From Candidatus Hydrogenedentota bacterium (GTDB lineage Bacteria > Hydrogenedentota > Hydrogenedentia > Hydrogenedentales > SLHB01), in the NCBI GenBank assembly GCA_019695095.1, contig JAIBAQ010000037.1:1-39864 (forward strand): a DNA stretch of 39,864 nt, given 5' to 3'. This document shows positions 1-39,864 of the stretch, one piece after another. Below the pieces are notes generated by a model that saw only the letters and a program-made list of their open reading frames with translations, was not told where the DNA came from and did not search any database. Position 1 is the first letter of the stretch; every line of letters begins with the position of its first letter. The translations under genes were made by a program, and so were the position numbers.

Positions 1-560
1 ACAACTTGACCGACGCGGCACCTGTTCTTGCCCAATATGGGATACCCGCCGTAGTCTTTGTGGTTACGGGACGCATGGGGGGGATGCTGGACCACGACTT
101 GGACCCTGCCACGAGTACGCTTCTGACTTGGGACCAAGCCCGCGAGCTACAGGCGATGGGGGTGGAAATTGGCGGGCACACCAAGACGCATCGCCGTTTG
201 TCGCAATTGAGTATTCCCGAGCAGGAGACCGAGATCGTGGAGTGCGCGCGGCAACTGCGTTGGGAGTTGGGTGCAGAATTGCCATTATTTGCATATCCGT
301 TTGGGTCTGCATTTGACTACGATAAGTCGTCAAAGGAACTTGCCAAGCGAGCTGGTTTTTCGTGCGCGTATTCAAATCGCTACGGGGGCATTCGGTCTGG
401 CGACGACCCATGGGAACTCCGGAGAATTTGGATTGATGCCTCCGACAGTATGGAGTCATTCAAGTCCAAAGTGGACGGAACACTTGACATGTTGGCTGTT
501 TTCGAATCGCGCGCGGGATTGTATGCGAGAAAATTACTGAACCGGTTCACACGCGGGTGA
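1..560 (+). CDS. Polysaccharide deacetylase family protein, 3' part
   Basis: The frame is open through the left window edge, so the N-terminal half, with the first NodB metal-binding motif, is missing. What remains reads ...LTDAAPVLAQYGIPAVVFVVTG, the typical NodB strand-helix-strand, followed by W-D-Q-A-R-E-L and GGHTKTHRRL. The latter matches the family's H-x3-H zinc-binding motif (here HTKTH). An FAYPFGSAFDYD stretch corresponds to the next conserved motif, and the C-terminal part carries a conserved-looking R-x-W. The family removes N- or O-acetyl groups from chitin-like, peptidoglycan or capsular sugars. The true start lies outside the window; the TTG at base 6 is only an in-frame codon. 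The exact substrate cannot be read. A strong GC hairpin lies 33 bases after the stop, so this is probably the last gene of its unit. Confidence 0.85.
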   Translation, partial: NLTDAAPVLAQYGIPAVVFVVTGRMGGMLDHDLDPATSTLLTWDQARELQAMGVEIGGHTKTHRRLSQLSIPEQETEIVECARQLRWELGAELPLFAYPFGSAFDYDKSSKELAKRAGFSCAYSNRYGGIRSGDDPWELRRIWIDASDSMESFKSKVDGTLDMLAVFESRAGLYARKLLNRFTRG

Positions 561-593
561 TACGAGCCGAAACCGGTAGAGTGAGTTGGAGGG

Positions 594-640
594 GGCGCGC
601 GGGCTTTGGGTATGGGGTTGGGGGAGGTAGCCCGCGCGCC
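594..640 (+). terminator. GC-rich hairpin after the deacetylase gene
   Basis: A perfect 12-bp inverted repeat, GGCGCGCGGGCT (594-605) and AGCCCGCGCGCC (629-640), encloses a 23-base loop. No T run follows, so it is either a weak intrinsic terminator or a transcript-end stabilising hairpin. It is the first landmark of the 344-base gene-free stretch 561-904; the second is the fliM promoter. Confidence 0.5.
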
Positions 641-826
641 TCGACTTAAAGTAGGCGGTAGGGTTCGCCATACTTTAGTGTTGACAGTCTTATAATACCT
701 CTACGTGAGAAACGGTTTTCCCAGGAAAAGGGTTGACAGCAGCTCGGGGAAGATACCCTGGGAGAGGCAATTTGGGCATTCCATGCGTATCTAATTAATA
801 TGAAAAGCCTTATGAAGGATCTTTTC

Positions 827-855
827 TTGCACCGGATCGGGGACTGTGCTATACT
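827..855 (+). promoter_or_regulatory. Sigma70-type extended -10 promoter of the flagellar operon
   Basis: TTGCAC (827-832) and TATACT (850-855) are separated by exactly 17 bp, and TGC directly before the -10 box gives an extended -10. Transcription would start near 862, leaving a leader of about 43 bases before fliM at 905, with GAAGGA (891-896) as ribosome binding site. The rest of 561-904 holds a GC hairpin (594-640) and two isolated TTGACA hexamers (681, 733) without a properly spaced -10. I see no gene there. Confidence 0.65.
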
Positions 856-904
856 CGCGCCTGTTCCGAGTCGCAGTCTGTCACCGGCACGAAGGACGTG
901 AGTA

Positions 905-1891
905 ATGGCTGACATCCTGAGCCAAGACGAAGTCGATTTACTCCTTAACGCGGTATCTCGCGGCGAAATAGAAGTCCCGGACACCGGTTTCGAGCGTTCG
1001 GAAGCCCGGGACATGATGCACTATGATTTCCGGCGCCCAGAACGTGTCTCCAAAGAGCAACTTAAGGGATTGCAGAGCCTCTTCGAGGCGTTTGCCCGAG
1101 AGTTGAGTATTGCCCTGCCCCCATTCTTGCGCTCGGTGGTGCGCGTGGACCTCGTCTCAATCGACCAATTGACGTACGACGAGTTTGTTCTGTCAATCGC
1201 GCGGCCGACTTCCATTTCGGTGATCAATATGTCGCCGTTGGAGGGCAACGCAGTCATTGAGTTGAGCCCGAGCGTGGTATTTCCCATCGTGGACCGCATT
1301 CTTGGTGGTAAAGGGATTCCGCTGAAGAAGCCGCGCGAGTTGACGGAGATAGAAAACCGGATCATTCACCGTGTCATGTTGATGATCCTGGATAGCTTAA
1401 AGCGGTCTTGGGAGCAGCTTATCGAGTTCAAGCTGAGCGTGATTCAGCAGGAAAGCGATCCGCTGATGGTGCAGATCGTTGCGGGAAGTGAAATGGTCAT
1501 TCTCGTGGCGTACGAGATTCATATCGGCGAGTGTGTTGGCACCATGAATATGTGCATACCGTTGCTGGTTTTGAATCCGGTGCTTGACCAGATATCGCAG
1601 CAGACGCGGTTTATCCGGCGCATGTCGCCGGAAATGGCGGAACGCACGCGCACTCAGATATTCCGTGTCATGCGAAAGGCGGAAGTTACGCTCGACGCGA
1701 TTCTGGGGCGGACGACGCTTCCGCTTCATGAGCTTGCCCGGTTGCGCGTGGGGGATGTGATTCAACTGGATACGGACGTGAAGACCCCGATCATGATTGA
1801 GATTGGCGGCATACCGCGCTTCAAGGCATTCTGTGGCCGTCGTGGCGAATTGAGTTCCGTGCAGCTAATCGACACCGTGGTGGATGACTGA
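905..1891 (+). CDS. fliM: Flagellar motor switch protein FliM
   Basis: This is a 328-residue protein of normal FliM length. It begins with MADILSQDEVDLLLNAV, which matches the conserved N-terminal CheY-P binding segment (LSQDEIDALL). The middle (about 45-230) is the CheC-like FliM core with GGKGIPLKKPRELTEIE. The C-terminal SpoA domain, about 250-325, includes LPLHELARLRVGDVIQLDT. FliM is part of the cytoplasmic C-ring, binds phosphorylated CheY and sets rotation direction. The ATG at 905 is supported by GAAGGA eight bases upstream. It is the first gene of the operon, and its last 8 bases overlap the next gene. No unusual residues were noted. Confidence 0.95.
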   Translation: MADILSQDEVDLLLNAVSRGEIEVPDTGFERSEARDMMHYDFRRPERVSKEQLKGLQSLFEAFARELSIALPPFLRSVVRVDLVSIDQLTYDEFVLSIARPTSISVINMSPLEGNAVIELSPSVVFPIVDRILGGKGIPLKKPRELTEIENRIIHRVMLMILDSLKRSWEQLIEFKLSVIQQESDPLMVQIVAGSEMVILVAYEIHIGECVGTMNMCIPLLVLNPVLDQISQQTRFIRRMSPEMAERTRTQIFRVMRKAEVTLDAILGRTTLPLHELARLRVGDVIQLDTDVKTPIMIEIGGIPRFKAFCGRRGELSSVQLIDTVVDD

Positions 1892-2876
1892 TGATGGACA
1901 CGGCATGAGTTCCGCTGCAACGACATTTGCGAAAGGTTTCTTGACCGGATACCTCGACGTGGTCTCCGCGATGCTGTCATCTACGTTCACGTTCGATATC
2001 GAGTCCGTGGATGAGGTGAAAGACGCAAGCCTTGCACAGGAATTGAAGGCGTTTTCGGCAGCCATCGAATCACCCGCCAAGTCCGGAGGAGGTTTTGCTT
2101 TCCTTTTTTCGGGAACGCTGGCAAACCAGATCGTGGGCGGTGTTCTTGGCGAACCCCCGGCGGAAGGCGACTCCGTCGAAGGTCACGATGCGGCCACGCT
2201 TGCGGAAGTTTTTGGACCATGCATGGGTGGCGGAGTCAGCCACTTCAAGGAGAAGTACGGAAAGGTCATCGAGCTTCAACCGGCGACCGTAGGACCCACC
2301 AATGACGCCAGTATCGAACGGATTCGCGGCTTGGTCGGAGCGTCGGCTCGAAAGGCTTTGTTTACAATTCACGGGCAGGACATGGAAGGGCGCGGGATAC
2401 TGCTGTTCTCGCGTGCATTTGAAGATATCATTCCCGTGGAGAAAGTGGCTAGTCCCACACCCCAATCAGGAGGAGTAAAGGCTGTGGCCGGAGAAATGGA
2501 ACCGGAAGCCCTTGGCAAATTGCTGAACGATCTGCAGCCCGGCGCCGAAAACGAACCATTACCGGAAACGCGCAGACCTCGGACAGGAGGATCAGCAGCG
2601 GGCGGCGACGCGGTGCCGAAGAATATCGACATGGTGCTCGATATCCAATTGGTGGCTACAGCACGGTTGGGAAAGGTGGAAATGCCCATCGGGGATATTT
2701 TGACCCTTGGGCCCGGCTCAATAATCGAGGTGGGTCATCTCGTGGATGAGCCCGTCGAATTGCTGGTGAATAACAAGCTGATTGCGCGTGGCGACGTAGT
2801 TGTCGTGGATGAGAAGTTCGGCCTTCGCATCACGGAGATCGTCAGCCCTAAAGAGCGCATCGAAAGCTTGCGCTAA
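1884..2876 (+). CDS. fliN: FliN/FliY-type flagellar switch protein
   Basis: This 330-residue protein has a C-terminal SpoA domain (about 245-325) reading NIDMVLDIQLVATARLGKVE, then EPVELLVNNKLIARGDVVVVDEKFGLRITEI. That is diagnostic for FliN. The first 200 residues resemble the CheC-like N-terminal part of FliY, with a GGGFAFLFSG stretch and EVFGPCMGGG. The Asn of the CheC/FliY phosphatase signature ExxN is not seen at the expected place (E108-V-F-G111), so phosphatase activity is doubtful. A variable linker spans roughly 205-240. The start at 1884 overlaps fliM by 8 bases; an alternative ATG is at 1905 (residue 8). The protein would form the distal C-ring together with FliM. Confidence 0.88.
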   Translation: MTDDGHGMSSAATTFAKGFLTGYLDVVSAMLSSTFTFDIESVDEVKDASLAQELKAFSAAIESPAKSGGGFAFLFSGTLANQIVGGVLGEPPAEGDSVEGHDAATLAEVFGPCMGGGVSHFKEKYGKVIELQPATVGPTNDASIERIRGLVGASARKALFTIHGQDMEGRGILLFSRAFEDIIPVEKVASPTPQSGGVKAVAGEMEPEALGKLLNDLQPGAENEPLPETRRPRTGGSAAGGDAVPKNIDMVLDIQLVATARLGKVEMPIGDILTLGPGSIIEVGHLVDEPVELLVNNKLIARGDVVVVDEKFGLRITEIVSPKERIESLR

Positions 2877-2905
2877 CGGTTGACGAAAAAAGCGCAAGGG
2901 GTGAC

Positions 2906-3664
2906 GTGAAGGTTCTCGACGAAAAGAGCCTCTGGATCCGGTGGAAGGACGGGGGAGACGAACAGGCGCGCGAGGAATTGATCGTGCGCCATATGAAGAT
3001 CGTGAAGTACATTGCCGGTCGAATGGCGATGCACGTTCCGCCCAGCATTGAAATGAACGATTTGGTCGGCTGGGGGGTTCTTGGCCTGTTGGACGCCGTG
3101 GAGAAGTACGACTACAAGCAGGACATCAAGTTTACGACGTACGCCTCAATTCGAGTCCGGGGAGCGATCCTGGACCAGATTCGGTCACTGGATTGGGCTC
3201 CGCGTTCCCTGCGGGCCATGGGCAGAAGGATTGGCGAGGCCCGCGAGAAGCTAAGGCACGAGGAGGGGCGCGAGCCGACCTCAGACAAGATTGCGGAGGC
3301 GCTTGGAGCGTCGGTCGACCAAGTGGAAGACGCCATATCTCAGTTGCAGACGGCGCAAATACTGTCGCTGCACGATTATCTGCCGTCGGAAGACAACGAA
3401 GAGTCCCGTCGATTGGACGTAACGAGCAGTGCCACGGCCAGCAATCCGGACGCGGTTGCGCTTGAAAAGGAGCGGCAGGCGAGGCTTGTCGAAGCGATAC
3501 TAGGGTTACCGGAACAGCAGCAAAAGGTGTTAAACTTATACTATTACGAAGAGTTGACGCTGAAGGAAATCGGTATCGTCCTGGAAGTGACCGAATCGCG
3601 CGTGTGCCAAATTCATAGCGCGGCCATGAAGTCGCTTCGAAAGGCTGTTCAGCGAGGTGAATGA
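2906..3664 (+). CDS. fliA: RNA polymerase sigma factor, FliA/WhiG (sigma28) family
   Basis: This 252-residue protein has the sigma28 layout. Region 2 (about 20-95) includes NDLVGWGVLGLLDAVEKYD and FTTYASIRVRGAILDQIRSLDW. Region 3 follows with GREPTSDKIAEALG. Region 4 contains LTLKEIGIVLEVTESRVCQIHSAA, the -35 binding helix-turn-helix. The family directs late flagellar and chemotaxis genes. The start is GTG at 2906, with AAGGGG (2896-2901) close upstream. Its end overlaps the next gene (ATGATG at 3661), implying translational coupling. Placing the sigma factor inside the switch/hook-length operon links its synthesis to basal-body gene expression. No anti-sigma FlgM gene is visible in the window. 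Confidence 0.92.
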   Translation: MKVLDEKSLWIRWKDGGDEQAREELIVRHMKIVKYIAGRMAMHVPPSIEMNDLVGWGVLGLLDAVEKYDYKQDIKFTTYASIRVRGAILDQIRSLDWAPRSLRAMGRRIGEAREKLRHEEGREPTSDKIAEALGASVDQVEDAISQLQTAQILSLHDYLPSEDNEESRRLDVTSSATASNPDAVALEKERQARLVEAILGLPEQQQKVLNLYYYEELTLKEIGIVLEVTESRVCQIHSAAMKSLRKAVQRGE

Positions 3665-3996
3665 TGCCGCAACCCGTCGACCTGCAAACGGAGTTGGGTC
3701 GGGTAAGCGCGGCGGAACGGATTCAGCAAATCGCGGACCGCGCGTCGCTTGCATCGCTCCAACGAACCGCGGAAGAAGTGGCCCAGAACAGGGTCCGGCA
3801 GGAGAGCCAGGTCCAGCAAACCGATCAGCCTCAGAGTGAGCAGGTGGAGGCCGAGGCAAAGCGCCGGAATCCTTTTGTTGGCAGACGGCGGCACCGCAAG
3901 GAAGGCGAGCCGGAAGAAGAAGCCGGTCACGAGAATGAGAATCTGCGAGGTCCGACTGATGACGGAGAGGGTAAGCGGTTTGATGTGAGTGTGTGA
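3661..3996 (+). CDS. Small charged protein of the flagellar operon, unknown function
   Basis: This 111-residue ORF overlaps the sigma-factor stop; the start is ATG 3661 or ATG 3664, with AGGTGA at 3655-3660. The N-terminal half (PVDLQTELGRVSAAERIQQI, then an EEVAQNRVRQESQVQQ stretch) is predicted helical and glutamine-rich. The C-terminal half is strongly charged (RRNPFVGRRRHRKEGEPEEE). There is no signal peptide and no membrane segment. Small proteins with a PVDLQ-like N-terminus do occur in flagellar operons of other phyla, but I recognise no named family. Tight coupling with its neighbours argues that it is real and linked to flagellar assembly. It may be cytosolic. Function is unassigned. 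Confidence 0.7.
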   Translation: MMPQPVDLQTELGRVSAAERIQQIADRASLASLQRTAEEVAQNRVRQESQVQQTDQPQSEQVEAEAKRRNPFVGRRRHRKEGEPEEEAGHENENLRGPTDDGEGKRFDVSV

Positions 3997-4138
3997 GTGC
4001 GACTCTCGCGGAATCCGAGCCGTGAAGTCCACGCGATGGAGTATATTCGCGTGTGAAGTGCCGAGCAGCCGGTGAGAAGCGCGGGCTGGTACGGTGGACG
4101 GTTCCGGGGTAGAGGGGACGTTCCTTCGTAGGCGGCAG

Positions 4139-4990
4139 ATGACGTACATCGTAGAACTAATCTATAGCGGCATATTCGGATTGGGTGCGCTGCTCTTCGC
4201 GGGGCTGATAGTGCTGTTTATGTTCGTGTATCGGCATGATCGGCTTGCAAGCTTCCGGCAGCAACGGACGGCGCGCAACGATCTCGCGAACATGATGATT
4301 CTGCTGCAAACCATGAGAGATCTGCTGGAGCAGCAGAAGGGCATGGCGCGGCAGTTCAACGCACATCTGGAAAAGCGCGCTGCGGACCTTAAGCGCGAAC
4401 TTGATTCGGCTCTCCTCGAATGTGACCGGCTCCACGAATCGGTGAAGTCGCTGGAATCCAGATTAAGCGCGATTGACGAGCAGGTGGTCGCGCTTCCGCC
4501 GCGTCCCTCAGTAGAACCGGCGCATCCCTCCAACACGATCCCGATGCCGCAGGCGGAACACAAGCGGCCTCAGCTTCACGAGATTGAGCGGCCTGCGTTG
4601 CGTATCCTGGCGAAGCCTCGGGAAGTGCCGGATTCGGATGATCGAATCGAGAATTGGGTAGGACTGGACTTTGGGGGCGACGTTCCCGATCCGCTGGCAT
4701 TTGATGTGCCGGACGTGACTCCCCAAAAGCCTGTGGATGCAGAGTCGGCTCGCGAGGCATTCCGGGCATTGCTCAACATGGAATCGTCTTCCTCGGCGCC
4801 GGAGAAGTCTCATGAGGAGGAGCCTGCGAGAGAAAGCGGCAATGGACGCACCCGTTTAAGCCCATTGCAGGCGAGCGTCTATGAGTACAGCGATGCGGGC
4901 ATGTCGCTCGCCGAAATTGCGCACGAACTGGGAATCGGCAAAGGGGAAGTAAAGCTCATTCTTAGCTTGCGCAAAGACAGGGATCAATAG
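4139..4990 (+). CDS. Membrane-anchored coiled-coil protein with C-terminal HTH (DUF2802/DUF6115-like)
   Basis: I chose ATG 4139 (283 residues) because the protein then starts directly with a single membrane helix (about 3-32, LIYSGIFGLGALLFAGLIVL). The upstream GTG at 4094 would add 15 unlikely residues. After the anchor comes a long coiled coil (about 35-120), then a proline-rich linker. The C-terminal 45 residues (SPLQASVYEYSDAGMSLAEI, then AHELGIGKGEVKLILSLRK) form a helix-turn-helix-like unit. This layout matches the DUF2802/DUF6115 proteins found in flagellar operons of Proteobacteria and Firmicutes, whose role is not settled. The stop is one base before the fliK-like start, so the genes are co-transcribed. 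About 140 bases without a gene precede it. Confidence 0.72.
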   Translation: MTYIVELIYSGIFGLGALLFAGLIVLFMFVYRHDRLASFRQQRTARNDLANMMILLQTMRDLLEQQKGMARQFNAHLEKRAADLKRELDSALLECDRLHESVKSLESRLSAIDEQVVALPPRPSVEPAHPSNTIPMPQAEHKRPQLHEIERPALRILAKPREVPDSDDRIENWVGLDFGGDVPDPLAFDVPDVTPQKPVDAESAREAFRALLNMESSSSAPEKSHEEEPARESGNGRTRLSPLQASVYEYSDAGMSLAEIAHELGIGKGEVKLILSLRKDRDQ

Positions 4991-4991
4991 C

Positions 4992-6458
4992 ATGTCGGGC
5001 CTGGGCGGGGTAAACCCGTTCACGGTGTCCGTGAACCCTGTCGGCCCGCAGGGGCCAGCCTTTCGCGTGGGACAAGTGCTTGAGGGCGTTGTCCAAAACA
5101 CGGGAAAAGAGCTTCTACTCTTGGTGAGTGGCCGGTCTGTGGCGTTACCCCCCAATGCGCCGTTTGCCGGCGGGCAGACGGTAAGCGCGGAAGTACTACG
5201 AACGTCTCCATCGTTGCAGTTGCGGATTTCGCCGCCCGTTTCTCAAATCCCATCTGAAGTGATCACTTCGAACTCGACGGTTTCGCTTGCATTAGCTCCG
5301 CGCTTTTCAGCGTCAAGCGTTGGGGCAAACGTGGCACAAGTCCTGAATGGCGTAATTCAGCAGACGCCGCAGGGGCCCGTATTCCAGGCTGGGCAAACGA
5401 CCATCCCTTTGGCTTCGGTTCCGGACAATCTTGTCGGAACGGCGTTGTCAGCACGTTTTGTGGAGACGGGGCAGGGTTCGCGCTTGCTTGTGTGGCAAAC
5501 CGAGGCGAGTGCGACAAGTGCGCCAACGACGGGGCGATCATTGCCGGAAGTTTTGGGTCGTATCTTCCAAGTCTTCGGCCAATCGGGACTGGCCGAGAGG
5601 GCGGCAAGTTTGATTCCGCGGGCTTTGCCGCCGGGAGAAGCCGCTATAAGGCTAGTTGCGTCACTGTTTCTGGAGCGGGGAGTTGGAGCGGAACTCGTCG
5701 AGCGACTGGTTACTTTGGTCAAACAGGGCGCGGCTTCCGGCGTTGTCAGCGACGATTTGCAGAAGAGACTTTTATCGCTTCTGACACGGACAGCGGGCAG
5801 TGAATCCAAGGAATTGCTGGCCGCCTTGAGGATTGCGGCTCAGACTTCTTCGCGTTCGCCAGAAGCGGCGTTGGCGCGGGCGTTCGCGCAATCGGAAGGA
5901 CTCTCGGCAACTTTGGCGGACGATCTGCGCAGCGCAATCCATCAGTTGAGGACGAGTGAACCGTTCCGTGCGTTTCTCGAGAAGACAGGCCAGATGCAGG
6001 AGTTCAACACGACCTCATCCAGTCTTATCGAGCGAATCACGGCAAATCAGCTTCAGAATCTGCGTGGTCTGGAGACGTCGTACCTGTATTTCGAGCCTGC
6101 CTTCGTGCCGGGAAGCGGCCTAAGTAGCGCGCATATCCATGCGTTCGGCGACGGTTCGGGAAAGCAGTCGTTTCCCAGCGAGAATTCCACGGTGGTTTTG
6201 GATCTGTCGACGACACGGCTTGGCGACTTGTGGATCACGCTGTCGGCCGTTCAAGGAGCCTGTTCCTGTGTGTTCAGAACACGTGAACCGCTGGTCGCAG
6301 TGCTGATAGACGAACACGCCCCCGAGCTGGAGAAGCTGCTTTCTGACACGGCCAACTTTACATACACGCAGGTGAGGGCAGTGGTGTGGAATAATGATCG
6401 ACTCAGTGCTGCGATCGATCTATTCCGCCCTTTGGAAGGAATCGACACAGAAGCATGA
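4992..6458 (+). CDS. fliK: Flagellar hook-length control protein, FliK-like
   Basis: This 488-residue protein is rich in Ala, Ser, Gln and Thr through its first 350 residues, as usual for FliK molecular rulers. The C-terminal 120 residues contain LGDLWITLSAVQGACSCVFR, REPLVAVLIDEHAPELEKLL and a final beta strand, TYTQVRAVVW. This matches the FliK C-terminal (Flg_hook) domain, which contacts FlhB to switch export specificity. A repeated GQVLEGVVQ / AQVLNGVIQQTPQGPVFQAG pattern near the N-terminus suggests two copies of a small beta unit (about 27-100 and 115-180). The immediately following gene encodes an FlhB C-terminal paralogue, which fits this function. The family assignment relies on the C-terminus and context, since FliK is poorly conserved. 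Confidence 0.75.
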   Translation: MSGLGGVNPFTVSVNPVGPQGPAFRVGQVLEGVVQNTGKELLLLVSGRSVALPPNAPFAGGQTVSAEVLRTSPSLQLRISPPVSQIPSEVITSNSTVSLALAPRFSASSVGANVAQVLNGVIQQTPQGPVFQAGQTTIPLASVPDNLVGTALSARFVETGQGSRLLVWQTEASATSAPTTGRSLPEVLGRIFQVFGQSGLAERAASLIPRALPPGEAAIRLVASLFLERGVGAELVERLVTLVKQGAASGVVSDDLQKRLLSLLTRTAGSESKELLAALRIAAQTSSRSPEAALARAFAQSEGLSATLADDLRSAIHQLRTSEPFRAFLEKTGQMQEFNTTSSSLIERITANQLQNLRGLETSYLYFEPAFVPGSGLSSAHIHAFGDGSGKQSFPSENSTVVLDLSTTRLGDLWITLSAVQGACSCVFRTREPLVAVLIDEHAPELEKLLSDTANFTYTQVRAVVWNNDRLSAAIDLFRPLEGIDTEA

Positions 6459-6751
6459 ACGAGCCGCGCGATACACGAGGTAACGCAAAGAAGGCCGTGG
6501 CCCTTCGGTATAACGCTGGCAATGAGAATGCGCCGCGGGTCATTGCCAAAGGTGAGCGCCTTGTTGCGGAGCGGATTATAGAGCTTGCTCGAGAGCACAA
6601 TATCCATGTGCACGAAGATCCCGATCTCGTTTCCGTACTCTCCGCAGTTGACCTTCACGCGGAGATCCCGGAGAACCTTTACAGGGCTGTTGCGGAAATC
6701 CTTGCGTTTGTCTACCGCCTCAACAAATTGTCGGAACAGAGGAGAGCGTAG
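6455..6751 (+). CDS. FlhB C-terminal domain paralogue (FlhB2/FhlB-type)
   Basis: This 98-residue protein corresponds only to the cytoplasmic domain of FlhB, without its membrane part. It contains KAVALRYNAG, a VIAKGERLVAERIIELAREH segment, DPDLVSVLSAVDLHAEIPEN and LYRAVAEILAFVYRL. The autocleavage NPTH of full FlhB is absent, as is usual in these stand-alone paralogues (FlhX/FhlB/YlqH type). Full FlhB is the type III export gate component that switches from hook to filament substrates. The start ATG overlaps the fliK-like stop (ATGA, 6455-6458), so the two are translationally coupled. It is the last gene of the operon; no clear terminator was seen in the first 200 bases downstream. Confidence 0.87.
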   Translation: MNEPRDTRGNAKKAVALRYNAGNENAPRVIAKGERLVAERIIELAREHNIHVHEDPDLVSVLSAVDLHAEIPENLYRAVAEILAFVYRLNKLSEQRRA

Positions 6752-6985
6752 CTCGGATTTAATGAAAAGGCGGTTTTCTGCGCGCCAGGTATGTGCGAGA
6801 GAGTCCTGCGTTGGCACTTCGTCGCACTCGTATACTTGGCAGGCCAGGGAACTGCTGCTACCAGCTAGGCGACCGTTCGATTTCAACTCGCAGCACGCAA
6901 GGTCGTGGAGATAGTGGTGAAGTTGGGAAGATATCCGTACCAGAAAGTGCGAGATCTATATCTATAGACACATTACTATTGGGAA

Positions 6986-6999
6986 CAAAGTGCACTTTG
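6986..6999. promoter_or_regulatory. Perfect 14-bp palindrome, candidate operator
   Basis: CAAAGTGCACTTTG is a perfect palindrome about 72 bp upstream of the -35 box of the next promoter. A second inverted repeat, TCTATA-TC-TATAGA, lies at 6955-6968. Such symmetry fits a dimeric regulator, but I recognise no specific family. Both lie in the 582-base gene-free stretch 6752-7333. Confidence 0.35.
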
Positions 7000-7070
7000 G
7001 TAGTTCTCCTTATCCGGATTTGTGTGTGAGTATGGTGTATGGCTTCCGTAACTGCCTTAAAACAAATCGC

Positions 7071-7099
7071 TTGCGTATTATAGACTTTTGTTCTATGAT
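7071..7099 (+). promoter_or_regulatory. Sigma70-type promoter upstream of the prepilin-like gene
   Basis: TTGCGT (7071-7076) and TATGAT (7094-7099) are 17 bp apart. Transcription would begin near 7106 and give a leader of about 228 bases. The leader contains the motif described at 7201 and an inverted repeat CGAACC-GT-GGTTCG (7227-7240). The rest of 6752-7333 holds the palindrome at 6986 and no convincing ORF. Confidence 0.55.
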
Positions 7100-7200
7100 C
7101 CTACCGGCAAGTAGATACAAGTTTTTTCTTTGTTGCCGCCGGGGGTGATTTTCTTATTTTAAGCATTTTTTGAAATTTGTTGTTCGTGACTGTGCCAGCG

Positions 7201-7242
7201 GGGGGTAGGATAATTGTAGTTGACCTCGAACCGTGGTTCGGT
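7201..7242 (+). repeat. Element shared with 23341-23382
   Basis: GGGGGTAGGATAATTG here matches GGGGGTAGGACAATCG at 23341-23356 at 14 of 16 bases. Both are followed by GTTG and a GGTT some 25 bases later, and both are preceded by TGTGC within 20 bases. The two copies sit in leaders or upstream regions of unrelated genes (a prepilin-like gene here, a receiver gene there). Its nature is unknown. Confidence 0.35.
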
Positions 7243-7333
7243 TTTGCGTGAGGAAGCAACTACCGTTTACTCGAGTTTTTGAAGTGCTCGGAAGCGAAGC
7301 AGGCGGTGCCGATTGGGCAGGAGATTGACACTG

Positions 7334-8239
7334 ATGAGGCGCAGAGGCTTCACGCTAATTGAATTGTTGGTGGTAATCGCGATTATAGGAATTCTGGCTG
7401 CTATTTTACTGCCAGCGCTTGCGAGGGCACGGGAGGCCGCAAGGCGGGCAAGCTGTGTGAACAACCTTAAGCAGTGGGGGCTGATACTTAAGATGTTCGC
7501 GGGCGAGAGCAAGGGGGAGAAGTATCCACCGAATCAGGCGCAGTGGTGGTCCAATGCGACGCAGGTCCTTAGCGCCAACTCAAGCCGATACAACTGGAAT
7601 TTCTGGGATGGATTGGTTCTGTATCCCGAGTACTTCACGGATCCCAGGATCATGATTTGTCCCTCAGATGGAGAGGACTTTCCGCAGGACAATTCTCAAC
7701 AGTTCTTGACGCCCATATCTCTATCCTGGAACTCGAAGCCGGGATACCCCGCTTCGGGGCGCGGGGGAGAATTCTTCCTGCAGGGAACAGAATACTCGTA
7801 TGTTACTTTTCCGTGGGTGGTACGCGCGGACTGGACCACAGACGAGACCACGGTGTTTGCTATTCGCGATGAAACGCACAAGCCGCTCTCTCAGGGCGGG
7901 CAGAGCTGCGCGAAGTTGCGAGAAGAAGATATCGAGGTCACCCTGACACCTATGGGCGATTTCACGCTCTACTTTTTGAAGGAGGGAATCGAGCGATTCC
8001 TGGTGTCTGACATCAACAATCCGGCTGCAAGCGCTCAAGCCCAGTCGTCCGTTCCCATAATGTGGGATCAGATGCGTCTCGATACCGATGGCGCAGTGGT
8101 GCCGACGAAATTCAATCACCTACCCGGCGGATCAAATGTGCTGTATTTGGATGGTCACGCAGAATTCGTGAAGTATCCAGGGGCGGTCGGTTCGCCTGAA
8201 TGGCCTGCCAGCGAATACGCGGTGACGGCAAATTTCTGA
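7334..8239 (+). CDS. Type II secretion prepilin-like protein with H-x-DG C-terminal motif
   Basis: I chose ATG 7334 because AGGAG (7319-7323) precedes it, giving 301 residues. The N-terminus [19 protein letters not shown] is a classic class III signal peptide, cut between G and F by prepilin peptidase, with Glu5 of the mature protein present. The following helix ends in [19 protein letters not shown], a hallmark of the planctomycete/lentisphaera-type prepilin families. The C-terminus carries [20 protein letters not shown], matching the H-x9-DG processing-associated motif. These proteins are probably pseudopilins or surface proteins tied to a type II/IV-like apparatus, often near polysaccharide-related genes. 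No pilus machinery is encoded nearby. A leader of about 228 bases precedes it. Confidence 0.85.
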
Positions 8240-8309
8240 TCCAAGATCTTCGTAGCAGCACGGAAAGTGTCAGGCATCCGGGGGGCGCTGCTTTTTATGG
8301 GGGCCTCAC

Positions 8310-9926
8310 ATGAAGAATAGCATGTTTCTCTTGTTCTCATTGGCTGCGCTGTCAAGCTTCGCGCTTGGCGAAGAGTCATCTACGCAGATCATTCAGTATC
8401 GTGGCATCCGTCCGACCGACCCGGGAGGTCGCGAAGGACTACGGAATCCGGAGCGAGGTTGGCGGATCGAGACGCTGATTGCCGACCGTGACGCTGTGGA
8501 GGTAAAGGAGCCGTCGAGTCATCTTAAGCACGTGATGCCTCCAGAATTCAGCGATCAATACTGGATACTCGATGCTGAGCGTTATGAGCCGGATGGGTTG
8601 ACCGTTGCACAGACCTATTGCTACCTCACCAACTCTCTCGACACACCCATTTCTGCAGAAAAACTGGCCGACCTTCAGAAGAGCCTCGATGACGTTCGCG
8701 CCCGCGGTCTGAAGGCGCTGCTTCGTTTTGCGTATGAGCGCGACATGTCGCGAGAGAAGGGTCCAACGCTCGACACGATTCTCGGGCATATGGAGCAGCT
8801 TGCGCCCGTTATCCAAAAGAACGCGGACATAATCTATGTTCTTCAAGCGGGCTTTGTTGGCGCATGGGGGGAATGGCACAGCTCGGGAAAGGGGTTAGAG
8901 CAGGATCACAAGGCACTAGAGGCAGTCGTCTCCAAGTTGCTCGAGATTCTTCCCAACGACCGCATGACGCAAGTGCGCGTGCCCAAGTACAAACGATGGG
9001 TGTTGAACGATGTTCCCCTCGATGCATATCGAGTTCTAACTGCGGAGAACGCGCACGACGGGTCGCCCGCCGCGCGAATCGGCTTTCATAATGACGGTTT
9101 CTTAGCCTACAACTCGTGCGGCGGCACGTGGACTGAAGCGCCACTTTTCTCGCAACCGGGCAACCCCGAATTCGACTTCATGACACGGGAAAGCCCGTTT
9201 GTGCCGGTGGATGGCGAACTCTACTGGTCGGACATCGGCGGTAAGATTGACGGATTGCGCGCGGCAATTCGGATGCGATTGCATCATTACACGACGTTCA
9301 GTATTGCGCACAGCTACTCCGAGCGCGAAGGCTCCATGTTCTCCATTGATGACTGGATCAAGACGCCGATTAGTTCTGCGCAGGTACTCGAAGCAACGTT
9401 GCCTCTGTCCAATGGGTATTTCGAGGATGCACAAGGCAATGAAGTGTCGCGCACGCAATTCGAATATATTCGGGACCATCTTGGTTACCGTATTGAACTC
9501 CAGAAGGCGATTTTGCCGCGTGAGATCGCGACCGCCAACAGGCTGGACGTGAAGATTGAGTTCATCAATCGAGGATTCTCGACCTTCCACAACCCGCGTC
9601 CAGTATTTCTGGTGCTTATCGATGATGGCCGGTGTGCGGCCGAGATACCGTTGCGCGATGTGGACCCCCGAACGTGGCAACCGTATGCCCCCGGCGACGA
9701 ATCCTACGCACCCCTGACACACACTATTCAGGCATCGTTAGACTTGCCGCAGGGTCTTGCGCCCAAATGGTACATGTTGGGGCTTTGGATGCCCGACGCG
9801 TCCGAAGCGATTCGTACGAATCCAAACTATGCCGTGCGTGTTGCCAACGGAAATGTGCCTTGGTGGAGAGACTCCAAAGGGCACTATGGCGCGAACGTGC
9901 TCGGGGCCGTCCACGTGGTCAAATAG
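8310..9926 (+). CDS. Secreted DUF4874/DUF4832 protein, glycosidase-like fold
   Basis: This 538-residue protein has a signal peptide (1-20, MKNSMFLLFSLAALSSFALG). The motif GLRNPERGWR (43-52) is the signature start of DUF4874. A barrel-like region follows with LLRFAYERDM, a VLQAGFVGAWGEWHSSGKGL strand-loop and TQVRVPKYKRW. DUF4832 begins around 230 and ends with LGYRIELQKAILP and a beta-rich C-terminus. The acidic residues of GEWH would suit a glycoside-hydrolase-type barrel, but no activity is established for the family as far as I know. The ATG at 8310 is placed by the signal peptide. It lies 70 bases after the prepilin-like gene and may share its transcript. It faces the convergent DUF4432 gene. 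Confidence 0.78.
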   Translation: MKNSMFLLFSLAALSSFALGEESSTQIIQYRGIRPTDPGGREGLRNPERGWRIETLIADRDAVEVKEPSSHLKHVMPPEFSDQYWILDAERYEPDGLTVAQTYCYLTNSLDTPISAEKLADLQKSLDDVRARGLKALLRFAYERDMSREKGPTLDTILGHMEQLAPVIQKNADIIYVLQAGFVGAWGEWHSSGKGLEQDHKALEAVVSKLLEILPNDRMTQVRVPKYKRWVLNDVPLDAYRVLTAENAHDGSPAARIGFHNDGFLAYNSCGGTWTEAPLFSQPGNPEFDFMTRESPFVPVDGELYWSDIGGKIDGLRAAIRMRLHHYTTFSIAHSYSEREGSMFSIDDWIKTPISSAQVLEATLPLSNGYFEDAQGNEVSRTQFEYIRDHLGYRIELQKAILPREIATANRLDVKIEFINRGFSTFHNPRPVFLVLIDDGRCAAEIPLRDVDPRTWQPYAPGDESYAPLTHTIQASLDLPQGLAPKWYMLGLWMPDASEAIRTNPNYAVRVANGNVPWWRDSKGHYGANVLGAVHVVK

Positions 9927-9942
9927 TCCACGCAAAGCGTCA

Positions 9943-10002
9943 GGCGGAAAGCAGGGACACGTCTCCGCTTCGCTGCGCTTGCGTCAGTCCCTGTTTTCCG
10001 CC
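9943..10002. terminator. Long hairpin between convergent genes, REP-like
   Basis: GGCGGAAAGCAGGGAC (9943-9958) pairs with GTCCCTGTTTTCCGCC (9987-10002) over 16 bp with one G-T pair, around a 28-base loop. It lies between the stops of two convergent genes (9926 and 10012), so it could end transcription from both sides, although neither side has a T run. The loop carries CGCTTCGCTGCGCTTGCG, which gives a REP-like appearance. Confidence 0.5.
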
Positions 10003-10011
10003 GCTTCTACC

Positions 10012-11133
10012 CTATGGCCGTTTCACGAATTCCGTGTATTTATCCACGAAACGAGCTTTACCCTTGGTCGCTTTGAAGGACTTGAGTTCGGATGCATCCA
10101 CGATGGGGCCAAACTCAAGATGAAAGCTGCGGCTTTCGCCGGGCTTGAGCGTGTGGAGCAAGCCCAGTCCTTCATCAACGTGTTTGCCTTCAACACCGCA
10201 ATTGCAGGGTTCGAAACCGACGACGTAATCTTGCTCGCCCATCTGTTTCCATTCGACAAAGCGTGGAAGCTCGTTCCTGTTGTATTTGAGGTAAACGCCG
10301 AATCCTTCTCCACGCTTGAAGCCGTCGTTGACGATGGCGACGCGCACGGTACCATCTTTGGCCGCATCCATGTCGTGGTAGTAGACCTTTTCCGCGTATC
10401 CGTGTGTGGGCGGGTCCAGTTTCCACCAGTTTTCTTTGCCCTCTGCGGCCACGGCATCGCGCGGGGCAATGCTTCGGGTTGGAGTCAGCAATTCGGATCC
10501 GGCATCGACAGCCGGCCAACCGATATTGCAGTGATAAAGAAGTTGGAAGGGGAGCTTCTTGAACCCCTCATTGGTGACGACGTCGCAGATGGTAAAGGAC
10601 TTGCTGCCAAGTCTTGTGGACACTGTCCGTGTCAATGTCAGGTTTTCGCCGAAGACGGCGGTTTCGCGCATCGTTCCGGTTACGCTGAGCACATAATCGT
10701 CGCCTTGCCATTCTTGGGTGACTTTGATGTTTCGCGCGGGCGTGTTGCCGATGCGTCCATGAAGTCCCGTGCCGTAAATGGCGCTGTCCATCATGGGAGC
10801 GCCCACGTTCATCAAACCGCACGTGGTGACGAGGCCGCCGAAGTAGCTGCGTAACCACCGTATCCATTCGGGTTCGAAGTAGGCGGGGGCGACGTCGCCG
10901 GTGGTGGAACGCCAGCCCATGGCCTTCCCGCAAAACGATGCACTTGAGATGTCGAGGCACCGGTCGAGGAGCACGGTGAACTCCAGGCCCGAACCGGTGT
11001 GAAAGATCGCCGCGCGCGAAGGCCGCTCGTTTCCTTCATCCAATTGCACAAGGCGAACGCCGGCGATCTGGTCCATGTTGCCGACGCGGCGGCGGAGATC
11101 TTTTACGGTGTATTTCGAACCATAGAGCTGCAT
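10012..11133 (-). CDS. DUF4432 family protein (aldose 1-epimerase-like)
   Basis: This 373-residue cytosolic protein has no signal peptide. It shows the galactose-mutarotase-like beta supersandwich pattern: GSGLEFTVLLDRCLDISSAS near the N-terminus, AYFEPEWIRWLRSYFGGLVT, GLHGRIGNTPA (His-containing), then FQLLYHCNIGWP and FVEWKQMGEQDYVVGFEPCN. These segments are typical of DUF4432, a branch of the aldose-1-epimerase superfamily thought to act on sugars or sugar acids. The conserved His residues of HGRIGN and YHCN are plausible active-site residues. Upstream of the start, on the minus strand, GAGGGGG serves as ribosome binding site. It appears monocistronic. The preceding gap 11134-11379 (246 bases) shows no clear promoter. 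Confidence 0.82.
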   Translation of the reverse strand: MQLYGSKYTVKDLRRRVGNMDQIAGVRLVQLDEGNERPSRAAIFHTGSGLEFTVLLDRCLDISSASFCGKAMGWRSTTGDVAPAYFEPEWIRWLRSYFGGLVTTCGLMNVGAPMMDSAIYGTGLHGRIGNTPARNIKVTQEWQGDDYVLSVTGTMRETAVFGENLTLTRTVSTRLGSKSFTICDVVTNEGFKKLPFQLLYHCNIGWPAVDAGSELLTPTRSIAPRDAVAAEGKENWWKLDPPTHGYAEKVYYHDMDAAKDGTVRVAIVNDGFKRGEGFGVYLKYNRNELPRFVEWKQMGEQDYVVGFEPCNCGVEGKHVDEGLGLLHTLKPGESRSFHLEFGPIVDASELKSFKATKGKARFVDKYTEFVKRP

Positions 11134-11379
11134 GGCGTATTACCCCCTCTGTTAGTTGGGGTATGGTCGCACAGAAGAGCGAGCGGATTCTATCCCGGAT
11201 TCCTCACGAACACACTTGAACCTCTCGCGTAACCAGTGTGTTTGCGTGACTAGCGACGAAGAACAAAGCGGTTCTCTGAAGACCGAGTGTGTTCGCGAGA
11301 AATCCTCATGGCATAACATCAGAGTACTGCACGTGAGCAATTTGCGTTGGCGCTCAATCGCGCAGGTGCAAATTGCGGA

Positions 11380-12282
11380 CTATCCGATGGATACGCGGTT
11401 TTTCCCGGAGGACTTGCTTTTGTACATGAGCGCGTCGGTACGCTCGATAAGGGACTGGCGGGTGTCGGTGGTTTGGGCAAGGGATGCGCCAACAGACACG
11501 GTGACGCGAAGCAACTGATCGCCGTGGTGCGCGGCAGCTTGTTCGACCAAGGCCCTGCAACGTTCGGCGGCGATGCTCAGAAACCGCAAATCGACGTGGT
11601 CGAGGATGGCAACAAACTCTTCGCCACCCCACCGGCAGACCACGTCACGATCACGCAGACTATGAATTAGCGTCTGCGCGACCATTCGCAACGCCTGGTC
11701 TCCGGCGGCGTGGCCGGCGGAATCATTCAACTTCTTGAAGTTGTCTACGTCCATAAACAGGACTCCGAAACCGAGCCCGCCTTCGCACAGGCCTGCCAGT
11801 TTTGCATCGATCGTGGTCTCGGCGTAGCGCCGGTTTCCCGCGTTTGTGAGTGGGCAGAGCATGGCCATTCGGTGGAGCTCGTCTGCTTTCCGGCGGACTG
11901 CAAGCGATCGTGAGTTGTCGTTGAACACCTCTATGGCGCCAACAATCACGCCCGTTTCATCCATCATGGGCATGACTCGAACGCTGACGGGGACGCGGTG
12001 GCCGTCGCGATGGTGCAAGCAGATTTCCGCTTCGCCCCGATCGCCTGAAAGAATCGTGTGCATTAGCGGGCACATCGTGTTGCACAGGGTTCGGCCTTCT
12101 TCAGTGACGTGCATCAGGATATTGTCGCGGCAACAACGTCCCTCGACTTCATCGGCCGCATAGCCGGTGAGTCGTTCGGCGGCCTTGTTCCAATAGGTGA
12201 TCTTGCGATCGGTATTGACGAAGTAGACGGCATCATACAGGTTGTCGAGAATGTCCTTGTAGAAGCGTTCCGAGAACGGCAT
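11380..12282 (-). CDS. PAS-GGDEF diguanylate cyclase
   Basis: I chose the ATG at 12282 (300 residues), as AAGGA lies eight bases before it; a longer reading starts at 12303. A PAS domain (about 8-125) carries an unusual cysteine set, C50, C51, C67 and C71, around LMHV and LCNTMCPLMHT, as in a known Cys-rich PAS subgroup. The GGDEF domain (about 140-300) has RWGGEEF with the catalytic GGEEF at 219-223. An inhibitory site R210-x-x-D213 lies five residues before it, so product inhibition is expected. The usual D of the DxLT motif is replaced (CPLTNAGNRR). The enzyme makes c-di-GMP from two GTP. It is transcribed divergently from the next gene, with 190 bases between them. Confidence 0.9.
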   Translation of the reverse strand: MPFSERFYKDILDNLYDAVYFVNTDRKITYWNKAAERLTGYAADEVEGRCCRDNILMHVTEEGRTLCNTMCPLMHTILSGDRGEAEICLHHRDGHRVPVSVRVMPMMDETGVIVGAIEVFNDNSRSLAVRRKADELHRMAMLCPLTNAGNRRYAETTIDAKLAGLCEGGLGFGVLFMDVDNFKKLNDSAGHAAGDQALRMVAQTLIHSLRDRDVVCRWGGEEFVAILDHVDLRFLSIAAERCRALVEQAAAHHGDQLLRVTVSVGASLAQTTDTRQSLIERTDALMYKSKSSGKNRVSIG

Positions 12283-12472
12283 AGCTCCAATCCTTCTCAT
12301 CATCGAACGACTCAGGGCAAATGCCCGCCCAGGCAGTCAGAATCGCCTGGTTGTCAAATCACACTACCACAAAGCTCAGATACAGGAAAGAAGTCTTCGC
12401 TTCATATGGGATGCGCCCGATGCCGGTTTTGACAGCCTGATTACTGTGGCGGGAATTCGGTACAATCTTCCC

Positions 12473-14038
12473 ATGCCAAACGCTGTCGACCTCATTGAAC
12501 CAGCCTTGTGCCTTGCCAAGGAATTGCTCGTTGACGTGGAGAAGGGAGAGGCGAAAGCCTCCGCCGTTCTTCGATCTGTCCGAGCCTGTGTCGAGCTTTT
12601 TCGGCCACCCCAATACACGGAATACGGTTTGGGCCGACTCGTGGACTCGGTTTGCCGTGCGTCAGCACGCGAGCCTTATGCGTCCCTCCAGACAGAAGGC
12701 CGCATCTGTGTGGGCGATATTTCGCAGCTTCAAATTCTAGCGCAGGGGTTGGTCCGGAGCGCCGTGTTGGAGGCCGAATCGGAGCTTGTGTGGAGCTTGG
12801 AGTTGGATGGGGACGTCTCGTATATCCAATTGACCATCGACGGTCCCGGGCGGTTTTCTGATGTGACGGATTTTGGGTTCGGCATATCGCTGCCGTTCTC
12901 GACCATCGAGGAGCTTTGGACAATTGCGACGCGAGGCGGAAGAATCGACCGGTCGCATGCAGCTTTTTCGCTCAGGCTCAAAGGGATTCGTGTTGTTCCG
13001 GAGAATCAGAAGGCTTTGGCCGCCTGGACCGGTTGTGTGGGCGAAGCGGAGAAGATGTTGCGCTTGGTGGATGCGGGCGAGAGTGGGATTCCGCGTGAGC
13101 AGGCAATCCGGCAGGTCGTCGAATCCGTATCACTGGCTTTGGCCCAGGTCGACGCGGCGAGGAAAGGACCCGAACCGTCCGATCTGCGCGCCCTGATCGA
13201 TGATGCGATGACCTCATCCAGTGACGAGCTTACGGAAGCTGGGATTGTCCAGGAGATGACTGTTTCGGACAATCTGCCGCCGGTGGCTGTGCGCCGCAAC
13301 CATATTGCCGCAACGCTGAGCCATGCAGTCCACTATGCACTTTCAGCGATGAAGCACGGCGGGACGTTTACGGTACTCGCCGACTACCGGACCAACGAGC
13401 GGACTGTGGAGGTTGTCGTCGATTTGGCCGGGAAGATGATTCCGGTGGAGCATTCGCCGTATCTCGCATCCATTCGGCGGGCCATCAAAGAGCTCCATGC
13501 GGGGCGCTTTGAGACGGCCGGCGATGAGCACGGTCTCACGATTCAACTGGAGATCCCCGACGCAGTTGGGAGAGCGCTGGACGAGTGGATACCCGGTTTC
13601 GAGCGCTTTTCGGATCGTTCGAAACAGATGTTGAGACTTCTCAAGAGCGGGGGGCCAACACCTCCTGAAGAATTCATCCTTGCGGGTGTATTGGAGGAGG
13701 AACTGGAGCGGTGGTTGCTTCCGGCAATGTCCGTTGCGCCGGCGACGACTCTTGCGCACGAGCTTTCATCAGAGCCACGGCCGCTGGCAGGGTCCGTGGC
13801 TGACCGGCGGGCTAAGGCGCTCGCTCAGATTGCACGAGGCCGCCCCAAGAAAGAGGTGTGTCAGCCCGCATATGCCGCAGAAATCTTGTGGGCATTTCGT
13901 ATAGACGAACGTCATCGAAAGGCTTTGCATGCGGATCGGCTGAGCGAAAGTGTCCTACAATCGCTTTGCGAAGAGCTTTTGAAGCCCCAAATAGATTACA
14001 CCCTTGCTCTGCGCATGGTTGCCCAGGCCCTTGCCTGA
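12473..14038 (+). CDS. Tandem degenerate GHKL (histidine-kinase-like) protein
   Basis: This is a 521-residue protein if started at ATG 12473; GTG 12446 is also in frame. No SD is present. TACAAT at 12461-12466 ends 6 bases before the ATG, hinting at a leaderless mRNA. Two regions resemble GHKL ATPase folds. One is about 70-190, with LQILAQGLVRSAV like an N box and DGPGRF like a G1 box. The second is about 225-360, with a VAVRRNHIAATLSHAVHYAL N-box-like helix, VVDLAGKMIP in G1 position, and ELHAGRF as in kinases before the last strand. Neither has an intact DxGxG plus GxGLGL pair, and no phosphorylatable H box is visible. No membrane part is seen. It sits directly before a kinase/regulator pair, so it may be a pseudokinase partner. 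Confidence 0.6.
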   Translation: MPNAVDLIEPALCLAKELLVDVEKGEAKASAVLRSVRACVELFRPPQYTEYGLGRLVDSVCRASAREPYASLQTEGRICVGDISQLQILAQGLVRSAVLEAESELVWSLELDGDVSYIQLTIDGPGRFSDVTDFGFGISLPFSTIEELWTIATRGGRIDRSHAAFSLRLKGIRVVPENQKALAAWTGCVGEAEKMLRLVDAGESGIPREQAIRQVVESVSLALAQVDAARKGPEPSDLRALIDDAMTSSSDELTEAGIVQEMTVSDNLPPVAVRRNHIAATLSHAVHYALSAMKHGGTFTVLADYRTNERTVEVVVDLAGKMIPVEHSPYLASIRRAIKELHAGRFETAGDEHGLTIQLEIPDAVGRALDEWIPGFERFSDRSKQMLRLLKSGGPTPPEEFILAGVLEEELERWLLPAMSVAPATTLAHELSSEPRPLAGSVADRRAKALAQIARGRPKKEVCQPAYAAEILWAFRIDERHRKALHADRLSESVLQSLCEELLKPQIDYTLALRMVAQALA

Positions 14039-14092
14039 TTCACCAAATCCCGAGCAGTCTCAAGGTTTTGGGGTTCACTGGGGCAGTTTTGT

Positions 14093-14108
14093 GTGACATA
14101 AGTGTCAC
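14093..14108. promoter_or_regulatory. Perfect inverted repeat, candidate operator shared with two sigma54 promoters
   Basis: GTGACA-TAAG-TGTCAC is a perfect 6+4+6 inverted repeat. On the minus strand it reads GTGACACTTATGTCAC, and this recurs at 23302-23317 (13/16) and 17709-17724 (11/16). It lies about 97 bp upstream of the likely kinase transcription start. A second, looser repeat, TGTCAAA-N12-TTTGACA (14127-14152), lies between it and the promoter. These sites and the promoter are all I see in the 354-base gap 14039-14392. Confidence 0.55.
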
Positions 14109-14162
14109 GAATTAGCAGGGGCTGCATGTCAAATGTGCCCATTCTTTTGACAAAAGGTTGAA

Positions 14163-14191
14163 TTGCAGTTGGACGCGAATTGGTTTACAAT
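14163..14191 (+). promoter_or_regulatory. Sigma70-type promoter of the FixL-like kinase gene
   Basis: TTGCAG (14163-14168) and TACAAT (14186-14191) are separated by 17 bp. The start would lie near 14198, leaving a leader of about 195 bases before ATG 14393. The palindrome at 14093-14108 is positioned for an upstream regulator. Confidence 0.6.
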
Positions 14192-14392
14192 ACGCACCAG
14201 ACATAGGTAAGGGTCGCGTCAGCTTCGTTTCTCCAGACCAACAAGAAGACTGTGCCCGAAGCCAGACGATGGCGCTTTCACCCCGTGTTGCAGGGGCGGC
14301 GCCGGAACTGCGTTCGAGCTGGAGAGGGATGCGAACTGGCCATCCAACTCCCCGGTTTGATCGGCTAACGAATTGGGATTTCTGCGAGAGGT

Positions 14393-15949
14393 ATGTCGAA
14401 GCGACGGCAAGCTGCAACGGTGGAAGAAGCAACACACGATAGCACTACGTGGACGCAGGCTATTGTGGAGTCTGCCGTCGATGGGATTATTACGATAGAC
14501 GAAACGGGCAAGATCGAGCATTTCAATCGGGCCGCGGAGCGTATGTTCGGGTATACGGCGGCGGAGGTGGTTGGCCATAACGTCAACATGCTCATGCCAG
14601 AACCAATGCGCAGCGAGCATGACGTTCACCTTTCGCGGTATCGTGACACGGGTAAGAAGCACATTATTGGCCTAGTCCGGGAACTGGAGGGCCGCCATAA
14701 AAACGGGCGCGTCTTCCCGTTTGAGATTAGCATCAGCGAAGTCTCGTTGGGCAACCGCCGCATTTTCACGGCCATTCTTCACGATATAAGCGCGCGCAAG
14801 CGCAATCAGGAAGAGAAGGACCGCCTCTTCCGTGACCTGAATAAGCGCAATATGGAGATTTCCTCGCTCTACCGGGTGGGGGAGATCATACGTTCCGGGC
14901 AAGACATGCCCGAAATCTGCCGGCGTGTCTCTGAGGAAGTGAGAACGGCATTCGCGCGGCCTGAGGCCATTGGTACGGTGGTCCGATTCGATGGCGAGGC
15001 CTATCACTGCGCGGAGTTCAAGGAAACGCCTTGGCGGATGGTGGCCGATATTATGGTTGCGGGCCGCAAGCGCGGCGATGTGGAAGTCGACTACCTGGAA
15101 CGTCCCGTAAATCATTGCGATCCGTTCCTCCCGCAGGAACGCGACCTCATCTCGGCCATAGCCGCCGCATTGGCGGAGATGGTCGAGCGGCGCGATGCAG
15201 AGAGCAAAGTTATACAGGCATCGAAGTTGGCCTCAATTGGCGAATTGGCTGCTGGTGTGGGGCACGAAATCAACAATCCGCTGAATGGCATCATCAACTG
15301 TGCAGATATCTTGATCCAGGTGCTTACCGATCGACCCAAAGACCGCCAGTTTGCGGAACTCATCCGGTCGGAAGCGGAGCGCATTGCCCGAATCGTGCAA
15401 AACCTGCTGACGTTTTCCCGTCAGGATCGTGAGTCACACAGTCCGGCGCGCCTTCTGGATATTGTCGATGCCGTCCTTTCGCTGAGCCGGAAGAAGATTG
15501 CGAAGTCGCACGTTCGCCTGACCGTGGATGTTCCGGAAGACCTTCCAAAGGTGAAGTGCCGCAGCGAGCAGATGCAGCAGGTTCTCATGAATCTCATCAT
15601 CAATGCGTTGCACGCGCTGGACGACAAGTACCCCGTTGCCGATGCTGGCAAGGTGCTACACATCACGGCGCGACAACATGAGATAGACAGCCGGCCGTGG
15701 TTGCGTTTGACCGTTGAGGACCACGGGGCGGGTATTGCGCCTATCCACATGGACCGGCTCTTTGACCCGTTTTTTACCACAAAGAGCCGTGAAGTTGGGA
15801 CGGGGCTTGGACTATCGGTCTCGGATGGCATCGTGAAAGACCACGGGGGCCGTATAACGGTCGAGAGCGAGATTGGTAAGTTTGCGAGATTTCACGTGGA
15901 CCTGCCGTTGGACAATGGCTGGATTTCCACGTCTGCAGTGACGGATTAG
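14393..15949 (+). CDS. Histidine kinase with FixL-type haem PAS domain
   Basis: This soluble 518-residue protein has no membrane segments. Its PAS domain (about 20-135) aligns with FixL. The Bradyrhizobium FixL haem ligand His200, propionate contacts Arg206 and His214, and gas-contacting Arg220 correspond to H76, R82, H90 and R96 here (motif EHDVHLSRYRDTGKKHIIG, then R96). A GAF-like domain follows (about 155-265). HisKA has its phospho-accepting H291 in GVGHEINNPLNGI. The GHKL domain has DHGAGI, FDPFFTTK and GTGLGL. It therefore probably binds haem and senses O2 or NO, then phosphorylates the regulator encoded 8 bases downstream. Some similar PAS domains lack haem, so the cofactor is inferred. 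The start codon lies at a modest SD (GAGAGG). Confidence 0.9.
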   Translation: MSKRRQAATVEEATHDSTTWTQAIVESAVDGIITIDETGKIEHFNRAAERMFGYTAAEVVGHNVNMLMPEPMRSEHDVHLSRYRDTGKKHIIGLVRELEGRHKNGRVFPFEISISEVSLGNRRIFTAILHDISARKRNQEEKDRLFRDLNKRNMEISSLYRVGEIIRSGQDMPEICRRVSEEVRTAFARPEAIGTVVRFDGEAYHCAEFKETPWRMVADIMVAGRKRGDVEVDYLERPVNHCDPFLPQERDLISAIAAALAEMVERRDAESKVIQASKLASIGELAAGVGHEINNPLNGIINCADILIQVLTDRPKDRQFAELIRSEAERIARIVQNLLTFSRQDRESHSPARLLDIVDAVLSLSRKKIAKSHVRLTVDVPEDLPKVKCRSEQMQQVLMNLIINALHALDDKYPVADAGKVLHITARQHEIDSRPWLRLTVEDHGAGIAPIHMDRLFDPFFTTKSREVGTGLGLSVSDGIVKDHGGRITVESEIGKFARFHVDLPLDNGWISTSAVTD

Positions 15950-15957
15950 GATGGAAC

Positions 15958-17700
15958 ATGGCTCGAATTCTCTTGGTAGAAGATGAATCGGTACTGCGGC
16001 TGACGTTCGGCGAGTTCTTGACGCAAGAAGGTCACGAGGTTCTTCCGGCCGCCGACTACAATCAGGCGTTGAGTCACCTAAGCAACGGCAATGTCGATTT
16101 GGTGATTACCGATATCATCCTCGCGGGCAAGACCGGCGTAGATCTGCTGCGATCCGTGCGCGAGCGGGGTATCAAGTGTCAGGTGATTATGATCACCGGC
16201 GAGCCGAACGTCGAAACGGCAGCAGAGGCCGTTCGACTGGGGGCATTTGACTACCTTCCGAAACCGGTCACGCGAACTGCGCTGCAGCGGGTCACGCGTC
16301 TGGCTCTGGAGCAGAAGGCGCTGGCTGACGAGCGCGACCATTATGCGAAGCAGATGGACATCTTCCGGAGCGACCTGGAGGCCATTTTCAACAGCGTCAA
16401 TGAAGGTATTATCACTGTAGACGCGAACATGTCAGTCCGTCAGGTCAATCCGGCCGCGGCGGGCATACTTGGTCTGCCGTCGTGCGCACTCAGCGGGAAG
16501 CCTTTTGCCTCCATACGGGATGGATTCGACTCGGCACGCGAGGCCCTTGAAGAGACTTTGCGCACCCGCAACCCGGTCGTGGACCGGCGCATCGAGTTGC
16601 GCAGGAACCGGGATGATATCCGTATCCTTCTCGTGAGCACGATGCCGCTCATCAGCAGCGAGGCGGGCGCGTTCAAGGGTGCGGTCATGATGATTCGCGA
16701 CATGACGCGCTTGACGCGATTGGAGCAGCAGGTCGAGGATAGTCAACAGTACCGGGATATGATCGGGAAAAGCCAGCGCATGCAGGAGATTTTCAGCCTG
16801 ATTCGCGAGTTGGCCGAAACCGACAGCACGGTGCTTATTTGTGGCGAGAGTGGGACGGGCAAGGAACTCGTGGCGGCGGCGTTGCACCATGCGAGTCCCC
16901 GGGCAAGTGGTCCTTTCCTGAAGGTGAACTGCGCCGCCCTTTCTGAGGACATCCTTGAAAGTGAGCTGTTCGGGCATGTGCGGGGAGCATTCACCGGCGC
17001 CATCAAGGACCGTGTTGGGCGCTTTGAGGCGGCCGACGGCGGGACCATACTCTTGGATGAAATAGGTGACATTTCCCCGCGCCTGCAACTGCGCCTCCTG
17101 CGTGTGTTGCAAGAGCGCGAATTTGAACGAGTTGGGTCATCTACACCTGTGCGTACAAATGTACGCGTAATTGCGTCAACTAACCAAGACCTGGAGGAGA
17201 AGATCCGGAGAGGTGAATTCCGTCAGGATCTCTACTACCGCCTGAATGTCGTGCGACTGCACTTGCCTCCGCTGCGCGAGCGCCGTCAGGACATTCCGCT
17301 TCTGGTCGACCATTTCCTGAGACGGCACAACAAAGTCTTCAAGCGGGAAGTGGCCGGCGCCGCTCCGGACACGATGGAGATCCTCATGACGTACCCGTGG
17401 CCGGGTAATGTGCGGGAATTGGAGAACTGTCTTGAGCGCGCCTTTATCGTGTGTCACGATTCTCATATTCTTCCCAAGCACCTGCCGCCAGAACTTCATC
17501 GTCACGCTGTACAACCGGCGGGAGGTGGGGATACGGCGTGGCGGACCGACGCCGGTGGATTGTCGGAGCGCGAGCAGATTATCGCGCTGCTAAAACAGAC
17601 CGACTGGAACATGGCAAAGACCGCACGACATCTCGGGATTGCCCGCAACACCTTGTATCAAAAATTGAAGTCCTACCAGATATCGCGACCTCGAGACTAG
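15958..17700 (+). CDS. NtrC-type sigma54-dependent response regulator (REC-PAS-AAA-HTH)
   Basis: This 580-residue protein has a receiver domain (1-120) with phospho-accepting D52 in VDLVITDIIL and K102 in YLPKPV. A PAS domain (about 135-250) follows, which is unusual because most NtrC regulators go straight to AAA+. The AAA+ domain (about 265-495) has GESGTGKE (Walker A, 296-303), GAFTGA (343-348, the sigma54 contact loop), ILLDE (Walker B) and an arginine-finger region. The Fis-type HTH ends the protein (WNMAKTARHLGIARNTLYQK). It should activate sigma54 promoters once phosphorylated. It lies 8 bases after the FixL-like kinase gene and directly before pta, whose upstream region has a sigma54 promoter. 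Confidence 0.95.
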   Translation: MARILLVEDESVLRLTFGEFLTQEGHEVLPAADYNQALSHLSNGNVDLVITDIILAGKTGVDLLRSVRERGIKCQVIMITGEPNVETAAEAVRLGAFDYLPKPVTRTALQRVTRLALEQKALADERDHYAKQMDIFRSDLEAIFNSVNEGIITVDANMSVRQVNPAAAGILGLPSCALSGKPFASIRDGFDSAREALEETLRTRNPVVDRRIELRRNRDDIRILLVSTMPLISSEAGAFKGAVMMIRDMTRLTRLEQQVEDSQQYRDMIGKSQRMQEIFSLIRELAETDSTVLICGESGTGKELVAAALHHASPRASGPFLKVNCAALSEDILESELFGHVRGAFTGAIKDRVGRFEAADGGTILLDEIGDISPRLQLRLLRVLQEREFERVGSSTPVRTNVRVIASTNQDLEEKIRRGEFRQDLYYRLNVVRLHLPPLRERRQDIPLLVDHFLRRHNKVFKREVAGAAPDTMEILMTYPWPGNVRELENCLERAFIVCHDSHILPKHLPPELHRHAVQPAGGGDTAWRTDAGGLSEREQIIALLKQTDWNMAKTARHLGIARNTLYQKLKSYQISRPRD

Positions 17701-17708
17701 TTCTAAAT

Positions 17709-17724
17709 TGGGCACTTGTGTCAT
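17709..17724. promoter_or_regulatory. Candidate upstream activator site of pta-ackA
   Basis: TGGGCACTTGTGTCAT agrees with the kinase-operator sequence GTGACACTTATGTCAC at 11 of 16 positions, including CACTT and TGTCA. Its centre is about 142 bp before the predicted sigma54 start, a normal distance for an NtrC-type enhancer. A 12-bp inverted repeat, GTCTG-TC-CAGAC (17748-17759), and a partial half-site GTAACATA (17781-17788) lie between. Confidence 0.45.
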
Positions 17725-17832
17725 GATCAAATGTGTACTATGGGCTGGTCTGTCCAGACGGCTGTCTTGTCGCTAGCAGTGTAACATATTGTTTTATAAA
17801 GCTTTGTATAAGTTGAACAAAGGCATTTGAAG

Positions 17833-17848
17833 TGGCATGCTTTCTGCA
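17833..17848 (+). promoter_or_regulatory. Sigma54 promoter of pta-ackA
   Basis: TGGCATGCTTTCTGCA fits the sigma54 consensus TGGCACG-N4-TTGCW. The invariant GG (17834-17835) and GC (17846-17847) have the required 10-base spacing. The start would lie near 17859, about 59 bases before the pta ATG. The leader contains a small hairpin, GTGG-GAAA-CCAC (17884-17895). No sigma70 promoter of comparable quality was seen in 17701-17917. Confidence 0.75.
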
Positions 17849-17917
17849 TCACTTTACCGTTGTGTGCCTTTTGGGGGGAAATCGTGGGAAACCACCTAGG
17901 TAAGGTAAAGAAGACAA

Positions 17918-18922
17918 ATGTCGTTTATTGAGAACATCTACGAGCGTGCCCGTAGCCATCCTTCTACAATTGTCCTACCTGAGCCGGAGGACGAGCGCAC
18001 GTTGCGTGCGGCGATTCAGATTCGAGAGAAGCGTATCGCGGAAGTGGTGCTGGTAGGCAATCGCGAACAGGTTGAAACAGACTTGAAACGCCTTGGTGCT
18101 GGCGACAAATTTGAAATCGTTGACCCATCGGTCTCTCCTTGGCTCGATGAGTTTGTAGAAGAATACTTCGAGATGAGGAAGGCTAAGGGGGCAACTCTCG
18201 ACGACGCACGTAAGGCGATGCTGACTCCCATTCCGCACGGCATCATGATGCTGCACAAGAAGAAGGGCGACGGCCTTGTTGCCGGGGCAATCCATTCGAC
18301 GGGCGACACGCTTCGCCCAGCCCTGCAGATTCTCCGCACGGCCCCTGGCATCAAGACGGTGTCAAGTTTCTTTTTCATGACTTTTGGCGAGACGGCTTAT
18401 GTCTTCTCGGATTGCGGGTTGGTTGAAGATCCCACGGCAGAGCAGTTGGCAGAGATCGCGGTCTGTTCGGCGCAGTCGGCGATCAGTTTTGGGATTGATC
18501 CCATTGTGGCGATGCTGTCGTATTCCACGAAGGGCTCGGCCAAGAGCCATCTTACCGAGAAGGTGGTGACGGCGACACGTTTGGCGCAGGATCTGGCAAA
18601 GGAACGGTTTGGGCCGAATTCGCCCGTTCGAATCGATGGCGAGCTTCAGGCGGATTCAGCGCTTGTGGAAGCGGTGGGTTCGCGAAAGGCGCCCGGCAGC
18701 GACGTCGCCGGTAAGGCGAAGGTTCTTATCTTCCCTGATCTGAACTCGGGCAATATCGCGTACAAGCTCGTCGAACGGTTGGGAGGAGCGAGCGCCTACG
18801 GACCTATAGTTCAGGGTCTGCGTCTTCCCGCGAACGACCTATCGCGGGGGTGCAGCGCGGAAGATATCGTGGGTGTTGCCGCGGTGACCGCTATTCAAGC
18901 GAAATTAGGGGCGGCGTCGTAA
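17918..18922 (+). CDS. pta: Phosphate acetyltransferase
   Basis: This 334-residue protein is the length of a short-type (catalytic-domain only) Pta. It begins MSFIENIYERARSHPSTIVL and then PEPEDERTLRAA. Characteristic motifs include AGAIHSTGDTLRPALQI, SSFFFM, FSDCGLVEDPTAEQLAEIA, MLSYSTKGSA, DGELQADSALV and FPDLNSGNIAYKLVERLG. It interconverts acetyl-CoA and acetyl-phosphate in the cytosol. With the adjacent acetate kinase it makes ATP from acetyl-CoA, or activates acetate in reverse. ackA begins 35 bases after its stop. The sigma54 promoter at 17833, next to an NtrC-type activator gene, suggests that expression is switched by that two-component pair. Pta and the related phosphate butyryltransferase share this fold, but adjacency to ackA favours Pta. 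Confidence 0.95.
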   Translation: MSFIENIYERARSHPSTIVLPEPEDERTLRAAIQIREKRIAEVVLVGNREQVETDLKRLGAGDKFEIVDPSVSPWLDEFVEEYFEMRKAKGATLDDARKAMLTPIPHGIMMLHKKKGDGLVAGAIHSTGDTLRPALQILRTAPGIKTVSSFFFMTFGETAYVFSDCGLVEDPTAEQLAEIAVCSAQSAISFGIDPIVAMLSYSTKGSAKSHLTEKVVTATRLAQDLAKERFGPNSPVRIDGELQADSALVEAVGSRKAPGSDVAGKAKVLIFPDLNSGNIAYKLVERLGGASAYGPIVQGLRLPANDLSRGCSAEDIVGVAAVTAIQAKLGAAS

Positions 18923-18957
18923 ACTAAGCCGTCCTCAGATAAAGGTAGCAGGAAGAC

Positions 18958-20220
18958 ATGAAGATTCTGGTGTTGAACAGCGGTTCGTCGTCGGTCAAAT
19001 TCAAGATTTACGAGGTGAACGGCGACGATCGCGAACTGGCTCATGGGATGGTCGAACGAATTGGCCTTCAGCATGCTGACGTGAAATGCGGCTGTTGCCT
19101 GGTTCACGACCCCAAGTGCGCGGCGAAGTATTTTGGCGAGCCAGGGCAGTTGTGTATCCCCGATCACAACGTCGCAATCAATATGATTTGCGATCTGTTG
19201 CGAAGCGATCGTTGCGGCGTGATCAAAGACATTTCCGAGATTGCAGGAATTGGTCATCGGGTCGTGCACGGAGGCGAGGAGTTTTCCAACACGGCATTGA
19301 TCGATGACAAGGTCATTGAGGGCATTGAACGTTGCGCGAAGCTTGCGCCATTGCACAATCCGCCAGCGTTGTTGGGCATTCGCGCGTGCATGGAAGCGTT
19401 CAAGAACACGCCTCAAGCGGCTGTGTTCGATACTGCCTTCCACCGCTCGATCCCGGAGAAGGCGTTCCGGTACGCGATTCCCGAGGAGTTCTATCTCAAG
19501 CACGGCATCCGCAAGTACGGATTCCACGGCACCTCGCATCGCTATGTGTCGCGAGAAGCCGCGAAGTTGCTGGGCAAGCCGATTGAAGAGACGCGCATTA
19601 TCACGTGTCACCTCGGCAATGGCAGCAGCATTACCGCAGTCGCGGGCGGAAAGTCGATCGACACTACGATGGGTCTTACGCCGTTGGCCGGCGTGATGAT
19701 GGGGACGCGTCCGGGCGACCTCGATCCGTACATTCCCATTTTCATGATCAAGGAACTGGGAATGTCGGCGCCGGAAGTGGACAAAATCCTCAACAAACAC
19801 AGCGGCTTCGAGGGTATCTGCCATCACCACGATGTGCGCGAGATTGAGGCCTTGAGCAAAGACGGCGACAAGAATTGTTCGCTCGCACTGGAGATGTTCG
19901 CATATCGCGCTTCGCGATTCATCGGGGGGTCGGCAATGGCTCTGAACGGTGTCGACGCGATTGTCTTTACGGGCGGTATCGGCGAGCACGACGCCGACAT
20001 GCGGGCACGGATGCTTGCAAATGCAACGCATCTTGGCGTGAAGATCGATCCCGAGCGCAATGCGAAGCATGAGAAGGTGATTACGACGGACAGTTCGCCA
20101 ACCAAGGTCTTCGTGATTCCGACAAACGAGGAATTGGTCATCGCGCGCGATACGGCGTGGATCGTGAAGAAACTCGCGGAGCATAACGAATCGAAGGCGG
20201 TGGCTGCCGTCGCGAACTAG
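18958..20220 (+). CDS. ackA: Acetate kinase
   Basis: This 420-residue protein has the family motifs in order: LVLNSGSSSVKFKIYE, GIGHRVVHGGEEF, AVFDTAFHRSIPE, YGFHGTSHRYVS, CHLGNGSSITAV, MGLTPLAGVMMGTRPGDLDP and FTGGIGEHDADMR. An acidic-proline segment near the C-terminus (VIPTNEELVIARDT) is also typical. It transfers phosphate between acetyl-phosphate and ADP. A region rich in cysteine and histidine (VKCGCCLVHDPKC, about 42-54) is longer than in the E. coli enzyme and is noted as odd. AGGAAG precedes the ATG. A rho-independent terminator follows at 20243, so pta-ackA forms a two-gene operon. Confidence 0.96.
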   Translation: MKILVLNSGSSSVKFKIYEVNGDDRELAHGMVERIGLQHADVKCGCCLVHDPKCAAKYFGEPGQLCIPDHNVAINMICDLLRSDRCGVIKDISEIAGIGHRVVHGGEEFSNTALIDDKVIEGIERCAKLAPLHNPPALLGIRACMEAFKNTPQAAVFDTAFHRSIPEKAFRYAIPEEFYLKHGIRKYGFHGTSHRYVSREAAKLLGKPIEETRIITCHLGNGSSITAVAGGKSIDTTMGLTPLAGVMMGTRPGDLDPYIPIFMIKELGMSAPEVDKILNKHSGFEGICHHHDVREIEALSKDGDKNCSLALEMFAYRASRFIGGSAMALNGVDAIVFTGGIGEHDADMRARMLANATHLGVKIDPERNAKHEKVITTDSSPTKVFVIPTNEELVIARDTAWIVKKLAEHNESKAVAAVAN

Positions 20221-20242
20221 GGATCAAGTTTCAAACAAGATT

Positions 20243-20296
20243 GGGCTCCGTCCGGAGACGAGCAGCACGCTGCTTCGGACGGGGCCTTTCATTTTA
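20243..20296 (+). terminator. Rho-independent terminator after ackA
   Basis: The stem GGCTCCGTCCG (20244-20254) pairs with CGGACGGGGCC (20276-20286) with one G-T pair. An inner hairpin AGCAGC-AC-GCTGCT (20261-20274) sits in the loop, and a T-rich tail TTTCATTTT follows directly. It closes the pta-ackA operon. Confidence 0.8.
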
Positions 20297-20353
20297 CTGG
20301 GGTATGTGGACCTTGGCATGATTGACGCGTTGAGTTAAGTGGGGGAGTTTTGT

Positions 20354-21571
20354 ATGGGGGGCTTTGCTTTGAACTACCGACATCCATTTCACTTCTTCGT
20401 TGTATTGACTGCGTGTCTTGTGAGCGCGGACGCTGTTGCGCAAAGCAATGAGACTCTCGATCCTTCTCTGGCGAAGGAGCCGCTGCGCTTTACGTCGCAA
20501 CCGTATCTGCAGAGTCCGTTGCCTGATTCAATCACCGTGATGTGGCTGACGAATAAGCCTTGTCTGGGGTGGGTCGAGTTTGGTGAAGGCGACGCATTGG
20601 ACAGAAAGGCCATGGGTAGTCACTTCGGACTCATCGATGCAGGCGAAGACCTTTGGAAGATCGGTCTGACTGGGCTAAAACCCGGAACGAAGTACTCGTA
20701 CCGCATCATGGCCAAGGAAATCGAGCGTTTCAGGCCGTATGAGGTTGTGTACGGTGCGACGATCGAGGGGGAGACGCACCATTTCACAACCCCGGGACCC
20801 AATTACGATTCGGTTTCGTTCGTCGTATTCAATGACGTTCATTCATCGAAGAAGCTGCGTTCGATGCTGTTTCCCGTCGCGAAGAAGGAGCCCTTCGATA
20901 TCGCTTTCCTGAATGGCGACATCATGACCACAGTCTCAGAGCGGGATATTTTGGTGAATCAGATGGCCATACCGTTTGCGGAATTGTGCGAGGGGGAGAT
21001 TCCGTTTGTTTTGGTTCGTGGCAATCACGAAGCGCGCGGGTATTACGCGCGAAGGCTGATTGATTTCGTCGCGACGCCCAACGAGCAGTATTGCTTTTCG
21101 TTCGATCGGGGACCAGCTCATTTCGTAGTGCTCGATTCGGGCGAGGACAAGACCGATTCCAGCAAGGAATACGGTGGCCTGGCAGATTTCCACGCGTACA
21201 GGGACGAAGAAACGGAATGGCTGAAGGGCGAGGTCGAGAGCGAGGCGTTCAAGAAGGCGGCGTTTCGCGTCGGATTCATGCACATGCCGATGTTTCAGTC
21301 TGGCGATGGACCGGAAGATTGCACCTCGAAATGGGCACCACTGCTCAACGCGGGAAAACTCGATGTGCTCATCTGCGGGCATCTTCACAGACACGAGATT
21401 GTGGAACCCGTCGCCGGGCAGCACGACTATCCTATCGTCATTGGAGGCGGATCGGAGGCCGAAAACGCTACGGTCATTCGTGCAAAGGCGACGCCGGACC
21501 GGTTGGAGATTGCGATTCTCGACGCAAACGGACAAACGTTGATGGAGAGGGCGATCAATCGTAGGGAGTAG
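20354..21571 (+). CDS. Secreted metallophosphoesterase, purple-acid-phosphatase-like
   Basis: I chose ATG 20354 over the upstream GTG 20339, because GGGGGAG lies just before it. It encodes 405 residues with a signal peptide ending near 30 (AQS). An N-terminal Ig/FN3-like domain (about 45-150: QPYLQSPLPDSITVMWLTN, LKPGTKYSYRI) precedes a calcineurin-like phosphatase domain. Metal-binding motifs are visible in order: NDVHS (D161-x-H163), NGD (189), GNHE (223-226), HMP and CGHLH near 340. This layout is that of purple acid phosphatase-like exported phosphatases. The likely substrates are phosphomonoesters or nucleotides outside the cytoplasm. It stands alone after the ackA terminator. Confidence 0.87.
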   Translation: MGGFALNYRHPFHFFVVLTACLVSADAVAQSNETLDPSLAKEPLRFTSQPYLQSPLPDSITVMWLTNKPCLGWVEFGEGDALDRKAMGSHFGLIDAGEDLWKIGLTGLKPGTKYSYRIMAKEIERFRPYEVVYGATIEGETHHFTTPGPNYDSVSFVVFNDVHSSKKLRSMLFPVAKKEPFDIAFLNGDIMTTVSERDILVNQMAIPFAELCEGEIPFVLVRGNHEARGYYARRLIDFVATPNEQYCFSFDRGPAHFVVLDSGEDKTDSSKEYGGLADFHAYRDEETEWLKGEVESEAFKKAAFRVGFMHMPMFQSGDGPEDCTSKWAPLLNAGKLDVLICGHLHRHEIVEPVAGQHDYPIVIGGGSEAENATVIRAKATPDRLEIAILDANGQTLMERAINRRE

Positions 21572-21675
21572 GGCGTCGGAGAAAGTACCATGCGTCAATT
21601 CACCGGTGCCCTTTCGGTACTCGCGCATATGGTGTGCGCTCGGCAGAGTCGGGTTTATGTGTGAGGCAGCGACCC

Positions 21676-21684
21676 TGCTATGAT
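21676..21684 (+). promoter_or_regulatory. Extended -10 promoter element of pdxH
   Basis: TGC-TATGAT forms a near-consensus extended -10 box (TGn plus TATGAT at 21679-21684), about 95 bases before the pdxH ATG. No good -35 hexamer is found 16-18 bp upstream, as is common for extended -10 promoters. Confidence 0.45.
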
Positions 21685-21776
21685 ATGGGTCTTGTCCGGA
21701 GTCGTCGGGATGGCGGCTCCGGGCGCTTTGTTGGTGCACGATTCGCGTCCTTGGGGGAAGCGTTGGAGAGGTGTTC

Positions 21777-22370
21777 ATGGCGATACCTGTCGTTGAGAAT
21801 CCTATAGAGTTGTTTGGAAAGTGGTTTGAGGAAGGAAAGGCGTGTGGGCTGCGCGAGCCAACGGCGGCGTGTCTGGCGACGGCGTCGGCGTCGGGTGTTC
21901 CTTCGGCGCGCATGGTTCTGCTGAAGGCGTTCGACGATCGCGGATTTGTGTTTTACACCAATTTAGGCAGTCCAAAGGCGCGTGAATTGTCCGAGAACCC
22001 GCATGCCGCGTTGTGTTTCTATTGGACGACGATTGGGAAGCAGATTCGGGTGACGGGGCGCGTCGAACCGGTTACGACGGAAGAGGCGGATGCGTATTTC
22101 GCGTCTCGGGATCGCCAGAGCCGGATTGGGGCGTATGCGTCGAAGCAGTCGCAACCACTGACGGGATACCTCGAACTGGAACGGCGCGCGGCGGAGTATG
22201 CGATCAAGTTCGGAATTGGAGCCGTGCCGCGTCCGGACTTCTGGTCGGGCTACCGTGTGATTCCGCGCGAGATAGAGTTCTGGCTGGAGAAACCGTTCCG
22301 GCTTCATGAACGCCTCGTCTATAGTCGAGAGGATGGCGGCCCCTGGACGACGAAGTGGTTGTTTCCATAG
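21777..22370 (+). CDS. pdxH: Pyridoxamine 5'-phosphate oxidase
   Basis: This 197-residue protein has the PdxH signature. It contains PTAACLATASASGVPSARMV (FMN-binding strand), VFYTNLGSPKARELSENPHA, FYWTTIGKQIRVTGRVE, SRIGAYASKQSQP (like the SxIGAWASxQS motif of PdxH) and a C-terminal FWSGYRVIPREIEFW with RLHERLVY. The FMN-dependent enzyme oxidises pyridoxamine- or pyridoxine-phosphate to PLP with O2, so a cell with this gene meets oxygen at least at times. It is slightly shorter than the 218-residue E. coli protein at the N-terminus. The ATG at 21777 has GGAGAGG six bases before it; a GTG at 21771 is less likely. It appears monocistronic. Confidence 0.94.
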   Translation: MAIPVVENPIELFGKWFEEGKACGLREPTAACLATASASGVPSARMVLLKAFDDRGFVFYTNLGSPKARELSENPHAALCFYWTTIGKQIRVTGRVEPVTTEEADAYFASRDRQSRIGAYASKQSQPLTGYLELERRAAEYAIKFGIGAVPRPDFWSGYRVIPREIEFWLEKPFRLHERLVYSREDGGPWTTKWLFP

Positions 22371-22442
22371 AAAGGAACTGACGAGTCTATTTGCGGATCG
22401 ATCATGGAGAGACGTCGATGATCGTCTCTGGAGAGTTCCGAC

Positions 22443-23189
22443 ATGCCGCCTCATCCGCTTCGATACGGGTACGTACGTCTAGTGACAACGTGTAGCTTGA
22501 GTGCCGGTCTGTGGGGGATTCTCCTCTCGGCCTTGGGTGATTCTCCTCCTGTGCTTAACTTGAGACAAATTGCAGCCATCCTGCCCAGTGACGCCCGTAT
22601 AGCCACGTCTTCCATACCCAAGTCGACTCAGGCGCCAGTGACAAACCGTGAGAAATCGCAATCGCCTGCCGTGATCTACGCCGATTTGGATAGGGACGGC
22701 CAAGATGAAATCGCCGTCGCTTACACTCGCGAGATCTACACGGCCAAGGAACCTCTCCCTGACTTCAGAGCATTAGTCGAAGTCTTCAAGTGGAATGGCA
22801 AGGTCTACACGTCCCAATGGCGCAGTCCGGAATTTGGATTCAATTTCGTTGGCAGTGCGGGAGCGGCGATTGAGGATTATTTTGCCTCTTCGTTTGGGGT
22901 CCGCGACATGAATGGCGACGGAAATCTAGACCTCTTTTTCTGTAGGCTATCGTTTCTAGCTGAAGGCGACCGATTTGAGGCATGGTCATGGAACGGCAAG
23001 GAGTATCAGCAGATTGTCGAGATCCCTACTGTCGTGTACATGAAGGATTTGAACGAAGATGGGGTGCCCGAACTGCTTACTGAGTTCAAGAGCCGTCAGG
23101 AGGGGGAGTCTCGTCTTGGATACACGCAGGTCTATTCGCTGGTCGAGGGAAGATTCGTAGCGAAGGGGCGAGTACCGTTGGAACGGTGA
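22443..23189 (+). CDS. Secreted protein with calcium-binding FG-GAP/VCBS-like repeats
   Basis: This 248-residue protein has a hydrophobic N-terminal signal segment (about 11-32). Three acidic loops resemble the D-x-D-x-D-G calcium motifs of integrin-type FG-GAP/VCBS repeats. They are YADLDRDGQDEIAVAY (about 79-94), VRDMNGDGNLDLFF (about 153-166) and MKDLNEDGVPELLTEF (about 199-214). The spacing of 75 and 46 residues gives blades of a propeller-like fold, too few for a full seven-blade propeller. A hairpin AGAGACG...CGTCTCT (22408-22429) precedes the ATG at 22443. No catalytic motif is visible. It follows pdxH by 72 bases and is not obviously related to it. The role is probably at the cell surface. 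Confidence 0.65.
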   Translation: MPPHPLRYGYVRLVTTCSLSAGLWGILLSALGDSPPVLNLRQIAAILPSDARIATSSIPKSTQAPVTNREKSQSPAVIYADLDRDGQDEIAVAYTREIYTAKEPLPDFRALVEVFKWNGKVYTSQWRSPEFGFNFVGSAGAAIEDYFASSFGVRDMNGDGNLDLFFCRLSFLAEGDRFEAWSWNGKEYQQIVEIPTVVYMKDLNEDGVPELLTEFKSRQEGESRLGYTQVYSLVEGRFVAKGRVPLER

Positions 23190-23301
23190 GTCAGAGACTC
23201 AATCTATTCCGATCTTGTTGGGGTATCGGGGACCGCGTGAGGCCGTATTTACTCACTAAAGACGCCGCGCAAAGCGCAATTGCGTGTGCAAAAAACGTAT
23301 A

Positions 23302-23317
23302 GAGACACTTATGTCCT
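23302..23317. promoter_or_regulatory. Candidate upstream activator site of the receiver gene
   Basis: GAGACACTTATGTCCT matches the minus-strand form of the perfect kinase operator (GTGACACTTATGTCAC) at 13 of 16 bases. Its centre is about 156 bp before the predicted sigma54 start. The 425-base gene-free stretch 23190-23614 also holds the shared element at 23341, the sigma54 promoter at 23440 and a structured leader. Confidence 0.5.
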
Positions 23318-23340
23318 GAGCAGACTTGTGCACGGGGACA

Positions 23341-23382
23341 GGGGGTAGGACAATCGGCGTTGGCTTGAGGTGTGTCGGTTCT
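23341..23382 (+). repeat. Second copy of the element at 7201-7242
   Basis: GGGGGTAGGACAATCG, then GTTGGC and TGTGTCGGTT. It begins 100 bases upstream of the sigma54 promoter. The preceding TGTGCACGGGGACA resembles a REP-like fragment. Confidence 0.35.
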
Positions 23383-23439
23383 TAACCTAAGTGATTCAAT
23401 TGCAAGTATTTGTGGTTATCCTGGAATGGAACGATAGTT

Positions 23440-23455
23440 TGGCACGCAACCTGCT
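23440..23455 (+). promoter_or_regulatory. Sigma54 promoter of the single-domain receiver gene
   Basis: TGGCACGCAACCTGCT matches TGGCACG-N4-TTGCW at every position except one T. GG is at 23441-23442 and GC at 23453-23454, with exact 10-base spacing. The start would be near 23466 and the leader about 150 bases long; the leader contains short inverted repeats such as GTGC-CGAGTA-GCAC. Confidence 0.82.
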
Positions 23456-23614
23456 CTATATATAGCCGTGATGACTGGTAAGGGTCTGGATGGTCCTGCT
23501 GGTCAAGTTGAAAGCGTCTTCCCGGGGAGCGTGCCGAGTAGCACGAGGGTACACTCCGTCAAAGCACTAGCCGGGGGGCACTGGCCGTAGGTGAGTCACG
23601 AGGGGAGCGAAGGG

Positions 23615-24034
23615 ATGTCACGGATCGTAGTAATTGACGACGAACCGGTCCTTCGTCTGACATTTCGCCTGATTTTAGAGCAAGACGGCCATGAGGTGTG
23701 GGACGCGGAGAATGGGAAAGTTGGCGTAGATATTTGCCGACATGAGCGTCCAGACCTGGTCATCACGGACATTATGATGCCGGAACAGGAAGGTATTGAG
23801 ACCTTGACGATTCTACATGACGAATTTCCGGATCTTCCGATAATCGCCATGTCGGGCGCTGGGGTTGACATGACTCCGCGGGCGCGGAAAGCCCTGAACG
23901 GCTATACTTATGTAGCAAAGCCGGTTGAGAAGCCGGTTCTGTTAGAGCTGGTGCGAAATGTACTAGTTAAAAACGACGACCATAACCGGGGGGATGTTAC
24001 GACTCTCGGCGAGGATGGCGGGTCAGACCGATGA
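23615..24034 (+). CDS. Single-domain response regulator (receiver only)
   Basis: I chose ATG 23615 because AGGGGAG lies 7 bases before it, giving 139 residues: one CheY-like receiver domain plus a short acidic tail. Acidic pocket residues D8 and D9 (VVIDDE), phospho-acceptor D52 (LVITDIMMP), S80 (AMSGAG) and K102 (YVAKPV) are all present, so it should accept phosphate. It has no output domain. The segment PVLRLTFRLILEQDGHEV resembles the receiver of the NtrC-type protein at 15958 (SVLRLTFGEFLTQEGHEV), suggesting shared ancestry and possibly a shared kinase. The sigma54 promoter upstream supports joint control. It may act as a phosphate sink or bind a partner protein. No kinase gene is adjacent. 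Confidence 0.88.
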   Translation: MSRIVVIDDEPVLRLTFRLILEQDGHEVWDAENGKVGVDICRHERPDLVITDIMMPEQEGIETLTILHDEFPDLPIIAMSGAGVDMTPRARKALNGYTYVAKPVEKPVLLELVRNVLVKNDDHNRGDVTTLGEDGGSDR

Positions 24035-24210
24035 ACACCTACCTTACCCATCTGACCGCGCTGTTCGGCCAACCCAAGCCTTCACATCCCACCTATGTCA
24101 CCAGGACAGCCTTGCAGCTAAGACCAAATATTGGGAGTCGCGAGGCGGAGTCTCCCCGAAATGGCCCGTGCGTAGAGCTTGCTTGCGAAGCAGGAATTGG
24201 TAGCGCCTAG
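24031..24210 (+). CDS. Possible 59-residue protein coupled to the receiver gene
   Basis: An ATG overlaps the receiver stop (ATGA, 24031-24034) and opens a 59-codon frame, MNTYLTHLTALFGQPKPSHP onward, ending at TAG 24208-24210. The first 25 codons favour C or G in third position as in the neighbours; the rest do not. I recognise no family. A strong terminator lies 45 bases after the stop, consistent with a two-gene transcript. It could equally be chance. Confidence 0.28.
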   Translation: MNTYLTHLTALFGQPKPSHPTYVTRTALQLRPNIGSREAESPRNGPCVELACEAGIGSA

Positions 24211-24254
24211 TCGCTATTCAATCTGCCAGCGGCAAGATTTCACCCGGGGGAAAT

Positions 24255-24304
24255 TGCCCCGGCGTCCCTTCGACGGAAGGAATGCCGGGGCATTCTATTT
24301 TTTT
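24255..24304 (+). terminator. Strong rho-independent terminator
   Basis: TGCCCCGGC (24255-24263) pairs with GCCGGGGCA (24284-24292). The stem continues inside with CCTTC-GACG-GAAGG, and TTCTATTTTTTT follows immediately. It ends transcription from the receiver gene and lies before a minus-strand gene that stops at 24514. Confidence 0.85.
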
Positions 24305-24332
24305 ATTTTGGATTTTGGATTTTCGATTTTGG
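24305..24332. repeat. Four heptads of ATTTTGG type
   Basis: ATTTTGG, ATTTTGG, ATTTTCG and ATTTTGG follow without gap, directly after the terminator T run, then ATTG. I recall similar A/T-rich heptads from planctomycete-type intergenic regions. No coding sense is seen. Confidence 0.6.
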
Positions 24333-24360
24333 ATTGAAGAGGCAATGGTGCGGGTAGGAC

Positions 24361-24460
24361 GGACTAACACGGACGGGCACCGACTAACACAGACGGGCAC
24401 GGACTAACACAGACGGGCACGGACTAACACAGACGGGCATGGACTAACACAGACGGGCAT
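24361..24460. repeat. Five 20-bp tandem repeats
   Basis: Five exact-length units of GGACTAACACAGACGGGCAY stand head to tail; units 1 and 2 carry single changes, and unit ends alternate C or T. A sixth start, GGACTGGTGC, decays. There are no spacers, so it is not CRISPR. It lies between the terminator and the end of the minus-strand MFS gene. The stretch 24035-24513 (about 480 bases) otherwise holds only the small ORF, the terminator and the heptads. Confidence 0.9.
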
Positions 24461-24513
24461 GGACTGGTGCGGACCAGCGTAGAGCGCCAGCGGGAGCTTC
24501 TGAAACGACCGGA

Positions 24514-25719
24514 CTAGGCGGTCTTCTTGACGAACTTGTTCCCCATCAAAGCCAGTATCAACCCGAAGCAGCAAATGATACCCGAGATAATGAAAGCCGT
24601 GTTGGGATCTTTAGCGAATTTCGCTCCGACGTATGGTCCCAAGGCGCCCGCGATACTGAAGGCCGAGAACAGCAGTCCGTAGTTGAGCGTGAGGTTCTTA
24701 GGCCCGAATGCGTCGGCGCACATCGAGGGGAAGAGCCCCAGATACCCTCCGTAGCACAATCCAATGAAGATCACCAGCGGGATCAGTGTGTACGAACTCC
24801 CCGAGAACTTGGTCATCAGGAACATGGCCGAAGCGGTGATCAGGAACATGAACACCAGTGACAAATAGCGGCCAATCCGATCCGAAACCGCCCCCCAAAC
24901 CACGCGGCCGCTTGCGTTCGCCGCCGCCAGGATGCTCACGACGAACGCCGCTTTCATATCGTCCAGCTTTGCAAGTTCCATGGCAAACGGTTTCATCTGA
25001 CTGATAATCAGCAACCCGGAGAACGCTCCGCAGACGTATAGGACGTAAAGGAGCCAGAAGCGCCCTTGGCCCAGCATCTGGGTCCATGTCATGTTGACCA
25101 CCGGGGCTCCGCCTTGCGGCACCTTAGGGACGAAACCTTGCGGGAGGTAATCCTTGGGCGGACTGGTGATGAACCAGGATGCCGCGCAGATGACGACCAT
25201 GAAAACCACACCGAATATCTGGAAGGTTGTGAGAATGCCATAAAGCGAAATGAGTTTCTGGGCAACCGGGGCGATAATCACCGGCCCGAAACCAAGCGCG
25301 GCGACCACGATGCCGGAAGCCAGACCCCGCTTGTCGGGGAACCATTTCACGCTGGCGCCGACTGCCGCGCCATACGCCGCGCCGCTGGCCAACGACAGCA
25401 TCAGACCATAGGTTAAATAGATCCAGAGAAGGCTCTTCACCCCGAGACCGGCCAGGAGCAAGCCGCACCCAAAGACCACCCCGCCGATTAGGATCACCAT
25501 GCGCGGCCCTTTCGAATCAGCCAGTTTCCCCGCGACGATGGTACCGGCAGCGAGGAATCCCACATTGATCGTGAAAGCCCAGCCTATGGAGACTTTATCG
25601 CAGCCCAGAAATTCCATGAGCGGTTTGGCGTACACGCTGAACGCGTATGCGGATCCCTGGCAGAGATTCGAGCAGACTCCAGCTAGAAGCACGAGCCATC
25701 GGCGTTGGTCCGGATGCAT
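24514..25719 (-). CDS. MFS transporter of the oxalate/formate antiporter (OFA) type
   Basis: This 401-residue protein has about 12 membrane helices. It begins RRWLVLLAGVCSNLCQGSAY and then AFSVYAKPL, the typical OFA start. The A-motif-like loop GKLADSKGPRMV lies between helices 2 and 3. The second half starts after a central cytoplasmic loop (about 190-215) and has AVSDRIGRYLS at the corresponding position. The family exchanges small carboxylates such as oxalate, formate or other anions. It is the second gene of a minus-strand pair: a UroD-fold gene ends 178 bases upstream. In this context it may import or export a substrate or product of the methyl-transfer pathway (for example formate or acetate), but the substrate cannot be read from the sequence. 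Confidence 0.86.
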   Translation of the reverse strand: MHPDQRRWLVLLAGVCSNLCQGSAYAFSVYAKPLMEFLGCDKVSIGWAFTINVGFLAAGTIVAGKLADSKGPRMVILIGGVVFGCGLLLAGLGVKSLLWIYLTYGLMLSLASGAAYGAAVGASVKWFPDKRGLASGIVVAALGFGPVIIAPVAQKLISLYGILTTFQIFGVVFMVVICAASWFITSPPKDYLPQGFVPKVPQGGAPVVNMTWTQMLGQGRFWLLYVLYVCGAFSGLLIISQMKPFAMELAKLDDMKAAFVVSILAAANASGRVVWGAVSDRIGRYLSLVFMFLITASAMFLMTKFSGSSYTLIPLVIFIGLCYGGYLGLFPSMCADAFGPKNLTLNYGLLFSAFSIAGALGPYVGAKFAKDPNTAFIISGIICCFGLILALMGNKFVKKTA

Positions 25720-25897
25720 AGTACCCCCTCACTTTACTTCTGAAGAACCCCCATCGAGATTGCCCTGACGAGCAACCGAATGTGCAAAGACTACCCAGTT
25801 GAGAGAGCCTCCTTCAACTCCCTCCACACATACTGCAGCACGGTCCAGTCGACCCTTTCTTCGCAGAGACCGATCAGTCCACTCGGGCCGCCTTGTC

Positions 25898-26917
25898 CTA
25901 CACGGCTTCCAGAGGCTTTTCCCATGCCTCGAACACTGCCGCAATATTCTCAAATGGGTCATTGACGCCCCATTCGCATTGGGCGATGACGCCGCCTTGA
26001 CCGTCGTCGAGTGCGCGGCGGACGCGGCGGACGGCGTTGCGGACATCGTCGGACGTGCCGAACGGCATGATGCGTTGCCGGCAGATTTCTCCCCAGAAGG
26101 TGATCTTTCCTTTGAACGTCTTGCCTAGTTCTTCGATGTCCATGCAGAACAACTGGCTGTTGATTGCATCCACACCAATTTCGATCAAGTCGGGAATGAT
26201 GGCGCGAATATGGCCGTCGGAATGCATAAACACGTATTTGCCGGAGCTTTTGATGATCTCGCAATACTCGCGGTACAACGGCTTGAATAGCTCGCGCCAT
26301 AGGTCGGGATCGATGAGCAGATTGCTTTGCGCGCCCCAGTCGTCCATGAAACTCACGGCGTCGACTTTGGTGTTGGCCCACATCTCCAGTTCGCGAATGT
26401 TGAAATCGTGAATCATATTTCGCAACCGGAAGAACTCGTCGGTTTGCATGAGCACGTCGGCAAGCATGTTTTCGGTGCCGCGCAGAAACTGCATGCGTTC
26501 GAACGGGCGCACGTGGGTGCCGGCGCGCATGAACTTGTCGGTGGATTGGCAGTAGGCGTTGGTTGCCGCGAGATCGACTCCTTCCAGCAATTCCCACGGC
26601 GGGGTGTAACCGTCAAGCGCCGACCAATCCGCGAGCGGGGGATTCTTCACTTCGCCGGAAACACCGACTTCGCCGACGGTCCATTCGCAACCCCATTCGT
26701 CGGTGTAGGTGCCAACAACGCCTTCCGTGCCTTTCTGGCGGAGTGATTTGCCATAGCGGAAGAGTGGCGCGCCGATATCCGAAGGATACAGCTCGTACAT
26801 GCGTTTAAGTTCATTGGCTCGATTCAGGCGCACGCCGGGAAGTGTCCAGAGATCTCTGGGCACACGGTCCGGACGGTCTGATTCAAGTGCCTTGACGACA
26901 CGTTCGCGCGAAGTCAT
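25898..26917 (-). CDS. UroD-fold methyltransferase-like protein 1
   Basis: This 339-residue protein is of the uroporphyrinogen decarboxylase superfamily. It starts MTSRERVVKALESDRPDRVP, the standard opening of this methyltransferase branch, and has the late SSGKYVFMHSDGHIRAIIPD strand. In MtaA-type enzymes the zinc ligands are H-x-C plus a later C. Here the first part reads H232-S-D234 with Asp instead of Cys, while a later Cys is kept in IAQCEWGVNDP (C314). Metal binding is therefore uncertain. The porphyrin-binding residues of true HemE are not apparent. It is divergent from the plus-strand methyl-transfer operon and shares a 137-bp intergenic region with it. GGGGA precedes the ATG. The methyl donor or acceptor is unknown. 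Confidence 0.85.
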   Translation of the reverse strand: MTSRERVVKALESDRPDRVPRDLWTLPGVRLNRANELKRMYELYPSDIGAPLFRYGKSLRQKGTEGVVGTYTDEWGCEWTVGEVGVSGEVKNPPLADWSALDGYTPPWELLEGVDLAATNAYCQSTDKFMRAGTHVRPFERMQFLRGTENMLADVLMQTDEFFRLRNMIHDFNIRELEMWANTKVDAVSFMDDWGAQSNLLIDPDLWRELFKPLYREYCEIIKSSGKYVFMHSDGHIRAIIPDLIEIGVDAINSQLFCMDIEELGKTFKGKITFWGEICRQRIMPFGTSDDVRNAVRRVRRALDDGQGGVIAQCEWGVNDPFENIAAVFEAWEKPLEAV

Positions 26918-26946
26918 GATATTTCCCCATTACGGTTCGAGGCCAA

Positions 26947-26971
26947 CATGGTGCGCGTCGGGGTCACCATG
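26947..26971. promoter_or_regulatory. Inverted repeat in the divergent methyltransferase promoter region
   Basis: CATGGTG (26947-26953) and CACCATG (26965-26971) form a perfect 7-bp inverted repeat with 11 bases between. It lies 30 bases upstream of the minus-strand UroD start and 84 bases before the plus-strand one, a good place for an operator controlling both. TACAAT at 27004-27009 could be a -10 box for the plus strand, but its -35 is poor. Confidence 0.45.
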
Positions 26972-27054
26972 CAGCTAATTCACAAGCGGGCCGACGCTGT
27001 AATTACAATTCGAGGTGGGAGTATAGCATCTCGCAGGGGGAGGATGTTAACGGC

Positions 27055-28230
27055 ATGGATTACGCCGAGATACAGACGATGATTTCAAGGCGGGGGGACG
27101 ACGCAAAGGTTGCTCTGGCAACGACTAACGGTCTTACCTTGCGGGAGCGATTCAGGCGAACGATGTCATTTCAGGAGGTCGACAGACGGCCCAATTTTGA
27201 GTTTGGTTATTGGGACCGAACGCTTCAGGTCTGGCATCGGCAGGGTTTGCCTGAGCATGTCGTGGATGAAGCATCGGCATACGAGTACTTCGGCATCGAG
27301 AGTTGGCACATGATCGGGGCGCATTCGAATCCGGTGCCTCGTTTTGAGGCGTCGGTATACGAAGTGCGGGGCGATTATTACGTGTTTCGAGATCAACTGG
27401 GGTGCATCGCGCAGATAAACAAGTTCGGAGATCAGTCGATCCCTCACTTCATCGATTTTCCGGTGAAAGATCGTGCTTCATGGATGCCCTACCTGGAGTT
27501 GCTCGAGGTGGACCGGCCTGAGCGGTGGACTGGTTTTGAAGAGTCGATTGCCACTGCAAAGGAGACGGACAAGCCGGTGGGTGTTTATGGGGGGAGCCTA
27601 CTTGGTGTACCGCGCAATTTGATGGGGTTTGAGCGAATCGCCACGATGGCATACGAGGATCCAGATTTCCTGGCGCACATCGTCGATGCATTTGGCTCGT
27701 GTGCGGTGGGCGTGCTTGAGAGGGTGTTGTCCCGCGTTGAAGTCGATTTCTGCATGGGTTGGGAAGACATTTGCTTCAACATGGGGCCGATTGTACCGCC
27801 GGAGTTTATGCGAGCGGTGGCGGGTCCGTGGTACCGGCGAATCGCGGATTTGCTCGCCGCGCACGGTTGCACGGTGTATACGTCGGATACGGATGGCAAC
27901 ATTCTCCCGATCATCGACACCTTTCTGGACAACGGGCTCACCACGATGTTCCCCGTTGAGGTGCATGCGGGGACGGATCCATGTATGATACGGGCCAAGT
28001 ACGGTAAGCGTGTGAAGCTTTGGGGGGGAGTCTGCAAGCTTAAGCTCGCGGAATCGCGTGCGGCAATCGATGCGGAGTTGGATCGTTTGAGGCCGTGTGT
28101 CGAAGAAGGGGGATTCATTCCGGGCGTCGATCATCGCGTGCCAGCCGATGTTCCGCTCGCGAATTACCTCTACTATCTTGATCGCAAACGCGAAGTGCTC
28201 GGGGTCGGAGGGGAGCCCAAATACGCATGA
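27055..28230 (+). CDS. UroD-fold methyltransferase-like protein 2
   Basis: This 391-residue protein has an N-terminal extension of about 25 residues before the usual TLRERFRRTMSFQEVDRRPN start. It has the fold's MGWEDICFNMGPIVPPEFMR segment and a later YTSDTDGNILPIIDTF. At the position of the MtaA zinc motif H-x-C it has T-S-D, and no later Cys is in place (GGFIPGVDHRVPADVP). The standard zinc site thus seems lost, and its role in methyl transfer is uncertain. GGGGGAGGA at 27035-27043 is a strong ribosome binding site. Its stop overlaps the next gene's ATG (28227-28230), giving tight coupling with UroD-fold protein 3. Neither true HemE nor MtaA is a safe name. Confidence 0.83.
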   Translation: MDYAEIQTMISRRGDDAKVALATTNGLTLRERFRRTMSFQEVDRRPNFEFGYWDRTLQVWHRQGLPEHVVDEASAYEYFGIESWHMIGAHSNPVPRFEASVYEVRGDYYVFRDQLGCIAQINKFGDQSIPHFIDFPVKDRASWMPYLELLEVDRPERWTGFEESIATAKETDKPVGVYGGSLLGVPRNLMGFERIATMAYEDPDFLAHIVDAFGSCAVGVLERVLSRVEVDFCMGWEDICFNMGPIVPPEFMRAVAGPWYRRIADLLAAHGCTVYTSDTDGNILPIIDTFLDNGLTTMFPVEVHAGTDPCMIRAKYGKRVKLWGGVCKLKLAESRAAIDAELDRLRPCVEEGGFIPGVDHRVPADVPLANYLYYLDRKREVLGVGGEPKYA

Positions 28231-29303
28231 TGACCAGTGTAGAGCGTATACACAATATTCTGAAGCGCAAACCTGTCGATCGAATCGGCGTTTTCGAGCA
28301 TTTCTGGGGCGACACCCACAAGAAATGGAGTGCCGAGGGGCGCATCAACGCGATGGAATCGATGGAGGATCACTTCGGATTTGACCTGCAACTGTGCTGG
28401 CCCTTCAATGCAGTCGCCAAACTCGATTTCGAACCCGAGCTCGTTGAGGAGACCGAAGAAACCATACTTGTGCGCGACGGTAACGGGGCGGTATTGCGGC
28501 GGCACAAGCTGCATGATACGACTCCGGAGCACGTCGACTTCTTAGTGAAGGAGCGGGCCGGTTGGGAAGAGCACATCAAGCCGTATCTGAAAGCGGATCG
28601 CGCGCGTATCGATTTCGCGGCGTACCGCCGCATCAAGCAGGAAGCGGCCGCGCGCAACCGGTTCTTCGCGTGGTGCGGATGCAATGTATTCGAGTTGATG
28701 CATCCCGTTTGCGGGCACGAGTACATGCTGATGGGCATGGCCGTTGACCCTGAATGGATCTGCGAGATGGTCGACACGTATGCGCAGCTCACCATCGACT
28801 TGATGGAGATTTTGTTTGCGGAAGAAGGCGCTCCCGACGGAGTGTGGTTCTACGAGGACATGGGATTCAAGGGGCGGCCCTTCTTCTCGTGCGACATGTA
28901 CAAAGAGATTGTGCAGCCGGGGCACTGCAAAACCATCGACTATGCGAAGTCGAGGAATTTGCCGGTGGTAATGCATTCATGTGGTTATGTGGCTCCGCTG
29001 GTACCGGGGATGATTGAAGCAGGCATCGACTGCCTCCAAGTGATTGAAGTCAAAGCCGGTATGGATCTGCTGGAGCTTCATCGCCAGTATGGCGACCGCC
29101 TGTCGTTTATGGGGGGGATTGACGTCAGAGTCCTGTATTCGAATGACAAGGAGCAGATAGCGCGCGAGTTGGAGGCCAAAGTGCCTGCCGTGAAAAGCGG
29201 GTACGGGTATGTGCTTCACTCCGACCATTCCATACCGGATCAGGTAGAGTATGACAGTTACCGGTTCTTTGTTGACCGGGGACTTGAGCTAGGGCAATAT
29301 TAA
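28227..29303 (+). CDS. UroD-fold methyltransferase-like protein 3, MtaA-like
   Basis: This 358-residue protein overlaps the previous gene by 4 bases. Its core carries FWGDTHKKW near the start, DGVWFYEDMGFKGRPFFSC and, near 248-255, VVMHSCGYVAPLV. H250-S-C252 matches the zinc H-x-C motif of MtaA/MtbA-type methylcobamide:CoM methyltransferases. The third ligand of MtaA, a Cys near the C-terminus, is replaced by a histidine-containing LHSDHSIP segment (H331/H334). It is the best candidate in this locus for an enzyme that takes the methyl group from the corrinoid protein encoded next. The acceptor could be CoM-like, tetrahydrofolate or another thiol; the sequence does not tell. ATG 28230 is an alternative start. 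Confidence 0.85.
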   Translation: MMTSVERIHNILKRKPVDRIGVFEHFWGDTHKKWSAEGRINAMESMEDHFGFDLQLCWPFNAVAKLDFEPELVEETEETILVRDGNGAVLRRHKLHDTTPEHVDFLVKERAGWEEHIKPYLKADRARIDFAAYRRIKQEAAARNRFFAWCGCNVFELMHPVCGHEYMLMGMAVDPEWICEMVDTYAQLTIDLMEILFAEEGAPDGVWFYEDMGFKGRPFFSCDMYKEIVQPGHCKTIDYAKSRNLPVVMHSCGYVAPLVPGMIEAGIDCLQVIEVKAGMDLLELHRQYGDRLSFMGGIDVRVLYSNDKEQIARELEAKVPAVKSGYGYVLHSDHSIPDQVEYDSYRFFVDRGLELGQY

Positions 29304-29346
29304 GTGTGTTTGTCTCTGGGAGAAAGGAGACAGGAAGGGGAGCCTT

Positions 29347-30015
29347 ATGTCTGAAATCATCGAACGAATTGCGCAATGCATTGAACGGGGGAAGGTCAAC
29401 GCCGCGTCGCCGTATCCGCCGGATCTCAAAGGTCAAGACGGTGCGGACGAACTAACGGCCGCCGCGCTTCAGATGGGGATTCCCCCGAGTGATGTGTTGG
29501 GCCAGGGATTGGTTATCGGCATGAACGCCATCGGTCGCAAGTTTAGTGAGAACAAGGTGTTTGTTCCGGATTTGCTGATGGCATCCAAGGCGATGCAGGC
29601 GGCCATGAAGCACTTGAAGCCTTATTTTGAATCGGGGCAAGCGCAGCATCGCGGTACGTTCATAGTCGGTACAGTTCAGGGCGACTTGCACGATATCGGC
29701 AAGAACCTTGTCAGCATGGTCATGGAAGGCGGCGGCTGGGAAGTCATTGACCTCGGGGTCGACGTCAATGCCGACAAGTTCTTGAATGCGCTGAAGGACC
29801 ATCCGAAAGCGGTAGTGGGCCTGAGCGCGTTGCTCACGACGACGATGGTTAATATGGAGAAGACGGTTGCCGCGATTCGGCAGCAGAGCCCGGATACGGT
29901 CGTCATCGTCGGCGGTGCTCCGCTTACGTCGGAATTTGCGAAGAAGATTGGCGCGAACGCCTATTTCCCCGATCCGCAGGGCGCACTCGATTATCTGACC
30001 GGCGTGGCTGCGTAG
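29347..30015 (+). CDS. mtaC: Corrinoid protein, MtaC/MtbC-like
   Basis: This 222-residue protein has an N-terminal helical cap domain (about 1-95, with VFVPDLLMASKAMQAAMKHL) and a Rossmann-like B12-binding domain. The DxHxxG motif is present as GDLHDIGKN: D113, H115 (lower axial cobalt ligand) and G118. Further motifs are VIDLGVDV, VGLSALLTTTMVNM and VIVGGAPLTSEFAKKIGANA. It carries methyl-cobalamin between the substrate methyltransferase (MtaB-type, 30984) and a UroD-fold acceptor enzyme. GGAGACAGGAAGGGGAG lies just before the ATG. Dimethylamine (MtbC) or trimethylamine (MttC) proteins are similar, but the MtaB gene in the same operon favours MtaC. Confidence 0.92.
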   Translation: MSEIIERIAQCIERGKVNAASPYPPDLKGQDGADELTAAALQMGIPPSDVLGQGLVIGMNAIGRKFSENKVFVPDLLMASKAMQAAMKHLKPYFESGQAQHRGTFIVGTVQGDLHDIGKNLVSMVMEGGGWEVIDLGVDVNADKFLNALKDHPKAVVGLSALLTTTMVNMEKTVAAIRQQSPDTVVIVGGAPLTSEFAKKIGANAYFPDPQGALDYLTGVAA

Positions 30016-30021
30016 TGCGTG

Positions 30022-30047
30022 GCGCGGGCAGGCTCCGCCTGCCGCGC
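30022..30047. promoter_or_regulatory. GC hairpin between mtaC and the next gene
   Basis: GCGCGGGCAGGC and GCCTGCCGCGC enclose TCC; the stem is about 11 bp with one bulge. It lies 7 bases after the mtaC stop and 14 bases before the next likely start. It could tune the ratio of corrinoid protein to downstream enzymes by stabilising the upstream mRNA. There is no T run. Confidence 0.5.
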
Positions 30048-30060
30048 AGAAGGGACAGTC

Positions 30061-30963
30061 GTGTCTATGAAGACATTGCGCGAAGAGATTGCCTCCGGGA
30101 AAGTACTGGTATCCGATGGCGGATGGGGAAGCTTTCTCGTGGCTGCCGGTCTGCAACCAGGGGAATGTCCCGAGTTGTGGAACGTCTCGCATCCCGATGT
30201 GGTGCGTGACATTGCGAAGCAATATGCCGATGCCGGCGCCGACATGGTGATGACCAACAGTTTTGGCGGGACACGAATAAAGCTGGAAGCCTACGGGCTT
30301 GCCGATCGTGTCGCTGAATTGAACGAGGCGGCCGCCCGGTTGTCGCGCGAGGTTGCGGGCGACTCTGTGCACGTATTGGCATCAGTCGGGCCTACCGGGA
30401 AGTTCTTGATGATGGGCGATGTGACCGAGGACGAGCTCTACGCGCAATACAGCGAGCAGGCCATCGCGCTGGAACGCGGCGGCGCCGATGCATGTAGTGT
30501 CGAAACGATGTCCGCGTTGGATGAAGCGGGCATCGCGGTGCGCGCGGTGCGCGAGAATACCAAACTCGAGGTAGTGGCATCGTTCACGTTCACCACGCAA
30601 ACCGATACCGGGTATCGAACCATGATGGGTGTGGGCGCGGCGGACATGGCAGCCGCCATGCTCGAAGCAGGCGCTCACATTCTTGGCATCAATTGTACGT
30701 TGGGACCGCGCGAGATGGTCAGCGTGGCGCGCGAGCTTCGCGCTGCGGCGCCTCAGACGCCCATTCTCGTTCATCCCAACGCGGGCAGTCCTATTCGCGG
30801 CGACGACGGTTCGGTGTCTTATCCAGAGACGCCGGAGTCGATGGCCGCGTGCGTACCGGATTTGATAAATGCTGGGGTCAACATCATAGGGGGGTGTTGC
30901 GGCACGGGCCCGGCTCATATTCGCGCTATTGCGCAAGCGGTGGCAGCGGCTAGAGGCGCTTAG
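30061..30963 (+). CDS. Homocysteine S-methyltransferase family protein
   Basis: I chose GTG 30061, since GAAGGGA lies 5 bases before it; ATG 30067 is also possible. The barrel has SDGGWGSFLVAAGLQPGECP, MTNSFGGTRIKLEAYGLADR and ASVGPTGKFL. The zinc-type cysteines are in GINCTLGPREM and NIIGGCCGTGPAHIRAIAQA. This is the Hcy-binding domain of MetH and BHMT, but about 300 residues only, so no folate or cobalamin domain is included. Inside a corrinoid methyl-transfer operon it may take the methyl group from the neighbouring corrinoid protein to homocysteine or another thiol, or release methyl groups to folate. This is inference. It could also be an unrelated methionine-pathway enzyme caught in the operon. 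Confidence 0.87.
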   Translation: MSMKTLREEIASGKVLVSDGGWGSFLVAAGLQPGECPELWNVSHPDVVRDIAKQYADAGADMVMTNSFGGTRIKLEAYGLADRVAELNEAAARLSREVAGDSVHVLASVGPTGKFLMMGDVTEDELYAQYSEQAIALERGGADACSVETMSALDEAGIAVRAVRENTKLEVVASFTFTTQTDTGYRTMMGVGAADMAAAMLEAGAHILGINCTLGPREMVSVARELRAAAPQTPILVHPNAGSPIRGDDGSVSYPETPESMAACVPDLINAGVNIIGGCCGTGPAHIRAIAQAVAAARGA

Positions 30964-30983
30964 GTCGCCTGGAAGGTTCCGTG

Positions 30984-32354
30984 ATGCGTTTCTTTTCCTC
31001 TTTGGCAGTGCCGGAGGCACGTGCCCTTGTATTTGGTGTTTGTCCCAATCCTGTTCGCGTCACTCCACACATTACCGTGGGCAGCGGGGAGACGATCCCC
31101 GAGGTCAACTACATACTTCCTCACGGCAGCGAGGTAAGCGCGTCTACCATAGACGATGTCGTGACCTTGTATGCGCGAATGGCCGAAGGCGTGTTGGAGC
31201 GCGCCTACGATCTCGGCATTGCCAAGCTGATCATCGAAATCGAGCTCGTGTTTGAGTTGACCCTCAATCCATCGTGGGGCGCGCGTGTGATCCGCGTTAC
31301 CCGTGAAGCCATGGATCGGTACGAGGCCAAGGGCGTCCATTCGGCGCTTCGGACGACGGTTGCCGATATACGCGACCGAGTCAGGCCGCCACGTTTGCGC
31401 ACGAGCGACGAGACGCGACTTGTGTTTGAGTGTTTTGAGGCGTGCGCGGCAGACTCTGACATTCTGTCCATCGAATCAACCGGAGGTAAGGAAGTCTCCG
31501 ACGATGCTTTGCTGAATTGCGACATCGGCGGTGTGTTGTTCGCGATGGGTACGCTGGGCTCGAACGACATGGAGTTCTTGTGGACAAAGATCTGCAAGAT
31601 TGCCGATACGTACGGCAAGGTCGCGGGGGGCGATGCAGCCTGCGGTTTTGCGAATACGGCCATGCAGCTTGCTCGCAAACGCATGCTGCCGACTGTGTTT
31701 GCGGCGATGGTGCGCGCAGTCGGGGCGGCGCGATCGCTGGTCGCAATCGAATGTGGCGCGAAGGGACCCGACAAGGACTGCGCGTACGAAGGTCCGGTGC
31801 TGAAAGCCATCGCGGGGATTCCCATCGCGATGGAAGGCAAGTCCGCGGCGTGCGCGCATTCGAGTCCAGTCGGCAATGTGGCGATGGCTTGCTGCGACAC
31901 GTGGAGCAACGAGTCCGTGCCGTTTGTGCAGCTATTCGGTGGGTTCTCACCAGAGGTATCGCTTGAGCAGCTATGGTACGACTGCAAGTTGATGAACGAG
32001 GCCACGCGATCCGGCGACGCGGTGCGCGTACGCGATCTGCTCACGTTGTCGGACGTGCGGACGAGTGCCGAAGCGTTGGTGCTTGCACCAGAGTCGTGTA
32101 TGCGCATTGCGAAAGCGATCATTTCGACACCGGATCGTTTGCAGCGGGCGCATCGGGCAGCGAAAGAGGCGCTGGCGATTATTGACGAGGCGGCGGGCGA
32201 GGGGCGTTTGTCGATCCCCGAAGTCGAGCAAAATTGGATAGGGATGATTCGAGCGGGCATGGATGAATTTGAGTCGCTTGGCGACGGGGCGGCCGCGCAT
32301 TATGCCAAGCAGTACGCACACCTCTTCGTGCCTTCCGAATACGGTCTAACGTAA
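30984..32354 (+). CDS. mtaB: Methanol:corrinoid methyltransferase, MtaB type
   Basis: This 456-residue protein has a length close to Methanosarcina MtaB and is clearly homologous. Shared motifs are TIPEVNYILP, NPSWGARVIR, CFEACAADSDILSIESTGGK, NDMEFLW, GGDAACGFANTAMQ, GPDKDCAYEG, EGKSAACAHSSPVGN and CCDTWSNESV. The zinc ligands Glu164, Cys220 and Cys269 of the M. barkeri enzyme correspond here to E164, C220 and C266, all kept. It breaks the C-O bond of methanol and loads the methyl group onto the MtaC corrinoid. ATG 30984 follows GGAAGG by 7 bases; GTG 30981 is adjacent. Bacterial relatives occur in acetogens such as Sporomusa and Moorella. It is the last gene of the operon, 20 bases after the homocysteine-type gene. 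A related alcohol or ether substrate is not excluded. Confidence 0.92.
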   Translation: MRFFSSLAVPEARALVFGVCPNPVRVTPHITVGSGETIPEVNYILPHGSEVSASTIDDVVTLYARMAEGVLERAYDLGIAKLIIEIELVFELTLNPSWGARVIRVTREAMDRYEAKGVHSALRTTVADIRDRVRPPRLRTSDETRLVFECFEACAADSDILSIESTGGKEVSDDALLNCDIGGVLFAMGTLGSNDMEFLWTKICKIADTYGKVAGGDAACGFANTAMQLARKRMLPTVFAAMVRAVGAARSLVAIECGAKGPDKDCAYEGPVLKAIAGIPIAMEGKSAACAHSSPVGNVAMACCDTWSNESVPFVQLFGGFSPEVSLEQLWYDCKLMNEATRSGDAVRVRDLLTLSDVRTSAEALVLAPESCMRIAKAIISTPDRLQRAHRAAKEALAIIDEAAGEGRLSIPEVEQNWIGMIRAGMDEFESLGDGAAAHYAKQYAHLFVPSEYGLT

Positions 32355-32430
32355 AGCTGGGAGCAAACCAGGAATCACGGGGGTATGCGGTCCTCCGTGC
32401 ACCCCAGCGGAACCAGAGCATCGTATCGCC

Positions 32431-33189
32431 ATGCAAACATACAACCTTGGCACGTGGCTCTTTGCACCCATTGCGGTAGGAATCATCGTCAGCGCATCAG
32501 CCGTCGTGCTCCAGCGTCGCGGAGAAGAGGCGCAGCAGAAGATGCCGGCCTATTCCCGGCACCTCAGGCTCCTCTTCTGGTCGGTCGTCTTTTTCTATTT
32601 GTTGGCCATTCTGGGCGGGCTTTCGTATGGGTTCATGACGACCGATGCAGCGCAAGAAGCGGGTGCGGCAAACCTGGACTCAGGCCAGGTAATTGCCTTG
32701 GAGACCATTTTCGGCCCGTTCAGGAATGCTCTGTGCGAAGGCTCAGCTACGACTGTCGCATCCGTCGCTGGAATTGTCTTCCTCATCAATGTATTGGGAA
32801 TCCTCATATCTTACGTCCTGCCGGGGTTCTTCTTGGTGCCGGGTTTCCTTCTGCTCCTCTATGTGGGATGGACTCAAGGAAGGAGCCTCGCAGAGTGGGA
32901 TGCATCCACGTTGGGTTCCATGCTGGGTTTCAGTTGGATGCTTGCTCTCGAGTCTTTTTCGTATGTACTCGGTACGGTTGCCGGTATGAATTTCTCATTG
33001 GCCCTTTTGGTCCGGTCATGGACGGGCAGAGATACGCGCGGGGCCGCCCTGCGCGCCGCCGGTTGTACCGCTTTGAAACTCTTTGGGCTTATTCTCGCCA
33101 TTCTGTTCATTCAAGCCTTGAGTGAAACCCTCTACGTGCGGCAAGTCTTGCTGCACGGAGGCAGCGGAATTCCGTTGATGCCTTACTGA
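32431..33189 (+). CDS. Multi-pass membrane protein, unknown
   Basis: This 252-residue protein has about five to six membrane helices (about 6-27, 47-70, 105-130, 132-150, 163-190 and 215-240) with short loops. The helix with GFSWMLALESFSYVLGTVAG carries an acidic residue followed by small residues. This is weakly reminiscent of SpoIIM/DUF95-type membrane proteins, but I would not name it so. No transport ATPase or catalytic motif is visible. The start ATG at 32431 lacks a strong SD. It follows mtaB by 76 bases and may be transcribed with it. The 168-base gap after it carries a TAGAAT hexamer (33284-33289) without a good -35, so the beta-helix gene's promoter is not clear. Confidence 0.7.
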   Translation: MQTYNLGTWLFAPIAVGIIVSASAVVLQRRGEEAQQKMPAYSRHLRLLFWSVVFFYLLAILGGLSYGFMTTDAAQEAGAANLDSGQVIALETIFGPFRNALCEGSATTVASVAGIVFLINVLGILISYVLPGFFLVPGFLLLLYVGWTQGRSLAEWDASTLGSMLGFSWMLALESFSYVLGTVAGMNFSLALLVRSWTGRDTRGAALRAAGCTALKLFGLILAILFIQALSETLYVRQVLLHGGSGIPLMPY

Positions 33190-33357
33190 GTTCACGCATT
33201 TCCTGAAGGCTCTGCGGCGCAATCAGCCGTGCGATGCGAAGCGTTTCCGGCAGCAACTCCCATATAGCACAGGCAAGATCCGCTAGAATGCAGACTGCTA
33301 CTGCCTAGGCAAACTCAGGTCGTGTCGATCCTGTGTTCCTGAAAGGAGACTCGCGTC

Positions 33358-35301
33358 GTGTTAAGAATTGTTGCTCGATACTGTTGGGTACCGGTCGCGT
33401 GCATCGGTTTTGCCGTGATATTGCACGCCACAGGATGCGCAAGTGCCCCGCATGGGAAGAATCTCAAGGAGGGTTCACACTCGTTGTTCGTTGCCCCTGG
33501 GGGCAACGACGCGATCAGCGGTGAACGACGCGCCCCATTTGCCACGCTTCACGCCGCACTCGACTCCACACGCAAACTAGGCACGGAAAGGCCGCGCCGC
33601 ATCATGCTGCTTCCCGGTGAGTACTTCCTGGACGCGCCTCTAACGCTGAACGCCGCGGATAGCGGGCTCACCATCGAGGCTTCCAAGCGCGGCGACGTGA
33701 CGCTGTACGGTGGAAAGCCAATCGCAGGATGGGAACGCGACGGCGATCGCTTCTGGAGCGCAAAGGTATCCGATGCGCAGCGCGACGCCCGAATGCTTGT
33801 CGTGAATGGCCGCTTCTGCAAACGCGCGCGCCTGCCTGAGTCCGGATACTTCGAGCATCTTACGGTCTTTGACGTGCCGTGGATGAGTACAACCGGCGGC
33901 GGATGGAAACGCAAACCCACCCACGAAGAACTGACCACGCTCACATACAACCCCGCTGATTTGGGGGAGTGGCTGGACGTACGAAGCGCTGAGTTGACGG
34001 TCTACCACATGTGGGACGAATCGGTAGTCGGTGTTGCGGCCAATGACGCGCAAGCTCATACGCTGACCTTCAGCAATGAAGCCGGGCATCCTGCCGGGGC
34101 ATTCGGGGTGAAAAAGTATGTTGTCTGGAATGTGCGAGAGGGCATGACCCAACCGGGTCAATGGTACCTTGACCGTGCCGCGGGAAGAGTCGTGTATTGG
34201 CCGCTTCCTGGCGAGGATATGGAAAGCGCGGCGGCGATTCTGCCGACGATGGAATCCATTGTCGTTCTTGACTCCAAGAATGGTCCGGTGAAGAACGTGA
34301 CCTTGCGCGGGTTAAGACTCTCCGTGACCAATACACCACTCAAAGCGGGAGGATTCGGGGCATCCGCTTTTGCGGGCGCAATTCAGGTTGGCAAGTCAGA
34401 GAACTGCCGCATCGAAGATGTGGGCATAGCGAACGTGAACGGCCAGGGAATCCAGACGTGGGGGAGTGATGGGCTTCTCATTGCGCGGTGTCACGTGCAC
34501 GATACGGGTGCGGGAGGCATTCGCGCAGGCGGAGGTGTCGAAGTAAGCGACTGCCATATTCATCACGTGGGACGTACCTATCCCAGCGGGATTGCGCTTT
34601 CCGGCAACGAGGCGGAAGGGAAGAGCGTGCGTTTCCTGCACAACCTGATTCACGATACGACGTACAGTGGGATCGTGTGCGGCGGTGACAATCACGTGAT
34701 CGAAGGGAACCACATCCATCACGTGATGCAGGAACTACATGACGGGGCGGGCATCTACGTTGGTTTTGGCAAGGGCATGCGTTTGGCGGGCAATTGGATT
34801 CACGACATCGAATCTGAAGGTGGTTATGGCGCGTCCGCGTATTACCTGGACGAACAGGCCGAGAACTGCGTCGTAGAGGGCAATCTTTCGACGGATTGCG
34901 CGTGGCCGTCGCACAATCACATGGCGAAGAACAACACGATTCGCAACAATGTGTTCATCTGTAGCGGTGACGCGAAGTTAACATTTCCTCGTTCTTCGGG
35001 ATTTACTTTTGAGCGCAATGTCGTTGTTGTGAAAGGGCGACTCACCGTAACGAATCCCAACGCGATAGTATCGATGCCGAACAACGTTTTCTATAGTGAA
35101 AAAGGAAAGGTGGAGGGGATAGCGCTTGACCAGTACAAAGCGACGGATGCCACCGATTTGACGTTACGTGACGGGTCGGTGTGCGCGGACCCGAAGCTGG
35201 CCTCGTGCAAGAAAGGTCGGCCAGTGTTTTCAGATGCGCACTTGTTGCGTGCTCTGGGTATCAAGCCGGTTGATGTGCGCGATGTGGGACCGAGGCGCTG
35301 A
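33358..35301 (+). CDS. Secreted right-handed beta-helix lipoprotein
   Basis: This 647-residue protein starts at GTG 33358, preceded by GAAAGGAG. The N-terminus has a lipoprotein signal with lipobox ATGC (residue about 27). A DUF1565-like opening follows (LFVAPGGNDAISGERRAPFA, TLHAALDSTRKL), then IMLLPGEYFLDAPLTLN, a pattern of pectate-lyase-type helices. The central part (about 320-560) shows beta-helix coils such as IEDVGIANVNGQGIQTWGSD, ARCHVHDTGAGGIRAGGG and NHVIEGNHIHHVMQ. Such proteins usually bind or cleave acidic or sulfated polysaccharides or act as glycosidases. No decisive catalytic triad is recognised. The many His and Asp in the coils could be metal sites. It lies before a secreted FAD oxidoreductase, 90 bases apart. 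Confidence 0.8.
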   Translation: MLRIVARYCWVPVACIGFAVILHATGCASAPHGKNLKEGSHSLFVAPGGNDAISGERRAPFATLHAALDSTRKLGTERPRRIMLLPGEYFLDAPLTLNAADSGLTIEASKRGDVTLYGGKPIAGWERDGDRFWSAKVSDAQRDARMLVVNGRFCKRARLPESGYFEHLTVFDVPWMSTTGGGWKRKPTHEELTTLTYNPADLGEWLDVRSAELTVYHMWDESVVGVAANDAQAHTLTFSNEAGHPAGAFGVKKYVVWNVREGMTQPGQWYLDRAAGRVVYWPLPGEDMESAAAILPTMESIVVLDSKNGPVKNVTLRGLRLSVTNTPLKAGGFGASAFAGAIQVGKSENCRIEDVGIANVNGQGIQTWGSDGLLIARCHVHDTGAGGIRAGGGVEVSDCHIHHVGRTYPSGIALSGNEAEGKSVRFLHNLIHDTTYSGIVCGGDNHVIEGNHIHHVMQELHDGAGIYVGFGKGMRLAGNWIHDIESEGGYGASAYYLDEQAENCVVEGNLSTDCAWPSHNHMAKNNTIRNNVFICSGDAKLTFPRSSGFTFERNVVVVKGRLTVTNPNAIVSMPNNVFYSEKGKVEGIALDQYKATDATDLTLRDGSVCADPKLASCKKGRPVFSDAHLLRALGIKPVDVRDVGPRR

Positions 35302-35406
35302 ACCGGGCTGTAGTCGAGGTATGCGTCAGTCTTAGTTTGCGCCAAACGCGGTAGATGAGCCCCGGTGCCACTGATAAGCAATCTGTGAGTTTTGGAGGAG
35401 TCGGTC

Positions 35407-37335
35407 GTGCGTAATTCACTGTCAGTGCTTGTGCTCATTACCACTGTCGCATTTGTGAATGGACAGGCAGCCGCGATTGAATCGCGCTCGTGCGACGTAA
35501 TCGTAGTCGGGGCGACTCCAGGTGGAATTGGAGCGGCGGTAGCGGCGGCGCGACTGGGGCACAGCGTTGCGCTTTTCGAGTACTACGGGCATGTGGGGGG
35601 TATGTCGGCGAGCGGACTCGGGAAGTCGGACGTCGAAACGGCGGGGGCCATTGGCGGTCTTTGGGATGAATTCGTGGGCCGCGTGCTCGCGTATTATACG
35701 AAGACCTATGGCGCGGATTCAGAGCAGGTGAAGGCATGCCGTGGCGGCTATTTTTATGAGCCTTCTGTTGCGGAGCGAATCTTCAACGAGATGCTGGCCG
35801 AGCAACCCAAGATACACGTATTCCTGCGGCATCGGTTGGATAGCGCGGCACGAAGCGGGAAGCGCGTGAAATCAGTGCGTGTGACCAATCGCGAAACTGG
35901 GGAACAAGTCGAGTTCTCAGGAAAGGTTTTCATCGACGCGACGTACGAAGGCGATCTGGCGGCGTTTGCGGGAGCCGAGTATCGTCTAGGGCGCGAAAGC
36001 CGCGACGAATTCGACGAGGCGCACGCAGGTGTGATTTACATGGATCACACGACTCGCGCCCTGCTTCCCGGAACTACGGGTCTTGGCGACGACCGTCTGG
36101 TCGCGTACACCTACCGGCTGTGTTTTAGCTCCGATCCAGCTAACCGGGTCTATCCGGAAGTGCCGCCCGATTACGACCGCAAACGTTACTTGAATTATCT
36201 GCTCGACCTGAGGCTGGGCCGCATCAAATCGGCACTGCTTGCGTTGTCCATCGCTCCAATTCCGAATCAGAAGTATGACGTGAACATGAAGCCTTGGCCA
36301 TTGGGCTTCCCGTTTGCGGAGGAAAACACGGGATATCCGGAGGCATCGTGGGCGGAACGCGAAGCGATTATGCAGCGCATTCGCAATATCACCCTTGGAC
36401 TCGTGTACTTTTTGCAGAACGACCCTGAAGTTCCCGAAGCTGACCGTGAGGCGGCGCGTCAGTATGGGTTCGCAAAAGACGAGTTTACGGATAACGGTAG
36501 TTTCCCGTTTCAGTTCTATGTGCGCGAGGCACGGCGCGTTGTGGGTGAATATACGATCAGTGAGCGCGACCTGACCTATGCACCCGAGTCCTTTCGCGCG
36601 CCGGTCCATGCCGATAGCATTTGCGCGGGTGAGTTTCCCATCGATTCGTTTCCCACGCGCAAGTACGAGAGTGGTCACGAAGACGCGCTTGAAGGATACA
36701 TCCTCATGCTGAATCGGTACACGCGTCCCTATCAGATTCCCTATCGCGCGATAGTCCCGAAGAAGGTCGATGGCCTATTGGCGCCCGTTCCCGCATCCGC
36801 GACGCACATTGCTTTTTCGTCGGTTCGACTTGAGCCGACTTGGATGTGCATGGGGCAGGCGGCGGGAGTAGCCGCGCATCTCGCAATCAAACAGCGCGTG
36901 CAGCCGCGCCACATTCCCGTGCAGGAACTTCAGGATATCCTGTTGTCGCAAGGCCAGGTGATTACATATTTCGACGACTTACCGAAAGACCACCCTGACT
37001 TTGCCGCGTTTCAACGTCTGGGAACGAGGGGGTTCTTCGATAGTTATCAGGCGAACCCAGAGGGTTCATTTCGCTATAGCGACGCCGACGTATGGGCGCG
37101 GCGTGTGCTTAAACTTGCAGGTGGCGATCCTTCAATCATGCTTCCTGAAGAACCCGGCGAATGCCTCTCGAATCCCGATCTCATGAGAATGATGCGAGTC
37201 ATTTGCGATGAATTGCGAATCGGTGACGACGAAGTAGATGCGCTTTTGAACCTCATACCCGACTCGCAGGGTACGGCCACACGGAGAGTCGCTTGCGTGG
37301 TTTTCGATGGAGTACTTCGCGCGAAGAAGAACTGA
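35407..37335 (+). CDS. Secreted FAD-dependent oxidoreductase
   Basis: I chose GTG 35407, since GGAGGAG ends 6 bases before it; it gives 642 residues. A signal peptide (about 1-22) is followed by CDVIVVGATPGGIGAAVAAA, an FAD dinucleotide-binding GxxxGG variant. Then come LFEYYGHVGGMSASGLG, typical of the FAD_oxidored (PF12831) family, and VFIDATYEGDLAAFAGAEYR. A late motif, HIAFSSVRLEPTWMCMGQAA, closes the FAD site. The family includes putative sugar or xanthan-related dehydrogenases in polysaccharide-degrading PVC-type bacteria; no substrate is established here. As it is exported, FAD must be inserted before or after transport. It likely works with the beta-helix lipoprotein encoded 105 bases upstream, though this is context inference. 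Confidence 0.84.
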   Translation: MRNSLSVLVLITTVAFVNGQAAAIESRSCDVIVVGATPGGIGAAVAAARLGHSVALFEYYGHVGGMSASGLGKSDVETAGAIGGLWDEFVGRVLAYYTKTYGADSEQVKACRGGYFYEPSVAERIFNEMLAEQPKIHVFLRHRLDSAARSGKRVKSVRVTNRETGEQVEFSGKVFIDATYEGDLAAFAGAEYRLGRESRDEFDEAHAGVIYMDHTTRALLPGTTGLGDDRLVAYTYRLCFSSDPANRVYPEVPPDYDRKRYLNYLLDLRLGRIKSALLALSIAPIPNQKYDVNMKPWPLGFPFAEENTGYPEASWAEREAIMQRIRNITLGLVYFLQNDPEVPEADREAARQYGFAKDEFTDNGSFPFQFYVREARRVVGEYTISERDLTYAPESFRAPVHADSICAGEFPIDSFPTRKYESGHEDALEGYILMLNRYTRPYQIPYRAIVPKKVDGLLAPVPASATHIAFSSVRLEPTWMCMGQAAGVAAHLAIKQRVQPRHIPVQELQDILLSQGQVITYFDDLPKDHPDFAAFQRLGTRGFFDSYQANPEGSFRYSDADVWARRVLKLAGGDPSIMLPEEPGECLSNPDLMRMMRVICDELRIGDDEVDALLNLIPDSQGTATRRVACVVFDGVLRAKKN

Positions 37336-37444
37336 TTCGGATTTGCGCGTAACCGCTCGCCTTTGAGAAGCTTGGTTCGATTGACTCGCCAGAATCGCGA
37401 ATAGTACCTTGAAGTCAGGTGTGGTTGGCTAAAAAGGAGGACGC

Positions 37445-38374
37445 ATGTCGGAAAACACGCCGGTAGTCTCGGTGGTGGTTCCCATATTTAATGAGGAACC
37501 GAATATTCGTCCTCTTATCGAGCGTCTCACGGCAGCTTTAGAATCGAGTGGGCGAAGCTACGAGATTCTTGCCGTCGACGATGGCAGTTCGGATCGTAGT
37601 GTTGAGATTCTCAGGGAATTTCGCGCCCGCGATTCACGGCTGCGCATTATCCGGTTGAGCCGGAACTTTGGTCAGAGCCCGGCCTTGTTTGCGGGCTTTG
37701 CCAATGTCCGAGGCCAGATTGTGGCTACAATCGACGCCGATCTGCAGAATCCTCCTGAAGAGTTGCCGAAACTGATCGCCAAGATTGAAGAGGGCTATGA
37801 CTTTGTTATCGGGTGGCGTCAACGGAGGCAGGATTCAGTCCTGCGCAAATTGCCGTCGCTGCTTCTGAATGCGTTGGTGCGTCGCCTGACGAAAGCCGGG
37901 TTCCGAGACATCGGGTGTTCATTGAAGGTGTTTCGACGTGAAGTAACTGACCGTTTGGCCCAATTCAATCACCGTTCCCGCTACCTGCCGGCTGAAGTAG
38001 CCTGGCTTGGCGTACGGACGTGCGAGGTTGAAGTGGCGCATAGCGAGCGCGCGGCAGGCACAAGCAAGTATGGCGTACTTCGGCTCTTCCGTACCGCGTT
38101 CGACCTTGTTACGAGCATTACGTCCGCGCCACTGCAGTTCATAGGGTTGGTGGGCTGGTTGTTTGCCATAGGCGGATTTGCGCTGGGGGCCCGGGTGGTC
38201 TACATCCGTATCGTGGACGGTGACATTAACCAAATGGGATCGGTGATAGCCGTGTTGCTGTTCCTGCAAGGCGTCCACCTGATAAGTATGGGCCTGATTT
38301 GCGAGTACATCAGCCGAATCTATATTGAAGTCCAGAACCGCCCTTATTACATCATCAAGGATATCATCGAGTGA
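37445..38374 (+). CDS. GT2 glycosyltransferase, polyprenyl-phosphate type
   Basis: This 309-residue protein has a GT-A catalytic domain (about 1-225) and two C-terminal membrane helices (about 232-256 and 268-295), as in the GtrB/ArnC/DPM1-like branch. Motifs are VSVVVPIFNEEPNIRPLIER, VDDGSSDRS, DADLQNPPEELP (DxD-like) and DIGCSLKVFRREV. It would transfer a nucleotide sugar to undecaprenyl phosphate on the inner face of the membrane for lipid A, O-antigen or glycoprotein decoration. The ATG at 37445 follows a perfect AAAAGGAGGA site. TTGACT (37381) and TACCTT (37405) could be a promoter with 18-bp spacing, not strong. The next gene begins 34 bases after it, so they probably form a pair. Confidence 0.9.
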   Translation: MSENTPVVSVVVPIFNEEPNIRPLIERLTAALESSGRSYEILAVDDGSSDRSVEILREFRARDSRLRIIRLSRNFGQSPALFAGFANVRGQIVATIDADLQNPPEELPKLIAKIEEGYDFVIGWRQRRQDSVLRKLPSLLLNALVRRLTKAGFRDIGCSLKVFRREVTDRLAQFNHRSRYLPAEVAWLGVRTCEVEVAHSERAAGTSKYGVLRLFRTAFDLVTSITSAPLQFIGLVGWLFAIGGFALGARVVYIRIVDGDINQMGSVIAVLLFLQGVHLISMGLICEYISRIYIEVQNRPYYIIKDIIE

Positions 38375-38408
38375 CGTTATTTACTTCGTCCGTTCGGGTG
38401 GTTCAGTC

Positions 38409-39692
38409 ATGAACGTGTTTGTCTTTCCTACCCGCAACGAACCCGGTCTGGAAGCGGTACAGGCCCTCTCGAAGAGCAACAAGATCACCTTGTTCGGCGG
38501 CAGCAGTTACGAGAAGGTTCACGATCCGGCGCGCCACCTGCTCACGAACTATGTGTTATGCCCCGGGTATGACGAGCCGGACTTCGTGCCGCGCTTCCAG
38601 TCTATCCTCCGTGAGCATGCCATCGATATCGTACTTCCTGCGTGGGACCGGCTCGTTGCCGTCTTTTCCCAGTGGACGATGGAAGGTGTAACGTTTGTGA
38701 CGCCGCGTGCCGAGATTGCCACGATGCTGCTGTCCAAGCGTAAAACCTATGAGCGGCTCAAGGGTAGTGTGCCGGTTCCACGCGTCTATAAGCCAGAGGA
38801 TGCCTCCTTGCCAGTCTTTGCCAAGCCTGACGTGGCGAGCGGCTCCGTCGGCGGGATGCACGTGACGACGGAATCGCAACTGGCGGCAGCGGTGGAGAAG
38901 GGTTTGCTTCTAAGCGAATACTTGCCGGGGGATGAATTCACGGTGGATTGTATCAGTGACCGCCAAGGAGTGCTGTTATTTGCGAACCAGCGCGCGCGCA
39001 GCCGGATTGGTCAGGGCATTTCTTTGGGGACGTGCAGTGTGCATGACCCGCGCGTTGCCATGCATGTGGAGGCAATAGCGGCAACATTGCGGATTGAAGG
39101 TCCATGGTTCGCCCAGTTCAAATGCAACGAAGCTGGCGAGCCTGTTCTAATGGAGATCAACCCGAGGCTCGGAGGAAGCAGCGCCCAAACGCGACTGAGC
39201 GGAGTCAATATTCCCTTGATATCCGTCTTTCTGTTTGCCGGGTATCCGGTGCGGATCCCGCGATTGCGTTCGGACGTATTGTTGAATCGGAGTATGCGAA
39301 ATTACACCGATGCGGAGGCTTTTGACTGGGTGATTTGGGACTGGGACGATACACTTATTCGAAGAGACGGGCGTCCCGATCCGGATGCGATGGGGTGTCT
39401 ATACGATCTGAGGAACCGGGGCATCCGACAGGCCCTGTTTACGCGTAATCCAGAAGCAGAGTCCCTTATGAATGTCCACATGGTTCCGCGGATGTTCGAG
39501 GAAATCCGCGTCACCGACGACAAAGTGGGGGCATTGAAGGAATTCATGGCGCGCCGAAGCATTGACGCATCGCGTTTGGTCATGGTGAATGATTCCTTTC
39601 AGGAATTATTTGAGATTCAGGATAGCCTTCCACAGGTGCGGACGGTGACACCGGATGCGCTGGAAACGCTGGGGAGGGCGCCGCTGACGTGA
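38409..39692 (+). CDS. ATP-grasp / HAD fusion protein
   Basis: I chose ATG 38409 (427 residues); the open frame extends upstream but overlaps the GT2 gene. The first part (about 1-300) is a carbamoyl-phosphate-synthase-like ATP-grasp: FAKPDVASGSVGGM (ATP lysine region), LLLSEYLPGDEFTVDCISDR and LMEINPRLGGSSAQTRLSG (Mg-binding E and N). The second part (about 305-427) is a small HAD domain with WDWDDTLI (D311-W-D313-D314-T315) and later TRNPEA and LVMVNDSFQE. ATP-grasp enzymes ligate a carboxylate to an amine or thiol, while HAD domains are usually phosphatases. The fusion could activate a substrate and remove a phosphate, but the substrates are unknown. It follows the GT2 gene, so cell-envelope or glycan modification is a guess. 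Confidence 0.85.
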   Translation: MNVFVFPTRNEPGLEAVQALSKSNKITLFGGSSYEKVHDPARHLLTNYVLCPGYDEPDFVPRFQSILREHAIDIVLPAWDRLVAVFSQWTMEGVTFVTPRAEIATMLLSKRKTYERLKGSVPVPRVYKPEDASLPVFAKPDVASGSVGGMHVTTESQLAAAVEKGLLLSEYLPGDEFTVDCISDRQGVLLFANQRARSRIGQGISLGTCSVHDPRVAMHVEAIAATLRIEGPWFAQFKCNEAGEPVLMEINPRLGGSSAQTRLSGVNIPLISVFLFAGYPVRIPRLRSDVLLNRSMRNYTDAEAFDWVIWDWDDTLIRRDGRPDPDAMGCLYDLRNRGIRQALFTRNPEAESLMNVHMVPRMFEEIRVTDDKVGALKEFMARRSIDASRLVMVNDSFQELFEIQDSLPQVRTVTPDALETLGRAPLT

Positions 39693-39723
39693 CGAATCAT
39701 AAGACCGGACACCGTAATTCGTC

Positions 39724-39752
39724 TTGACTGGCCTCACGCAGACTCTTAGAAT
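39724..39752 (+). promoter_or_regulatory. Sigma70-type promoter of a gene beyond the window
   Basis: TTGACT (39724-39729) and TAGAAT (39747-39752) are separated by 17 bp. The start lies near 39759. GGAGG at 39852-39856 near the window end is probably the ribosome binding site of the unseen gene. Confidence 0.65.
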
Positions 39753-39768
39753 GAGGTTCGATAGTGAG

Positions 39769-39808
39769 GTATCGAGAGTGCGGAGCTCCGCCGCGCTGGA
39801 CTCGATAC
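39769..39808 (+). other. Structured 5' leader
   Basis: GTATCGAG (39769-39776) pairs perfectly with CTCGATAC (39801-39808), and CGGAGCTCCG (39781-39790) forms a self-complementary inner part. It lies between the promoter at 39724 and the putative ribosome binding site, suggesting a leader with regulatory or stabilising structure. Confidence 0.45.
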
Positions 39809-39864
39809 GGGGGCTTGGTGACTAGAGAACCGGGCGCTGTGACATGCACTCGGAGGAAGAAGGA

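Follow-up and report, generated by a model that had tools for sequence, protein, structure and literature searches.

Several described systems for corrinoid-dependent methyl transfer resemble the locus considered here. MtaABC of acetogens (Moorella, Sporomusa, Acetobacterium; PMC13391211) and of Methanosarcina (2i2x) combines MtaB and a separate corrinoid protein with a pterin- or CoM-type MtaA. In Ruegeria pomeroyi, the split methionine synthase MtgBCDE also demethylates glycine betaine (PMC12478193). In type 1 mlp gene clusters a single corrinoid protein is accompanied by several UroD-fold proteins, and methyl transfer toward thiols has been proposed (PMC10418091). UroD-fold proteins also serve as methyl donors to a corrinoid protein among the O-demethylases and dehalogenases (MtvB, OdmB, VdmB, MtoB and CdmB), and in CdmB the fold is able to work without zinc (PMC13222342). 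A methanol version of the split methionine synthase is something for which we found no description in the literature.

The window, that is the whole stretch of 39,864 nucleotides analysed, belongs to a Candidatus Hydrogenedentota bacterium; the earlier note, which guessed a PVC/Hydrogenedentota-like host, was right on this point. Positions 27055 to 32354 of the forward strand form a tight operon of five genes (Table 1), in which the reading frames of UroD2 and UroD3 overlap by 4 bases and the gap between the homocysteine S-methyltransferase gene and the downstream MtaB gene is just 20 bases. A third UroD gene, UroD1, lies upstream in divergent orientation.

Table 1. Genes of the operon and its neighbours, with coordinates in the window.
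Feature	Coordinates	Strand	Family match
OFA/SfMCT-type MFS transporter	24514..25719	-	NF049980 398.9 bits
UroD1, UroD-fold protein, divergent neighbour	25898..26917	-	PF01208 61.9 bits
UroD2, divergent UroD-fold protein, operon's first gene	27055..28230	+	PF01208 25.2 bits
UroD3, UroD-fold protein with H250-S-C252	28227..29303	+	PF01208 59.2 bits
Corrinoid (cobalamin-binding) protein, DxHxxG	29347..30015	+	PF02607+PF02310
Homocysteine S-methyltransferase, MetH/BHMT-type module	30067..30963	+	PF02574 243.7 bits
MtaB, methanol--corrinoid methyltransferase family	30984..32354	+	PF12176 494.8 bits

With MtaABC the locus has in common the MtaB fold and zinc ligands and the separate corrinoid protein, and the genome has in common with the acetogens the ATP-dependent activase family (RACo). 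It differs in that the corrinoid protein is MtgC-like, a homocysteine methyltransferase stands in place of a pterin- or CoM-type MtaA, and UroD2 and UroD3 are additional. The likeness to MtgBCDE consists of a separate cobalamin protein with a PF02574 homocysteine module, a putative demethylase feeding the same cobalamin protein and, in relatives of the window, a PF02965-type reactivation gene; here, however, the donor would be MtaB (and UroD) rather than MtgB, the pterin module MtgD is absent and a full MetH coexists. The multiple UroD-fold proteins recall the type 1 mlp clusters, but those of the window score far below the MtaA-family cut-offs (at most 55 bits), and the locus has MtaB and a homocysteine enzyme and no in-cluster activase.

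The match of MtaB to its Pfam family is full-length, extending over 450 residues (profile positions 4-459 of 460), and M. barkeri MtaB (2i2x_A) is matched with 322 bits. Numbered from the ATG at 30984 (the open reading frame opens with GTG at 30981), residues E164, C220 and C266 fall opposite E164, C220 and C269 in the 2i2x alignment, and all 89 MtaB sequences compared share them, which confirms the zinc ligands first read from the window. Of 110 residues that the MtaB proteins of M. barkeri and four Firmicutes acetogens or kin all share, the window protein keeps 93. Its identity to M. barkeri MtaB (39%) and to the Firmicutes proteins (43-45%) exceeds that between M. barkeri and Firmicutes (35-37%). 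The window clade sits on a long stem in the tree (0.7 changes per site), and the score against the NCBIfam MtaB equivalog (425 bits) falls below a cut-off of 720 that is methanogen-centred and that the MtaB of the Armatimonadota contig (436.6) also fails to reach. The 2i2x match and the conserved residues make MtaB-type methanol activation, as originally suggested, the likeliest donor reaction.

The corrinoid protein is a stand-alone cobalamin module of 222 amino acids carrying D113-L-H115-D-I-G118. This motif had been recognized correctly, but the accompanying label, MtaC-like, was loose: curated MtaC models give 101-109 bits against cut-offs of 420-450, compared with 189 bits for NF047996 (MtgC). 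In the tree the protein groups with MtgC-like proteins linked to MtaB in Bacteroidota, apart from those of Firmicutes. Judged by these scores and its placement, it is MtgC-like rather than MtaC.

Between the corrinoid and MtaB genes stands the homocysteine S-methyltransferase gene, which the earlier note overlooked. Its open reading frame begins with GTG at 30019, and an alignment of starts puts the conserved start at the ATG at 30067. The protein carries three zinc cysteines in GINC and GGCC motifs and matches Thermotoga maritima MetH (1q7m) at 1e-45.

The three UroD-fold proteins are not alike. UroD1 lacks H-x-C and has MHSDGH at that place; its divergent position is repeated at three related loci (L024, L025 and L033; 62-66% identity). 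UroD2, for which 11 further orthologues in the phylum score above 360 bits, contains the string H-G-C at 270; its profile alignment with UroD3 (hhalign, 99.6%) nevertheless sets the segment VYTSDTDGN opposite the H-S-C of UroD3, and the H-G-C is thus not at the MtaA-type zinc position, where UroD2 has TSDTDGN instead. By analogy with CdmB, UroD2 may work without zinc. In UroD3 a conserved-column analysis found H250-S-C252 invariant. The claim of an MtaA-like UroD-fold protein with H-x-C therefore holds for the motif, in UroD3; there are three such proteins rather than one, and "MtaA-like" is generous for scores of 37-55 bits (UroD1 about 55, UroD3 about 43, UroD2 none) against curated cut-offs of 235-400. 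None of the UroD proteins matches a solved demethylase by sequence, and UroD3 only weakly matches a HemE structure. The structural route to their substrates was dropped, as the predicted fold of UroD3 (a moderate model, pLDDT 65) matches UroD and MtaA (4ay7) folds only and the UroD2 model is poor and uninformative (pLDDT 54.5).

Gene order from UroD2 to MtaB is conserved at three related loci (L024, L025 and L026), with 56-82% identity per gene. A linked homocysteine gene occurs at six of the 11 MtaB loci of the window clade and at one of 73 others, the exception being a contig from Armatimonadota on which the same families stand in a different order. L029 and L033, otherwise syntenic, lack it and have the UroD-UroD-corrinoid trio and MtaB with no other in-operon acceptor; L028 and L032, both short contigs, have MtaB with the corrinoid and homocysteine genes and no UroD; at L027, L030, L031 and L034 MtaB stands alone. 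The trio is also found without MtaB in sister genomes, and for this reason MtaB was rejected as the defining core; the distribution instead makes the corrinoid protein the predicted methyl-carrying hub and MtaB an optional donor. A pterin-type (tetrahydrofolate) methyltransferase lies beside MtaB at six of the 73 non-Hydrogenedentota loci, all in Firmicutes (acetogens and kin), and at none of the Hydrogenedentota loci examined: the homocysteine module replaces the pterin-type neighbour of the acetogens.

At L024, L025 and L028 a stand-alone gene of the MetH-activation type (PF02965) lies between the corrinoid and homocysteine genes; in the window there is none, and in its genome the domain occurs only inside MetH. 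Given this arrangement in three relatives, the locus resembles a split methionine synthase in which MtaB replaces the folate module. The genome also encodes a full-length MetH with its folate domain, so the operon would be a second methionine route.

Control by a cobalamin or SAM riboswitch was rejected, since neither the window nor ten related loci gave an Rfam match. Upstream intergenic regions showed no convincing alignment, and promoter matches were at chance level. The OFA-type transporter named as part of the region is a real MFS gene, but it was rejected as a component of the system: it was not found at the syntenic loci and scores best as an L-lactate carrier (398.9 bits, cut-off 320), and it probably lies outside the module.

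Genome-wide absences rest on six-frame family searches of a draft metagenome-assembled genome that is 95% complete. In this draft we found neither CdhC/AcsB (PF03598) nor formyl-tetrahydrofolate synthetase (PF01268), a difference from the acetogens with MtaABC, and no MTHFR. MTHFR is present in 62 of 68 genomes of the phylum, operon-bearing relatives included, so its absence from one draft is weak evidence alone and probably an assembly gap; the argument that methionine depends on the operon for want of MetF was dropped accordingly. A pterin-domain search returned only MetH and a FolP-like gene adjoining glmM, and no stand-alone tetrahydrofolate methyltransferase or MtgD/MtgA-type gene. The corrinoid activase missing from the window is encoded on another contig (C115) as a RACo/AcsV-like protein (PF14574, 260 bits; AcsV-like, 449 bits).

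Together these data point to a modular, folate-independent corrinoid methyl-transfer system, running from methanol through the corrinoid protein to homocysteine with the UroD-fold proteins as other donors, to which we give a probability of about 0.5. The operon probably moves methyl groups from methanol, and perhaps from other methylated compounds, onto a B12 protein and then to homocysteine, yielding methionine and not acetate. MtaB would transfer the methyl group of methanol to the corrinoid protein, from which the PF02574 protein would pass it to zinc-bound homocysteine; the UroD-fold proteins would charge the same corrinoid protein from at least one other methylated substrate. Inactive Co(II) would be rescued by the RACo/AcsV-like activase or, in some relatives, by the stand-alone MetH-type activation protein. 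Substrate, acceptor, direction of transfer and the role of the UroD-fold proteins are what we infer from gene content and residues. A more specific form is put forward tentatively: a methanol-dependent, folate-free methionine synthase of two phyla (Hydrogenedentota and Armatimonadota) that retains the homocysteine and cobalamin modules of a dissected MetH, with the activation module as well in relatives, and in which MtaB and UroD donors that share a single corrinoid protein have taken over from the folate module.

Other readings of the same genes were weighed. Methylotrophic acetogenesis or methyl fermentation, as originally proposed, would use the corrinoid protein to hand the methanol methyl group on to tetrahydrofolate and so into the Wood-Ljungdahl pathway, with ATP from pta-ackA. 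In its favour, the genome has MtaB, the corrinoid protein, an activase and pta-ackA, the last being general fermentation machinery unspecific to acetogenesis; with AcsB/CdhC, formyl-tetrahydrofolate synthetase and a stand-alone tetrahydrofolate methyltransferase undetected in this one genome (its MTHFR gap being contradicted by relatives), and a homocysteine enzyme where Firmicutes loci have a pterin-type gene, the proposal is not supported and appears highly improbable. Alternatively, MtaB might run in reverse: UroD proteins would demethylate methoxylated compounds, homocysteine would take what is needed, and the surplus would be vented as methanol. The MtaB half-reaction is expected to be near-reversible, and the trio as conserved core with MtaB as add-on suits such an outlet, as do L029 and L033. 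To our knowledge all characterised MtaB systems run from methanol, and L028 and L032, short contigs as they are, combine MtaB with an acceptor in the absence of UroD; we consider an outlet very unlikely.

Formation of methyl-tetrahydrofolate from the methyl-corrinoid protein has a precedent in the bidirectional MtgD (PMC12478193), and MetH of this genome has a folate domain; lacking a stand-alone MtgD/MtgA-type gene in the genome or a pterin-type gene near Hydrogenedentota MtaB, it seems distinctly doubtful. Recycling of methyl-sulfur or methyl-selenium compounds, in which UroD proteins would demethylate thioethers or selenides toward homocysteine and MtaB would be a side branch, follows the biochemical logic of PMC10418091 and fits the several UroD proteins per locus, the H-S-C of UroD3, the homocysteine acceptor and, at L157, a UroD-thioredoxin fusion (162-165 bits to MtaA/CmuA subfamily models) accompanied by CobW. 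Set against it are the low or absent MtaA scores of the window's UroD proteins, the lack of a zinc motif in UroD1 and UroD2 and of an in-cluster Ram/RACE gene in the window, and an MtaB left unexplained; we regard it as unlikely. Against the favoured transfer from methanol to homocysteine we counted L029 and L033, the lone MtaB loci, the MtaB-free trio and the coexisting MetH, as well as the missing riboswitch, the long MtaB stem and the unreached equivalog cut-off.

Bacterial mtaB genes are widespread and are expressed in anoxic soils (PMC10805028), and their usual reading is competition with methanogens or acetogenesis. The linked homocysteine enzyme offers, for one lineage, a testable answer as to the methyl acceptor: methanol would be a source of methyl groups for methionine and SAM, not an energy substrate. 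If true, the idea of a split methionine synthase would extend from glycine betaine to methanol.

The enzymes of the methanol-type locus are encoded by five closely spaced genes on the forward strand (27055-32354; successive spacings of -4, 43, 51 and 20 bases). An earlier note, made from the sequence alone, named the MtaB, corrinoid and UroD3 motifs listed in the table, and all were found (MtaB numbered from the ATG at 30984). Absent from its list was the PF02574 homocysteine S-methyltransferase (Hcy), the presence of which alters the interpretation of the locus.

Features of the window and of loci in other genomes (prefix L; ranges are coordinates within that locus)
Feature	Position	Strand	Remarks
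Pta and AckA, adjacent	17918-20220		357 bits (pta model) and 462 bits
MFS transporter	24514-25719	-	upstream of operon
UroD1, third UroD-fold gene	25898-26917	-	upstream of operon
UroD2	27055-28230	+	
UroD3	28227-29303	+	H-S-C
Corrinoid protein (Corr)	29347-30015	+	D113-L-H115-D-I-G118
Homocysteine S-methyltransferase	30067-30963	+	PF02574, 243.7 bits
MtaB	30984-32354	+	PF12176 full length; E164, C220, C266
Right-handed beta-helix protein, then large FAD-dependent oxidoreductase (PF12831)	33358-37335		downstream of operon
Undecaprenyl-phosphate-type glycosyltransferase, then ATP-grasp, carbamoyl-phosphate-synthase-like protein	37445-39692		
Stand-alone MetH activation-domain relatives	L024:8055-8768, L028:3031-3783, L069:3759-4619, L155:5627-6541		beside corrinoid proteins; Hydrogenedentota and Bacteroidota
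MtaA-family UroD protein with C-terminal thioredoxin-like domain	L157:1205-3547		adjoins CobW GTPase and UroD2-UroD3-corrinoid trio

The window MtaB aligns over 452 residues with the crystallised Methanosarcina barkeri enzyme. All 89 MtaB sequences compared have the same zinc ligands. Among M. barkeri and four Firmicutes acetogens or kin 110 positions are invariant, of which the Hydrogenedentota clade retains 93. The window protein shares 39% identity with M. barkeri MtaB and 43-45% with the Firmicutes proteins, more than these share with each other (35-37%), which favours methanol as the predicted substrate. Relatives are encoded at more than 550 loci in public genomes; the nearest 80 span many phyla, and among these the best identity outside Hydrogenedentota is at most 49%. 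Named relatives are Candidatus Hydrogenedentota MAGs, in keeping with the host already proposed. In a tree the Hydrogenedentota clade (n = 12; SH-aLRT 99) is set off by a long stem (0.7 changes per site). MtaB occurs in 21 of the 68 genomes of the phylum. Hydrogenedentota also have a second, unrelated type, 42-44% identical to the window's (L035-L037, L161-L163); those sampled in the tree (L035-L037) group with a Verrucomicrobia sequence, and no UroD, corrinoid or Hcy genes were detected near any of the six.

The gene order UroD2-UroD3-Corr-Hcy-MtaB is common to L024, L025 and L026; UroD1 is divergent in the first two and in L033. Corr-Hcy-MtaB stands at L028 and L032, both short contigs; Hcy is missing at L029 and L033, and four loci (L027, L030, L031, L034) have MtaB without the module. 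An Armatimonadetes contig (L066) holds the same families in a different order (radical SAM-UroD-MtaB-UroD-UroD2-like-Corr-Hcy). Hcy accompanies MtaB at 6 of 11 window-clade loci with context versus 1 of 73 others (Fisher p = 8e-6, a descriptive value since the loci are related). In Hcy's position, six Firmicutes loci (those of Moorella, Sporomusa and Clostridium luticellarii among them) have a pterin-type gene, in agreement with the acetogen methanol system, in which MtaA transfers the methyl group to THF (PMC13391211). At L099 (9423-11914) and other Bacteroidota loci MtaB stands with an MtgC-like corrinoid protein, CobW and RACo; neither a THF nor a homocysteine methyltransferase was found near MtaB there.

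Hcy is closest to the N-terminal module of YitJ/MetH and to BHMT-type enzymes, and carries GINC and GGCC cysteine motifs. H-S-C is invariant in UroD3; in the alignment TSDTDGN of UroD2 occupies the equivalent place, hence the H-G-C string of UroD2 is not the zinc motif. None of the three window UroDs reached the MtaA-family cut-off in profile searches. The corrinoid protein scores highest with MtgC (189 bits; MtaC only 101-109).

UroD2 orthologues also occur in genomes without window-type MtaB, at five loci of which UroD2-UroD3-Corr is formed, with extras: an activation gene (L155), Hcy and another UroD (L158), or a UroD-thioredoxin fusion and CobW (L157). Whether or not MtaB is present at the locus, the corrinoid proteins of this module fall in a single clade, which adjoins the MtaB-linked corrinoid proteins of Bacteroidota and is separate from those of Firmicutes acetogens. 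A single corrinoid protein therefore seems to be shared by interchangeable donors (the UroD pair, MtaB) and acceptors.

The earlier note had suggested methylotrophic acetogenesis, citing pta-ackA. Those two are ordinary genes of acetate formation, preceded by genes for a histidine kinase and a sigma-54-type regulator (14393-17700). Searches of the window's genome, 95% complete at 6.77 Mb in 405 contigs, found neither CdhC/AcsB, FTHFS nor MTHFR. Single absences deserve caution, because MTHFR (PF02219) occurs in 62 of 68 genomes of the phylum and its absence here is probably an assembly gap; for acetogenesis, several genes would all have to be missing by chance. Acetogenesis is not supported by these searches. 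The genome encodes a full-length MetH; pterin-binding domains occur only there and in a gene adjoining a GlmM-like gene, and folP is usually found beside glmM.

The window lacks a corrinoid activase, as noted earlier, but the genome does not: one AcsV-like, RACo-type activase lies on another contig (C115), and RACo occurs in 51 of 68 phylum genomes. At L024, L025 and L028 a homologue of the MetH activation domain stands between Corr and Hcy (PF02965 match for L024, the others by homology), and several Bacteroidota have such a stand-alone protein near MtaB (e.g., UroD-MtaB-Corr-activation gene at L069). Where detected, PF02965 scores are about 41-43 bits, L028 being recognized by homology only. 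These are probably SAM-dependent corrinoid reactivators replacing RACo.

The half-reactions of MtaB/MtaC and of MetH are established for their families; we infer that the two are combined here. Methanol on the MtaB zinc would yield its methyl group to Co(I); the methyl-corrinoid protein would dock with the PF02574 protein, and the homocysteine thiolate bound to the zinc of the latter would accept the methyl group, giving methionine. Oxidised cobalt would be reactivated by the AcsV-like activase, a task that in relatives would fall to the MetH-type activation protein. The UroD proteins probably supply methyl groups from other compounds; CdmB is a UroD-fold donor able to work without zinc (PMC13222342).

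The closest functional counterpart is MtgBCDE, a split methionine synthase known from marine bacteria; its glycine-betaine demethylase and its homocysteine module use one common cobalamin protein (PMC12478193). A related logic underlies type 1 mlp clusters (PMC10418091), as well as the folate-independent core methionine synthases that corrinoid proteins supply (PMC7857596). No description of MtaB coupled to a homocysteine methyltransferase was found in the searchable, mainly open-access literature. Judged from sequence, the locus is very probably not for acetogenesis, and its function, including UroD substrate and direction, is a prediction; it is nonetheless real and conserved, and of greater interest than the earlier account allowed.

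Follow-up and report, generated by a model that had tools for sequence, protein, structure and literature searches.

A conserved ATP-grasp-HAD fusion protein of Hydrogenedentota and viral contigs and its amino-sugar gene context

At the far end of a 39,864-nucleotide stretch of Candidatus Hydrogenedentota DNA (the whole of which is referred to here as the window) lies a gene that joins an ATP-grasp module to a HAD phosphatase module, directly behind a glycosyltransferase gene. The question raised by this locus is what a ligase and a phosphatase would do together on one polypeptide, and on which substrate they would act. The original prediction, made from the sequence alone, had suggested a little-described activity that modifies the envelope or a metabolite. 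The features of the locus are as follows:

37445..38374, + strand: GT2 glycosyltransferase, ArnC/PgfS-like, with two C-terminal hydrophobic segments (Pfam/NCBIfam, neighbourhood)
38409..39692, + strand: ATP-grasp-HAD fusion protein, 427 aa (ORF, Pfam, family alignment, predicted structure)
38409..39308, + strand: ATP-grasp domain, approximately aa 1-300, with K110, K139, E170, Q236, E249 and N251 (Pfam, structure, alignment)
39327..39680, + strand: capless HAD domain, aa 307-424, with D311, D313, D314, T315, T345, K372 and D395 (motifs, predicted structure, alignment)

The fusion protein and its neighbour

The 427-aa protein is encoded by one uninterrupted frame on the forward strand (38409-39692). 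An alternative, longer frame from a TTG at 38325 would enter the GT2 gene, and alignment with relatives favours the ATG at 38409 as the start. AlphaFold2, supplied with an alignment of 35 family rows, returned a confident predicted model of the fusion protein (pLDDT 93.6, pTM 0.90). The observation of an ATP-grasp module followed by a HAD module in a single chain holds, being borne out by the ORF, Pfam, motifs and predicted structure. A chance join or a gene error was also considered and was ruled out, as the fusion recurs in other genomes and in viral contigs.

Two Pfam families matched the ATP-grasp half, ATPgrasp_Ter (PF15632; E 1.7e-19, 70.3 bits versus a cut-off of 29.1) and ATP-grasp_3 (E 2.1e-11). 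Of five NCBIfam models for PRK12767 ("carbamoyl phosphate synthase-like") proteins, the best reached 82.7 bits, under a curated cut-off of 390, and a profile of PRK12767 proteins matched this half with E 4.4e-26. Superposition of the model identified 2pn1 as the nearest solved structure (Z 30.3, rmsd 2.0, 272 aligned). ATP-grasp enzymes in general activate a carboxylate with ATP and couple it to an amine, and the window protein has both the fold and the residues (K139, E249 and N251) by which an ATP-grasp carboxylate-amine ligase is recognized at the fold level; K110, K139, E170, Q236 and E249 are invariant in 39/39 rows carrying a HAD of the window type. Judged from its sequence, the ATP-grasp half is probably a ligase that couples an acid with an amine. 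The position of N251, in the ExN motif (codon 39159-39161), is occupied by Ala in 31 of these 39 rows, for which reason the metal site of the family's ATP-grasp may differ from the usual one; Asn is present in 7/39, including the window, and Ser in 1/39. The Asn is retained across the window's clade.

The top Pfam match raises the alternative that the protein makes no glycan but a metabolite able to diffuse, either a peptide or a nucleoside-like compound of the Ter type, as ATPgrasp_Ter is named after the Ter operons and HAD phosphoesterases have been reported alongside Ter systems (PMC7824862). We regard this alternative as improbable, given that TerD is absent from the window's genome (0 matches in G000, which is 95% complete) and that sugar genes surround the family. 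Membership in a Ter system was itself rejected on the absence of TerD, although the cut-off of PF15632 was passed.

The final 120 residues of the protein contain DWDDT (311-315), T345, K372 and NDS (394-396). All DxDDT residues claimed for the HAD module are therefore in place (D311-W-D-D-T), and the domain has all four HAD elements, namely DxDxT, the motif II T/S, the motif III Lys and the motif IV acidic residue. The spacing of approximately 30 residues between motifs I and II and of 27 residues between motif II and the Lys leaves no space for a large cap domain. A Pfam scan of the whole 427-aa protein gave no HAD match, and the HAD domain alone reached PF00702 at E 0.03 (15.2 bits, under the cut-off of 26.4); this family was matched by 6 of 17 relatives at E up to 1, the best at 2.8e-7. 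A sequence search for solved structures with the fused HAD alone found nothing close (best E 0.021). Modeled by itself, the HAD half gave a pLDDT of 93.4, and its model superposed on BF1531 (3slr; Z 15.0, rmsd 3.0, 124 aligned), MDP-1 (1u7o; Z 14.9) and a ribofuranosyl transferase (7shg; Z 14.1), three scores that are tied (within 1 Z). Going by its motifs, the HAD half probably removes phosphate.

The upstream gene had been called a polyprenyl-phosphate sugar transferase, and a GT2 of that type indeed adjoins, ending 34 bases before the ATG of the fusion gene; its best models are NCBIfam ArnC (NF007986; E 1.6e-84, 283.6 bits, under the curated cut-off of 529) and PgfS (E 4.5e-54, likewise under its curated cut-off).

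Elsewhere in the window, positions 25901-32354 encode three URO-D family proteins, a B12-binding protein, a homocysteine S-methyltransferase family protein and MtaB, resembling a corrinoid methyl-transfer cluster. A link between the fusion gene and these upstream methyl-transfer genes (MtaB and others) gained no support, as the four window ORFs at 30981-37335 cluster with no genes of the other loci. Positions 905-6455 hold genes for flagellar switch proteins (FliM, FliN-like) and for a sigma-70 family factor, along with one gene whose product gave a weak FliK-type match, and a tandem repeat with a 20-base unit (5.3 copies, 95% match) lies at 24359-24465. The window had no Rfam match at gathering cut-offs.

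Distribution and conservation of the family

A profile of 20 relatives detected the fusion in 19 of 68 Hydrogenedentota genomes, at 20 loci. The same profile run over 386 genomes recovered those 19 and three more that do not belong to the phylum; among these three, the match covers both domains in G158 alone. Relatives 65% identical to the fusion protein are encoded on two Candidatus Hydrogenedentota contigs, and named members outside the phylum come from Stenotrophomonas daejeonensis and Cupriavidus metallidurans (two records). An ATP-grasp relative is encoded at 36 viral-contig loci, with the window-type HAD fused to it in 18 distinct viral rows, one of them on a contig of 527 kb. The fusion is a genuine conserved family and not a one-off.

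The viral fusion loci comprise L068-L087, L091 and L102, on contigs of up to 527 kb. In a tree of 44 rows, from which L098 and L101 were left out, the window groups with five other Hydrogenedentota rows at a support of 92/95, which is below the tool's star. Cellular and viral rows are intermixed elsewhere in the tree, and its well-supported branches require at least two switches between cell and virus. The window protein had 0 matches in PHROGs and none at 1e-5 among annotated phages, where one viral relative gave one partial match; three of the 35 rows of set A3 match a single PHROG, which is labeled phosphoheptose isomerase. No printed description of the fusion appeared among the matches listed from open-licence PMC text, a result that does not exclude the existence of one, and as far as these searches show the fusion is little described.

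Conservation of the HAD residues was counted over the 39 rows with a window-type HAD out of 46 aligned, with L087 cut by a contig end; 11 viral ORFs (shorter than 330 aa, or copies) were left out of the 46-row alignment. D311 and D313 are present in 39/39 rows and D314 in 37/39, while residue 315 is T or C in 37/39 (30 T, 7 C), motif II is T or S in 37/39 and D395 is found in 36/39. Owing to a gap, the motif III Lys is aligned in 8/39 rows; a Lys anywhere within 28 residues ahead of motif IV is present in 37/39, a loose and weak count that takes in decayed rows too. Lack of conservation of the catalytic residues in homologues, which the original prediction had named as a finding that would speak against it, was not what we observed. 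They are kept in nearly all homologues, the exceptions being an Asn at the D395 position in the Cupriavidus protein and two proteins in which the HAD is decayed and the ATP-grasp residues are kept (L041:9498-10781 in G005 and L043:9024-10307 in G006). The Stenotrophomonas daejeonensis protein retains its HAD motifs apart from an Ala in place of S396.

Sugar genes around fused, split and solo forms

Neighboring genes were counted by tblastn with chosen queries around 23 cellular rows and 22 of the 36 viral loci. The viral loci omitted were L088-L090 and L092-L095 (another HAD), L097-L101 and L103 (no such fusion) and L096 (a copy of L079), and removal of L070, L080 and L081 as copies left 19 distinct viral rows. 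Gene tables of the relatives were obtained with a simple ORF caller, with starts and small genes uncertain. Of the 23 cellular rows, 11 have a gene for a DegT sugar aminotransferase no more than 5 kb away, in ten cases within 80 bases, and so do 11/19 distinct viral rows (14/22 with copies counted). The chance of a DegT gene falling within 5 kb of a point is approximately 2.4% (16 matches in 6.77 Mb), to be read with the fact that sugar genes cluster anyway and that DegT genes are common in general (14/14 control genomes). The viral DegT is often, among the matches listed, an ORF of approximately 215 aa that covers only part of the Pfam model, and methyltransferase genes often accompany it beside the viral fusions. 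In the remaining 12/23 cellular rows no DegT was found within 5 kb, a distance before which several of the contigs end. A methyltransferase is present within 5 kb in 11/23 cellular rows and a relative of the GT2 in 14/23.

Within the window's own clade, a GT2 relative precedes the fusion gene by 40 bases or less on the same strand at 7/7 loci, with 53-67% identity to the window's GT2 in the five loci compared. DegT is nearby at only 2/7 loci of this clade, those of the two closest relatives (G052 and G053), where the next gene, on the opposite strand, is an SDR-DegT fusion. In the clade's four remaining relatives no DegT appears up to 5 kb away, just 689 bases being available downstream in one, and the window itself ends 172 bases past the fusion gene. 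The window's own genome contains a 70-72% identical SDR-DegT gene that ends 9 bases short of the end of contig C305, and we infer that the ends of C305 and of the window's contig (C37) adjoin. The best NCBIfam model for the C305 protein is ArnB (405 bits, cut-off 631). At the G158 locus (L104), the fusion gene shares an overlap with a formyltransferase gene, for which ArnA scored best among NCBIfam models (78.7 bits, under a cut-off of 777). Five loci, L033, L034, L035 and L037 (family f3) and L104, are without DegT, methyltransferase and GT2 within the limits of their contigs; the neighbors are genes of the shikimate-kinase and PdxA families in L034 and a sugar-kinase gene in L037. Beside the G158 fusion, L104:660-3455 holds Ni_insertion, AIRC and PP-loop family genes, which presumably correspond to a LarB/LarC/LarE-like nickel-cofactor set.

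Taken together, the genomic context points to amino-sugar chemistry. The proposal of an envelope- or metabolite-modifying activity is supported, in a form that the DegT, ArnC-like GT2, methyltransferase and formyltransferase neighbors narrow to envelope-glycan (amino-sugar) modification.

Separate genes of unrelated context in close relatives had been named as a second adverse finding. Separate genes for the two domains do exist, yet they are adjacent and lie in sugar clusters in Palleronia (as annotated) and Ensifer (by eye). In Palleronia sp. THAF1, genes for an annotated formyltransferase, a solo ATP-grasp and a HAD are consecutive, with the HAD gene starting 4 bases before the end of the ATP-grasp gene, and the cluster also contains DegT, glycosyltransferases and an O-antigen ligase family protein. 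The ATP-grasp and HAD ORFs overlap in Ensifer and in G094, where the HAD is recognized by motif only. The Ensifer pair lies amid NeuC-, PIG-L-, NeuB- and NeuA-like genes, labels assigned by eye from opening residues, and Neu-type pathways include a known sugar phosphatase step. This arrangement would suit a reverse order of events, in which the HAD acts before the ligase, converting a sugar or acid phosphate to the free substrate (GmhB-type or Neu5Ac-9-phosphate-like), and the sole role of the fusion is to tie substrate supply to ligation. We consider such an order rather unlikely for the fused family: the Ensifer HAD is a separate 213-aa protein that matches the CTE7 model below cut-off, unlike the capless HAD of the fusion, and sequence alone does not tell which step comes first.

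A further group of viral proteins has the ATP-grasp fused to another HAD, which in the two proteins scanned, L092 and L095, is like the EcbF/BcbF capsule phosphatases (1e-9 and 1.5e-10, under cut-off). These other-HAD fusions are at L088, L090 and L092-L095; in L092-L095 the fusion is followed by a conserved gene of 588-590 aa (cluster v11) and, further on, by SDR-type genes. Approximately three kinds of HAD are thus paired with such an ATP-grasp, which argues that phosphate removal is part of the pathway.

Among viral loci, an ORF resembling a PIG-L-type deacetylase (by eye) lies immediately upstream of the ATP-grasp in L101 and L103, one small ORF upstream in L099 and two genes downstream in L097.

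The phylum also has 15 solo ATP-grasp loci (L133-L147), and a profile of the fused HAD found no convincing HAD nearby at any of the 15 (best E 0.38), so the HAD is not always needed. An SDR relative is adjacent at 13/15 of these loci, a methyltransferase relative is nearby at 4/15 and a GT2 is directly upstream at 7/15; six of these seven GT2 proteins are 48-55% identical to that of the window. GT2 and ATP-grasp thus occur as a pair more widely than the HAD fusion does. The six solo loci with such a similar GT2, together with the decay of the HAD in G005 and G006, would be expected if the HAD half were mainly structural or regulatory and ligation alone mattered. That reading appears very unlikely to us, as the catalytic residues of the HAD persist in nearly all other rows, both cellular and viral.

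A proposed capping reaction and known systems

The reading that we favor, at about even confidence, is that the protein serves as amidoligase and phosphatase, both in one chain, in the synthesis of an envelope glycan. The DegT aminotransferase would produce a nucleotide-linked amino sugar, and the ATP-grasp half would convert a carboxylate to an acyl phosphate and couple it to an amine, most likely that of the sugar. One ligation partner would bear a phosphate ester, as phosphoglycerate or a phospho-amino acid does, and removal of this phosphate by the HAD half would make the step one-way. The GT2 would then load the capped sugar onto undecaprenyl phosphate. Because the GT2 is ArnC-like and the DegT ArnB-like, an amide cap is suggested in place of the N-formylation of the ArnA/ArnB/ArnC pathway.

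In a broader and more tentative form, the family would represent a possible undescribed enzyme family, common to bacteria and to large viruses, the latter presumably phages. It would cap amino sugars with amides in one chain by ligating a phosphorylated partner and then dephosphorylating it, accompanied by its own sugar aminotransferase (often shortened in viruses) and methyltransferases, and viruses could use it to remodel host or virion glycans. Ligases for amide-linked glycan caps are, to our knowledge, mostly unassigned; the proposal would give such caps a defined two-step enzyme, and unusual amino-sugar lipids would then be expected in Hydrogenedentota (draft genomes here) and in large viral genomes.

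The two halves each have structural relatives. The Exiguobacterium "carbamoylphosphate synthase large subunit" (2pn1) and the PRK12767 proteins are like the ATP-grasp half, but the 2pn1 chain (331 aa) covers that half only, unlike the 427-aa fusion. BF1531 (3slr), MDP-1 (1u7o) and 7shg have the same fold as the HAD half at 17-20% identity, and 7shg is, going by its title, a HAD joined to a sugar transferase and not to an ATP-grasp. The Arn pathway shares the ArnC-like GT2, an ArnB-like aminotransferase in some relatives and an ArnA-like formyltransferase in one; it differs in that all of these matches are below curated cut-offs and in that the ATP-grasp-HAD protein would here replace or accompany formylation.

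A sugar cap associated with an ATP-grasp gene is described for the flagellin of Clostridioides difficile. The type B cap is built from taurine, alanine and glycine, and the glycan that bears them terminates in Fuc3N (PMC5207245); the ATP-grasp gene CDR20291_0245, in the same locus as an FdtB-like aminotransferase gene, is reported as required for the peptidylamido-sugar cap (PMC5207246). The likeness to the fusion is that of an ATP-grasp gene found with a sugar aminotransferase gene; a difference is that the excerpted description of CDR20291_0245 does not mention a fused HAD (PMC5207246). The closest chemical precedent is the Campylobacter jejuni capsule, where glucuronate is amidated by Cj1438C with serinol phosphate or ethanolamine phosphate, after which Cj1435 takes the phosphate off (PMC12409886). 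Here, likewise, an amide is formed with a phosphorylated partner and the phosphate is then removed during synthesis of an envelope polysaccharide (PMC12409886). Cj1438C and Cj1435 are separate proteins that act on an on-chain glucuronate acceptor, and they are likened to the fusion by their chemistry, not by sequence. The succession of an amidoligase and a phosphatase in surface-glycan synthesis is therefore already known, and it is the fusion of the two in one chain, its spread among viruses and its tie to a sugar aminotransferase that are the interesting parts.
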